Positions 1-64,000 of a stretch of 64,000 nt of DNA are shown piece by piece. Location: contig JAGTXO010000057.1 of the NCBI GenBank assembly GCA_019448385.1, forward strand, positions 1 through 64,000, given 5' to 3'. The stretch is from Diacronema lutheri. Its lineage: Eukaryota; Haptophyta; Pavlovophyceae; Pavlovales; Pavlovaceae. The translations under genes were made by a program, and so were the position numbers. A model generated the notes under the pieces. It was not told the DNA's origin, did no database searches, and was given only the letters and a program-made list of their open reading frames with translations. The first letter of the stretch is position 1; every line of letters begins with the position of its first letter.

Positions 1-489
1 AAGGGTGCACGTATAGATGGTCAGCCAAATCCGATCAGGGGCACGATCGCGCCCCGAGTGCAGCGCGGGCCGTTCGGAAGGACGTCCGTGTGAGGGAGCT
101 CTTCGCGTTTGGCGAGCGGGGGAGCACGACGCGCAGCGTTGCTGCGGCGGCGTGCGGGCGGCGAGCAGCGGTCGGGCTGCTCGCGACGAGGCCGGAGCAG
201 ACGGCGCCGTGGCCGCCGGCGCAGGTGACGCGCGCCGACGAGCCGTAGCGGAGCGTCCGTGATCCGCACGGCGGTTGGAGCGGGCCGCTGGTGCGGCGCG
301 CTCGGCCACGGGTGGCGGCGTGCACGGTCGTGCCGCGCGCGGCACGCGTCGCCAGCCGCGCGCGACCTGGGCAGAGCCCGCAAAGCGTCGACCGCTTGCG
401 CGGCTCGGCCGTGCGTCAACGCCGGCCGCGCTTCGGCCCGCGCGCGCTGCCGCCGCCGGCACTGGCTCTGGCAGCTCCGCGGGCGGGGG

Positions 490-735
490 TGCGGGCGCGA
501 GAGCCGCCGCCGCCACCGCCGGCCGCGCCCGCCGCCGTCGTCGCCACCGCCGTCGCCGCCGCCGCCTCCCCCCGCCGTCATCGTCGTCGTCGCCGGCCGC
601 CGCCTCCGTCGCCGTCGCCGTCGCCGTCGCCCTCGCCGCCGCCGCCGTCGCCGCTGCCATCGTCGTCGTCGTCGTCGTCGCCCTCGTCGTCGCCCTCGTC
701 GTCGCCGTCGCACTCGTCGTCGCAGTCGTCGCCCT
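490..735. repeat. GCC/GTC trinucleotide repeat
   Basis: Runs of GCC, GTC and CGT triplets. On the minus strand they encode the acidic Asp/Gly/Glu tail that ends the Fanzor frame. Upstream of it (1-490) I see no gene, only GC-rich sequence. Confidence 0.7.
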
Positions 736-3160
736 CGCCGTGCACCATGCGCTCCTCACGCTCCCACACCTCGCCGCGCGCCCACCAGGCGAGCACGAGG
801 GCAAAGCGCTCAGGCGTCGACGTGGTGTCGCGCCCGGCCGCGTGCGCCGCCATGTCGTGCACGTCGTAGAAGATGTTGCGCGCGGCGTTGTAGTCGCGGT
901 GCACGGGCTTCTTGCCGCCGTTGCACGCCGGGCAGATGACGAGCGCGTGCACCGTGCGCGTGCCGCCCTTTGCCACGGGCAGGCGCGGGTTCTGCGCGAG
1001 CTCCGCGCCGCAGCGCTGCAGCCTGCCGCCCTTGGCGAGCCGCGGCATCGAGCAGTGCATCGACGTGTACGGCTCGGGCACGAAGACGGCCGCGACGCCG
1101 CGCCGCCGCAGCTCGCGCAGCAGCCCCACCTGGAAGGCGGGCGGCGCGCCCTTGGGCTGCGCGCCCTTGTGTCGCGCAGCCACTTGCCCACGCACACGAG
1201 CAGCCGGTCGCGCGTCACGCCGTCGACACAGTGCGCCGCGATGAGCGCCTCGGCGACGCGCGCCGCGTTGGACCGCCCGCCGCTGTCGCGCCGCCAGCGC
1301 TCCTTCCGGCGCGCCGGCGCGTCGTACACGTGCTCGGCGGCGCGCTCGCGCACCCGCGCGCTCCTCGCGTGGAAGGCGTGGAACTCGCCCTCAGCCGAGC
1401 ACCTTGGCGCTGTGCGCCTCGCCAAGCCGCGCCTCGTCCGCCTCCACGCTGAACTCCTCGCCGCGCCCGTCCTTGCGCACGCGCCGCCGCGCCGCGTTGG
1501 TCTTGGCCGTCTCGCGCGCAAAGCCCGCGGCGCGCGCGCGCGCGCGCTGCGTGAACTGCCGCCAGACGGCCGCCCGCCCGACGTGCGCAGAGTAGGTGGT
1601 GATGTTGCCCATGTTCGGGTCGGCCGCGACGACGACCGCCGCCTCGACGTCGATCGCCCGCCGCAGCTCGGAGCCGAGCGCGACGGCGATGCGCCCGTCC
1701 GGCCGGCGCCAGCGGTGCAGGACGCCCGAGCCGCCGGCCGGCGCCTGCGCCTTCGGCACGAGGACAGTCCCGACGGCGTGCACGGCGACGCCATCTGTCA
1801 CCACCGACTTGACGGGCTGCCGGCCCGGGAGCGGCACGCGCGGCAGCGGCGCGAGGCCAACCCACGAGCGCCGCGCGTGCCACGGCAGATCGGCCGGCGG
1901 CCGCTCGCGCCCGGCGTAGTCGAAGACGCGGTTGGAGATGTCGAAGCGCGTCGCAAAGACCGCGTACCTGACGCGCACGTCCGACATCGGCGGGGTGTTG
2001 CCGTTTGTGCCTGTCCACTTGATCGGCTCGCCATCGTGGTCGCGCAGGTCCAGCGCCTTGAGCCGCGCGCGCAGCTCCTTGCGCTCGTCATCCGAAAGCG
2101 TCACCCAGATGGCGCTCGCGGCGAGGCGCACGTTGCGCGGCACCTGCGCGCAGCGCGCGGCGCGCGAGCGCGCGGGCGCGTGACCAACCTGGCCGCGGGG
2201 CGGCGCGCACGGCGGCGGCGCGCGCGCTTGGGCGCTCGGCGGCGGCAGCGGCAGCCGCGCCTCGCGCGCACATTGTGCGTGCGCAGCGGCGCCACATTGT
2301 ACCGCGGCGGCCGTCCGGTCAGCTGCGTGTGGATGTGCGCGAGCCGGCAGAGCAGCGCCTGCCCCTCGGCCACGTGCTGCAGGGTGCGGATCTGCACGAG
2401 GAAGTAGCGCGTCGTGTGCCGGTCGTAGTTCCACCTTTTCGTGGGCGTGCACTTGTAGTCGATCTTGTGGAGGACCATGTCGGGCAGGTGGCGGTCGAGC
2501 GCGGCGGGGCAGCCGACGCGCGCGCCCTCCACGTCGCCGCGCAGCAGCCGCTCGCACAGCTCGCGCACGCGCGCGTTTCGCTGCATCTCGGGCAGCGCGA
2601 CGAGCGCCTCGTCGCGCTCGACTGCCGCGCGGACGACGTCGCGGAGCAGCCCGTTCACGACGCGCGATGGATGCATCAGGCACGCGGTGGACACCTGCGT
2701 CGCCTCCGCCTCGAGGATCTCCGTGAGGCCCACCGCGCAGACGGGCTGGACGCCCTCGGCCATCTCGCCGACGGCGCGCGCCGTCGCCGCCTTGGTCTGC
2801 GCGGCGGCTTGCTCGGCGGGCTTGCCTCGGGGCGCTGCACCGTACGTGCTCTCGTCCTTGTGCCAGCCGATGGCCGAGAAGATCGCACGGACGGTTCCCT
2901 TGTCCATCGTGGTCGACGTGTGCACGCTGGTCGACGGGCCGCCCGACGCCGCGCCGACGGCCTGCGCGCTCGCCACCGCAGCCTCGTCGCGCACCACCTT
3001 GTTGATGACGCGGTACGCCTGTGTCGTGAGCCTGTGCACGGCCGCCGCGATGCGCCGCAGCTCCTTCCGCGCACCGGGCTGCGCCGTCACCGCCTGCGGC
3101 CCCGCGTTGAGCGTCGAGCGCTTGACCACGAAGCCCGGGAGCACGCTGACGCGCGTGCGC
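578..3160 (-). mobile_element. Fanzor (TnpB-like, RuvC) nuclease at the polyprotein C-terminus
   Basis: The N-terminal part starts near VLPGFVVKRS, with a helix RLTTQAYRVINK and a second helix HPSRVVNGLLRDVV typical of Fanzor. RYNVAPLRTHN is joined over a 128-bp intron (2271-2144) to VPRNVRLAASAIW, restoring the family's LR..NVP..VRL motif. PVKSVVTDGVAVH precedes the RuvC-I strand VVVAADPNMGN (Asp). Further down lie LLVCVGKW, VPEPYTSMHCS (RuvC-II Glu), CPACNG (zinc ribbon) and HRDYNAARNI (RuvC-III Asp). The first Cys pair of the ribbon is incomplete. The last 800 bp of coding signal pass through about two further changes of frame, so this copy is probably damaged or the assembly has indels. 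The C-terminus ends in an acidic Asp/Gly tail made by a trinucleotide repeat. Fanzors are RNA-guided DNA nucleases carried by eukaryotic transposons and giant viruses. Confidence 0.8.
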
Positions 3161-6100
3161 GCCGTCGCGCCGCCGGCGGCGCGCGCGCTCGGCGCAGCGG
3201 GCTCGTCCACGCGCGCGCGCTCGACGCCGCGCGCGCGGGGAACGCTCGGCGCGCGCGCGCCCGCGGCGTCGCGCGCGCTCGCGGCGGCACCCGCCGCGGC
3301 GCGCTTGCCCGCGGCGCCCGACTCGCCGTGCGCGCGAAGCGGCGCCGACGCCAATGCCGACGCCGCGCCCGCGCCGCCGCTGCCGCTGCCCGATACGCCC
3401 GCGCGCCGCTTCTGCTCGTCGCGCGTCTTGCGGAACTGGGCGACGAGGTCGCTGCTCACGTTGGCCTCAGGCTCCCACGTGTCGGCGCTCTCGTCGTAGC
3501 CCCGCCACCTGATCCGGAACTGGAACGTCACCTTCTTGCCCGCCTTGCGGCGCTCGTCGACGACCGCCTCGACCTCGTACGTGCGCGCCTCCTCGTCGAC
3601 GCTCGCGCCCGCCGCGCTCGCGCCCGTGTCCGGCCACCCAGCGACCGTGCCGCCCAGCCTCTCGGCGGCCGCGCGCAGCTGCCGCTCGCGCTGGGCGGCC
3701 GCGGCGCCTCGCGCGACCAGCGCGGGCAGCATGCCCGCGCCGCCCGCGAGGCCGTGCGCGCCGACGCTGGCGGTCATCAGCGCGTCGAGGCACGCGAACG
3801 TTGCGAGCGCACGCGCGCCATCGTCGCCGCCGCGCGGCTGCGAGCGCACGACGGGCGATGGCCGCGGCTCCCCCTCGGCCGCGAGCAGCGGCCAGATCGC
3901 ACTGGCCAGCGCGACGGCATGCGCGCCGACCGCGACGGCCACGTCCGCGTCGAGCGGCGCAAAGTCGTAGCGCACGAGCGCGGCCGGGCGCGAGTCGTCC
4001 GTCGGCCGGTCGGCGACGAGCAGCCCGACCGGGCGCGGCGGCTCGCCGGACGGCGCGGCGACGGGCACGCAGAGGAGCACGACGAGCAGGCGCGGCGTGC
4101 CGCCGAGCAGCGCGCGCGCGGCATCCGCCCCGTCGGCTCCGCCGCGCGCGGCCGCGGCGAGCAGCTCGGCCGCGCGCGTCGGGCCCAGCGCCGTGCGCGC
4201 GTCCTTGCGCGCGCGTGCGCGGGCCGTGTACGCGGCGCAGGCGTCGTCGAGCACCGCCGCGCTGGGCGCGGTGCCAGTCGTCGCCCACGCGCGCAGCGCG
4301 TCGCGCACCCGCGTGACGATCGCCTGGTCGACCGCCGCCTCGCCGGCAGCGTGCGCCGGCGCGCACGCCGGCGGTGCGGCGGCAGGCGCGAGCGCGGGCG
4401 CGCCGTCGGCGCCGTCAACGCCGACGGCGCCGTCGGCGCGCCGCCACGCGAGCTTCGCCTCGATCTGCTGCCGGACGGCGTGGCAGTGCCGGTCGATGCC
4501 GCGCGCGTCGTCGAGCGCGGCCAGCGCGTCCTCAGCGGCGGGACGGCCGCTCGCGTCCGCGACGGCCTGCAGGCAGAGCAGCGCGGCCGCACGCGCGTTG
4601 CACGCGCTCTGCGGCTCGGGCGCGAGCGCGAGCTCGAGCTCGAGCGGCGACGCGCCTCGCGCCGCGGCGATCGCGTCCATCAGCACGTCCAACCGCTGCA
4701 CCAGCGCCCTGTGCGCGTCGCGCGGCGCGCCCGTCGACGGCGCGCGCGAGCGCGTCGCCACGAGCCCGAGCGCGCGCGCCGGCGCGCCCGCCGGCGTGTG
4801 CAGCACGAGCAGCGCCGCGCCCGCCAAGCTCGCGTTGCGCGTGACGAGCGCGAAGATGCGCGTCGCCTCGTGCGCGCCCACCGACGCCCAGATCGCAGCG
4901 CGATCGGCGTCCGTCTGCGCGTCGCACAGGTCGCGCACGTCGTCCGGCGCGAGCAGCGCGCCGCCGCCGGCGGAGCGCGCGACGATCGCCCGCGCCTCCG
5001 CCACGAAGACGGCCTGCGGCAGGTCGGCGTGGCGCGCGTCGACGATGGCGCGCGTCGCGTGCACGCCGAGCTCCACGCCGCGGTAGAAGGCGCGCGCGTT
5101 GGCCGCGCGCGCGTGCGCCGGCCGTCCGTCCGCGTTGCGCCTCGCGCGCGCCTGCTTGCTCGTGCGCGCGAGGCCGTCGCGTGGCGGTGGCGGCAGCGTG
5201 GCGAGGAAGCGCGCGGCGGGCGGCGGCGCGCGCACGCCGCGCTGCCGCCGTGCGATGGCCGCGAGCCGCCGGCCCGCCGCGCTGCCGCCCGCGCCGACGT
5301 GCTGCCGGCGGCCGAGCGCCGCCGGTGGCGGCGGCGGCGGCGGCGCGGCGGCGGGCGGCGGCGCGACGGCGGGCGGCGGCGCGGCGGCGGGCGGCGGCGC
5401 GGCGGTGGGCGGCGGCGCGGCGGCGGGCGGCGGCGCGGCGGCGGGCGGCAGCGGCGGCGGCGCGGCGGCGACGGCAGCACCAGTCGGCTTGTCCGCCCAC
5501 GCACCCGAGACTCTGTCCCAGACCTTGCCCCATGGCGCGCGCCCACGCGGCCGCGCGAACTGCCCCGGCTCGAGCGCCTGGCCGCGCTTGGCGGCGGCGG
5601 CGGCGGCAGGGGGCGGGCGGCCGGCGCGCCAGTCGAAGACAGGTGCAACCGTGGCGGCAGGCGCCGAGTGCCGCGCGTCGGTCACAGAGCGCGTGGTGCG
5701 CGCGGCGACCGTGGCACGCCTGGCGGGCGGGCGGTGAGCAGCGCCCGCCGGCGCGCCGGCGGGCGCGGCCGCCTCGAGCCCGGCGGAGGCGCCGCGCTTG
5801 CGCTTGCGCGTGCCGCCGCGCGTGCGCCTGCGCGCGCGCCCGCCGCGCGCCCGTTCGGCCTGCGCGTCGCCAGCCGCGTCGCCGGCCGCGTCGCCGCGCC
5901 GCACGTAGACGACCGCGAACGCCTCCTCGCCGGTCCCGTCGACGCCGCCGCGCGCGCGGCGCAGGACCGACCGCCACTGCAGCCGCCGCGCGCGGCCGGG
6001 CTCGCACGCAAACCAGCGCCCACCGCGCCTGACGACGGCCACAAAGTCGTCGTCGCGCCGCCCGCGCCGGCGCGTGCGCAGCAGCACGCACTGCACGTCG

Positions 6101-9100
6101 AGCCAGCCCTCGTGCCAGTCGGCCGTGCTGGGGGCGACGCGAATCGACTGCGGGAGCTCGACGCCAAAGCCGGCGAGGCGCACGATGTGCGCGACGATGA
6201 CGCTCGAAATGGCGGGGGCGCTCGACGGGTCGCCCGCTGCAGCGAGCACCGCCCCGCCCCAGTGCTCACGCGTGACGCAATCCGCGTCCTCGACGTGCAC
6301 GTGCGCCACGCTCGCGCCGAGCTGGTGCAGCAACGCGCAGATGTCGGCGTCGACCGTCCTCTCCTCCTCGGCCGCCTCGGCCGTGCCGCGGGCGGCGGCG
6401 TCGCCTGCCGGCTGCCCGAGGTACGCGATCGCCCGCTCGACGGCCGCGCGCTCCGCACGCGCTGCGCTGTCGATCGCCGCATTGCCGACGGGCGCGCGCA
6501 GCGCCGCGATCGCGTCTTGCAACGCCGTCGCGTCGCCCGTCGCCGCCGCCGCCGTCACCGCCGCCGCGCTCGCGGTGCCGTGCGCGACGGCGTGCAGCGC
6601 GGCGGCGCGCGCGGCGGGGATGCGCCCGTCCAGCGCGAGCACGAGCGGCGGCCCGGCCGGCGTCTGCTGCCGCCGGTGCCGCCGGCTCGCAGCCGGGTGG
6701 TCGGCGCGCGCGCGCTCGAGCCGCGCGCGCCGCTCGACGACGCGCGCCCAGAAGGCCTGCACCCTCGGCTGCGCGAATGCAAGCCAGCCGGCGCCGCGCG
6801 TCACGACGTGCACGACGATCCGGTCCTCGTGCCTGAGGTACTGCACGTAGAGCGCTTTGCTCACGCCGAGGACGTGCATGCCGAGCTGCAGCTGATCGCG
6901 GTGCGGCTGCGGCGGCCCGTCCTCGTGCGCCGTGGCGCCCGCCTTGGTGAGCGTCTTCACCTCGACGAGGACCTGCTCGTTGTTTTCGGGGAGGATGGCG
7001 AGCCCGTCCGGCGAGAAGGCGAACGGCGCGCTCTTGTCGTGCGGGTCCGCACGCACCATCGGCAGGTTGCACACGACGGTGATGCCGTACGCGGCCGCCA
7101 GCTTGCGCAGCGCGACGGCCTCGCCGAGGATGCCCGCGGTCGTCGCCTTGGTCCGCACCTCGCGCCGCCGCCGGTGCACGTACTCGTCGGTGAGCGTCTC
7201 GTGCGCGACGCCGGCGTTGTCGTTCACGACGTCGCCAACCTTGCTGCCCGTGACCTCCTCCCATCGCTCGTCGTGCCAGCGCGGGCTGCGCTGCGCGGGC
7301 GCGCCCGCGCCGACGGCGTCGAGCACGCGGCGCAGCGCTGTGCCGTCGGGCGCAGCAGGCACGCGCGCGCGGTCCTGGGCCTCGCGAGCGTCGAGGACGC
7401 GGCCCGTAGTGGAATCTTGGGGTAGGTCGAGCTTGCTCGCCTCGCCGTAGCGGCTCTCCAGCTGGCGCGGTGCGTCGGCAGGGCCGCCGTCCGTGCGCGC
7501 ACCCGACGCGCCCGCCAGTGCACGCGGCGCAGCGTCCGAGGCGCCCGCCGCGCCCGCGCCGCCGCCAATCGCGCCAGCGCACGCGCGCGCCGCGACCTGC
7601 GGACGGCCAGCCGCAGGGACCTCGTCCGCTCGGCCGGCCGCTGCGTCGGCCGTCCGCTTGGCCACCTCGCGCACGTCTCCGAGCGCGAGCGTGGCTGGCG
7701 CCGTCCAGCTCCCGTTGCGTTTGTCCCAACATTTGAGCAGCCCGCCAAGGAAGGGCGTGCCCGTCGGGCGGTCCTCGGGCACCTCCGCCAGGATCGCGTC
7801 GACGCGCAGCGCGGCCGCCACATCGCAGAACGCGCGCGCGGCGCGCGCCATCCGCTCGGCGCGCGCGCCGCCGTCGTCCGCCGCGCGGCGGATGGCGTGG
7901 CTCACGTGCGCGACGCGGAGCGAGACGACGGCGTGCGCCGGCGCGTCGGCGCCCGTGCCGAGCGTGTGCCGCCGGATGGCCAGCTGCCCATCGCCCATGC
8001 GCGGCGGCAGCGACGCGCACGCCGCGACGGTCGTCGTGCCGGCCGCGCTGTCGCACAGCCAGCTCGCCTCGCCGCCGCCCGCAAACTCAAAGGTCGCGAA
8101 GCCCTCGCGGCCGAAAAGCGCGACGAAGTGGTCGAGCACCGCCTTGTTGATCGCGCGCGCCGCCGGCCGCGTCGATGCGCCGCGGGCAGCGCCACCCGCC
8201 GCGCCGCGCGCATCGCTGCACGTCGCAGGGCAGGTGCAGCCGGACGCGCGCACGCCGTCCGACCGCGTCCGCGGCAGCTCGAGCTCGCGCACCTTGGGGC
8301 AGAACCAGAGCGGGCTGGACGCCTCGAGGCACAGCACGACGAGCCGCCCGTCCGTGCCGGCCAGCGCGCGCGCGTCGCGCAGCAGCTCGACGGCGAGCTC
8401 GGACGTCGCCGCGTGCACCGCCGGCTCGCCCGTCGCGCGGTCGGGCGGGAAGAGGCCGCCGCCGACGAGCGGGCTGGGGCAGCGGCCGAGCATCACGAGA
8501 AGCGGCGGCGGCGGCGTCTGCGGCGCCTGCTGCCCGACCGCAGCCGCCGTCAGCCCGGCCAGGTCGGAGCTCGTGCGGAGGGCCTTGAGCGCGACGCGCG
8601 AGCCGGTGCCCGCCTGCTCGGAAAACGTGGCGAGCATGGCGCACGTGCTCGCCCTCGCGCCGCACTGCCAGCTGACGCGCGCGAGGAGGCCTTCCAGCGT
8701 GTCGTTTTCGCGCGGCCGCGTGACCGCGTCGAGCGCCGCCGGGCCGAGCTGGAGGCTGCCGGGCGTGACGCACAGCACCGCCTCGTGGTAGGCGCGCAGC
8801 AGCTCCCTCGGCAGCTGCTCGGCGGGCGTCGCCGCCTGCCCGCCCACCCACCGTGCACCGTGGCCGCCGTCGCCCGCGCCCGCGAGCCGGACCGCCGGCC
8901 CGCCCGTGATCGCCGAGGTCGGTGGCGTGCCGAGCGCGTCGACGAGCGCGCGCACGGGCGCGACACGCCTGCGCGCAGCGTCCGCGCCGACGGCGAGCGC
9001 GGCGATCTGAGCGCCGTCCCATGCGCGCTCCCTCGCGTCGTCCCGCGCGGCCGCCGGCGCGGCGCCCGGCCGCGCGCCGGGCGGCACCGCGCACGCCGCC

Positions 9101-11000
9101 GCGACGACCTCCGCGCGCGCGCCGGCGGCGTCGGGCGCGTGCAGCTGCGCGAGCGCGCCAAAGAGCGCGGCGGCCGAGCGGTAGCGGCCGTGCGCCGCGA
9201 CGAGCGCGTAGAGCACGCGCAGCGCGGCCACGCCCGCCTGGTCGGGCGCGTCGCCAGCGATTTGCTCGACCTCCCACGTGCGCGTGGGCGGCGGGCTGCC
9301 GTCGGCCGGGTCCGGACGCAGCGCCCACGCGCGCTCGACGATCGCGTTGAACACGCCGTGCGCGGCGCCCTCGTCAAACTCGGCGGCGCCCGCCGCGTGC
9401 GCGCACCACCCGTGCACGCGCGACGTGGGCGCGTCCACGGCGCGCTGCACGACGAGCACCGCCGGCCGGTCGACGCAGCCGAGGCTCACCGCCGCGTGCT
9501 TGCCCTCGAGCAGCGCCGCCGCCGCAGCCTCGACCAAGGCGTCATCAGGCGCGTCGCCGACGACGACGGCACAGCCGTCGCCGTACTCGGCCTGCATCGC
9601 GGCGACGCACGACGCGACAAAGTCGCCGCCCGCGGCCGCCGCGTGTCGCGCCGCCAGCATCCGGCGCGCGATGGCAAGCCAGACGTACTCAGCCGGCGCG
9701 CGCGCGGCGCGCGCGCGAGGCGCGCCGGCCGCGCCGCGTGCGCCCGCGCGTGCGCCTCCAGCGGCCGCAACGGCCGAGGCGGCTGGAGCGGCGGTGAGCG
9801 TGCGCCGCGCGCGCTTCGCCGGCCGCGTGATGGGCGATGCACCCGCCATCGCACCGCCCGCAGCAGCCGGTGCGGCCGCCACAGCGCCCGCCGCAACGCC
9901 ACTCGTCACGACGCCCGTGGCGGGCGGCGCGGCGGCGGACGTGGCCGCCTCGACGGGCGTCGCGCAACTACCGCCAGCGGTCGCGGACGCGCCCGGCGAC
10001 GCGTCGGCGAGGAGGTGGCGCAGCACGCCGCGCGCGAGCGCGACTCGCACGGCGAGCGTCAGCGCGCGCAGGCGGTCGGAAGGCGAGGCGTCGCGCTCGG
10101 CGTCGGCGGACGTGGCGGCAGCAGGCGGGGCGGCGGGCGGCACGGCGGCGGGCTGGGCGGCCGTCGGCGCAACCTCGTCGGCCTTGGCCAGCCAGACGAG
10201 CCCGGCGACTGCGAGCACGACGCTGTACGCGCCGACATCGTCACCCGCAACGCGCGCCAGCCGGGCGTGGGCGTCGGCCTCGGACACGGCGACGTGGAAG
10301 AGCACGTCGTCGCGGGCAGCTTGCTCGGCAAACTGACGCAGCTGCTTGGCCATCGTCACGCCGGCGACGCACGCCTCGCCCGCCTCTGCCTCGACCTGCT
10401 CGTCCTGGCCGATGGCGGACGCGCCGGCCTCGGCGCCAGCGTCGAGTGTCCGGCGGCGCTCGAGGGCGAAGCCACGCACACAGACGCGCTGGAGGCCGCC
10501 GAGCGCGCCCGCCTTCTCGTGCAGCGCGCACGACAGCTCGACCACCGAGTCCACGCGCCTCGCGGCGGCGCCCCCCCGCTCGCCGCGCGTGGCCGCGCGC
10601 ACGACGAACACCGTGAATTGCGCGCGCTTCGCCGCGCGCGCCGACGCGCACGCGTGCTTCAGGAGCCGGCAAAGCGCGGGCCTTTGCGCCGCTGCGCCCC
10701 GCGTGCACAGCAGCAGTTGGCCGCGCTCGTCGCCCAGCTCCTGCTCGACGGCGGCCTCGAGCGCGTCGTCCGTCAAATCGCCGTGCTCCGTCGAGGCGAG
10801 CGCGCGCGCAGCCGCGAGCGCCAGCTCGCCTGCGCCCGCGCGCCGCCGGCGGCGCGCACCGGCGGGCGCGTGCGGCGCCGACGCGTGTGACGACGCCGCC
10901 GCGTCCGCGCGCGCACACGCGGCGCGCAACGCCTCACGCGCCGAGGCGGCCGCGCGCGCCCTGGGCGCGAGCTTCAAGAACGTGCGCGCGGCGGTGGCGG

Positions 11001-11070
<70 letters not shown>

Positions 11071-14000
11071 TCGCCCGCGTCGCCGGCCGGCGGCGGCGGT
11101 GGCGGCGGTGGCGGCGCGGCCACGGCGGCGGCAGCAGCGGCGGCGGCGGCGGTGGCGGCGGCGGCGGCGCCCAGCGCGGGCGGCGGCGGCGTGGCGGCGG
11201 CGGTGGCGGCGGCGGTGACGCCAGCGGCGGCCTTGGCGCCGCGCGTCTGCGGCGGCGTTTCGGCGCCATCGGGGCTGCCCCCGCCGCGCACCGCGCTCGT
11301 GACCGCGCAGACGCCGCCCGGCGCACGATCGCTGGCCGCGCCGGTCAGCGCGACGCGGAGGCGCTCGCCGACAGCGTACATGTCCGCCACGCTGAACGTG
11401 CGCGGCGCGGACGAGCAGCCCGCCGCGGCGAGCGCGTCGTTGAGCGCGCCCACTATCGCGAGGCCGCACGTCGCGCCACGCTGCGCCGCCTCGTTGAGCA
11501 GCAGCGCGCGGCGCACGCGCGAAATGTCGAGACCCGCCGCGTGCAGCGTGGCAGTTATCGCCTTGGCGAGCATGAGCGCCTGCCTGCAGGGCGACGCGAG
11601 CGTGTCGACGAGCACCGCGTCGTAGCGATGCTCGCCCGCGCGCGCGACGCGCACAAGGCGCAACGCGGTGAAATGGCCGGAGGCGAGCTGCGCGCCGTCG
11701 TCACCGCCCGCGCCGCCGCGCTCGTCCGACGGGCTCCACACGCCGATGACAGCCTGCGTTGTCGCCTCGCTGCGCAGGCGGTGCAGCAGCGCGGCGCGGT
11801 CGGCGTCGTCCTGAAACACCGCGGGTTGCGCGGCGAGCGGCACGTGGCAGACATGCCCGCCGCCGGCCTGCCCGTGCACGCGCAGCACGACCTCGCAGCA
11901 CGCGTCGACGGTTGAGGCGAGCATGTCGCCGCTGGCGATGCGCTCCACCTCTGCCTGCGGGAGGCCGGCGCTCGCGGCGGCGGCGGCCAGCCGGCGCGCA
12001 GCCGCGTCGCCCGCCCACGCAAGCAGCGCCGAGTTGGCGGGTTGGAGGGGAAGCTCAAGGGCGGCTGGTTCGGTGGCGGTAGCCTCGTTGGCAACGGGCA
12101 CGTTGGCGGTGCGCGCGTTGGCGGCGGGCGCGGCGGCGATGGCTGGTGGGGCGGAAGACGCGCCCGCGGCGGCGGGCGCGGACGCGGCAGCGGCAGCGGC
12201 TAGTGGGGCGGGGAAAACGCCGTCGGTGGCAGGCGCGGAGGCGAATGCAGGAGCAACTAGTGGGGCGGGAAAATCGGCGGCAGGCGCGAAGGCGGATGCA
12301 GCAGCGGCTAGTGCGGCGGGGAAAACACCGTCGGCGGCAGGCGCGAAGGCGGATGCAGGAGCGCCCAGCGGGGCGCAGAAAACACCGTCGGCGGCAGGCG
12401 CGAAGGCGACAGCAGCAGCGGCCAGTGGAGCGGAGGCGCAGGGCCACGCGCGCGCCAGCCGTGCAAGCCCAAGCCGCGCGCGAGCGACGCACGCGCCGAT
12501 GGCCGAGGCGGCGGCGCAGGCCACGACGTGGCCTGGCACCGGTGTGGCCAGCCGCTCGCGGGTGTGCACGTCGAGCCGCGCCCCACGCCAAGAGCGGCGG
12601 CGCGCTGAACGGAGGCGCGCGACCCCGATCGATCCGCCCGCGCACGCGCGCGCCGGCTCAGTGTGGCCAACGCGCGCCGTTATGCAAGGCGCGCGCGCGA
12701 TAACGGCGGCTGTCGGCCGTGGCGTGCGCGTGGCGGCGCCGCGGCGACGGGCGCGGCACACGAGCCGCTCGGGCGCGCCGCCGCCGCGCGGCACGATGTC
12801 GAGCAGCACGGTCACGCCGCGCGCGCGCGCGACCGCCGTGCACGCGAGCCGCACGGGCAGCGGCGGCCCGTCCGGGCGCGCGAGCGCCGCCACCTCGGCG
12901 TCGGTGAGGCTGTGCAGCTCGCGGCGCGCGCGCGCGAACGCGGCGATGTCCGCGCGCAGCTCCGCGTCCGTGCCGAGCGCGGCACGCGCGTGCACGGGGA
13001 GCGACGCGCGCAGCGCGTGGAGCACGCCGCCGCGCGCGCCGCGCGGCGCCGGCGCGCGCTCGCGCTCAGCGCGCGCGGCGCGCGTGAGCTCGCGCACCGC
13101 GCGCGCGAGATTGCGCCGCGCGGCCGCGACGGGAGGGCTAGGTGCGCGCGCGCGCCGGTTGTAGCGCGGCCGCGCCGAGTCGAGGGGCGGCGGACGCGGT
13201 GCGTACGCCGCGGCGCGGCCCGCGCGCCAAAAGGCCGGCGGCGGGCGCAGCTCCGTCGCGTCGACCGCGGCCGCGAGCGCGCCGAGCGCGGCGTCGCTGT
13301 CGCCCGCCGCGTCGGCCGCGTCGACGAGCACGAAGAGCGCGCCGAGCGCGCGCGACGCGGCCGCCTGCGCGGCGGTGGGGCGGGCGCAGGCAGCGACGCA
13401 TGCGGCCGCCATGCCGCGCGCCGCGGCGAACGCCGGTGACGTGACGGCCGCGCCGATGGCAACGGCGGCGGCGGCGACGGTCGAGGCGGCAGCGCCGGCG
13501 ATGGAGGTGGCAGCGGCGGCGGCGCTTGCCATCGCGCGGCGCGCGAGACGCGAGGCGCCACCGACCGCCGCCGCCGCAGCGCGCGCTGCGCGCGCGCCGG
13601 TGGCGCGCATCGTCGCCGCGCCAGGCGCCGCCGCGCCGACGCCGCCGGCGCCCGCGCCGTCGCCGCTCTCGGCCGTGCAGGGCTCCGATGGCGAACCCGG
13701 CGTGCGCTGGCGCGTGATGCGCGCGCCGAGGCGCGCGCTCCGCGCCGCGCGGCCGGCGACGTCGAGGAAGCGCCGTGCGCGCGCCGCGCGCAGGCCACGC
13801 GCGCGCGGCGGCGCACCGACAGGCGCCGAGCGCCGCGGCGCGCACGCCGGCGCGTCGCTGTCGGGTTGCGCAGCGCGCGCGCGGGAACTCGGCGCGGCGT
13901 GTGCGGGCGGCGGGCGCGCGCCCGCGCGGCGCAGAGGCGCGAGGCGCCGGCCGCAGACGAGGCGTGTGCGCAACCAGGACGGCGAGGGCCGCAGGGCGCC

Positions 14001-17000
14001 GTCGACGTCGCGCATCGGCGGGCCGCGAGCCCGCCGCGCAGCCGTGCGGCGCGCGCGAGGCGCTCGGCGGCGCGCGCGCCGCACGGCGCGCGCGGCGGCG
14101 CGCACGCCAGCGACGGCTGCGGCCACGCCGCGCGCCAACACGGCCGCGGCGTGCGCCATCGCACCGAGCACGGCGCGTGGCGCGCCGAGCAAGCGCAGCA
14201 AGCGCGACGCCGTCGCGCGCGCCGGCGCACCGTGTGCAGGGGCCTCGCCAGCGCCAGCACCGACGCCGCCATCGCCGCAGCCGCAGGTGGCGTCGCCGCC
14301 GCCGCAGGCGTCGCGACGGACGCCGCCGCCGCCGAAACAACCGCCGCACACGTCGCCGCCGACGTTGCCACCCCAGCCGCCGTTGCGTGCGCAGGTGGCT
14401 GCGGCGCGTGCGTGCGGGAGGCGTGCCGTGCGGCGCGCATCACACGGGCTGCGCGACGCGAGCGACGCCGCCGGGGTCCCCGCTGCGCCAGGCGCGCCGT
14501 GCGCGCCAGCCTCGCCGGCCTCGCCGGCGCGCGGTCGCGCGCTCGCCTCGACGTGGCCGCCTCCGCCGCCATCGCCGCCGTCGAACCGGGCGGCGGAGGG
14601 CTGCCGCTCGAACCGCTCGTCGGCGTCGGCCGCCACCGCCGCCTCGCGCTCCGCCGCCGCGGCGGCCGCACGGCGCGCGTGGCGGAGCGCGCGGCCGCCG
14701 TCCGCTGCGCGGCGTGGCGGCGCGGGCGCGGGCTTCGGCGCGCGCGGCCCCTCGGCGCGCTCGCGGAGCACGGCGAGCGGCGTGCCCGTGGCGACGCTCG
14801 TGCAGACGCGCCGCAAGGCGGCGCTTACGCACGCGTGGACGACGCGCGCCGTCCGCTTGTCGGCGGCGCGCGCGGCGCGGCGCGCGGCCTTGGCGGCGGC
14901 CTTTTTGGCGCGCCTCTGCTCCGCCTGCTCCGACAGCGCGCGCGCCTGGCGCTCGGCTGCGAGCGCGTCCTCGGGCGAAACGGTCGGCCTCGGCGGCCGC
15001 GCGCGCGCGCTGCGACGCTGCGCGCTGCGGCGGTCGGACGGCGGCTGCCGCGGCGGCGAGGACGGCGAGCGCGAGCTCGGCGTGGGCGACCAATCGCCGC
15101 TGACGGTTGCGAGCGGCGCAAACGGGTTGTCGTCCCCGCGACCCGCGGCGTGCGACAGTGCACGCGGCGTCGGGCGCCGGCCGACCGCTGGCGGGCCCCA
15201 CTCGGACGGCGGCTCCGAGGGCGAGCGCGCCGTCGGCGCCGCGCGTTGCGCGGCCGGCGGCGCCTCCCGGTCCAGCGCCGCCTGCTCTCTCGCCGCGGCC
15301 TGCTCGTCACCCTCCGGCACGCCACGCGGCGCGAGCACCGCGGTGGCGCAGCGCGTCGCGTTGAGCAACGCCGCCTCCATCTGCCGCACGCTGGCCTTGG
15401 CGCACGCCACACCCTGTCTCGCCCGGCGCAGCGCCTCGTGCGCGCGGCGCACTTCCGCGTCGGCATCTTCGCGCATGCCAAAGTGCGCCTGTTGCAGCCG
15501 CAGGTCCGCAGGGCGCCCCTGCGCGCGAGGGGCACGGGCGCGGCGGCGCGCAGGTGACGGAGCTGGCGCGCCGTTCTGCGCTGCGCGCACGCCAATCGAC
15601 GGGCGCGCGCGCGGCGGGGCGCGCGCGCGCGCGCGCGCGCGCGCTGCCTACCCAGCCGCCGGCCGGCTCGCGCGAGCGCGCCAGCTGCTCCGCCGCCTCG
15701 GCGTCGAGCACGCGCTGCTGCGCCTCCTCCTCGCCCAGTGCAGCGAGGTGCAGCCGGCGGGCTGCCTTGCGGCAGTTGCCCTCCGCCTTGCCCACGGCCT
15801 TGCGCGCCGCGTCGACGGGGTCGTCGTTGGCTCTGGCGCGCCTGCGCTTGCCCTTGTCGGCGGGCGGCGGCTTGGCGCGCTGCAGCGTGCCGAGCGCGTC
15901 GTCGGCTCCGCGCGCGGCCGCCCGCGGGCGGCGGGCCCCAAAAAGCGCACCGGTCGCCGTGCGCGCCGCGCAAGCAACGACCAGCGCTGACATGCCGGCG
16001 AAGACCGCACCGCCCAGCGCCACGGTTGCCACGATGCGCAGCGTCCCGTGCGCAAGCTGCGCTGCCTCCGCCGCTTTGGCGGCCTCGCGCGCGCGCGCAT
16101 CGGCGGCTCTCATCTCGTGCAGCAGCCCGGCCGCGCCGCTCGCGCCGTCGCGGCCGCGCGCGAGCTCGCACAGCACCGCCGCCGCGCGCCGCGTGGGCTC
16201 GCGCGCGAGCAGCTGCGCGCCGCCGTCGGGGCGCAGCTTCTCAACGAACTCGACAAACGTCGCGTCGCGCCAGAGGGACATGCGGAAGGCCCTGTGCACC
16301 GCCCCCTCCTGCTCGCGCATCCGCCGTGCCGCCCGCCTGCCGTCGCGCGCGTGCGCGTGCGCGGCCGCGTCGAATCCCGCGACGCCGCGCTGCGCGTCGC
16401 GCGCGGCCGACGACGGCGCCGCCGCGCTGCCCGCCAAGGGCGCCGCAGCGGCGACGCGCGCGTGCGGAGCGACGGGATCGCCGGCGGCCGGCGGCTCGGC
16501 GCGCTGCGGCGTGCCGTTTGCTCCGTGCGCGGCCGTCCCGGGGGAGATGGCCGCGATGGCGCCGCCAGCCGCGCCGCGCGCCAGCCACGCGCATAGGCTG
16601 CCGACGAGCTCGCCGAGACCCCCGACGGTCGCCGCGGCGGCGAGTGCGCCGGGCTTGCCGGCCGACAGCGGCTCGCGAGCGTCGTCGTCGCAGCCGCCGG
16701 CACCCGTCTTGGCGAGTGCGTCGCGCTCGCCCTCGACGCCCGCCACGACCGCCGCCCCTCCGTCGTCCGCCGCGCCGGCCGCGCGCGCGGCCGGGCGCAG
16801 AGGAGGCGTGCCGGTGCAGCCGTCGCCGCTCGTCTTCGCCGTTTCCTCCACTTTGGTCACTTCGTCGCCACCTGCGCCATCTCCGACGCCGGGGCCCTTG
16901 GTCACGCTTGCCGCCATGCGCGCCGTGCCCGCCGGCCAGCCCGCCGACTGCTCGAGCGCGGCGGCGAGCGGCGCGACGCGCGTCGACTCGGGCGCGCTCT

Positions 17001-19326
17001 CGTCATCGGGCTCGAGCGCGTTGTGCAGGCGCGCGAGCGCGCGCTCGACGGCCGCGGCGCCACTGCCGGGGGCGCGGCTCGCCACGCGCACCGCGCGCCG
17101 CCAGGCCGGCGCGAACATGAGCGCCGGCTCGAGCGCCGCGAGCGCGCGCGCCTCGCGCGCGTCGCTCGCGCCGAGGCGCGGCGGCACGCGCGCGGCTCCG
17201 CGCGGCGCGGTGCCTCGGAAGCGTGGGCTCAGCGTGTAGGCGAGGTGCTGCGGCACGCCGCGCGCCTCCGCGCGCGCGCGTCCGTCCTCGACCTCGCGCC
17301 GCGCCTTCGCGATCGCCGGCGTGGCGCGCGCGAGCCAGTCGGGGTCGGCGGGCAGGTGGATCACGACGAGAATCGGCGCCCAGTCCAGCCGCGGGTTCTT
17401 GTGACGGTCGGGCACGACCCACACGAGCAGCACCGTGCCCTCCGCGCCGCACGCCGCCTCGTAGATCCTGGGCTGCGAGCGCCAATCGGGCCTGACGCGC
17501 AGCGCCCGCGCGTGGTCGATGGCGGCGGCGCGGTCGCCATTGAAGTGAACCGTCGTCACCTCGCCGATGACGGACCGGCCGGACCGCCAGCAGAACACCG
17601 CGTCCGCCGACCCGCCGGCGATGGCCGCGAGCGATTCGGGCGCGGCGAGCCGCGGCAAGCCCTCGAAGGCGGCAAAGTCCTCGTGCGCATTGTACACGCC
17701 GCCCCAGCCGTCGTGCGCGTACGCGCGCGCGGCCGCTCGTACCGCGCGCGGCTGGTTCTCCACGCCCGACGTCATGTGCCATGTCGTCCCCGCGAAGCCG
17801 GGCTCGCCCAGCTCGGCCCGCACGACGGCACCGTACCCCGCGCCCTGCGTCGGGGCGGCGAGGTGGTGCATGCCCGCGCCGGTCACGCCCTCCGTGCGCT
17901 GCCGCGTGACGATCGTGCCCGTCGCGTGCGCGAAAAGCGTGTCGACCACGGCGGGCGCGCGCCCGCTGTTCGCCCGTAGCCGCGCCCTGCCCGCTTTTAG
18001 CTGCTCGGGGTCCTTGGCGTCGTACACGCGCGCGTCCGCGTCGCCCTCATCAGGCGCAGTGTAGACGCAGCGGCGTTCGAGCGGCGCCGAGCCACCGCCG
18101 TCCGCCGCCGCCGGCGAGGTTGGCGCCGCGCCCGCCGCCACCGCGCTCGTCGCCGCCGTGCCCGTCGCCACCGCCGCAGCCGCCGCGCCCGCGGGGTCGT
18201 CGTCCCCGTCCTCCGCGCCCTCCCCGTCGTCAGCGGTGGTGGCGTCGCCATCGTCCCCGTCGCCCTCGCCCCCGCCGAGGCTGCTGAATGGTCGGGGCCC
18301 CCACGCCGAGGCGGCGCGCCGCTGCGGCGCACGCGGCGGTGGCGCTCGCGACGGCGGCCTTGGCGCCGCCGCGCCGCGCGGCCTGGCCGCCGTCGACAGC
18401 GCGCGGCCTGCAGCGCCCGTGAGCGCGTCGAGCGCGGCCGTGCGTGCGATGCGGTCGTCGGGCGCGCGCAGCGCCGCCTCGACGGCCTGCAGCAGCCCGT
18501 CGGGCGCGGATCCGCCGACACTGGCATCGCACGCCTCGGCGAGCCGCGCGGCCTCGGCGAGCCGCGCGGCCTCGCGGGTGAACGGGCCGAAGCGCCTGGC
18601 GCGGTCGCCGAGCAGAGCGCCGATGGCGGCGCGGAGCGTGCGCGCGCGGGTCTCCTCGTACGCGGCCGTCGTGAGGCGCGCGAGGCGCGCGTCCAAAGCC
18701 TTCTTGATGTCGACAAGGACACTCGCGCGGCGGCCGTAGAGCGTCGATGCGCTCGCCACGACCTCGGCCGCGACTGTTGCCGCGGCGAAGCAACACGCGG
18801 CCCCACTCTGCGGGGGCGCCTTGAAGGCATCGATGGGCGGCGCTGTTCTGCCGATGCGCTGCGCAAGCTTCTTGATGAGCACGCCGGCCGCCGTGGCGTA
18901 CGCCGATTCGCCGTTGCCCAAGGTGCGCGAATCGGCGAGCAGGGCGAGCGCGGCGCCGGGCGGCGCGCCGCGCTGCGCGGGCGGCGCGAGGAGCAGGTAC
19001 GCCGCCGTCCAGTGCACGAGGCCGCTGGACGCGCGGAGGCAGAGCGGTAGCACGACCACGAGCACCTGCCCAAACCGGTCCGCATCCGCGCATGCTTTGC
19101 GCAGGTTGCGCAGCGCCACCTTGAGCGCATGCTGCGAGCACCCCGTGTCGCCCACCCTAACCCTGCTCGTGCCGAAATCCGCGTAACGCAGCAGGGCGAT
19201 GAGGCAAGTGGATGGGACCACGTGGGGGTGGGTATCTCCCGGCGACAGAATGGTGCTGAGGGCCAGCGAGAAACTGTCCGAGCCGCCCCGCCCGCCGGGC
19301 AAAGCGTCCTTCACGGAGTCCTCCAT
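578..19326 (-). CDS. Giant spliced polyprotein: Ulp1-like modules, YqaJ nuclease, chromodomain, Fanzor
   Basis: A chain of minus-strand open frames behaves as one gene of roughly 6,000 residues. Frame A runs 19326-15652 and is phase-compatible, across a 133-bp GT-AG intron (15651-15519), with frame B from 15518. Frame B (to about 11.1 kb) joins frame C somewhere in the GGC tract near 11.0-11.3 kb; that junction is unresolved. Frame C (to 2272) joins the Fanzor tail across a second intron (2271-2144). Order from the N-terminus: protease-like module, charged coiled region (about 15.7-16.1 kb), Ala/Pro-rich linkers, second protease, several degenerate protease-like modules, PD-(D/E)XK nuclease, chromodomain, Fanzor. 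The ATG at 19326 begins MEDSVKDAL and lies just before the first protease module. Seen: motifs and phase-matched introns. Inferred: a single polypeptide that may process itself. It could instead be two or three genes. No capsid, integrase or polymerase domain was found. Confidence 0.6.
3398..3590 (-). other. Chromodomain
   Basis: About 60 residues beginning TYEVEAVVDERRKAGKK and continuing FRIRWRGYDESADTWEPEAN match the chromodomain consensus. The aromatic-cage positions are Tyr near the start, Trp in the IRWRGY strand and Trp in the DTWEPE turn. A basic helix (FRKTRDEQKRRAG) follows. Chromodomains bind methylated histone tails and are used by some retroelements and transposons to target chromatin. 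Here it sits directly N-terminal to the Fanzor nuclease in the same frame, suggesting chromatin targeting of that nuclease (inference). Confidence 0.85.
5320..5480 (-). repeat. GGCGGC-rich repeat encoding Pro/Ala linker
   Basis: A tandem run of a roughly 21-bp GC unit encodes repeated PPPAAA-type segments in polyprotein frame C, separating the YqaJ side from the following protease-like module. Confidence 0.7.
6730..7300 (-). other. YqaJ-like PD-(D/E)XK nuclease domain
   Basis: The domain opens with RSPRWHDERWEEVTGSK, the W...R...ITGS entry typical of YqaJ/lambda-exonuclease proteins. It continues through LGEAVALRKLAAAYGI to the core FAFSPDGLAIL (Asp), then VLVEVKTLTKAG (Glu-Val-Lys), then HRDQLQLGMHVLGV (Gln-rich helix) and a strand YVQYLRHEDRIVVHVV. 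Family members are metal-dependent exonucleases acting with recombinases in viruses, phages and transposons. All core residues are present, so it could be active. It lies between the protease-like array and the chromodomain in the same frame. Confidence 0.75.
10985..11330 (-). repeat. GGC/GCC trinucleotide tract at the frame B/C junction
   Basis: A long run of GGC triplets (purest at about 11000-11070) and related GGCGGT/GGCAGC sequence. On the minus strand it encodes poly-Ala or poly-Arg according to frame. The switch between polyprotein frames B and C falls here. An intron hidden in the tract or a length error in the assembly could both explain it. Confidence 0.7.
11430..11960 (-). other. 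Ulp1/C48-like cysteine protease module 2
   Basis: This is the best preserved protease module. It has SGHFTALRLVR (His near 11677), a short spacer, YDAVLVDTLAS (Asp), and then NEAAQRGATCGLAIVGALND with Gln, Cys and Gly (Cys near 11470). This is the normal H...D...Q...CG order of Ulp1/adenain-type peptidases. It sits C-terminal to the 57-bp repeat spacer and immediately before the GGC tract, so it would lie in the middle of the polyprotein. Activity is plausible because all four key positions are present. Confidence 0.7.
12200..12432 (-). repeat. 57-bp in-frame tandem repeat inside the polyprotein
   Basis: About four imperfect 57-bp units lie in frame B just N-terminal to protease module 2. 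Each encodes about 19 residues around an F-A-P-A-A-D-G-V-F-P-A-P-L core. The unit is a multiple of three, and one unit is shortened. In the protein this makes a flexible Ala/Pro spacer between domains. Confidence 0.75.
15519..15651 (-). other. Intron joining polyprotein frames A and B
   Basis: Frame A reads to a Trp codon ending at 15652, followed by GT. Frame B resumes after CAG at 15518 with GRPADLRLQQAHFG, and both sides are phase 0. The 133-bp interval is rich in alternating GC like the other introns here. Frame A would otherwise run into low-complexity Arg/Ala sequence, while frame B upstream of 15518 is equally uninformative. This supports the junction but does not prove it. Confidence 0.55.
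17000..18100 (-). other. Conserved-looking segment of the polyprotein, possible nuclease-like fold
   Basis: After the first protease module and an acidic/alanine linker, the frame has a stretch with normal residue variety (about 18.05-17.2 kb) instead of Ala/Arg/Pro bias. It contains ADAVFCWRSGRSVIGEVTT followed by two hydrophobic strands (GTVLLVWVVPD and APILVVIHLPAD). The Asp-then-Glu-x-Thr spacing on strand-like sequence recalls a PD-(D/E)XK core, but the usual Lys is Thr. I do not assign a function. The segment probably folds as a domain, and structure prediction is needed to name it. Confidence 0.3.
18770..19240 (-). other. Ulp1/C48-like cysteine protease module 1
   Basis: About the first 190 residues of the polyprotein show the Ulp1/C48 order of catalytic elements. 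A strand is followed by VHWTAAYLLL (His-Trp near 19010), then ALLADSRTL (Asp near 18930), then PPQSGAACCFAAATV (Gln and Cys near 18790-18805). In this family the His-Asp-Cys triad with an upstream Gln forms the active site and cuts ubiquitin-like modifiers or polyproteins. The usual Cys-Gly pair reads Cys-Cys here, so activity is uncertain. Its place at the extreme N-terminus fits a self-releasing protease, which is inference. Confidence 0.6.
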
Positions 19327-21229
19327 CTGCAGACTGTGGGCACGTCAGTGTCCGGATGGCGGCCCGGATGATACTTGGGAGAATTTACATGATGCCCTGG
19401 AGAATGCCCCGCTCTCCCACAACCAGGACCCGCCAGCGCGCCGAGCCTACTCGTTTGCCCGCGCCGCCTCTCTTTGCGCGCCCGAGCGCGGCCTCCGAGC
19501 GCGGCCAACGTCCTCCGGGGGCGTGCATCGTGGCTGCTCGGAGGGGCTGCGACGCGGCGAAAGCTCGCTGCGCGGCCGCAACGTGAGCGCGCGCGCGCGG
19601 CCGCGCGCCGGCCTGCGCTGCTCTGCACGGCCGCGCGCCGGCCTGCGCAGCCTCGTCGCGCAGCGTGAGCGCGAGCGCGCGCGAGGCGAGCTCGGCGGAT
19701 GGGTGCGCGGCGGCGTTGGCGGCGGGTGCGGCGGCAGGCTGGGCGGCGGGTTTGGACGGAGAGTGTCGGGGAAGAACGGGGCGCATCCTGGCTGGGAGTT
19801 GGACGGCGCCCACCACGCGCTGGCGGATCCTGGTTGCCACCACCACCCCCCCCCCCCCCCCGGAGACGAGGACCAGGGGCATGGCCGACTCGCTGCGCCG
19901 CACAGCGCGCGGCGCGCGGCATGCTGCGCGACCTCAAGCACATCCAGCCGCGCTCCGCCCACGCAACGCGCGCAATGCCGCGTTGCACTGCAGGTGTGCA
20001 CGTGCGGCTCTCACGCGCACTGTGTTGCACGAACGGCATCACGCCACCGAGCTGCGTCCGGACCACGCGCCGCGCGCAGGCGACCACACAGGGGCGCGCC
20101 GCGCCGCGCGTGCGCGCCCTCGCAACCGTTGCAGCACGCTCTGCCTTGCACTGCGCCGAGCCGCCGCGCGCTGTGCGCGTGCATGCAGGGCGCACGCGTG
20201 CGACGAAGCGCGCGCGCGGCGAGGCGCGCGGGCGGCTCGCTGCGCGGGCGGCAACGCGCCCAGCTGCGCCCAGGCCAGGCGCGCGCCCGCGAGTGCCACC
20301 GGGACGCACTGCCCCCGCCGGGGTCGCCGCGCGCTCTGTGTGTGCGCTCGCGCGCTGCGAGCGCGGCGGAACGTTCGTGCATGGCGCGAAGAGCGCGGCA
20401 CCCGAAGACGGCTGCCCCGAGCCCGCGCCGGGTGGCAGCGAGCGGCGGCACCTCCTCGGCGAGCCCGCCCCGCGCCTTCCCCTCCACGTGGCGTTTTGAG
20501 GCAGACGGACACGCGCCCACACTGCGACTGGGCACGCTGCTCGAGGCAGACACGCACCCAACGCGCGCGCACCACGCGCCCGCGTCGGCGGGCCGGTGTG
20601 AACGAGCGAGAGCTCGGTGTCGCCAACGGGGGCACGGGCGCGACTTCGGTCCGCCTCTCGACGGACGCAGGCGACGCTGCCGGGAACTTCCCCGACGCCT
20701 GCACATCCAGGGCTTCGAGGTACAGAGCTGGGCAACAGTGCCGCTCGTCACCGATGAGGCGGCCAAGCTCGCTATCCTTGCTGCCCTCGGCTCCACCAAA
20801 CAGCCGGGCGACCCAACGGTTCGTGATCGCCTGGCCGCCAGGTGCGAACCGCGCCCGTGCAAGCGCTTCACCCGCATTCTCCGCCCCGCTGCGGACGTCC
20901 GCCTGCCGGCCGCGAACACGGCCGGTGCGCGTTGCCGCCTGGCCCAACACGAAAACCCGCCCGCCCCCGAGGCCGCAGGTCCTACCTGCCCAAGCGCAGC
21001 CCAACGGCACGCAGACAGCCCGCCTTGGCAACCGACTCGTGCGCGAGCGCTCCGCCCTCCACAAGAGCCTGCCCCACGCCACCGCCGACGCGGAGCCAGC
21101 GCAGCCGACGCCCCTCCGCGACGCTCGCGCCGCAAGGCGCAAGGGCCCCGGCGAGACGGCGTCAACCAAGCCCGCCGCTGGCACAGCGCCGGCACCCGGA
21201 GCCCACCCCAAGCCCCCGCGCACGCCTCG

Positions 21230-21260
<31 letters not shown>
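21230..21260. repeat. Poly-C tract (31 C)
   Basis: Uninterrupted run of 31 cytosines. A shorter run of 16 lies at 19846-19861. No gene context. Such runs are hard to sequence, so the length may be inaccurate. Confidence 0.9.
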
Positions 21261-21261
<1 letters not shown>

Positions 21262-21663
21262 ATCGGCGGACCGATTGCGTTTTGGTGCGCCAGGCTCAAT
21301 GCGCCATCGCAGTGGCGGGCCCGCAGACGCAGACGCTGACATGCCCAACGCTGGGCACTGAGGCCGCAGGCCGGCCCTCCTGGACCTGGCGGGCGAGCTG
21401 CCCGCGCAGCGGCCACGCGAGCCTCGCACTGACCGTGGCGGTCGCTGCCACCGTGATAGCTGCGGGTGCGGCGGCCTTGGCCCCAACCCCATCATCCGTC
21501 TTCATCCCCGCCCTGCTCGCGCTCGCGGCCTACGTCGGCAATCCCTGCACCGGGATCCGCCCCGCGAAGTCCACACAAGACTTATCCGTGCTGCACGCCA
21601 GCCGCGCGCGCCGACGCGCGCCGCTCCCACACGCTCACCTCCGTTTCCGCGGGCGGCCCAACG

Positions 21664-21697
21664 CCCCCCCCCCCCCCCCCCCCTCCCCCCCCCCCCC
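21664..21697. repeat. Poly-C tract interrupted once (C20-T-C13)
   Basis: Thirty-four bases of cytosine with a single T. It lies in the gene-poor interval left of the deubiquitinase gene. Confidence 0.9.
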
Positions 21698-22064
21698 GGC
21701 AGGCGGCCATCGAGCCGCATTAGCACACCCGCCCGGGGCCTCCCGCCGCACCCGCAGCGGCTCGGCGCCTTGAATCCTCCCGTCCCCCGGGGTGAGGCCT
21801 TCAACCCGGGCCCAGCGCGCTCCGACTGCCTCACGCGCGCCAGCGCCAACCTCGGCGGCATGGTAGACCCCGAGCGAAAAGCCGCACTTCTCGCCGTCCT
21901 CGTCAGGCGCAAGTACGTTATCCTGCTCCTACTGCCGACGCGGCTCCCGCGCGCGCGGACTACTACGCCGGGCAGATCGCCGCAGACGCACGTGAGTGCA
22001 CACGTGCGGACAAGGCGCACACGCTCGACGTCCAGTTAGCGCACGTGCACGTGCGCGCCACTGG

Positions 22065-23706
22065 TCACATTTGAGCGTCCGTGCTCGCCCACAGCGTCGC
22101 CATCCACAAGATGCGCGCTGGAGCCATCCAAGCAGGGCTCTGCCTGCTCGGCTTCCGCAAGGCAATTTGGGCCGCGGACAGCGGACAGCGGACGGCGTGC
22201 GCGTGCGAGGTGCGAAAGGAGGAAGAAGGTAGGGAGAGTTGTGTGTGTGTGTGGGGGGGGGGGGGGGGGGGGGGGGGCACAGCGGCCGCCGGAGACGAGG
22301 ACGCACTCATCGCTGTTGGCAATGCGCGCGTCACGGAGACAACTTGGCGGGCCTCGCACGCAGCTGGGCCGATCGCCGCCGTAGAGATGTCTGCAGCCGT
22401 CTCCGCGATGCCGATCGTCGCATCTGTTGGCACCGCTGCCATCTGCCGCACCCGCGGCCAGGCTGCCGGCAAGGTCGGCGCGTCGGGCTCCGAGCTCGGC
22501 CACGCAGGCGATGCGGCCGACGGCGGTGACGCTGAGCCCAGCGCCGGGTCCAACGGCTCCACGTCCAGCCGGCTGTGAACGAGCATGCTCGCACCACTTG
22601 CCCACGCCAGCGCGTCGGACTCAGGCACGTTGTAGATCTGCGCGGGCAACGCGCGTGCGTGCGGCAGGCGCGCGCGCGAGCTTTCAGGCCACGCGCGCGT
22701 GCCGCGCGGGAGGACGGGGCGGTCGCGGCTGCGCTCGACCGCCGGTCGCGGCACCGAGCGACCGTGCGCGCCGCCGCACGTTGTAGTCGTCGCACGGAAA
22801 CCAAGCCTCGTTGCGGAGCACGATGGCGACAAGGTGCCCGCTCATCGGCCCCTCGCCCACGTGCACCACGCCGGCGACGGGGAGGTGGTCGCGCCCGCCG
22901 AGCAGCAGCCGCGGCGCGCACACGAGCGCGCGGTTGTTCTTGCACTGCGAGCCATTGCCGCGCGTCGTGCGCGGCGCCTCGACAGCAATGCTGGCTGGCG
23001 TGAGCACGCCCGAGTGGCCCGCGTTCGTGTGGCGATCCCGCGGCGGCCCAGCGGCGCCCCCCAGAGCGTGTGCAAGCGCGCGCGCCGCATCGCCGCCGAC
23101 GCTGACGAGTACGGCGATGCCCTCGCCGGCCTCTGAAGGCACGGCGATCTGCTCGAGCACTGGCCCGACGCGTGTGTCGGCTTCAAAGGCCGCAGCGAGC
23201 CCGGGCACTCGGCCGAGCAGCAACCGGAAGAACTCAGCGGCATCCTGCGGCGTCCTTCGCGCGCCACGGCCCGAGATGACGTCGATGACGGACACAAGAC
23301 ACAGCCGTGTCGGCGCCCTGGTGTCCTCGATCAGCGTGCCAGAGTCCCGAAAACGCGCCCTCTCGACGCTGTTGGCACGGCGCGAAGCGGAGCGAAGCAT
23401 CGCACGGAGCATGTTCAGGGCGAAGAGCGATTGCATAAGGACGGTCGTGTAGCACGCGCTGCCCTCGTTTTTCGCGCCTGCGCCGCGCCGCGCAGCGCCG
23501 GGTGTGCGGGGTGCGCACGCACGGTTTGCGGCGGGATGGAGGGAGGCTGGCTGGGCGCGCGCCGAGCCCGGCAAGCCGTGCAGGCGCTCACCACGCGGCA
23601 CGCCGGGCACTCTCACCGGCCACATCGGGCCGTCAAACGCGTCTTCCACAGGCTGCCAACCGACGACGTAAAACTTGCTCAAGGCGCCGCGCCGTGCACG
23701 CGCCAT
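22065..23706 (-). CDS. USP7-like ubiquitin-specific protease, three exons
   Basis: Exons 23706-23592, 23477-22780 and 22637-22065 give about 461 residues. Splicing the first intron (phase 1, GTGAGC donor, 114 bp) creates VPRGAKNEGSACY, the USP Cys box, with catalytic Cys near residue 47. Exon 2 holds PQDAAEFFRLLLG (the QDA-EF helix) and ends VHVGEGPMSGHLVAIVL (His near 253) and WFPCDDYN (Asp near 268). Exon 3 begins IYNVPESDALAWASGASMLV, the final USP strand, so all three triad elements are present. USPs remove ubiquitin from proteins. The catalytic domain is short and its zinc-finger region is largely missing, like minimal USPs. The start ATG at 23706 is tentative and an upstream exon is possible. 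The C-terminal tail after about 22.3 kb crosses a poly-G tract and is unreliable. Confidence 0.65.
22236..22277. repeat. GT microsatellite followed by poly-G (25 G)
   Basis: Alternating GT grades into 25 consecutive G. It lies in the last exon predicted for the deubiquitinase, where the minus strand would encode Pro. It may mark the real 3' end of that gene. Confidence 0.85.
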
Positions 23707-25249
23707 GCGCGCGCTGTTGCGGGCTGCGCAGCAGGGACGACGGGGGAATTGGCGAGCGAGGGTTGGGCGCAGATCAGCGTGGTGGCGCGGCAAGACGAGC
23801 GCGCGCCGGGCGCCTGGCGCGGAGGCGCCCCGCGCGAGGACGCGAGCCGCTTCTCGCACCGGACGGGCGCCCACGCGCAAGCCGGCTTTCGAGGGCTGGT
23901 GGATGGTGGCAGATGCCGAAACGGACACATGGAATGATGCGTCGGCGGCGCGAGCGCGGGACGATCTTGCCCGGGCAATTTTGCGCACGCTGCCAGCGCG
24001 CGTATGCGTGCGCATGCAGCGGGCGGCGCGCACGTTGCGCGTGACGGGGCGCCGAGCGGCACACCGGCGGGGACGCGCTCGCCGCTGCCGTGGCATCGTA
24101 CGCTGCCTGCGTGCTGGCCCGCACGCACGTTGCCGGCGCGAGGGGACGGCGAGTGCGCCTCGGCCGAACAGGCGCGAACGTTACGCCCGAGCGCGTGGCC
24201 GGGCCCCGCCGACTGCACGCAGCGCCGGCCCAGGCGCGCATCCGCCCGACGCGGATTTGGACGACGCATCGACCGGCACGCCGAGCGTCTGCGCCCGCCT
24301 CGCGGCCGGTCGCGCCGGCCCCTCTTCGGCCCGAGGCCGCACGTCCGCCGCGCGCCGCTTTGGCGCGCGGCGCGGCGCTCCCGGAACGCGCATGGCACAC
24401 GCGCGGTGCGCGGGCACGCCCGCAACGCGCCATTCCAGCGCGAGCAGTTCGGCAAGCTTGCAGCGCGCGAGCAGCCGGGCATGTGCCGCGGAAACACAGT
24501 TCGCTGTGTGCGCCGGCCGCGACGACACGGCGTAGCGGCGCGAGGCTGGCCGCCGGGGCCACGGGCGTACTGCCGTGGCGCGACGCCATGGTATGAGCAT
24601 TAAATTCATCGGGGGGTGGGGTGGGGGGGGGGGGGGGGGGGGGGGCGCGTTGTGCGCACTTGGCGCGCGAGTAGTGCGAGTGGCGGGCGAGCCTCGTCGC
24701 CCACGGAGCCCGCCCCCGGCTCGGCGGCGCGCCGCCTGCTCGCCGGGTCGCGCACCGCCGTCGCCGCCGCTGCGCACTTGCCCAGCTTGCCGGCAGGCGG
24801 CAGGCGGCGGCGACGGCGGCGGCGGCGGCTGCGGCTGCGGCGCGAGCGCGACGCCGGGCGGCGGCAGCGCCGACGGCACGCGCGCAGCGGCGACCCACGC
24901 GGCGGCGGGCAGCGCGCCAGCGTGAGGCCCCTGCGCGCCGGCCGCATTGGCGCCGCCCTGCGCGCCCTAGAAGGGCGCGCAGGTACGCGGGCCGGTCGCG
25001 CGGCGCGCGGTGCTGGCGAGCACCCGACGGCTGCGCGTCGGCGCGAGCGGCGCGGCGGGCGTCGCGCCGGCGGGTGCTGGCCAGCACCGCGCGCCGGCGG
25101 CGCGCCCGCCGCCAGCGCGCCGCCCGCCGCCGGCGCCGCGCGCGCCGTCCGCGCCCGCCGCCACCGCGCGCCGCCGCCGCGCATTCGCGCGCGGCGGCGA
25201 CGGCGGCCGCGGCGAGCGCCGCCGCCGCCGCCTCGCCACCGCTGACCGC
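23707..25249. other. Interval between deubiquitinase and helicase, no gene recognised
   Basis: GC-rich sequence with a 23-base poly-G run (24623-24645) after two shorter G runs, and Ala/Arg-biased frames. The left part may contain unrecognised upstream exons of the deubiquitinase gene. The right part continues the low-complexity Ala tail of the helicase frame. Confidence 0.5.
24611..24645. repeat. Poly-G tract (interrupted, longest run 23)
   Basis: Thirty-five bases of guanine with two T interruptions, in the gene-poor stretch between helicase and deubiquitinase. Confidence 0.9.
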
Positions 25250-27614
25250 GCGGAGCACCTCTTTGAAGACGACGCTGCGCGTCACGAGGTCCGGGCCGAG
25301 CGCAAAGCGGACGCGCGACGTGTGCCCGACGCGCGAAGCGGCCACGTGGAGCTGGCCGTGCGTGAAGCACGGCTCGGCGAGCCACACGCCCGCGCACCCG
25401 AGCGCTTGCCCCTGCGCCTCGTTACGCCGGCCGCACCGGGGAACTGGCGGCGCATCCGCACAAGCGCGAACGTGCCGTCGTCGGGCTAGTGGTGGTCGAC
25501 ACGCGCGACGAGCACGGTGCTGTCGCGCCCGGCGGCCGCGCCGGGGCGTGCGCACTCGAGCAGCCGGCCGCCGGCGCGCATGCCGCGCACGATCAGCCGC
25601 GTGCCGCCGCACAGCCCCTCGCCGGGCGAGAGGTTGCGCGGTAGCATCACCACCATCCCGGGCTTCAGGTCGAGGACGCGGTGCGGCATCTGCGCGTGCT
25701 CGAGCGAGTCGAGGAATTCGACCGACGCCAGCGCAATCTGCTTGCCCGCCCCGTCGTCGCGCCAGCTCGTCCGCCGACGCGCACCTCGCCGCCGCGCCCG
25801 GGAAGCGGCCGATCGCCAGCCAGTTGATCCGCGCCACGTCCGTCTGCTTGGCGCAGAGCACCGCGCGGTCGCACAGCGAGCCGTCGTCGGTCCAACACGT
25901 CGCGCCGTGGACAAAGTCGTCACGAGCTCCGTCGGGTAGGCCGAGCCCACGCGGATGGGGACGCCGCCGACGGCCTCGGGCAGCTGCACGGGATCGAGCG
26001 GGAATGCGCCGGGCATGGCCCCGGCCGCCGGCACCGCCGCGGGAACGGCGCCGTCGCCGGGGCTGCGCAGCAGCTCCGCCCACTCGCCCGCGCCGAGCGC
26101 GTCGCCCGTGTCGCGCGCCGCGCTCGAGGCGCGAACGTTCTCGACCAAGGCGTGCTGCCGATCGTGCTGCCACGGCGCCGAGTACTTGAGGCAGGAGCGC
26201 ACGATCTGCGCGCGCGAGCCGCGCCGCACCACCGGCAAGCACTGGCGAAAGTCGCCGGCGAGCAGCAGCGTCTCGCCGCCGAAGCGCTCGTCGACGCCCG
26301 TCACGTCGCGCAAACACCGATCAGGCGAGTCGAGGTGGCACCGCGTCTGCATCGGCGCCTCGTCCCACACGACCAGCCGCCGCGGCGGCCAGGGAGCGCC
26401 CGCGCTCGGAGCGCGGCACGCCATTGAACGGCTTGCCCGTCGGAGTCGGCACCGCCGGGCACCTTGAAGGTCAAGTGGAAGGTGCGGCCGTCGGGCAGCA
26501 GCGTGGCGGCGACGCCCGAGGACGCGCCCACGACGACCGCGTGCCCATCCGCGCGCACGGCGGCGATAATGGCGCGCTCGACGAACGTCTTGCCCGTTCC
26601 GCCCGGCGCGTCGCAAAGATGCAGCCGGTTGCCCACGCCGCGCAGCGCCGATTTGACGACCGCGCCGTGGAGCGCGCACTGCTGGCCGCCCTCGGCCATC
26701 GCCGCGCGCGCCGCCGCCGCGCTCGCAGCCCGCTCGGCGCGATGGTAGCCCTGCGCGCGCGCGAGCTCGCGCCCGCCCGGCCCGGCCGGCGCGCGCGCCG
26801 TGCGCAGACCGGCCACCGCCGCGAGCGCCGCCGCGCGCTCGCGCTCGTCGGGCACGTACAGCCCCGTGGAGTCGAACGTGTCGGCCCAGGCGGGCACGCC
26901 GTACGAGGCGAAGGCGTCCGAGCCGGGCTGCGGCCGCTGCTCGGCGCGCTTCAGGAGCATGACCCCGCACACGTTCCACTTGGTGCCAAACATCGAGCCC
27001 GTGAGCCCCGTGTAGACGCGGTCGAGCTGCGTGGCGATGGCGCAGACGTCCTCGTGCCGGATCTCGTCGACCGGTTCGCGCCGCGCGTCGACGAGCGGCA
27101 CGACGCGCTCGGAGCCCGCCCACGTGAACGTGCGCGTCGACATGTTCAGCCGCGTGTGCGCGAGCGTGTCGTCCTCGTACTTGGGCTTGACGGCGGGCGA
27201 GAGCTTGCCGCGCACCTCCTCCTTCGAGAGGCCGCGCGTGTTGAGCAGCTCCTTCTGGCGCGCGTGCACCGTCTCGACGCGCTGATCGTCGATGGCGCGC
27301 AGGGCGCCAAAGTAGGCGTCCATCTGCGCGAGCGGCGCGCCTTCAATCGGCAGCTCCTTGTCGGTCACGCCGGCCGTGTACGCCGCCTTGTCGACGTCCG
27401 TCGGCCCGTACATGGTGCCAAAGTTGCCGTCGCCCGTGAGCTCGGGCCAGTCGACGACGCAGGGCGGCGAGACGAAGGCGAGCGCGCGGCGCGACGGCCC
27501 GTAGCTCAGCTTGTCGACCGTGCGCGCCTGCTCGCTCGGCTTGACCGGCCGCGTGCTCACGATCTCGCAGTTGACGAGCGCCGCGTCGAAGGCGCGCAGG
27601 TCGATGGCGGCCAT
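25250..27614 (-). pseudogene. PIF1-family helicase with an N-terminal unknown (possibly ssDNA-binding) domain
   Basis: The ATG at 27614 opens MAAIDLRAFDAALVN. The first about 250 residues (for example TVDKLSYGPSRRALAF, LTGSMFGTKWNVCGVML) are not a standard PIF1 part and faintly recall the single-stranded-DNA-binding proteins of large algal viruses; this is a weak guess. The helicase follows: CDAPGGTGKTFVERAI (Walker A), RTFHLTFKVP, RRLVVWDEAPMQTR (Walker B), ETLLLAGDFRQCLPVV (motif III), DRAVLCAKQTDVARIN, VLDLKPGMVVMLPRNL, and finally HGQLHVAASRVG (motif VI). All helicase motifs are visible but spread over several frames, so the copy looks broken, with about three breaks or unrecognised introns. 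PIF1 enzymes unwind DNA 5'-3' and are also carried by Helitrons and virus-like elements. Ownership is unclear. Confidence 0.65.
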
Positions 27615-27790
27615 GGTCGTTGTGCGCGGGAGATCACGCTGCAGGCGGCTCCACAGTAGGTTCGAGAAAAAAAAAAGCTGGGCCAACGGTCAGTCGAGCG
27701 CCACAAGCAATCCTCGGGAGCCGGTGGCCCAACCCAACCCAACGATCTTCGTCGCCACCCTTCGCGCGTTTTCCGTTCGCGCCCAAGCAG

Positions 27791-28089
27791 ACAATGAGAC
27801 CACAATCTCGGTGCTGCTCGGCGCGATGATGGGCCTCAGCGGCTCGGTGGCGATCGTGCTCTACGTGCGCGCGCGACGTCGCGAGGTGCAGCACGGGCGC
27901 GTGGCGACGCCGCGCATCATCCAGCGCCAGCTCGAGCTGCAGCTGCCGTGGGGCCGGCCGGACGAGGCATCCGTCGCCTCGCGTGCCGAAACGCCGGGCG
28001 TCGAGGCCGCGTCGCGCTCGGTGCGCGACGCGGCGCCCGAGCCGGACCCGGACGAGGGCTACGTGCGCGTGGCGAGCGCGGCGTTCTGA
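27791..28089 (+). CDS. Small single-pass membrane protein, 3' exon only
   Basis: A frame open from a good acceptor (AAGCAG before 27791) reads NETTISVLLGAMMGLSGSV, one transmembrane helix, then a basic stop-transfer (YVRARRRE) and an acidic cytosolic tail ending VRVASAAF. Codon use and composition look host-like. No start codon upstream gives a sensible signal peptide. The only internal start is Met at 27826, inside the membrane segment. This is probably the last exon of a gene whose 5' part is not recognised and may have been displaced by the neighbouring element block (inference). The family is not recognised. Confidence 0.4.
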
Positions 28090-28171
28090 GGCGCGCACGA
28101 CGTCGCCCAGCCAGAGCAGCCCGGGGCGGGGCGAGTCCGGCTGCGCGGAGGTCCGGCTCGAGCGGGCGGGC

Positions 28172-29058
28172 GCCATGCTCTGAGGCGCCGCCGCTTTCTA
28201 AAAGGGTGTAGGGTGTAGGGTGTAGGATGCAAAACAGGCCCTCCCCACATTTGGGCCCGACGTCATTCCTTCTTCGAAGCCGTGACGTTACTCACATACG
28301 AGTACTTTTACTTAGTGTAGGATGTATCTATTCTCTAAGTATTTGCATAGTGTAGGGTGTAGGATAAGTACGGTTACGAAAGTCCTACAGGGAGTGAAGG
28401 AATGACGCTGTGACGAAAGAAGGAATGACGTCGGGCCCAGATGTGGGGAGGGCTTGTTTTGCATCCTACACCCTACACCCTACACCCTTTTGAAAAGCGG
28501 CGGCGCCTCAGAGCATGGCGGCTCGACAGCATGGCGCCTATACAGCATGGCGTCGTCCAGCGTCACGCCGCGTCGTGGTCCTGCCGCTCCTCCGTGGCGC
28601 ACGGATGGCGCTCCTCCGTGACGCAGCCGAACGACGTCGCGGCGTCACGGCCCGGGCGCAGTCGCCATCCTGGACGCCACGCTGGACGACGCCATGCTGT
28701 CGAGGCGCCATGCTGTCGAGCCGCCATGCTCCGAGGCGCCGCCGCTTTCTAAAAGGGTGTAGGGTGTAGGGTGTAGGATGCAAAACAAGCCCTCCCCACA
28801 TTTGGGCCCGACGTCATTCCTTCTTTCGTCACAGCGTCATTCCTTCTCCCCCTATGGGACTTTCATAACCGTACTTATCCTACACCCTACACTATGCAAA
28901 TACCTAGAGAATAGATACATCCTACACTAAGTAAAGGTACTCGTATGTGAGTAACGTCACGGCTTCGAAGAAGGAATGACGTCGGGCCCAAATGTGGGGA
29001 GGGCTTGTTTTGCATCCTACACCCTACACCCTACACCCTTTTAGAAAGCGGCGCCGAA
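28172..29058. mobile_element. Foldback element: two inverted copies of a TIR element with telomere-like ends
   Basis: Two copies of a roughly 295-350 bp element (28172-28523, and inverted near 28707-29058) lie head to head. Each has terminal inverted repeats built from three GGGTGTA units followed by a GATGCAAAACAGGCCCTCC-type block and GGGCCCGACGTCATTCC. Internal sequence includes GTGTAGG repeats and is far more AT-rich than its surroundings. The segments flanking the copies (28493-28565 and 28679-28749) are themselves inverted repeats of each other, so the whole forms a palindrome with arms of about 365 bp and a roughly 113-bp centre. There is no coding capacity. It resembles a MITE/foldback element. 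The arms differ by few substitutions, suggesting recent duplication. Confidence 0.85.
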
Positions 29059-29470
29059 GGTGGGAGGATGCCACCCGTATGCGCGCGTTTGAACGTGCGC
29101 GGACGGCCGTTGGCTTCGCGCCCTTTCGCCCACGGTTTGCGCGCCAACGGACCAGTCCTCCGCGGGCGCCGCGCATCGTCTCAGGGGCGGTCGGTGTGGT
29201 ACGCCGCGCGCATCGTCAGCGCCGCGGCGTCGAGCTCGGCGAGCGAGGGCGCGTACGTGACGCCGCTCAGCACCTCGTCCGCGCCCGCCCTCGTCGCGCT
29301 CGCCGCCTCCGCAGTGCGCGCAGGCGGCTTCGTGACGGCACGCGAGGCCACGCCGCGCGCCGCAGGTGCCTTCGCGCGCTGCATCGTCTGTCTGCCGGTC
29401 CGACGCGCTCTGCTCTGAACGAACGGACGGCACGCCCGACGAGATCTCGTCGCGTGCACGCTCGCACAGC

Positions 29471-30300
29471 ATGTACCCCCAGAACGTCTCCGAGCTGCTG
29501 CCCGACGAGATCTTCGGCGACGAGCTGCTCGTCGACCGGCACTACCGCGTGCGCATCCTTCAGCGCGTCGCCCGCCGCCGCGATGCGGCCGAGGCCAACT
29601 TTTGGCTCGACGGCGGGCCCGCCGACTCGGTCGTCGGCGCGTGCATGTGCGGCCGAATCTACGCGCTCAAGTGCATGGGCCGGCTCGTCCGCGGCGCCCG
29701 GATCCTCGCGCTGCTGCGCAAAAATGTGGCGCTCGCCATGTGCCGCGCACACCTCATGGGCCACATGCTCCAGCGCATCGTCGGCGACAGCGGCGTCGCG
29801 CGGCTGCTGCAGCTGGTTGCAGCTCGTTCGCGAGGATCACGACACGCTCAACGCCGAGCACCAGGCCTTGGAAGCACAGCATGACACCGGCCAAGTCATG
29901 CGACGGCATGTGCGCGCGCGCCGACGCGCTCTCCAAGGACCTCGCACGGGCGCACGAGCACGCTCACAAGCTCGATGGCTATCTGGTGTGGTGCAGCGAG
30001 CGCCTCGGTGAGAGTGACTCTTTCAACGGAGCGCTCGAGAACCTGAACACGCGGTGCAGCATGAGATGTGCTGGCTCCACGCCGAGATGTCGTCGCTCGT
30101 TGCGAGTTCGCCCGAGGCTTACGCGAACGACAGCGAGGCCACCGACTTCAAGGACCACGGCGTGTGCGTCGAGTTCGATGTCTTCAACCGCGACGGGGTC
30201 GAGGGCGCGCCCGTGCCCGCGACCGCGCCCACGAAGGCAGAGCCGGGCATCGAGTCCGAGTGCATCGCGCCCGCACAGGCAGAGCCGGGCAGCGAGTCCG
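29471..30300 (+). pseudogene. Relic of a coiled-coil protein of unknown family
   Basis: The ATG at 29471 opens MYPQNVSELLPDEIFGDELL, a helical domain with normal composition. Coding signal continues as a coil (LVREDHDTLNAEHQALEAQH near 29830) and then LSKDLARAHEHAHKLDGYL near 29930-29990 and EMSSLVASSPEAYANDSEA near 30090, each in another frame. The switches occur within a few bases (around 29815, 29900 and 30055), too close for introns, so this looks like a decayed host gene. After about 30300 the signal fades into Pro/Arg repeats. The family is not recognised. Confidence 0.45.
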
Positions 30301-30303
30301 AAG

Positions 30304-30336
<33 letters not shown>

Positions 30337-30819
30337 GGCAGAGCCGCGCACCGAGCCCAAGTGAGCCAACGTGCCGCCGAACTCGCCCAAGCTCTCGTCG
30401 GTCGACAGTCAGGCCACCGAGTACAAGACCTCCTACGCGAACTCACGTGCTCGCCACCTGCAACGCCTCGAGTTTACGCACGCGTTCGAGTCTGTGCAGG
30501 CCGAGGTCGCTTAGCCAAAGCGCGCCAAGGTTCCGGCCACCGGCGCATCCAGCCGCTGGCTGCGCAACACGGCGGTGCGCAACACCCGCAGCTCGGCCAA
30601 CGGCAAGTAGCGCGCCGGCGCAGCGCACGGTATGCCGCGGCGAGCTCAGTCGCGAAGAGTGTCCGACTGGCCGCGCCCTCCACGGGGTGCACGCGCACTC
30701 GGCGCGGTCCGGTCAGTCAGGGGGCCTCAGCTTGCGCGATGCCAGTTGCGAGCCCCCCCGGAATCCGCCATTCTATTCTACTAGGCGTAAATCACCCAAG
30801 CCCTTCCGGTCGCCCGCAT

Positions 30820-31100
30820 TCCGGGGTCGGACCCTCCGTCGGCCCGGCTCGGGCCCTCCGTCCGCCGCGCCCGCTCGACCCCGAATTCTACTCCAAATCG
30901 GCCGGTCAGGAGGGTGTCTCGGTCCTAGGCTCGTCATAAGCCTCGCCCCGACCCCTCGAGCGCTCATTGGCTGGCTTTTAACCCTTGATTGTACGACCCG
31001 GGTCGTACTCTCAGCCTTACACTGGCCGGACCAGCCCGGACCGCGCCCTATATAGATGGTACTCATATGCTGCGGGGCCCCATCCGAATGCAATTCAGAG
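30820..31100 (+). promoter_or_regulatory. Promoter-like repeated module, copy 1 (orphan)
   Basis: The order of short blocks is TTCCGGGGTCGGACCCTCCG, CTCCGTCCGCCGCGC, CCCCGAAT, CATTGGCT (an inverted CCAAT box), GTACGAC..GGTC.TACT, a TATA-like CTATATAGA (about 31050) and ATGCAATTC. The same order occurs at 45936-46190 upstream of the ferredoxin-like gene. Here the + strand downstream is the 3' end of the aldolase gene, which runs the other way. So this copy is either an orphan promoter, part of a dispersed repeat, or drives an unrecognised transcript. Confidence 0.55.
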
Positions 31101-31158
31101 CAAGACAAGATGAGGCCAGCACACCCGCCCCGGCAATCCGCCCTCACGCTCCCAAGAG

Positions 31159-32259
31159 TCAAAACTCGGGCACAAAGCCATCTGGCGCGCCGGCCGCGCC
31201 ACGGCTCGCTTCGCCGTTGTACTTGCCGCGCGCGGCGAGCGCGTTGGCCTTGGCGCGGACGAGCAGCTCCTTCTTCGCCGCGTGCTCATTGTCCTCTTTG
31301 CCCGCCCACGTGCGGAGGGAGGTTGTCTGGAGCGCGCGGCCGTACGAGAAGGAGAGCGACCACGGCTTTGGGCAGGCGAGCTTGTTCATCTCGCTCAGCA
31401 CAACGGTCGCCTCCTCCTCGGACATGCCGCCCGAGAGGAGAAAGATGCCCGGCATCGCGGCGGGCACCGTGCGCCGCATGCACGTGTATGTCGCGAGCGC
31501 GATCGCGGCGGGCGACGCGTGCAGCTCGGCGGGCGCGTCCTCGCCCGGCCGGCACATGTTGGGCTTGAGCAGCGCGCCCTCGAGGAAGACGTGGTGGTCA
31601 GCGAGCGTCTTGAAGAGCGTAGCGAGCACGCGCTCCGTTACCACCATGGCCGTCTCGAGCGAGTGCCTGCCGCCCATGAGCACCTCGGGCTCGACGAGCG
31701 GCACGAGGCCGTGCACCTGACAAATTGCCGCGTACCGCGCAAGCATGTCCATGTTGCTCCGGATCGCAAGCTCGGAGGGGGCCGCGCTCGGCTCGTCAAC
31801 GTGCAACACGGCGCGCCACTTTGCAAAGCGCGCGCCCGCCTCGTAAAACGCGTCGCAGCGCGCGCCGAGGTCGTCGAGCCCCTGCGTGAGCGTCTCGCCA
31901 GACGTGCCCGGCAGCGGCACGACGCCCTTGTCCACCTTGACGCCCGGGACGATGCCCTGCGCGGTGAGGAGGTCAGCGGTTGTACCCTTGCCGTCGCGCG
32001 TCACGTCCAGCAGCGTCTCCTCAAACAGGATCCAGCCGGACAAGTACTCGCCGAGCCCCGGCGTCGTCATGAGCATGTCGCGGTACGCGCGCCTGTTCTC
32101 GAGCGTGTTCTCGAGGCTGATCTGCGCGAAGCGCTTGCCGATCGTGCCGGTGGACTCGTCGCCGGCGAGGATACCCTTGCCCGCCGCCGCCAGGCTCGTC
32201 GCCGTCCTCACCAGCTCGGAGGCGAAGCTGCACTTTGCTGGAGGAGGGTACGCCGACAT
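31159..32259 (-). CDS. Class I fructose-bisphosphate aldolase
   Basis: Intronless 366-residue protein of normal family length. It splits fructose 1,6-bisphosphate into dihydroxyacetone phosphate and glyceraldehyde 3-phosphate in glycolysis, or runs in reverse in gluconeogenesis and the Calvin cycle. Visible active-site elements are ILAGDESTGTIGKRF (Asp34), GVKVDKGVVPLPGT, ARFAKWRAV (Lys147), VPLVEPEVLM (Glu190), LLKPNM (Schiff-base Lys232) and LSGGMSEEEA. The usual C-terminal Tyr is absent: the chain ends FVPEF. The N-terminus MSAYPPPAKC has no transit peptide, so a cytosolic location is likeliest. It starts only 87 bp downstream of the stop of the EEP-kinase gene on the same strand. Confidence 0.95.
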   Translation of the reverse strand: MSAYPPPAKCSFASELVRTATSLAAAGKGILAGDESTGTIGKRFAQISLENTLENRRAYRDMLMTTPGLGEYLSGWILFEETLLDVTRDGKGTTADLLTAQGIVPGVKVDKGVVPLPGTSGETLTQGLDDLGARCDAFYEAGARFAKWRAVLHVDEPSAAPSELAIRSNMDMLARYAAICQVHGLVPLVEPEVLMGGRHSLETAMVVTERVLATLFKTLADHHVFLEGALLKPNMCRPGEDAPAELHASPAAIALATYTCMRRTVPAAMPGIFLLSGGMSEEEATVVLSEMNKLACPKPWSLSFSYGRALQTTSLRTWAGKEDNEHAAKKELLVRAKANALAARGKYNGEASRGAAGAPDGFVPEF

Positions 32260-32346
32260 GGCAGGAGGACGCTCGGAGACTGAACGGACGGACGGTCAGT
32301 GTGGGCGGACGGCCAGTGTGGCACACGCCACACCGGGCCCTCGCGC

Positions 32347-34369
32347 CTACGGCTCGACGTCGACAAACGTCCCTCGGCTGTCGGTGTCGGACTCGGAGTG
32401 CGCGCCGAGCGGCATGGGCTCCTTTGGCACGAGCAGCCGCAGCTTCCACTCGCCGCTGAGCACGTCGTATAGGTTGACCGACGAGAGCCCCGCGCCGACG
32501 CCCTGTCCGAGCGTCGGGTCGCGCAGCACGAGCTCGAGGTTTGCGTGGTAGCGGCGCAGGGCCTGCACGGCCTGCTCCTTTGAGATGAGCCGCCCAAACG
32601 ACTGGCCCGACTGCGCGCGCTTGTTCAAAAATTCCCAGTTCTTGAGCGGCGAGATGAGCGTGCCGTACAAGTGCACCTCGTACCCGGCCGCGCGCAGCTC
32701 GCTCACCTGCTCGACGATCTGCGGCAGCCAGTAGAGCGTCTTCTCGAGCCTGCGTGCGCGCGCGTCGCAGCGGCCGCCGCCGCGCGGCACCGCGCGGCGG
32801 CGGCCAGCGCGCGGTGCCAATGTCTGCGATCAGCAGCGGCGGTCAGCGCGCGCGGACGGCGGCGCATCGGCGCGGCGCCGTTCGGCGCGCACATGAAGGG
32901 GAGCCCCGTGGAGATAAGGCGCTGCACGAGGCGCTGCACGATGTAGATGCTCTCGCGGTGCAGGTACTGCGCGTGGAGCAGGTGCTTGGACGAGCCTACC
33001 CGCCGCCGGCGCAGAGGCGGGACGCTTACACGTCACGGCGTGCCGCGCAGCCGCACGGGGGCGGGCGGCGCGGCGCGGCGTGGCCGCGCATGCGCGCGCG
33101 CGCGCGCGCGCGCGCACCTCTTCGCTTGCAATGCTCGCGCACCTCGCGGCACAGCTCGTCGTCCGCCCACTGCGCGAGAAAGCCCTTCAGTCGGTCGGCG
33201 CTCGCATCGACGACGTGCACGCCGGCGTTCGCGCGCTGCAGGTAGCGCTTGAGCACCGAGTCCTTGCCCGAGCCGGGCACGCCGACGACAATGTATGCGC
33301 GCCGCGGCCCGGTCGCACGCGCGCCGCCGGCACCGCTGATTGGCTCGCCGATCGCAGCCGAGTGCGCGTGCGGCAGCAGATGCGAGAGGATCCGCGCGTG
33401 CAGCTGCGCGCGATCCGCTCGGAAGGCGCCGTCGGCGCAGGTGAATTCGCCGTCGATGACGCATGGCGACTCGCATGCGAGCACGATGGAGTCGCGCGTC
33501 GTCGCAGGGTCGGCCCAGTCGCCAAAGTAATCGAGGGCCGAGAGCGCGCGCTCGTAGAGGGCTCGCTCGTCGTCGGCGAGCTGCACGTCGAGCTCAGGCT
33601 GCGCTTCGAGCTGGGCAACCTCCGCCTCGTCGAGCGCGATGAGCCGCGCGAGCGCGTCGGACAGCGGCTCGCACGCGTCCTGCGAGCACACGTACACCTC
33701 CCCCTCGCGCTTGCCGTCTGCCAGCGGGGCGCGGCCGCTCGCGTCCGCGCCGCCGTCGGCCGCCGCCGTCGGCGGCAGCTGGAACGCGCGGTCCCACAGC
33801 GGCGTGCGCGTGATGACGGCCGGGCGGAGCGTGCGCGGCTTGAGCAGAGTGTCGGTCATGGCCGCCTCGGGCATCGACTTGCTCGAGAGCGACGCGCTCG
33901 ACGTTGGCTGCGCCGCGCTGCTGCGCTCGGCGCTCATGATGGCGTCCTCGTGCGCGCGCGCGCCTGCGGCGATGGGCTGCGGCTGGCGCCCCGGCTGCTG
34001 CTGCGGCTGCTGCTCGCCGTCCACGGGCGTCGCAGGCTGCGCACGCGCCGGCTCCGGCTCGACCGCGCCGCTCATCGCCACGTCGATGCGCGGCGCACAC
34101 GCGCGAAGCAACTGCCGCGCCGCCGTTGGCGATCGGCCGCCCGCGCCGCGCGTCGGGGTAGCGCCAAACGACGCAGGCGGCGCAGGCGGCGCGGCCGGCG
34201 CGGGCGGCGCAGGCGCGAGCGTGTCGCTCGCCGTCGCGCCCGCGGCACACGACGCGACGGGCGGCGGCGTCCGCAGCGCGCAGCCGAGCGGCGCGTCGGC
34301 ACCGCGCTGCTCGCCCGCCGCACCGGCGGGCGCGTTCGGCGCGTCGCTCGGCCCGCCGCCGTCGCCGCT

Positions 34370-34401
<32 letters not shown>

Positions 34402-36541
34402 GTCCGCCGCGCTCGCCGACCAGGCCGCCGTCGAGCGGCGCGCGCAGCGGCGTGCCGAGCGCAGAGCGCGCCGCGGGCGAGCCGCCCGGCCCGCGCCGCG
34501 CCGCGCCGTCGCCGTCGGCACCGCCGCCGCCACCTCCCGCTCCTCCACCGTGCAGCAGGCCGAGGGCGCGGCAGATGGGCACCTGCATGGCGGCGGGCGC
34601 GTTGCGCACCGCACCCAGCTCAACGCACTGCGCGTCCGCCTCCGCCGGCGCGCGCGCGTCCGCGTGCGGCTCGGCGGCCGGCGTCGTCGCGAGGCGGCGC
34701 GCGTTGCGCGTGCCGACGAGCGTCGCGGAAAGCAGGCCGTGGTCGGAGAGGCGCCACGAGTCGGGCCAGCGCCCGGCCATCAGCTCCTCCGGCTGCAGCA
34801 CCGAGCGCGTCGCCTCAAAGGCCCAGCCCTCGCGCGCGCCGCCGCCGCCGCCGCTGCCGCCGAGTGGCGGTGCGAGCGCGGCCGCGCGCTCGGCGAACGC
34901 GGCGAGGTACGCGCCGTATCGCACGCGCACGTCGCCGGCGGGCGCGCCGGCGGCGGGCTCTGCGCTGCCCACGCCGCGCGGCGCCGGCGTGGCTGCGCAC
35001 GCCGCCAGCGCGCCCGCGCGCGCGTCGCGCTCGGCGCCGGCCGCGTCCGGCGGCGCATGCCGCTCGAGCATCGACGGGAGGACGCCGAGAAGCTCAGCGG
35101 CGCGCTCGCGCAGCGCGCGCTGGTAGGCGGCGCGCTCGCGCGCGGCCTGCTCGGGCGTGACGGGCTCGCGCTGCGCCCATTCCTCCGCGTCCGAGCGGAA
35201 GACGACGGCGACGGCCGCGTCGATGAGCGAGCTGAGCGACGCGGTGCCGCGCGGCACTGTCGGGTCGATCGCCGTTTCGGCCGCCTCTGCCGCGACGAGC
35301 ATCGCGCCGAGCTCGTCGACCACGTCGCGCACGCACTGGCGCTGGAGCGGCGCGAGCGACCGCCGCGCCGTCGCGGGCAGCTGCGCGCTCAGCCAGATGT
35401 AGTCGACGCCCGAGCAGCGTCCGGTGTGTGTCCGGTGCGTGATCCAACGAGCCGACGCGCCGCCGCTCGCGCCCTCGCCGTCGTCGCCGTCGTCGCGCGG
35501 CGCGCCGGCGGTGGCGTCGGCGATGAGCAGCGCCTCGGCGACGCCCGCCGCTGACCCGCGCGCCGCCGCGCCGCGCGCGCGCGCGAGCGGGCTGCGCGGC
35601 GCGCACGGCTCGCCGACGCGCCGCTTGGCGTAGCGTGAGACACCGCTCAGCTGGTCGACGGCGGAGACGAAGCCGTGCGCGAGCATCGCCTTGAAGACGT
35701 TGCCCGACGGCGAGCCGTTGAAATCGCCGCAGAGCACAACCGGGAAGCACGGCCGCAGCCGGCGCTGCGCGCGCACCGCGTCGAGCGCGCAGACGAGCGC
35801 GCGCACCTCGTGTAGCCGGAGGGCAGAGAAGTAGGGCGCGTGGGGGTACGTGAGGTGCGTGTTCACGAGCAGCAGCTCGGGCGCGGGGCACGAGGCGAGG
35901 GCGAGCGTCTCGGCGGCGCCGCCCGCCGCCGCACCGGCCGGCTGCTCGCGCGCGCCGCCGCCGCCCCGCTCACGCGCCGCCGTGCGCACGCGCAGCTGCA
36001 CAATGTGCGCGACCCGGTCAGCGAATGAACCAAAGTGCACCTCGACCACCTCGCCGACGACCGAGACGCGCGGGCCGAGGAGGGTGAGGCAGCCGTCGGC
36101 GCGGCCCTCGCGTGCGCTCACCACGCGCGTGTACCCGCGCTTCGCGCACAGCTCGCGCTCGTAGAGCTCGTGGAACGAGGGCGGCCCGCCCACCCAGTAC
36201 TCCTGCAGGCACAGCACGTCCGAGCCGCTCGCGCACAGCTGGCGCACGATGGCCTCGTTGCGTGCGAGCCAGAGCTGCTCGTCCGTCGACTCGCGCGCGC
36301 CCTCGGCGTTGATCCGCGCGAAGATCGGGTTGAGCACGTTGAACGTCGTGAGCGTCAGCTCGACGCGCTCGTCGAGCGCCTCGGCCGAGCACGCCGCCGA
36401 GTCCGACGCGAACACGGTCGCCATGCGCGGCGCGGCGCGCGCGCGAAGGACAGGCGGCTGGGCCGCCGGCCGCGTCGGCACGCCCGCGCGGCGCGCCGCC
36501 GCCGCCGCGCTGGGCGCGGCGGCGAGCAGCAGCAGCAGCAT
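32347..36541 (-). CDS. EEP-family phosphatase/nuclease fused to a zeta-like P-loop kinase
   Basis: Exons 36541-33118, 32995-32893 and 32749-32347 (introns 122 and 143 bp, GT-AG, phases agree) give about 1,309 residues. The ATG at 36541 starts a hydrophobic leader (MLLLLLAAAPS). Residues about 60-480 form an endonuclease/exonuclease/phosphatase domain: LTTFNVLNPIF, DVLCLQEYW (Glu), LLVNTHLTYPHAPYF, VVLCGDFNGSPSG (Asp-Phe-Asn), GVDYIWLS. After a long Ser/Ala-rich insertion comes RLSDHGLLSATL (Asp-His). A low-complexity linker of about 350 residues follows. Near 1087 a Walker A GVPGSGKDSVL begins a kinase. Splicing adds SSKHLLHAQYLHRES, then STGLPFM joined to LEKTLYWLPQIVEQ, and AGYEVHLYGTLISP, as in zeta/AAA_33 kinases. 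The substrate is unknown. Two separate genes cannot be fully excluded, but there is no stop or spacer between the halves. Confidence 0.75.
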
Positions 36542-36677
36542 CTCGCCGGCCGGTGGGCCGAGCGTGTGATGATGGCGCCCCTTGCCGATGCCGTGTGGGG
36601 TCGGAAATTCACACACCGGGGTTCGAAAAGCAAGGGAGGCCAAAGTGGGTGGCGGGGCACAGCTCAAAACGCGGGCG
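36542..36677. promoter_or_regulatory. Divergent intergenic region
   Basis: 136 bp separate the starts of the EEP-kinase gene (minus) and the small unknown gene (plus), so both promoters must lie here or within the genes. The sequence is less GC-rich than its flanks. No clear TATA box was seen. Confidence 0.4.
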
Positions 36678-37052
36678 ATGATGATCGGCTCGGCGCTGGG
36701 CTTCGGGCCGGCGATGCGCCCACCCAACTACTGGAAATCGGTCTCCGTCGAGAACAGCGGCGCGTCGCCCATTGTGCTCGACGTCACCTTTGGCGACAAC
36801 GAGACCGGTCACCACGTGATCACCGAGACGCACACGCTCCAGGCGGGCGAGCTCTTCACCTTCCCCGAGCAGCAGTACGAAGAGGGCGGCTGGACGTCCG
36901 TCGCGCGCGTGCAGCACCTCGACGCGCAGTGCGTCAACGGCAGCTTCCTCAGCGAAAGGCAAACGTTCGTCCCTCAACCGACCGCGGGCGTCGAGGCCGC
37001 GCACCAGGTGCACATGAGCTGCACCGCGGGCATCTTGGGCGTGCACATGTGA
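36678..37052 (+). CDS. Small conserved-looking protein, family unknown
   Basis: The ATG at 36678 (or the next codon) gives 124 residues beginning MMIGSALGFGPAMRPPNYW. Alternating hydrophobic strands (SPIVLDVTFGDN, HHVITETHTLQAGELFTF, TSVARVQHLDAQCVNGSF) suggest a compact all-beta fold. Two Cys and ordinary codon use argue for a real gene. No signal peptide or membrane helix. The frame is open further upstream but that part is Arg/Lys-rich and overlaps the divergent gene, so I prefer the internal start. Function is not recognised. Confidence 0.6.
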   Translation: MMIGSALGFGPAMRPPNYWKSVSVENSGASPIVLDVTFGDNETGHHVITETHTLQAGELFTFPEQQYEEGGWTSVARVQHLDAQCVNGSFLSERQTFVPQPTAGVEAAHQVHMSCTAGILGVHM

Positions 37053-37384
37053 GGCGGCCTGCCCGCGGCGCGCGGGCTCGTGGCGCGGCGCAACATAGCG
37101 CGCTCGCGGCGCGCTGCCGCCCTCGACGCTCCGTGCCGCGGCCCCACATTCCCAGCGTCCGAGTGGGCCGATCGCGTGCCCGGCCGCCTGGCGCTCTGCG
37201 CCCGCCCGTCGACTGGCCGGCGGGGAAGCTGTGCACCCATGTAAGAGCGTAGACCACCTTCACTGCGCGGGATCCCTCTGGATCCCGGCGTACACGCGCG
37301 TCCTGGCGCACGACGCTCGAGGACTCAAGAATTCTCGGCGTCGGAGCCCACCATTGCTCGAAAGTCGAAACGCGGCGCGCATCC

Positions 37385-40300
37385 ATGGCGCGAAGTCTCC
37401 CTAAAAGAAGGACGCCGCTCGGCGCGCTCTTCCTGCTGCTGTGCGCGGCGCGCGGCGCGGGCGCGCCGGCGCACCGCGCAAGTGCGCCGCCGCGCAGCGC
37501 CGCGCACGCCGCGCCGCATGTGTGCGTCGAGCTCAGCTCGGGCGCGCGCCATTCGTGCGCGTCGGCGTGCGCGTCGGGCGCGGTGCTCGGCTGCTGGGGC
37601 GGCAACGAGCGCGCGCAATCCGAGCTGCCGCAGCCGCGCGAGCCGCTCTTGCACGCATCGGCGGGCGGCTCGCATACGTGCGCGCTCACATCGTCGGGCG
37701 GCGTGTACTGCTGGGGCGCGAACCAACGCGGCCAGCTCGGGCTCGGGCACGGCGCGCCGCAGGTCGGCGCGGCGGAGACGCGCGCCGCGCTGCTCGGGCG
37801 CGGCCGCGTCGCGGAGGGCGAGCAGGCACGCGCTCCGTGCGACCGGAGCGCGGCAGGCTGGTGGAAGTCGGCGGCGTGCACCGCCGCGCGCGAGCGCGCC
37901 GAGCGGCCACTGGAGAGCGCGCAGTTTGCAGCCGCGCGCGTCTTCGCGGCTGATGTGCACACGTGCGCGCTGAGCGCGTTCGGCGAGCTCAAATGCTGGG
38001 GCGGCAATGACAAGGGGCAGCTGGGGTATGAGGATAGGACGTCGCGCGGGCTCAGCCCGGAGAGCATGGGCGACGCGCTCGGCGCCGTCGATCTCGGCGC
38101 GGGCCGCGATGCGGCGTCCGCGGCGCTCGGCGGCGCGCACACGTGCGTCATGACCGTAGACGGGAGCGCGCTGTGCTGGGGAGCGGGCGGCGCGATCGGC
38201 GCAGGTGACTCGCACGCGCGCGGCGACGCGCCGGCTTCGATGGGCGGCGCGCTGCGCGCCGTCGACCTCGGCAGCGCCCCGGGCGGCGCGGAGCTGCGCG
38301 TCACACAGGTCGCGGCGGGCGGCGCACACAGCTGCGCGCTGCTGCGCGCGCGCGGCGGCGGCGGCGGCGGCGGCGATGGAAGCGCGCAAACTGTCGTCAA
38401 GTGCTGGGGCGCAAACCAGCGCGGCCAGCTCGGCTACAGCGACACCGCCGCGCGCGGCGGCACCGTCGCGTCAATGGGGGACGCGCTGCCCGCCGTCGAT
38501 TTGATCGGAGGGCCCGCCGCGCTCACGGCCGGCGGCGCATCGGCTGCGGGTTTGGTCGAGCCGGTCGCCATCGCGCTCGGGCGCGAGCACACGTGCGCGC
38601 TCCTCGTGTCGCGCGCGCCGCGCGGCGCGAGCGCGCACGTCGTGTGCTGGGGGGCGATAGCGAGCGCCGGCTCGTCCAAGCGCACCTTGGCGCGCAAGGG
38701 CGGGGCAGTTACGCCAATGGTGACCGTTCCGCTCGAGGTCGCACCGCCTCCGGACGCCGCGCTCTCCGCGGGCGGCGCCTTCGCGTGCACGTCGGTGCTG
38801 CCGCGCGACCCGAATGGCGCGTCCATGACTGGCATGCATGTGGGCTGCTGGGGCGAGGACGAGGATGGCGCACTGGGCGCGAGGTCGGTGTTCGCTGCGC
38901 CGGCGCTGAGCGCCGCGGCGCATGGCGCCAATCTCAGCGCACTCCACGCACTTGGCGGCGGTGGCGTGCTCTCCTTTAAAAGCGGCGCGGGCGCCATGCT
39001 GCCGCAGCCCGCGCAGGCGCGCGCGCGGCCGGAGGCGCCGTCGGCGGAGCCGGCGGCGGCGGCCGCGCGGCCGACTATGGGCGAGCCGCCGCCATCGCCC
39101 GCGGCGCGCGGCGCGCGCCAGCACGGGAGGCCCAGGGGCGCGCAGCCGCGGGCGCAGCGGCCGCAGCCGCAACCGGGCGCGCCCGCGCCGCGCGCGCCCG
39201 CGCCGCGCGCGCCCGCGCCGCGCGCGCTCGCGCCGCGCGCGCTCGCGCCGCGCGCGCTCGCGCCGCGCGCGCTCGCGCTGTCGCCCGCGGCCGCGTCGAC
39301 CGCCGCCCGAGCGCGCGCGCCGAGCGCGCCGCCGCCGCCGCCACCACCGCTGCCGGGCAGCCAGTCATTGCTCGCGCAACTCATCGGCTCGGCCAACGCG
39401 GCGCACGCGCCCGGCGTCCTCGGCGGCCAACCGGCAGAGCCGCCGCCGCTGCCGGGGCGCGTGGTCGCCGGTGGGGGCGGGGGCGCCGCGTTGTTTGGTG
39501 GGCTGGCGCGCGCGCAGCCGTCGGCGGGCTTTGCTGCGGCCACGGCGGGGAGCCGAGCGGTCTCGACTGGCCCTCCGCGCGCGCAGCCGCAGCCGCAGCC
39601 GCAGCCGCAGCCGCAGCCGCAGCCGCAGCCGCAGCCGCAGCCGCAGCCGCAGCCGCAGCCGCAGCTGGTGAGCCGGGCTACGCCGACCAACGCGGGCGCG
39701 GCGGGTGGGATGACGTGGGCTGCGCGCCCGATGGTTGACAGCGAGTGCTACACCGACCACCAAGCGCACGACTATCGCGGCCGCGTCAACATGTGCGCAG
39801 TTTCGCGCGCTGCGCACGATGGGCGACGCGCATTCGGCGAGCGTTACGCTGGGCGCGCGCGCGCACACAGTCACGGCATGCTGCCGCTCACAGAGACGCG
39901 CGCACACAGTCACGGCATGCTGCCGCTCACAGAGACGCGCGCACACAGTCACGGCATGCCGCCGCTCACAGAGACGCGCGCACACAGTCACGGCATGCCG
40001 CCGCTCACAGAGACGCGCGCTCCCCCCCCCCCCCCCTCCTCCTCTCCCTCCTCTCCCTGGCGCATCTCGTGCTCTTGCCCTGCCCGCCGCGCCGCGCCGC
40101 GCAGCACCGCGCGCGGCATTGGCTGCCAGCGCTGGGGCGCGCTCAAGCCGCACGATTCGCACTTCTTGCCATCAGAGGTGGGTGGGCAGTGGCATTATGA
40201 TGGGCAGAGGCACAAAAGGCCGCCGCTGCAAACTCAGCGTTGGCGGCTGCGCGTCGTCTCCGCCCCTCACGCGTCCCAGCCTCTCCCCTGCCTATCCCCT

Positions 40301-41201
40301 CCCGCCCCCCGTCCTCGCCCCTCGCCCCCTACCGCACACACAGTACGCGCATCGCGGTGTGGGCGACCACAACTTTTGCCGCGCTCCCGGTGACTTCTCG
40401 TACTGCGCGTGGTGTTACACGCTGGAGCCGGGTGTCGAGTGGGATTGCTGCGATGTGGGCCCGCCGCGCGAGCACTGCGTCTGGCAGCCCAGCCCGCCAC
40501 CGCCGCCGCACCCGGCGCCGCGGCCACCGCCGCCCAGCCCGTGGCCGCGGCCGCCGCCGCCGCGCCCGGCGCCGCCCGCTCCGCCGCTGCTTCTCGCCGA
40601 CCGCGAGTGCTACACGCACTTCCAGGCCTTCGACTACCGCGGGCGGAAGAACACGACGTCGCGCGGCTTCAACTGCCAGCGATGGACCGACCAGGCGCCG
40701 CACGCGCACGAGTACGACCCGCGCACGTACGCGCGCGCGGGGATTGGCGCGCACAACTTCTGCCGCTCCGTCGGCAGCTTCTGCGCGTGGTGCTTCACAC
40801 AGCATGAGGGCAAGCCCGAGTGGGATTGCTGCGACATTGGCCCGCCCTCCGAACGTTGCGAGATCCTTGGCCTCTGGCAGGACGAGCGGCCAGACGCGCT
40901 GCCGCTGCCGACCGCGCGCGCCGGACGGCGTGCGCTCGACGGCGCGCCGCGCGACCGCTCGTGGCGGGACGGGACGGGCGCGCCGCCGGCTGCCGCGCTT
41001 GGCGCGGCCGGCGCCGCGCTCGTGGCCTGGCTGGCCGTCAGTGCGGCGGTGCGCGCAGCGCGGCTGCGCGTGGCGCGAGGGCCGCCCGCCGAGCGCGCAT
41101 GCGCGCTGCCGGCGCGCGCGGGCGCGCGGCCGACGGAGCCGCGAGCTGCCGCAATCCGATCTGTGCTGCCGAGGGGGAGCGCACGAGCCGCATTGCTCTG
41201 A
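37385..41201 (+). CDS. Secreted RCC1-repeat and double-kringle type I membrane protein
   Basis: Exons 37385-39792, 40105-40177 and 40344-41201 (phases 2 and 0 agree) give about 1,112 residues. A signal peptide (PLGALFLLLCAARGAGA) is followed by RCC1-like blades with the CWG-N-GQLG signature (SGGVYCWGANQRGQLG, FGELKCWGGNDKGQLG, VVKCWGANQRGQLG) and paired Cys (HTCAL). A Pro/Ala linker and a Gln-Pro run come next. Splicing then rebuilds a kringle: ECYTDHQAHDYRGRVN, ITARGIGCQRW, VGDHNFCRAPGD, CAWCYTLEPGVEWDCC. A Pro-rich spacer leads to a second kringle (ECYTHFQAFDYRGRKN to EWDCCDIGPP). A C-terminal membrane helix lies near AALGAAGAALVAWLAVSAAV. RCC1 blades and kringles are both binding modules, so this is probably a surface adhesion or receptor protein. 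Confidence 0.8.
39585..39665 (+). repeat. CAGCCG hexanucleotide repeat
   Basis: About thirteen tandem CAGCCG units within exon 1 of the RCC1-kringle gene encode a Gln-Pro run just before the first kringle. Confidence 0.9.
39862..40019 (+). repeat. 39-bp minisatellite (4 units) inside an intron
   Basis: Four units of 39 bp, each containing CACACAGTCACGGCATGC and CGCTCACAGAGACG, lie in the first intron of the RCC1-kringle gene. The last two share one substitution. The unit is a multiple of three and the host frame stays open through it. Retention would insert about 104 residues and split the first kringle. Confidence 0.85.
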
Positions 41202-41629
41202 GCTCACGAGGCGCGTGGTGTGCTGGCTTCTGTCTCGGACCTCGTTCACTGACTGCACGCGCTGACTTGACACTTCTGCTCGTCCCTCTCGTGTTGTCGG
41301 GTTGATGAAAGCAAGACTAATAGACTTTTAACCCGCTCTCGGTTCGGTGCGCGCGAGAAGGTCCGTGCGGCGCTCGCCGTCGGGCGTGCGCGACGACGCT
41401 TTCAAGCTGCAGATGGCCGACGCCTCCTCCGAGCTGCTTGGCGACAAGTGCCGCGCGGTCGTCGAGCGCATCCTGCCTGCCCGCGCTCGTCGACAGCCTG
41501 TCCAGGTCGGAGCTCGTGCGGAGTGACTCGAGGCCGCCGCGCGTGCCGGCGCCCGCCTGCTCGGCAAACGTGGCGAGCATGGCGCACGAGCTCGCCCTCG
41601 CGCCGCACTGCCAGCTGACGCGCGCGAGG

Positions 41630-41735
41630 AGGCCTTCGAGCGTGTCGACGCAGCGGGGGAGGAGAGGCCTTCGAGCGTGTCGACGCAGCGGGGGAGGAGA
41701 GGCCTTCGAGCGTGTCGACGAAGCGGGCGCGCGCG
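41630..41735. repeat. 35-bp tandem repeat (about 2.7 units)
   Basis: GGCCTTCGAGCGTGTCGACG followed by CAGCGGGGGAGGAGA repeats nearly three times, exactly at the internal deletion junction of the polyprotein relic. Confidence 0.9.
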
Positions 41736-42058
41736 CCCGCTTCGTCAGGCGCTCGTACAGAGATGCGCGCGACCGCCTACGTGCGCATGGGCGACGGGCT
41801 CCTGTCGGCCGGGTCGAAGCGCAGCGCCCACGAGCGCTCGATCGCTCCAAACGCGCGCTGCGCGGCGCCCTCGTCGAACTTGGCGACGCCCGCGTCGCGA
41901 GCAACCGCAGCCGCGTGCGCGCACCACCCGTACACGTGCAACGTTAGCGCGTCCACGGCGCACTGCACGACGAGCACCGCCGGCCGGTCGACGCAGCCGA
42001 GGCTGACCGCCGCGTGCCTACCCTTGAGCAGCGCCGCCGCTACGCGGCCTCGACCACT

Positions 42059-42084
42059 GCCGGGTCAGACGCGTCTGACCCGGC
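42059..42084. repeat. Perfect 26-bp palindrome
   Basis: GCCGGGTCAGACG is followed immediately by its exact reverse complement. It lies inside the polyprotein relic in a position with no counterpart in the fuller copy. Confidence 0.9.
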
Positions 42085-42827
42085 ACAGCCCCCTCCCCCC
42101 TGGTCGCCCAAGGCTACCGCGCGCCACGCCGCTAGCATCCGGCGCGCCACAAAATCGTACACGGGCGCCGCACGCACCGGCGCCCGCGCCGCCGACGGCC
42201 GCTGCGCTCGACGTGCGGTCGGCGGCGGACGGACGCCGTACGCACTTCGCCTACATCCGCCGCAGCGCCGCTCACAGCGGCCAGCCCCGTCGCTGCCGCG
42301 CCCGCCGCCACGCCGCCCGCCGTTTGCGGCGGGCGGCGCGGCAGCCGACGCGGGCGCCTGACGCCCGTCGCGCAGCCGCCGCCAGCCGTGGCGGCCACAT
42401 TCGGCGATGCGACGGCACGGATAAGCCGCAGCGCGCACCGCGCGAGCGCGTCTTGCGCGGCAAGCGCCATCGCCCGCACGCGGGCGGCGGCCGCAGCGTC
42501 GGGCTCGGCGGTGGCGAACGTGGCGGCGGCGGGCTGCGCGACGGCAACCTCCGGGCGGCAAGCTCCGAACGGCGGCGAGGCGGCGCGTGGCTGTGGCACG
42601 AGGCGTACGCGGAGGAGCGCGCGCACGACGAGCTGGCCGCATTTGGTGGCCATGTCGTGTGCTCGGAGGTTGCCGTGACTTCGCGCTGCACGCGAGCCGT
42701 GCGCGCAAAGCACAAGGCGACGCGGATGACGTTGCGGGCCCCGCCGAGTAGGCGTGCCACGCACAGAGTGAGGGCCTTCTCGCCCAAGCGCCGGGCGGTG
42801 GTCGGCGTGCACGCGCCGCCGGGCACG

Positions 42828-43017
42828 CTGCCGCCCTCCCTCTCCGCATGCTGCGTCGTCCGCTACGTGACCACTGCCGCCCTCCCTCTCCGCATGCTGC
42901 GTCGTCCGCTACGTGACCACTGCCGCCCTCCCTCTCCGCATGCTGCGTCGTCCGCTACGTGACCACTGCCGCCCTCCCTCTCCGCATGCTGCGTCGTCCG
43001 CTACGTGACCACTGCCG
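42828..43017. repeat. 46-bp tandem repeat (4 units)
   Basis: CTGCCGCCCTCCCTCTCCGC followed by ATGCTGCGTCGTCCGCTACG and TGACCA repeats four times with almost no differences. It lies just beyond the polyprotein relic. There is no gene. Confidence 0.92.
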
Positions 43018-43154
43018 GCCGCATCCGAGCAGCGTGTTTCCAACCGCGGCTCGGTTTCGCGTGCTTCCAACCGCGGCTCGGGCAGCAGCTCGTCGCCGAG
43101 CGCGGGGCGCCGAGCCGCGTTGCGCGCAAAGCCGCCGCCGTGCGAGCGGTCGGA

Positions 43155-43480
43155 AGTGTCGCCGCAGACTATGGGCTGCTCGGGGCGCAGCCCCGCGTCC
43201 GTCGTTTGCGCCTTGAGGCGTCACGGCGCTGCCGCTGCCGCCACCACCCGCCGCCGCTGCCGCCGCCGCCGCACGCTTGAGCAGAGGGCCGACATTGGCA
43301 CCGACATTGGCGCAGGGTGTGGCTGCCTTTGGTGTGGCTGCCTGCAAACGCGCGCTCGGCCCTCTTGCTCGGGCGTGCGGCGGCGGCGGCAGCGCCGCGG
43401 CGCCTCAAAGCGCACGCGACGTACGCTGGGCTGCGCCTCGACCAGTCGCTTGTCGCTGCGGCGACATATGCGGCCGCTCG
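43155..43480. repeat. Imperfect long inverted repeat
   Basis: Sequence at 43156-43222 (GTGTCGCCGCAG ... TTGAGGCG) recurs as a diverged reverse complement at 43408-43476. The inner parts (GCCGCACGCTTGAGCAGAGG against CCTCTTGCTCGGGCGTGCGG) also pair. The centre is about 60 bp. It looks like a non-autonomous foldback element with arms about 75-80% alike by eye. Confidence 0.6.
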
Positions 43481-43493
43481 CGCGCCGGCGGCT

Positions 43494-43751
43494 TCAGACG
43501 CCCAGGCTGAACTGCGCGCCGACATGCTTCTGCTCGGCGGCGAGGCGGTAGAGGCGCACGGCCTCCGCCAAGTCCTTCGCCATGCTCTCGCCTCGCGCGT
43601 GGCGGTTGAACTGCGCCTCCGGTTTCGCCCTCGCCATCCTCGGCGTCCTTGATCCAGTTGTCCTTGGTACGGACCGTTGTCGTTCTTCGGCCCGACGTTG
43701 CGTGCACTCTGTCGCTCGCTCGTTATCCAAAAAAGTAACGACCTGCTCCAT
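43494..43751 (-). pseudogene. Sel1-repeat protein fragment
   Basis: The minus frame contains AKDLAEAVRLYRLAAEQKH and VGAQFSLGV, a clear Sel1-like (TPR-related) repeat unit. The fragment has only one unit, and family proteins carry several. It is antisense to, and abuts, the start of the cyclic-nucleotide-binding-like gene. Probably a gene remnant. Confidence 0.5.
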
Positions 43752-45876
43752 GGCGATTCAGCTCGTCGAGCAGCCGGTCTCGGCGCGCCGGTTGCCGCCG
43801 AGCACGGCGGCACCGCATTTGCGCCGGGCATTCTCCCTCGCCACGCCGCCCGGCCGTTTCCGCATCGTGCAGCCGCGCGCGCGTTCGCCGGCGGGCTCGC
43901 CGCGCCGCGCGCGCCCGTCGCCGCGCGCGCTGCCGCAGGCCGGCGGGGCAGGCGCGCGCACGCTGGGCCGCGGTGGCGCGGCGCCGAGCGCGCCCCAGCT
44001 GTCCGCGCTCGTGCCGGCGCGCCACACCGTGACGCGGCCGCCAAACGGGTTTTCCGAGCGGCCCGACACGCGCGCCGCGTGTGCGAGCTCGGCGCGCGAA
44101 CGGCCTGCGTCCGCGGCAAGCGGCACGCCGCTCGCGGCCGGCGCGCGGCCGGTCTCGGCGCCGCCCGTGCGCGAGCGTGGGATGTACCAGCTCGAAGCCG
44201 ACGCGCTCGTCCGCGCGCACGAGCGTGCCGCCGTGCACATTGTCGCGATCCGGCAGCACGCGCTGCACACGCGCTCTGTGCACGAGCTGCTGCGCGACGA
44301 GCTGCGCGCCACGGCGGAGATCGCGCACGACGCGCGCGAGGCCGAGGCCGCAGACGCATTTCCGCGCGCGCGCGCGCGTCCGCTCCGTCCGCAGACCGCC
44401 GGGCCAGCACGCGCCGCGCCGACGCCGTGCGCCGCGGCGGACGGCGCGCGCGCGCCCGACGGCGGCGGCGGCTGCGCCGCACGGCGCGCGCACGCGTCCG
44501 CCGCCGTGGCGGCGTGGGCGGGCGCGGGCGGCGGCGCGCCGGCGAGCGCGGCGCACGAAGTAGACGCCGCGTCCGACGCCGACTCGGACGACGCGCCCGA
44601 GTTCCGCTCGCTCGGCGCCGACGGCCTGAGCCGGCTGCACGAGCTCGCCGCGTCGCTCGAGCAGGCGGAGCTCTTCGCGGGGATCGACGGTAAGCTGCTG
44701 CGCACGATCGTGGCGCGCGCGAGAGCGCGCGTGCTGCCGCGGTACGCGGTGGTCTACCGCGCGGGCGCGCGCGCGCTCGGCCAGCCGCTCTACGTGTGGC
44801 TCCCTGCAGTCGGCGGCGGCGGCTCGATCAAGCTCAACGGTGCTGCGACGGACGAGGAGGTGCGCGCGGCGGCCGCGCGCGCACACGCGGACGCGGCGGC
44901 GGCGACGGCGGGCACGCCGCGCGCGGCGTTTGGCGCCGCCACCGCCGCCGCGCGCGCGCCGCCCGCCGCCGCCGCGACGCCTGCCGTCGTCGTGTTCGGC
45001 GCCGAGGGCTGTGCGCGCTGCGCGTCCGAGCGCGAACGGCTCGACACGGCGACGGTCGAGGGCGGCGCGGCGACGTTGCTGCTCATCCCGCCAGGCGCGC
45101 TGCCGCGCGAGGTGGTGCTGCGCGCGACCGCACTCACCAACGCGCGTCTTGTTCGCGCTATCGGCTCGCGAAGCCTGCTCAACGGAGCGACGCCGCTCGC
45201 GCTCGCCGCGCTGCTGCGCCACGCGCTGCTCGTTCACCTGCCCGAGGGCGCGCTCGCGGCGCGCGAGGGGGACGAAGCGGACGCGCTGTACACCGTCGTG
45301 CAGGGCGCGCTCACCTCGTGGGCGAGCACCGACCTGCGCGCGCGGGCACGCGTCGATGCTGCCGACGCCGGCGCGCGCCGCCGGCCGAGCGCGATGCGCC
45401 GGCCAGGCAGCGCGGCGGCGGCGGTCGAGCGCGGCGCGAGCGGCGCGCGCGCGCCGCCGCCGAGCGCGCCGATCGTGCTCGGCGCGGGCGGATCGGGCGC
45501 CGTCCACTTTGGTCTCGAGGCCGTCTCGGGCTGGCTGCAGTCTGGCGAGGCCGGGCGCACACGGCTGGGCGCGAGCTACGCGGCGGGCGCGGGCGGCGCG
45601 CGGCTGCTCGTCGTCGCGCCCGACGCGTTCCCGCTGCTCCTCGAGGCCGTCGACGGGCTCGGCGCAAAGGTCGACGCCGCGCTCGCCGAGCTCGACGCGC
45701 TGCGCGCGAGCGCCGCGCGCGCGGCAATGCAGTCGGTCGAGCTCGACGAGATGCGCCGGCAGTGCCGCGCAGCGTCGTGGCACCGGCACGGCGCGCCCAT
45801 CGAGGACACCATCGACCTGATGCGCGTCTTCAACCGGCCCGCAATCCCGACGTGGCGCGATCCCGCATTCGTCTGA
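43750..45876 (+). CDS. Cyclic-nucleotide-binding-domain-like protein
   Basis: The ATG at 43750 (CTCCATGGCG context) gives 708 residues. The N-terminal 200 are basic and disordered. A helix (MYQLEADALVRAHERAAVHI) leads to two segments like cNMP-binding beta barrels. In the first, LEQAELFAGIDGKLLRTIV precedes VVYRAGARALGQPLYVWL. In the second, LVHLPEGALAAREGDEADAL precedes YTVVQGALTSWA, then IVLGAGGSGAVHFGLEAVSG. The FGE/RAA ligand loop is not conserved, so ligand binding is doubtful. The C-terminus (IEDTIDLMRVFNRPAIPTW) looks conserved. An upstream in-frame start exists but lies in repeat-derived sequence. Confidence 0.55.
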   Translation: MAIQLVEQPVSARRLPPSTAAPHLRRAFSLATPPGRFRIVQPRARSPAGSPRRARPSPRALPQAGGAGARTLGRGGAAPSAPQLSALVPARHTVTRPPNGFSERPDTRAACASSARERPASAASGTPLAAGARPVSAPPVRERGMYQLEADALVRAHERAAVHIVAIRQHALHTRSVHELLRDELRATAEIAHDAREAEAADAFPRARARPLRPQTAGPARAAPTPCAAADGARAPDGGGGCAARRAHASAAVAAWAGAGGGAPASAAHEVDAASDADSDDAPEFRSLGADGLSRLHELAASLEQAELFAGIDGKLLRTIVARARARVLPRYAVVYRAGARALGQPLYVWLPAVGGGGSIKLNGAATDEEVRAAAARAHADAAAATAGTPRAAFGAATAAARAPPAAAATPAVVVFGAEGCARCASERERLDTATVEGGAATLLLIPPGALPREVVLRATALTNARLVRAIGSRSLLNGATPLALAALLRHALLVHLPEGALAAREGDEADALYTVVQGALTSWASTDLRARARVDAADAGARRRPSAMRRPGSAAAAVERGASGARAPPPSAPIVLGAGGSGAVHFGLEAVSGWLQSGEAGRTRLGASYAAGAGGARLLVVAPDAFPLLLEAVDGLGAKVDAALAELDALRASAARAAMQSVELDEMRRQCRAASWHRHGAPIEDTIDLMRVFNRPAIPTWRDPAFV

Positions 45877-45935
45877 ATTCCCTCTGAAGTGCATGCTGCC
45901 AGCGTGCACAAGGGTCGGCAGGACGCGTTCCGGGG

Positions 45936-46190
45936 TCGGACCCTCCGCCGGCCTGACTCCGGCGCTCCGTCCGCCGCGCTTTGCGCCGGCCCCGAATGGG
46001 GGATCCGGGCTGGTCCTGCACCTCGATTATGTTTACGGCCGTCGCCGCCCGTCGGGCCGTCATTGGCTCGCCTTTATAGGCCTGTAAAGTACGACATAGG
46101 TCTTACTATATCTCCAATCCCCGGGCCTGCATCTCCGGGGATGCGATTGTCCGGACTCGCGCATTCCCGGACGCAATTTTCGTCGCATCG
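45936..46190 (+). promoter_or_regulatory. Promoter-like repeated module, copy 2, upstream of the ferredoxin-like gene
   Basis: It shares with 30820-31100 the ordered blocks TTCCGGGGTCGGACCCTCCG, CTCCGTCCGCCGCGC, CCCCGAAT, CATTGGCT, GTACGAC..GGTC.TACT and GCAATTT. A TATA-like TTTATAGG lies near 46070. It ends about 10 bp before the ATG at 46197, so it is well placed as that gene's promoter and 5' UTR. Confidence 0.55.
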
Positions 46191-46196
46191 CGAACG

Positions 46197-46532
46197 ATGA
46201 CTATGTGGACGTCACACGTTCTGGCGATCGCCGTCGCGCTGCTCTCCGGCGCGGAGGCGCTGCACGCCGGGCGCGCGCAGCACAGCCGCGTCAACGTGCG
46301 CATGGGACCGCCACCGGCGGGCTTGGTTGCCGTCAGCTTCAACGGCAAGGCGGTCAACGTCGCTCCCGGGACGCCGCTCTCCGAGGCGGCCGCAAAGGCG
46401 CGCGTGCGCGTGCGTTACGATTGCAAGGAGGGCAAGTGCGGCATGTGCGAGGTGAAGGTGAACGGGCGCGCGATGCGCACGTGCGTCTCCAAGGTGCCCA
46501 AGACCGGGCCAGTTACAGTCGTCGTGCCGTGA
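46197..46532 (+). CDS. 2Fe-2S ferredoxin-like protein with N-terminal targeting sequence
   Basis: 111 residues. A hydrophobic leader (MTMWTSHVLAIAVALLSGAE) is followed by a basic stretch, fitting a signal or bipartite plastid-type sequence. The mature part reads LVAVSFNGKAVNVAPGTPL, then YDCKEGKCGMCEVKVNGRAM with RTCVSKVPKTGPVTVVVP. The four Cys follow C-x4-C-x2-C-x11-C, the spacing of succinate-dehydrogenase or bacterial-type 2Fe-2S domains. Plant photosynthetic ferredoxin has a last gap of about 29. It therefore probably moves single electrons, but not as the main photosystem I acceptor. The start lies just after a promoter-like module. Confidence 0.8.
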   Translation: MTMWTSHVLAIAVALLSGAEALHAGRAQHSRVNVRMGPPPAGLVAVSFNGKAVNVAPGTPLSEAAAKARVRVRYDCKEGKCGMCEVKVNGRAMRTCVSKVPKTGPVTVVVP

Positions 46533-47046
46533 GCTGCGCGCGCGCGGCGCACGATGCCGCATTCCGGTCGGAGCGAGCGCGGCGCAGCCCGACTGGCGTG
46601 CGCAGCTTCTTACTTGGCCGGCGGCTATGTGCAGCTTCACACTCGGCCGCCATTTCTGGACCTTCGCGCGCGCAGCGGCGAGGCGCGCGATGCGGGGGGA
46701 GTGGTGACATGCCGGCTCGATTCGGTCAACGATGTCCAACGATTGCGCGGTCCGACGGCCCAACGACGCGCACGCACGGCGCTCACCGCAGCCCGGGGCA
46801 CGAGACGAGGAGGATGCACGGCCGCGCCCGGTGAGACGCGGCCGCCTTGGGTTGGCACTTGGCACCCGGTGACGGTGATTGAAAAAGGTGAAAGTTGAAA
46901 CCATAGAAAGCTGGAACCTAAATAATAAGTGAGTGTAACGGCGTTTCCAGCCGCTTTGCCATTGCGCTTTGTGGCTCCCTTTGCATCCATTTGCCGCGGT
47001 GGCCGCCGGCCGGCTCGGCACCACGACGCGCGTGCACGACTCGGGC
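46533..47046. other. Intergenic region before the flippase gene
   Basis: 514 bp without a recognisable gene. The last 150 bp (about 46860-46960) are AT-richer and include AATAATAAGTGAGTG and a pyrimidine-CAG, suggesting the flippase 5' UTR or a short leader intron. Confidence 0.4.
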
Positions 47047-50000
47047 ATGGAGCCGTCGGCCGAGATGGACGCGTTCAAGCTCCGCGGCTCGGTGGGCAGC
47101 GTCCTTCCCAAGGCGCTGCACCTCAACGGCGCTCTCGGCCAGCCGGGCGCCGACCAATACCCGAGCAACGCGGTCCACTCGCACCGCTACACGCTGCTCA
47201 ACTTTTTGCCACTGCAGGTGTACGAGCAGCTCAACCCGCTGCGCAAGTTTGCAAACTTCTACTTCCTCTGCGTCGGCTGCCTGCAGGCCGTGCCGAGCAT
47301 CTCCGTGACGGGCGGGCTGCCGGTCACGTTCGGGCCGCTCATGTTCGTCCTCGGCGTCGACGCGCTCACCAAGCTCTACGAGGACTGGCAGCGGCGGCGG
47401 TCGGACGCGCTGACCAACTCGGAGCCGACGCGCGTGCTCAATCACGCGACCGGCGCCTTCGACACCCGCCCCTGGGACGAGATCAAGACGGGCGACATCG
47501 TCGCGGTGCGCAACCGCGAGATCTTCCCGGCCGACCTTCTCCTCCTCGGCGCGGCCGGCGGCGCGCACGGCGGGCAGGTGGCGGGGCACTGCTGGGTGTC
47601 GACCAAGTCGCTTGATGGCGAGACCGATACCAAGCTGCGCGAGGCGCCCAAGGTGACCACCGCCCACCTCGCCGACGGGCCCGATGCGCATGCGCTGCTG
47701 CTCGCGCTGCGCGGCACCCTCCGCTGTGAGCCTCCCAACGGCAACTGCAACGACTTTGCCGGCCTATTGCACGTCGCGCCGGCGGAGGGCGCGGCGGAAG
47801 GCGCGGGAGTGATCGTCGCGCCGATCACCGAGAACAACATGCTGCTGCGCGGCTGCCAGCTGCGCAACACCGCCGAGGTGTACGCGCTCGTCGTGAGCAC
47901 GGGCGCGCACACCAAGGCGCAGTACGGCGCGGCGAGCGGCGGCGGCGCGTCGCTCTCGTCGACGGCGGAGAAGGTTGGCGCGATGACGCCGCGGATGAAC
48001 CGCGACATCCTCGGCATCTGCGCGATGCTCGCTGCCCTCTCCGTCCTCGGCGTCGTGCTGCACCGCGCGTGGTGCGGTGCGATCGAGGCGCGTGGCCTCG
48101 ACCTCTGGTACCTCGCGCACCAGCCGCTCGCGCTCTGCGAGAACGCAGGCGAGCTGCTCGGCTCCTACTTCCTGCTGAGCTACACGTTCATCCCGGTCTC
48201 GCTCTACGTGTCCGTCAACCTCGTGTACACCGCCACCGCCTTCCTGATGGCGCAGGACCTGCGCATGTACGACGCCCACCTTGACCAGCCGGCGGAAGTG
48301 CGCGCTATGTCACTGTGCGACGAGCTCGGGCGCATCTCGCACGTGCTCTCGGACAAGACGGGCACGCTCACGGCGAACCACATGCGGCTGCGCCGGCTCA
48401 CGCTCGGCCATGCCATCTTCGGCGCGTCCGACGGCGCCGCCGCCGGCTCGGGCGCGCCCAGCCCAGCGTCGTCGCGCGCGTCGGCCGACGGCGCGTTCGC
48501 ACCCTTGGCCTCGCCGCGCGCGCGCGCGTCGCGCGCCGCGGGTGGCGCGTGCGCGCCGCACGCGTCGAGCGCATCGCGCGGCGCGGTGGCCGAGCTGCCG
48601 CCGGGCACGCAGCTGCAGCCGCTCGGCTCACCGCACGCGCGCCCGCTGCCCGCGCACTACGGGTGCAAGGCCGCGACCGCGCCGTTCGTGCGGTACGCCG
48701 AGCGCGACGGCGCGGTCGAGGCGGGCGAATCGCTCTACGGCGCGCTGGACGACGGCTCGGCGAAAGGCGTGAGCACGCGCGCGGAGCTGCAGCTGCTCAT
48801 GGCGCACCTCGCCGTCAACCACTCGGTGCTCTACGAGGAGGTGGGTGCGGGCACGGAGCTCTCCGCCTCCTCGCCCGACGAGCTTGCGCTCGTCGCGGCC
48901 GCCGAGCATTTTGGCTACGAGTTCGCTGCGAGGGACCTGGGCGCCGGGTGCGTGCTCGTGCGCAACAAGCGCGAGGGCGCGACCGCGCCCGCACACGCCG
49001 TGCGCATCCTCGCCGTCTTTCCGTACGTGTCGAGCCGCAAGCGGATGACGACGCTCGTGCGCCTGCCGCAGGCGCTCTGCCCGCCGGGCGCGCCGCCGTC
49101 CGGCCGCGCGTACGCCTTCACCAAGGGCGCGGACAACGTGCTGCTCGAGCGGCTCGCGCCGCCGTCGGCGTCGGCCGAGGCCGCGAACGCCAACTCGGCC
49201 GAGCGCGTCGCCGCCCTCCGCCAGACGCTCGGTGGTTGGGCGGACGAGGCGCTGCGCACGCTTGTCTTCGGCGCGCGCGCGGTGCCTGACGCCGAGCTCG
49301 AGCCGTGGTTACGGCGGTACGCGCTCGCACTCGAGGACCCGCGCGAGCGTGCGGCGCAGAAGGACGGGCGGCCCAACCGGATCGACGCGCTGCAGGCTGA
49401 GATCGAGGTCGATCTGCTGCTGCAGGGCGGTTCGGCCGTCGAGGACGAGTTGCAGGACGGCGTGCCCGACGCGCTGCGCGACCTCGGCCGCGCGGGCGTC
49501 AAGGTGTGGATGCTGACGGGCGACAAGGTGGGCACGGCCAAGAACATCGCCGCGGCGTGCTCGCTCCTTCCGTCGCCCGCCGCCGCGCCGCCGCACCACG
49601 ACCACCGCCCCGTTGCCACCGGCGCGTCGCTGTCCGCGCCCGCCGCGTCGCCGCCGCCGCCGCCGGGCGGCGACGCGCGCGCGGCGCGCGCGGGCAGCGT
49701 GCTCGAGCTCACCGCCGAGACGGTGCACGGCCTCGAGGGCGTGCCGGCGACGGACCTGGCGGCGGTGGCGCGGGAAGCGGCCGCGCACTACGCCGCCATC
49801 TCCGCCGCGAGCAAGGGCCGCCGCCAGCCGTGGCGGCTGGGCGCGCAGGCGGCGCCCGCCCAGCCCGACATGTTCCGCGCGCTCGAGGCGAAGCACCCTG
49901 CGCTGCGCACCCTCACGCACGAGATGGTCAAGGCGGCGCGGGCGGTGCGCGAGGCGTACGGCGAGGCGATTGACGTCTCGCGCGGCGCGCTCTCGCCGCG

Positions 50001-51653
50001 CCCGTCCGCCGACGACGGCGCCGCCAGCAGCTTTGGCTTCGCGCGCGGCGGCGGCGGCGGCGGCGGCGACGGCGGAGCTGAGCTGCATCTCGTCGTCGAC
50101 GAGAAGGCGATCGACTGGCTGCTCGCGGTGGTGCCCGCCGAGTTTGCAGCGGTAGCGCTGCGTGCCAAGGCCGTCGTCGCGTGCCGTTGCCGGCAGGAGC
50201 AGAAGGCGCAGATGGTCAACGTCGTCGTGCAGCAGGGCCGCGGCGCGCGTGTGCTCGCGATCGGCGACGGCGCGAACGACGTGGCGATGATCCGCGCGGC
50301 GCACGTCGGCGTGGGCATCGCGGGCAAGGAGGGGATGCAGGCGGTGCAAAACGCTGACTTTGCGATCGGCCAGTTCCGCTTCCTCCGCCGCCTCCTCCTC
50401 GTGCACGGCCGCCACAACTACCGCAGGATGGCGGTGCTCGTCTGTTACATGTTCTACAAGAACGTGATCGACCGTTTCGCCCAGTTCGTCTACACGGCCG
50501 AGTCGGGATGGTCGGGCCAAAAGTACTACTCGGAGGTGGCGACGCAGCTGTTCAACGTCATCTACACGTCGCTCCCCATCATCCTCGTCGCCGTCACCGA
50601 CGCCGACGTGCCGCGCTATGTGGCCGAGCGCGTGCCAGCCCTCTACCGCGCGGGCGTGCGCCAGGCGGTCTACACGCACGCGCTCTTCTGGTCGTGGGTG
50701 GCGGAGGCGCTGCTCGTCGGCGGGCTGCTGTACATGGCGAGCAAGGAGGTCTTCGCCGCCCAGTTCGCACGCGGCCTCTCCTCACCCTCTGTCCTCTCGC
50801 TCGGTATCATCTGCCAGAGCACGATCGTCACTGTCTGCACGCTCAGGCTCGCGCTCGAAGTCCACGCGTGGAAGTGGCCGGACGCCTTCGTCTTTGCGCT
50901 CTCGCTCGGCGCGTGGGTGCTCTCCATGCTCGTCTTCTCGTCGGTCCGCGCGCCGCGCGCGCGCCACGCGCGCAGCCGCGCGCGGCGCGCGCGCTGACGC
51001 GCGCGCGCACTCGCGTGGCCGCGCAGGTCTATTTCAACTTTTGGTCCGAGTGGTGGGGATTTGTAAACGAGCTGCTCTTCACCGCGCCCTTCTGGCTCTT
51101 CTCCTTCTGGAGCATCACCATTGGTTCGCGCGCAAGTGCTACCTCGCTTCGCCTCGGCTCGCGCGCGCGCGCGCGCCTGCACGCGCGCGCGGCTCTGTGG
51201 CGGCCGCTGGCTGACCTGACCGCCTGTTGACCGCCTGGGCTGACCGCCTGTTGACCGCCGGCCGCGCGCCGCCTCGCACCCGCGGCCGCAGGGCTGCTGC
51301 CCAAGCTGTGCCGCGAGGTGGTCGGTTGGCTCTGGCCCGACACGTCGCGCCGCACGCGCTTCCTGCGCATGCGCCGCACCCAGCGCACCGCCTCCGAGCA
51401 CACGCGCATGCTGCTGACGGGTAAGCCGCGCGACTCGAACTGGCAGCAAGGCGACGCGGAGCTCGGGCACGTGCCCTCGCCGCCGCGCACGCCGTCGATG
51501 CTCGTCGATGCGCTAGACCACGGCTTCGCCTTCTCGCACAACGACCCGGCGGGCTCGGTCATCGCCGCGGTGCTCCAGTCGCCGCGCGACCTGGGCAGCG
51601 AGGGGTCATCCGCGATCACCGTCGCGGCTGAGTCTCCGCGCGAGGATGCGTAG
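47047..51653 (+). CDS. P4-type ATPase (phospholipid flippase)
   Basis: Exons 47047-50943, 51027-51123 and 51292-51653 (introns 83 and 168 bp, phases 0 and 1) give about 1,451 residues. This family moves phospholipids from the outer to the inner leaflet using ATP. Visible: the N-terminal NAVHSHRYTLLNFLPLQVYE entry, STKSLDGETDTKL (actuator; the usual Asn-Leu is Asp-Thr), HVLSDKTGTLTANHM (phosphorylated Asp near 436), AFTKGADNVLLERL (nucleotide binding), VWMLTGDKVGTAKNIA, and RVLAIGDGANDVAMIR near 1075. The last membrane helices (VYFNFWSEWWGFVNELLF, then ITIGGLLPKLCREVV) need both introns removed. Family length is normal, with Ala/Gly insertions after the DKTGT and TGDK regions. The first good ATG in frame is chosen. 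Confidence 0.93.
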
Positions 51654-51832
51654 CCGGCACGGCCACTGGACGGTGACTGACGTCGCACGTCAGTCGAGCG
51701 GCCACCGTCAGTCAGCGAGCCGCCGCTCGTCGTGCGGCGGGTGCGGGCAACACGTTTGGAAAAGTGACCGCCAGTCATTGTCAGTCAGCGTCCACTGTGG
51801 CACATTCCACGAGCGCGTGCCGCATCCCCAGC

Positions 51833-52111
51833 ATGTCCGTCGCCGCGAGCGTCTCCGCGTTCCTCGAGCGGCCGGGAGCGAAGAAGGCGCGGCGCATCGG
51901 CTTCCACGTGCTGCGCGGCGCGAAGAAGTTCCTGCACGGCTCAGGCCGTGCGGCGTGGGTGATGGGCACGACGGCGCTGCTCCTGGTCGTGCCGCTCATC
52001 TTTGAGATTGACCGCGAGCAGCAGGTGGCCGAGATGGACGCGATGCAGCTCGGCGGCGTGCCGACGGGCTTGCAGCCGCCGCCGGGGCTGGTGATGCCGC
52101 CGCCACAGTGA
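51833..52111 (+). CDS. TOM22: TOM22-like mitochondrial import receptor subunit
   Basis: The ATG at 51833 gives 92 residues. The core GSGRAAWVMGTTALLLVVPL, then IFEIDREQQVAEMD, matches the plant TOM22/TOM9 type: a basic segment (AKKARRIGFHVLRGAKKF), one membrane helix and a short acidic tail in the intermembrane space. The acidic cytosolic receptor domain of fungal Tom22 is missing, as in plants and algae. The subunit anchors the TOM complex in the outer mitochondrial membrane. The tail is extended by a Pro-rich QPPPGLVMPPPQ. It lies 180 bp downstream of the flippase stop. Confidence 0.85.
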   Translation: MSVAASVSAFLERPGAKKARRIGFHVLRGAKKFLHGSGRAAWVMGTTALLLVVPLIFEIDREQQVAEMDAMQLGGVPTGLQPPPGLVMPPPQ

Positions 52112-52536
52112 GCGCCGCCGTTCCATGGCGCGCGCCAGCTTCGGCTATCGGGCGCCGCGCCGCTCAACGCGAGCGAGCGCGCGGCGCGCGCGGCCCCCGA
52201 GCTCTGCCGCCATACTGCCGGGGATGCGCGGTGGGGATACGCGGGGATGCGCGGTGGGGACGGCGGCCGCCATACTGCCGCCCTGCCGAGGCTCTGCCCG
52301 CCGCGCGCGCCATCGCTCGCGCTTGCCAGTTCTACAGCCAGCGCACGCCGTCAATGGTCAATAGCGCACGGCGGCCGGTGGCGCGAGGCGGCACCGTGAC
52401 TTCAGCCTGACAAGTCGATGTGGCTCAGCAAATCCGTCATTCAGGCGCAAACGGCAGCACCTGCCTCGGGCAAGTCGGCGACGCGTCCGCTCCGCATCGG
52501 TCACGAGCCAGAGCCAGCAGCAGGAGGTGAGTCGGG
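52112..52536. other. Intergenic region with short direct repeats
   Basis: 425 bp without a gene. GCCGCCATACTGCCG occurs twice and GCGGTGGGGA twice between 52195 and 52285. A strong donor-like GAGGTGAGT at about 52525 may belong to a leader exon of the next gene. Confidence 0.45.
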
Positions 52537-52578
52537 AAGGCAAAAGCCCAAAAGTGTGACTTTTGGGGCTTTTGCCTT
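52537..52578 (+). promoter_or_regulatory. Near-perfect hairpin just upstream of the LdpA start
   Basis: AAGGCAAAAGCCCAAAAG, loop TGTGA, then CTTTTGGGGCTTTTGCCTT. The arms pair over 18 bp with one extra base. It ends 9 bp before the ATG at 52588, so it would sit in the 5' UTR and could affect translation initiation. An AT-rich hairpin is striking in this GC-rich setting. Confidence 0.7.
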
Positions 52579-52587
52579 CTGATCACG

Positions 52588-53763
52588 ATGGGCGTGCGCT
52601 CTCGACGACGTTCATTGGTACTCGTGTTCTTCGTCGTCAGCGCGGGCGCGCGCGTGGCGGCGCCGCTGGCCGCGCTGCGGCCGTTCGTCTCCACGCGGCC
52701 GACCGATGCGCTTGCGTCGCTGCGCACTGGCGGCTGGTTCAAGCTGATCTGCGGTGCGGCCAACCAGGATGTCGTCGCGATCCGCAACCTCGTCGCTGTC
52801 TTCGCGCTCGCGGGCGCCGACTGTGTGGACATGTCGGCGGACCCGGCGGTGCTGCGCGCGGCGCGGAGCGGCGTGTTAGCCGCGGCCGAAGTCGCGGGCG
52901 CGCTCGGCCTCCCCGCGCCGCGCCCGTGGCTCATGGTGAGCGTGCAGGACGGGCGCGACGACCTGCACTTCCGCAAAGCGGTGATCGGCGGCGCGTGCCC
53001 AGCCGACTGCGATCGGCCGTGCGAGCGCGTGTGCCCCGCCGACGCCTTTCGTGCCGATGAGGCCGGCGCGTGGCGCGTGCTCGCCGAGCGTTGCTACGGC
53101 TGCGGCCGGTGCCTGCCCGTCTGCCCGTACGACCTGCTGAGCGCGGAGCAGCAGCCCGTCGAGCTCGACGCGGTCCGCCGGCTGCTGCCACACGTCGATG
53201 CCCTCGAGGTGCACACGCGGCCGGGACACGTGCGCCACTTTGCCGAGCTCTGGGCCGAGCTCGGGCCAAGCGCGTGCGAGCATCTCACGATGCTCGCCGT
53301 GAGCACGCCGCAGCTCGGCGCGCGGATGGGCGACGAGATGGCGGCCATGGATGCCCTCATCTCGAGCGGCGGTGCGCGCGCCGACCTGCTGCGCATGTGG
53401 CAGCTCGATGGGCGGCCAATGTCGGGCGACGTCGGCGCCGGCGCGACTGTGCCGGCGGTCGAGCTCGCGGCGCACGTCTCGCGCGCGCGCCCGCTCCCTT
53501 TTGGTGATGGCCGTTACTTCGTCTCGGTTGCGGGCGGCACCAACGACCGCACGGTCGACGTGCTGCGCTCGCGCGGGCTGCGCTCGGCGGACGGCGCGCC
53601 GCCGCTCGTGCACGGCGTCGCGTACGGCAGCTACGCGCGCAGGCGCGTCGGGCGCGTGCTCGCGCAGCTGCCCGATGGCGTGTGGGCCATTGAGGAAAAG
53701 CCCGAGCTGCTCGCGCAGGCTGTCGAAGTGGCGTGCGCTCTCGTGCAGCCTTTGAAGGCGTGA
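52588..53763 (+). CDS. ldpA: LdpA-like iron-sulfur protein (light-dependent period)
   Basis: 391 residues. The hydrophobic N-terminus (SLVLVFFVVSAGARVAAP) fits a plastid-type leader. The mature part opens GGWFKLICGAANQDVVAIRN with LAGADCVDMSADPAVLRAA, the signature of cyanobacterial LdpA. Two 4Fe-4S clusters follow: CPADCDRPCERVCP and ERCYGCGRCLPVCPYDLL (about residues 136-190). A C-terminal domain includes DALEVHTRPGHVRHFAELW. In cyanobacteria LdpA senses redox or light and tunes the period of the Kai clock. Algae lack Kai, so its role in plastids is unknown. The gene is intronless and lies next to other organelle genes. Confidence 0.85.
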   Translation: MGVRSRRRSLVLVFFVVSAGARVAAPLAALRPFVSTRPTDALASLRTGGWFKLICGAANQDVVAIRNLVAVFALAGADCVDMSADPAVLRAARSGVLAAAEVAGALGLPAPRPWLMVSVQDGRDDLHFRKAVIGGACPADCDRPCERVCPADAFRADEAGAWRVLAERCYGCGRCLPVCPYDLLSAEQQPVELDAVRRLLPHVDALEVHTRPGHVRHFAELWAELGPSACEHLTMLAVSTPQLGARMGDEMAAMDALISSGGARADLLRMWQLDGRPMSGDVGAGATVPAVELAAHVSRARPLPFGDGRYFVSVAGGTNDRTVDVLRSRGLRSADGAPPLVHGVAYGSYARRRVGRVLAQLPDGVWAIEEKPELLAQAVEVACALVQPLKA

Positions 53764-53975
53764 CGAATCCGACCGACAGCCCCCTCTAAATTGACTGGTT
53801 GGACCCCCCCGACCCTCCCCCCTTGACTGAGCAGTAGTTGTGCGACGGGTGCGGCGCGTTCCCAGCCCAGCGGGCCACGGCCGGATGGCAGCGTGGCCAA
53901 GGAAGAGCCGTGATTCGCCCTGCTCCTCCGCGCACGCCCGTCCTCGCCCTTTCCACCCTCGCCAAGGTCAGCCCT
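53764..53975. other. Convergent intergenic region
   Basis: 212 bp between the convergent LdpA and small membrane protein genes, containing a C-rich run (GGACCCCCCCGACCCTCCCC). No gene or clear terminator structure was seen. Confidence 0.4.
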
Positions 53976-54317
53976 TCACTCGGCATAGCGCGGGTCGGCC
54001 TTGCCGTACTTGAGCGAGCGCGCGCGCTTGTCGTTGTCCCGCTTCTTCGCATCTGCTCTTTCGTCCGAGACGATCAGCCAGATCATGAACGCGATCAGGC
54101 CTACGACGATGACGACAAATGGAACGACGTAGTAGAACGGCACGTCCGGCCTCGGGTCGGACCGCACGCCCGACCCACCAAGGCCGCGCGAGCCGCGGTT
54201 GCCGAAGCCACGCGAGCCCGTCGCGTAGCCCATCGGGTCCGGGTAGACGGCAGCGACGCCAGCCAGCCACGAGAGCGCGAGCGCGCCTCGCATGGAGCCC
54301 CGCCTGATCACCATCAT
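53976..54317 (-). CDS. Small membrane protein with signal peptide, family unknown
   Basis: 113 residues (or 105 from the second Met at 54293). A signal peptide (MRGALALSWLAGVAAV) is followed by a Gly/Arg/Ser-rich segment (GSRGFGNRGSRGLGGSG), one membrane helix (YYVVPFVVIVVGLIAFMIWL) and a basic cytosolic tail (DERADAKKRDNDKRA). This is type I topology. The start is 77 bp from the divergent TIC21 gene. Function is not recognised. Confidence 0.65.
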   Translation of the reverse strand: MMVIRRGSMRGALALSWLAGVAAVYPDPMGYATGSRGFGNRGSRGLGGSGVRSDPRPDVPFYYVVPFVVIVVGLIAFMIWLIVSDERADAKKRDNDKRARSLKYGKADPRYAE

Positions 54318-54394
54318 GAACGATTCACGATTTCGTGGTTGTCAAACTGACATGAAACTGGAGGGTCGGGAAGAAGGGGAGAAGCAGGAGGAGA

Positions 54395-55126
54395 ATGTTG
54401 GTGCACGTGCTGCTCGCGTCGGCGGCCTTTAGCGGGACGCCTGGCGCGGCAACCGGGCGTGCATTCGTGCGCGCGCCGTGTGTGCGGCTCGGCCAGCCGA
54501 TGCACGTGGCTTTCACCGCCGCGCCGCGCGCGCTCACCGCTCGCCGCTGCTGCGCTCGCCTGGCGGACGCCGTCGACTCGGGTGCGCTGCGCGAGAGCCG
54601 CGCATTTGGCGCGGCGAGCTGGTTCTCGTGGTGGGGTCAGGTGATCCTGTCCGTCGTTTCAACTGTCACGCTGACGTTCGCCAATGCCGCACGCGGTTCG
54701 ACCAACCCGCTGCTCAGCGGCATCGTGCTGTCTACTGCGGGCGTGCTGTGCGGCTTCGTGTCCACGTTTTGGATGTGGGGTTACCAGGGCTTTGCGAAGC
54801 GGCTGCTACGCGCGGACGTCGACCTGACGCAGCTAGCCACGCAGGCGCGGCGCTCGCTTCGCCTCGGCATCTCGATCAACTTGGTGGGCATGGCGCTCAC
54901 CCTCATCTCCGCCGAGCAGACGATCGGCGTGCTTGCGGGCAAGGCGCTCACGCAGGGGCTCGGCCCGGCCGGCGGACAGTTTGGCGCCGGGCTTGCGAAC
55001 GCGATCCAGCCCATCGACCTGCTCATTCTGCAGGCGAACACAAATACGCTCCTCTCGCTCTATATCGGACTCTGCACCTCGCTCTGGCTTCGTCAGCGCC
55101 GCTTCGTCAGCCGCGGGCCGCAGTGA
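54395..55126 (+). CDS. TIC21/PIC1-like (DUF3611) chloroplast envelope permease
   Basis: 243 residues. The first about 70 residues are Ala/Arg/Ser-rich after a hydrophobic start, as expected for a plastid transit sequence. The mature part has four membrane helices: SWWGQVILSVVSTVTLTF, GIVLSTAGVLCGFVSTFWMW, LGISINLVGMALTLISAEQT and QPIDLLILQANTNTLLSLYI. The AEQTIGVLAGKAL and QPIDLLILQANTNTLLS blocks are diagnostic of the TIC21/PIC1 family, which sits in the inner envelope and is linked to iron uptake and protein import. The gene is intronless and divergent from the small membrane protein gene. Confidence 0.85.
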   Translation: MLVHVLLASAAFSGTPGAATGRAFVRAPCVRLGQPMHVAFTAAPRALTARRCCARLADAVDSGALRESRAFGAASWFSWWGQVILSVVSTVTLTFANAARGSTNPLLSGIVLSTAGVLCGFVSTFWMWGYQGFAKRLLRADVDLTQLATQARRSLRLGISINLVGMALTLISAEQTIGVLAGKALTQGLGPAGGQFGAGLANAIQPIDLLILQANTNTLLSLYIGLCTSLWLRQRRFVSRGPQ

Positions 55127-55177
55127 GTGCGGGTGTGAGTGCGGGTGTGAGTGTCAGCCCGACTCTGGCCACAACGC

Positions 55178-55918
55178 CTACGGCCTAGCTGCCTTTGCCG
55201 CGCGCTTCACCTCGTTGGCCAGGCACTCGCCAAGCTTGACGATCGAGACGCTCGCGCAAGTCTCGTCGAGGTTGTTGCGCGGTGACTTGAGCACATGCTC
55301 AGGGCAGTGGATCTGCTCGCCAACCGTGCCGTCCTCGCGCTTCGCCCAGCAGGTGGTCACCTCCTCGAGCCGGCACTGCTTGTCGACGCGCACGGCGACG
55401 TGCTTGGCGTAGCTCAGCCGCAGCTCGTTGGCGGGCAGAACGGAGCCGATCCGGCTGACTAGGATGTTCGGCGTGCCCCGGTCGAACTTGCTCGCGCCGC
55501 CAGGTCCGGTCAGGCTCTCGACAGCGCGCACCGCCTCGGCAAAGTAATGTGCTGGCTCGAGCGTCGTGCACGTGCCGTGCTTTTGCCACTCGTGCACGCC
55601 GAGGTGGCCGAGCTCGGGCGCGTGCTTGCTCGTATTGTATCCGCAGTAGGACGGCGCGATGTCGACGAAGTGGCGCGGCAGGTCGCTCACGACTAGCCGG
55701 GCCTTGGACTCGCAGTTGGACGGGTAGGTCTGCCCTCGCCGCGGCTGAATGTAGCCCGGCCACAGGCCGTGCAACGAGAGGTGCGTCGCCGAATACGCCC
55801 AACCAACAGTCGTGCATCGGTCCGGGCTCGCGCAGCAGAAGCGCGGCGCCCACGTCTGCGCGAGCAGGTAGACGTCGAAATCGCCGGGAACGTCGCCCGA
55901 CCTTTGACGCGGCGACAT
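55178..55918 (-). CDS. RNase T2 family ribonuclease
   Basis: From the Met at 55918, 246 residues. Both active-site boxes are present: LSLHGLWPGY (CAS I, catalytic His) and VHEWQKHGTC (CAS II, His-Glu-Lys-His). Cys at FCCAS, YPSNC, YCGYN and TCTTL fit family disulfides. These acid RNases work in vacuoles or outside the cell and cut single-stranded RNA. No signal peptide follows the chosen Met. The open frame upstream contains FPPVWYLILTFFSND, which could be a leader, or a short upstream exon is missing. Convergent with TIC21, divergent from the next gene (125 bp). Confidence 0.85.
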   Translation of the reverse strand: MSPRQRSGDVPGDFDVYLLAQTWAPRFCCASPDRCTTVGWAYSATHLSLHGLWPGYIQPRRGQTYPSNCESKARLVVSDLPRHFVDIAPSYCGYNTSKHAPELGHLGVHEWQKHGTCTTLEPAHYFAEAVRAVESLTGPGGASKFDRGTPNILVSRIGSVLPANELRLSYAKHVAVRVDKQCRLEEVTTCWAKREDGTVGEQIHCPEHVLKSPRNNLDETCASVSIVKLGECLANEVKRAAKAARP

Positions 55919-56043
55919 CGTGCACCCACCCACCCTATTTCGTTTGTACGTATGGAGGTCGTTTGAAAAAAAAGTAAGAATTAAGTACCAAACTGGAGGG
56001 AAGAAGCATGGTGCACGACTTCCTGTTGCCTCGCCGATAACCG

Positions 56044-64000
<7,957 letters not shown>

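Follow-up and report, generated by a model that had tools for sequence, protein, structure and literature searches.

A probable giant 31-kb DNA transposon of Diacronema lutheri with a predicted Fanzor in an exonuclease–chromodomain open frame

Overview of the element

Positions 11-31055 of the analysed window (64,000 nucleotides of D. lutheri contig JAGTXO010000057.1) are probably a copy of a giant D. lutheri DNA transposon, 31 kb long, that has been active recently, falls in no assigned class and behaves like a Helitron2. Its coding set consists of a PIF1 helicase, a USP protease and a very long frame ending in an exonuclease, a chromodomain and a Fanzor. The features are as follows.

11..31055, minus: whole mobile element, reading in the sense direction from its 5' end at ~31055 to its 3' end at 11; ends common to dispersed copies with differing flanks
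11..32, minus: sense 3' terminus, ..GGCT(T)GACCATCTATAC; multi-copy match
38..55, minus: GGGGC..GCCCC stem, subterminal, close to the 3' end; kept among copies
420..2143, minus: catalytic half of the Fanzor, with the RuvC-I D around 1620 and the zinc ribbon plus RD at 872-1111; indels interrupt the frame of the window copy, and the end is placed by comparison with C36
2144..2271, minus: intron 2, GT..AG, phase 0, 128 bp; same splice in KFE25_006464
2272..3153, minus: Fanzor N-terminal half, continuous in frame with YqaJ and the chromodomain; from frame comparison, domain limits approximate
3427..3579, minus: chromodomain (PF00385, 3.5e-12)
6868..7278, minus: lambda-exonuclease/YqaJ/RecE-like nuclease domain; profile matches
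11327..11750, minus: Ulp1/C48-like motif 2 (H, D, Q, C); motif only
15489..15651, minus: candidate intron 1, GT..AG, phase 0, 163 bp; third-position GC switches frame here
18699..19212, minus: Ulp1/C48-like motif 1 (H, D, Q, C); motif only
22770..23478, minus: domain of a ubiquitin-specific protease (USP/UCH), Cys and His boxes present (PF00443, 2.1e-7)
25260..27614, minus: PIF1-type helicase gene across three frames; PIF1 profiles, limits read by eye
28186..29056, no strand: large imperfect palindrome, arms of 378 nt, 96% complementary; self-match
29336..29884, plus: hypothetical small gene; open frame only
31050..31056, minus: sense 5' terminus/TATATA junction; from right ends of other copies

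Termini and copies of the element

A search allowing up to 2 mismatches located the 3' terminus at 221 places, compared with 0 for the reversed control, and the copies compared are nearly identical. In 10 two-ended copies the flanks were all different, and GTATA was present at the 3' end of 9 of them (the remaining copy reads GTTA); the corresponding count of 40/41 in a larger locus set is inflated, because most of those loci were retrieved with a pattern containing that end. At the right ends, TATATA was observed in 12/12 copies of one set and 10/10 of another, with at least one copy common to both. TATATA was followed by G in 15 and by C in 5 of 20 distinct strings, a set that took in only strings containing TATA. 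When matches to the 5' part were compared (33 scored matches from 323 candidates, minus the window and a place on C82 sharing its flank), 30 of the 31 ended no more than 13 bases apart. No target duplication beyond the TATA at the ends was seen in the 10 two-ended pairs, and TATA at both junctions may represent a 4-5-bp target duplication. A 75-bp repeat struck by several copies yielded no exact empty site; TATATAC is present in one unoccupied copy of that repeat (L084).

Among the first 30 listed of the 221 3'-end loci, 26 retain 1.5 kb at 98-100% identity, and 4 are 5'-truncated pieces (143-383 bp, ~94% identity), one of which has a clear 46-bp duplication. The subterminal stem was kept with five loop variants in 38 sightings (overlapping loci counted separately), and the RNA fold of the last 120-160 nt was not better than that of shuffles. 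The reverse self-match of the palindrome appears for the 33 scored copies. A search of the terminal 300 bp for terminal inverted repeats gave no inverted match longer than 8 bp, the internal control mean being 10.6; the ends read TATATA.. and ..CTATAC, and the Helitron 5' TC and 3' CTRR are absent. These results support the large mobile element proposed in the initial annotation, with a unit of 31.04 kb (11-31055) instead of 18.7 kb. What was described there is real but is only a part of the element; the PIF1 helicase, the USP, the exact termini, the TATA junction and the 5'-truncated copies had been missed.

The long open frame and its introns

A strand-consistent chain of frames runs along the minus strand of the window copy. 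In a second copy (C36), the 1557- and 3199-codon frames of the window form a single frame of 4,495 codons, and the frame of ~4,500 codons in other copies contains Ulp1-like motif 2, the lambda-exonuclease/YqaJ domain, the chromodomain and the N-half of Fanzor1. A YqaJ profile search of the genome gave 150 scored matches, 86 of which sit in frames of at least 4,400 codons. The window copy differs from the C36 copy in the length of a CCG run (by 32 bp) at the 1557/3199-codon break and by single-base indels in the Fanzor part. Introns were rejected for the breaks around 11.0 kb and for those below 1.4 kb, because none of these is present in the C36 copy.

The 128-bp intron joins the long frame to the Fanzor catalytic half, and its splice is shared by KFE25_006464, the deposited protein of a diverged copy. 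The 163-bp junction at 15651-15489 also looks like an intron, though less certainly than the 128-bp one; it would add Ulp1-like motif 1 and give a chain of about 6,185 residues, of whose protein the first 1,200 or so residues may or may not be part. Third-position GC tracks the chain in most 300-bp windows.

Domains of the encoded proteins

The exonuclease domain was matched by PHROG_434 (7.4e-17) and by TIGR03033 (7.1e-7; 29.5 bits, under the curated cut-off of 68), and Pfam YqaJ scored 22.4 bits in the genome search (cut-off, 22) and 15.6 bits on the long frame of the window. For the Fanzor, a profile search of the window copy detected a TnpB/Cas12f-type zinc ribbon (PF07282, 6.9e-7), and the TnpB profile NF040570 gave 0.023 only, far below its cut-off. 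The C36 Fanzor contains the published Fanzor1 pattern D-X(125-275)-[TS][TS]XX-C4 zinc finger-X(5-50)-RD, with 184 residues from D to TS, cysteines at 657, 671, 697 and 700, and RD 8 residues on. The element Fanzor aligns with a second D. lutheri Fanzor (26% over 335, E 2e-8), and the only relatives matched were a near-identical 570-residue protein (ENA record) and KFE25_006464. A Fanzor elsewhere (L093, L094) lies in a 1,779-codon frame, but the upstream piece (L094) has no similarity to the long chain.

The two Ulp1-like H-D-Q-C motif sets were found in 0 of 500 shuffles, with a pattern composed after the motifs had been seen. Profile searches gave no Ulp1/C48 library match for either motif region, and the structure models (mean pLDDT 45.0 and 41.8) were too poor to decide; the low-confidence model of motif 1 has a helix-strand-strand-strand-helix order, and a fold search with the second of the two models gave no match at E <= 0.001. 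The His box of the USP domain aligns with USP12 (E 0.046). The helicase was matched by PIF1 (1.5e-24 and 3.7e-14) and Pif1_2B (4.6e-13), its three frames being likely joined by introns, and the small plus-strand gene had no Pfam match at E<=1.

These results support a Fanzor that lies behind the YqaJ nuclease and chromodomain in one frame, which in C36 includes the Fanzor N-half. Of the phase-compatible introns of the initial annotation, two GT..AG phase 0 junctions look like introns, whereas several other breaks are copy-specific indels. Domain searches supported the nucleases (YqaJ and the Fanzor zinc ribbon) and the USP, but those for Ulp1 failed and left motifs only.

Search for a mobilising enzyme and for relatives

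In the scanned frames, no HUH Rep, DDE, tyrosine/serine recombinase, RT or polymerase was found, nor any capsid, integrase or packaging match. The Helitron Rep profile (PF14214) matched neither the chain nor the six frames of the 5' part, and across the genome it matched at a single place, on a different contig; inspection by eye for the HUH motif found few H-x-H strings, none convincing. The element may nevertheless hold a very diverged Rep. Integrase and tyrosine recombinase searches were negative both for the chain (E<=1) and for the 5' part (E<=10), and the Polinton/Maverick combination of PolB, integrase and terminal inverted repeats was not found. The search for outside relatives of the long frame found none, and neither did 3 scans of viral contigs. 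Among open-licence papers, no element combining Fanzor and YqaJ was found, a search for Fanzor with Ulp1 returned one unrelated guide only, and no such element was apparent for the other domain combinations.

Alternative explanations

Separate transcripts or starts could account for the Ulp1-like region, the exonuclease region and the Fanzor, a reading that we regard as possible but doubtful. The frame switch at 15.5 kb, where a Met lies just within the second frame, would fit such an arrangement, as would KFE25_006464, which begins within the Fanzor; yet in C36 a single open frame encodes the exonuclease, the chromodomain and the N-half of the Fanzor, frames of that length occur at 86 of 150 places, and third-position GC is mostly continuous. 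It is hardly credible that the frames arose by chance in 78% GC DNA and that domain names were read into low-complexity sequence. Stops are rare in this DNA, and long frames alone prove little in it, because the opposite strand of the window copy has an open frame of 1,787 codons; in C36, the remaining frames of the sense strand are up to 711 codons long. Moreover, no excess of silent changes, and so no constraint, was found between the window and C36 copies (silent substitutions: long frame, 27 of 91, expected 23.7; first frame, 0 of 8, expected 2.7; Fanzor C-half, 2 of 7, expected 2.1), although none of the substitutions creates a stop. Against chance, 4,495 codons exceeds both 711 and 1,787, the Fanzor pattern was kept in 0 of 2000 shuffles, and the domain E-values already contradict it.

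YqaJ, PIF1 and protease genes occur in large algal DNA viruses, and the set of PIF1, YqaJ, USP/Ulp1 and Fanzor would suit an endogenous DNA virus or virus-derived element amplified by repeated integration. Fanzors are listed in haptophyte viruses in PMC3627910, and giant-virus papers containing the word YqaJ exist. This origin is nevertheless quite unlikely, given the lack of capsid, polymerase or packaging matches in the frames scanned and of relatives in the 3 viral-contig scans, the exact TATA junctions and the very high copy number. A Crypton-like tyrosine-recombinase element, with TATA at both ends as the crossover core and the recombinase hidden in the long protein, would explain TATA at both junctions without a longer end duplication, and Cryptons are listed among Fanzor1 hosts in PMC10711439. 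We consider it quite unlikely, since no integrase match was obtained at the thresholds above and 5'-truncated copies would be unexpected.

Comparison with known systems

The helicase of Helitrons and Helentrons belongs to the PIF1 family. Helitron/Helitron2 traits present here are a PIF1-family helicase, no target duplication in full copies and 5'-truncated copies (4 of 30 loci), whereas a RepHel with HUH Rep and TC/CTRR ends or asymmetric terminal inverted repeats are not found. The Fanzor1-bearing Helitron2 elements CRe-1,2,3 of Chlamydomonas (Bao and Jurka 2013; PMC3627910) share with this element the Fanzor1 cargo, the lack of duplication in full copies, the fixed sequence at the 5' junction, the 3'-end excess and the 5'-truncated copies, some with duplications. 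This mix of full and 5'-truncated copies counts for a Helitron2-like route. The present element differs from what is described there in its 31-kb size, in the fusion of Fanzor to a giant protein, in a stand-alone PIF1 without Rep, in TATA instead of TTTT, in the added proteases, exonuclease and chromodomain, and in its lone duplication of 46 bp instead of about 7-19.

Fanzor1 nucleases such as SpuFz1 (PMC10432273) have in common with the element Fanzor the RuvC D, the E-x-Y-T-S region, the C4 zinc ribbon, RD and a gene adjoining the element 3' end, and the SpuFz1 adjacent motif CATA resembles TATA here; the present Fanzor, a predicted nuclease of ~750 residues, would end a chain of thousands. 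Polintons/Mavericks and other giant transposons (PMC6431247) share the size class and the many accessory genes, but the searches here found neither PolB, integrase or capsid nor terminal inverted repeats. Helitrons/Helentrons with an OTU protease (same source) share the helicase, a cysteine protease and the lack of full-copy duplication, and differ in their HUH Rep, not found here, and in their termini.

Proposed mechanism and significance

The giant transposon would spread replicatively by a Helitron2-like route that is one-ended and rolling-circle-like; copying and strand handling would fall to the helicase and the exonuclease. The Fanzor, placed at the 3' end adjoining the terminal hairpin, may use an omega-RNA whose end coincides with the 3' terminus, the flanking DNA acting as its guide and TATA as the adjacent motif; by cutting unoccupied sites, it would favour retention of the element. 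The protease domains might cut the chain or strip ubiquitin/SUMO, and the chromodomain could tether the chain to chromatin. A bolder proposal, which we think unlikely, is a new class of replicative giant transposon without a classical transposase, in which the fused Fanzor would cut TATA-flanked DNA and drive transposition rather than only protecting it. The lambda-type exonuclease linked to it would, together with PIF1, lay bare and copy strands starting at the 3' end, while the complex would be kept at its target by the chromodomain.

Fanzors are known as separate proteins carried by many transposon types. Here, by contrast, the frames predict a Fanzor joined to a recombination exonuclease and to a chromodomain within one open frame. 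The element may make up about a tenth of the genome, because 150 places of 31 kb would amount to 4.65 of 43.5 Mb if all were full length, as a check of some of the 150 suggests may hold or not. The missing recognisable transposase is a puzzle in itself. If the fusion is real at the protein level, RNA-guided cutting, end resection and chromatin binding would be linked in one natural protein, and the role of Fanzor for transposons would become directly testable in a cultured alga.

A repeated unit with common ends

The genome searches ran over 103 contigs totalling 43,492,796 bases, the largest encountered being 3,042,068; for Diacronema lutheri NIVA-4/92, 43.503 Mb in 103 contigs, with a longest contig of 3.042 Mb and 73.25% GC, are reported in PMC8379373. 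The unit at window 11–31055, whose sense strand is the minus strand (3′ end at 11, 5′ end near 31055), is a mobile element. When 3′-side loci were compared, they shared the end ..GATTTGGCTTGACCATCTATAC, beyond which the flanks differed. This end occurred 221 times in the genome at no more than two mismatches (116 and 105 by strand; 100 places listed individually), against 0 for its reversed control. For the 5′ side, scores were obtained for 33 of 323 candidates. The window and the end of contig C82 have the same flank and so probably represent a single copy present on both contigs; with these two set aside, 30 of 31 matches ended at window 31047–31059 and the remaining one 86 bases earlier. 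Ten copies were read at both ends, with differing flanks and ends 31.00–31.06 kb apart by coordinates, and three more appear shorter (∼12.6, 26.0 and 26.1 kb) if nearest ends are paired. The large mobile element proposed in the initial annotation was thus borne out by the 3′-end count, the shared termini and the two-ended copies. Contigs C1, C12, C3, C8, C80 (which carries the window) and C82 start or stop at or near element ends, so the element probably caused many of the assembly breaks.

The right side of the window contained frames resembling a P4-type flippase, an RCC1-like and an LdpA-like protein, which fit a nuclear contig. Near-perfect tandem arrays of ∼4 copies each were also present in this host part (39-bp units at 39858–40020 and 46-bp units at 42828–43017).

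Junctions and truncated copies

The left (sense 3′) junction was GTATA in nine of the 10 two-ended copies and GTTA in one; it was found in 40 of 41 distinct strings, many of these loci having been fetched by a pattern that already contained this end. The right (sense 5′) junction was TATATA in all 12 right ends of one set and in all 10 two-ended copies. Among 20 distinct strings, the following base was G (15) or C (5), and the preceding base varied (G 10, C 9, A 1). No duplication touching the ends beyond TATA was observed in any of the 10 pairs; in one pair the two flanks had a string of 11 bases in common, at distances of 48 and 35 bases, which exceeds the 9 of the mismatched controls. The junction TATA may be a 4–5-bp duplication or a core sequence, which are not separable here. 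Comparison of the ends revealed no inverted repeats linking them. A stem (GGGGC..GCCCC) close to the 3′ end was retained across five loop variants, and an 18-bp palindrome (fold z −1.8) was located at the 5′ end. A large nested palindrome (an origin of replication?) lies inside the element at window 28186–29056, with arms of 378 nt at 96%, and was listed for the 33 scored copies. A 75-bp repeat (TAACGGCGCTTACG..GTCGTCG; loci L083–L092 and further places) had 44 matches and was preceded by TAC in all nine copies read; several element copies hit or border it, at either repeat end.

Within the first 30 of the 221 3′-end loci, 26 retained 1.5 kb of the element at 98–100% and four retained just 143–383 bp at ∼94%, directly adjoined upstream by unrelated sequence, host-like by eye. 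An imperfect duplication of ∼46 bp (two differences) flanked one of these four and none of the remaining three. This mix of full and truncated copies is the same as that described for Fanzor1-bearing Helitron2 elements, in which copies with a full 5′ end lack duplications, 3′ ends are in excess and some truncated copies carry duplications (Bao and Jurka, PMC3627910).

Domains and reading frames of the long chain

Profile matches were obtained for the chromodomain (3.5e-12), the Cas12f/TnpB zinc ribbon (6.9e-7) and the YqaJ/lambda-exonuclease domain (RecE-like PHROG, 7.4e-17). For YqaJ, TIGR03033 (7.1e-7) scored 29.5 bits, below its cut-off of 68, and the Pfam profile scored 22.4 bits across the genome, where its cut-off was 22, and 15.6 bits on the long frame. 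The published Fanzor motif, in a regular-expression form of our own, was present in the Fanzor part and matched none of 2000 shuffles, and a second D. lutheri Fanzor aligned across the half that carries RuvC and the zinc ribbon, E-x-Y-T-S included. Searching PDB by sequence yielded weak matches only (Cas12f1 at 0.35 among them). These parts of the annotated domain set therefore stood. The Ulp1-like parts, seen as two H..D..Q..C motif sets, had no match in Pfam, PHROGs, NCBIfam or PDB, and their structure models were of poor quality. By eye, a stretch with a D..ExT pattern at window 17006–18046 (minus-strand frame 15307–19344) resembles another, diverged PD-(D/E)XK nuclease; it matched no library entry. 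Domain scans of window 1–19.4 kb were limited to the minus strand.

The Fanzor part had 142 scored matches among 604 candidate places. About 31 of 148 PF07282 matches outscored the main type and belong to other, stronger Fanzor families, including that at G000:C85:60600-66500 (loci L093 and L094, contig C85); one family had 13 matches tied at 43.9 bits, seven in frames above 1,400 codons.

The chain had been described as frames joined by introns. Where the window copy has two frames, the copy on contig C36 has a single 4,495-codon frame, which removes one of these joins. In the YqaJ search (150 scored matches from 203 candidates), the surrounding frame had 4,000 codons or more for 105 matches, 4,400 or more for 86, 4,490–4,525 for 66 and more than 5,000 for seven. 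Third-position GC at the C36 locus followed frame 2 at 11.8–15.4 kb, frame 0 at 15.7–28.8 kb (a minority of 300-bp windows being weak or different) and then frame 2 as far as 30.4 kb. At the last frame change lies a GT..AG phase-0 intron of 128 bp, and KFE25_006464, a deposited protein of a diverged copy, has the same splice (..RTHN|VPRNVRL..); here the joined-frame description held. The earlier change has a possible 163-bp GT..AG phase-0 intron, with which a protein of 6,185 residues can be predicted from the Met at window 19326, the alternative being a separate gene. Substitutions separating the C36 copy from the window copy, 133 of them in the element, did not favour silent sites; this argues against constraint after the two diverged, but does not argue that the source element was non-coding. 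A 1,787-codon frame on the opposite strand of the window copy, in GC-rich DNA, counts against frame length as evidence of coding.

Mobilisation and a proposed mechanism

The 5′ part of the element matched PIF1 (1.5e-24) and USP (2.1e-7); beyond these, six-frame Pfam scans of 19.4–31.05 kb gave only an AAA match overlapping the helicase and, at 0.46, a phage cement protein. The genome search matched Helitron Rep at a single place, on contig C63 (G000:C63:35738-36019, 8.3e-23). DDE, Crypton and Helitron enzymes have already been reported alongside Fanzor1 (PMC10711439), and no newness is claimed for the mobilising class. Within the open-licence literature, no paper was found that links a Fanzor with YqaJ, Ulp1 or a chromodomain, and a term count over the main text of the genome paper (PMC8379373) gave no word starting with "transpos".

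Given the helicase, the exonuclease, the fixed 3′ end and truncation from the 5′ side, the parts are consistent with a replicative element, in which the protease-like domains and the chromodomain are also predicted to have roles. As with TnpB in IS605/IS607 elements, the Fanzor adjoins the element 3′ end. By this analogy (PMC10711439, PMC10432273), the 3′ flank of the element would serve as guide and the Fanzor adjacent motif would be the 5′ junction, TATA, a prediction close to the CATA reported for SpuFz1.
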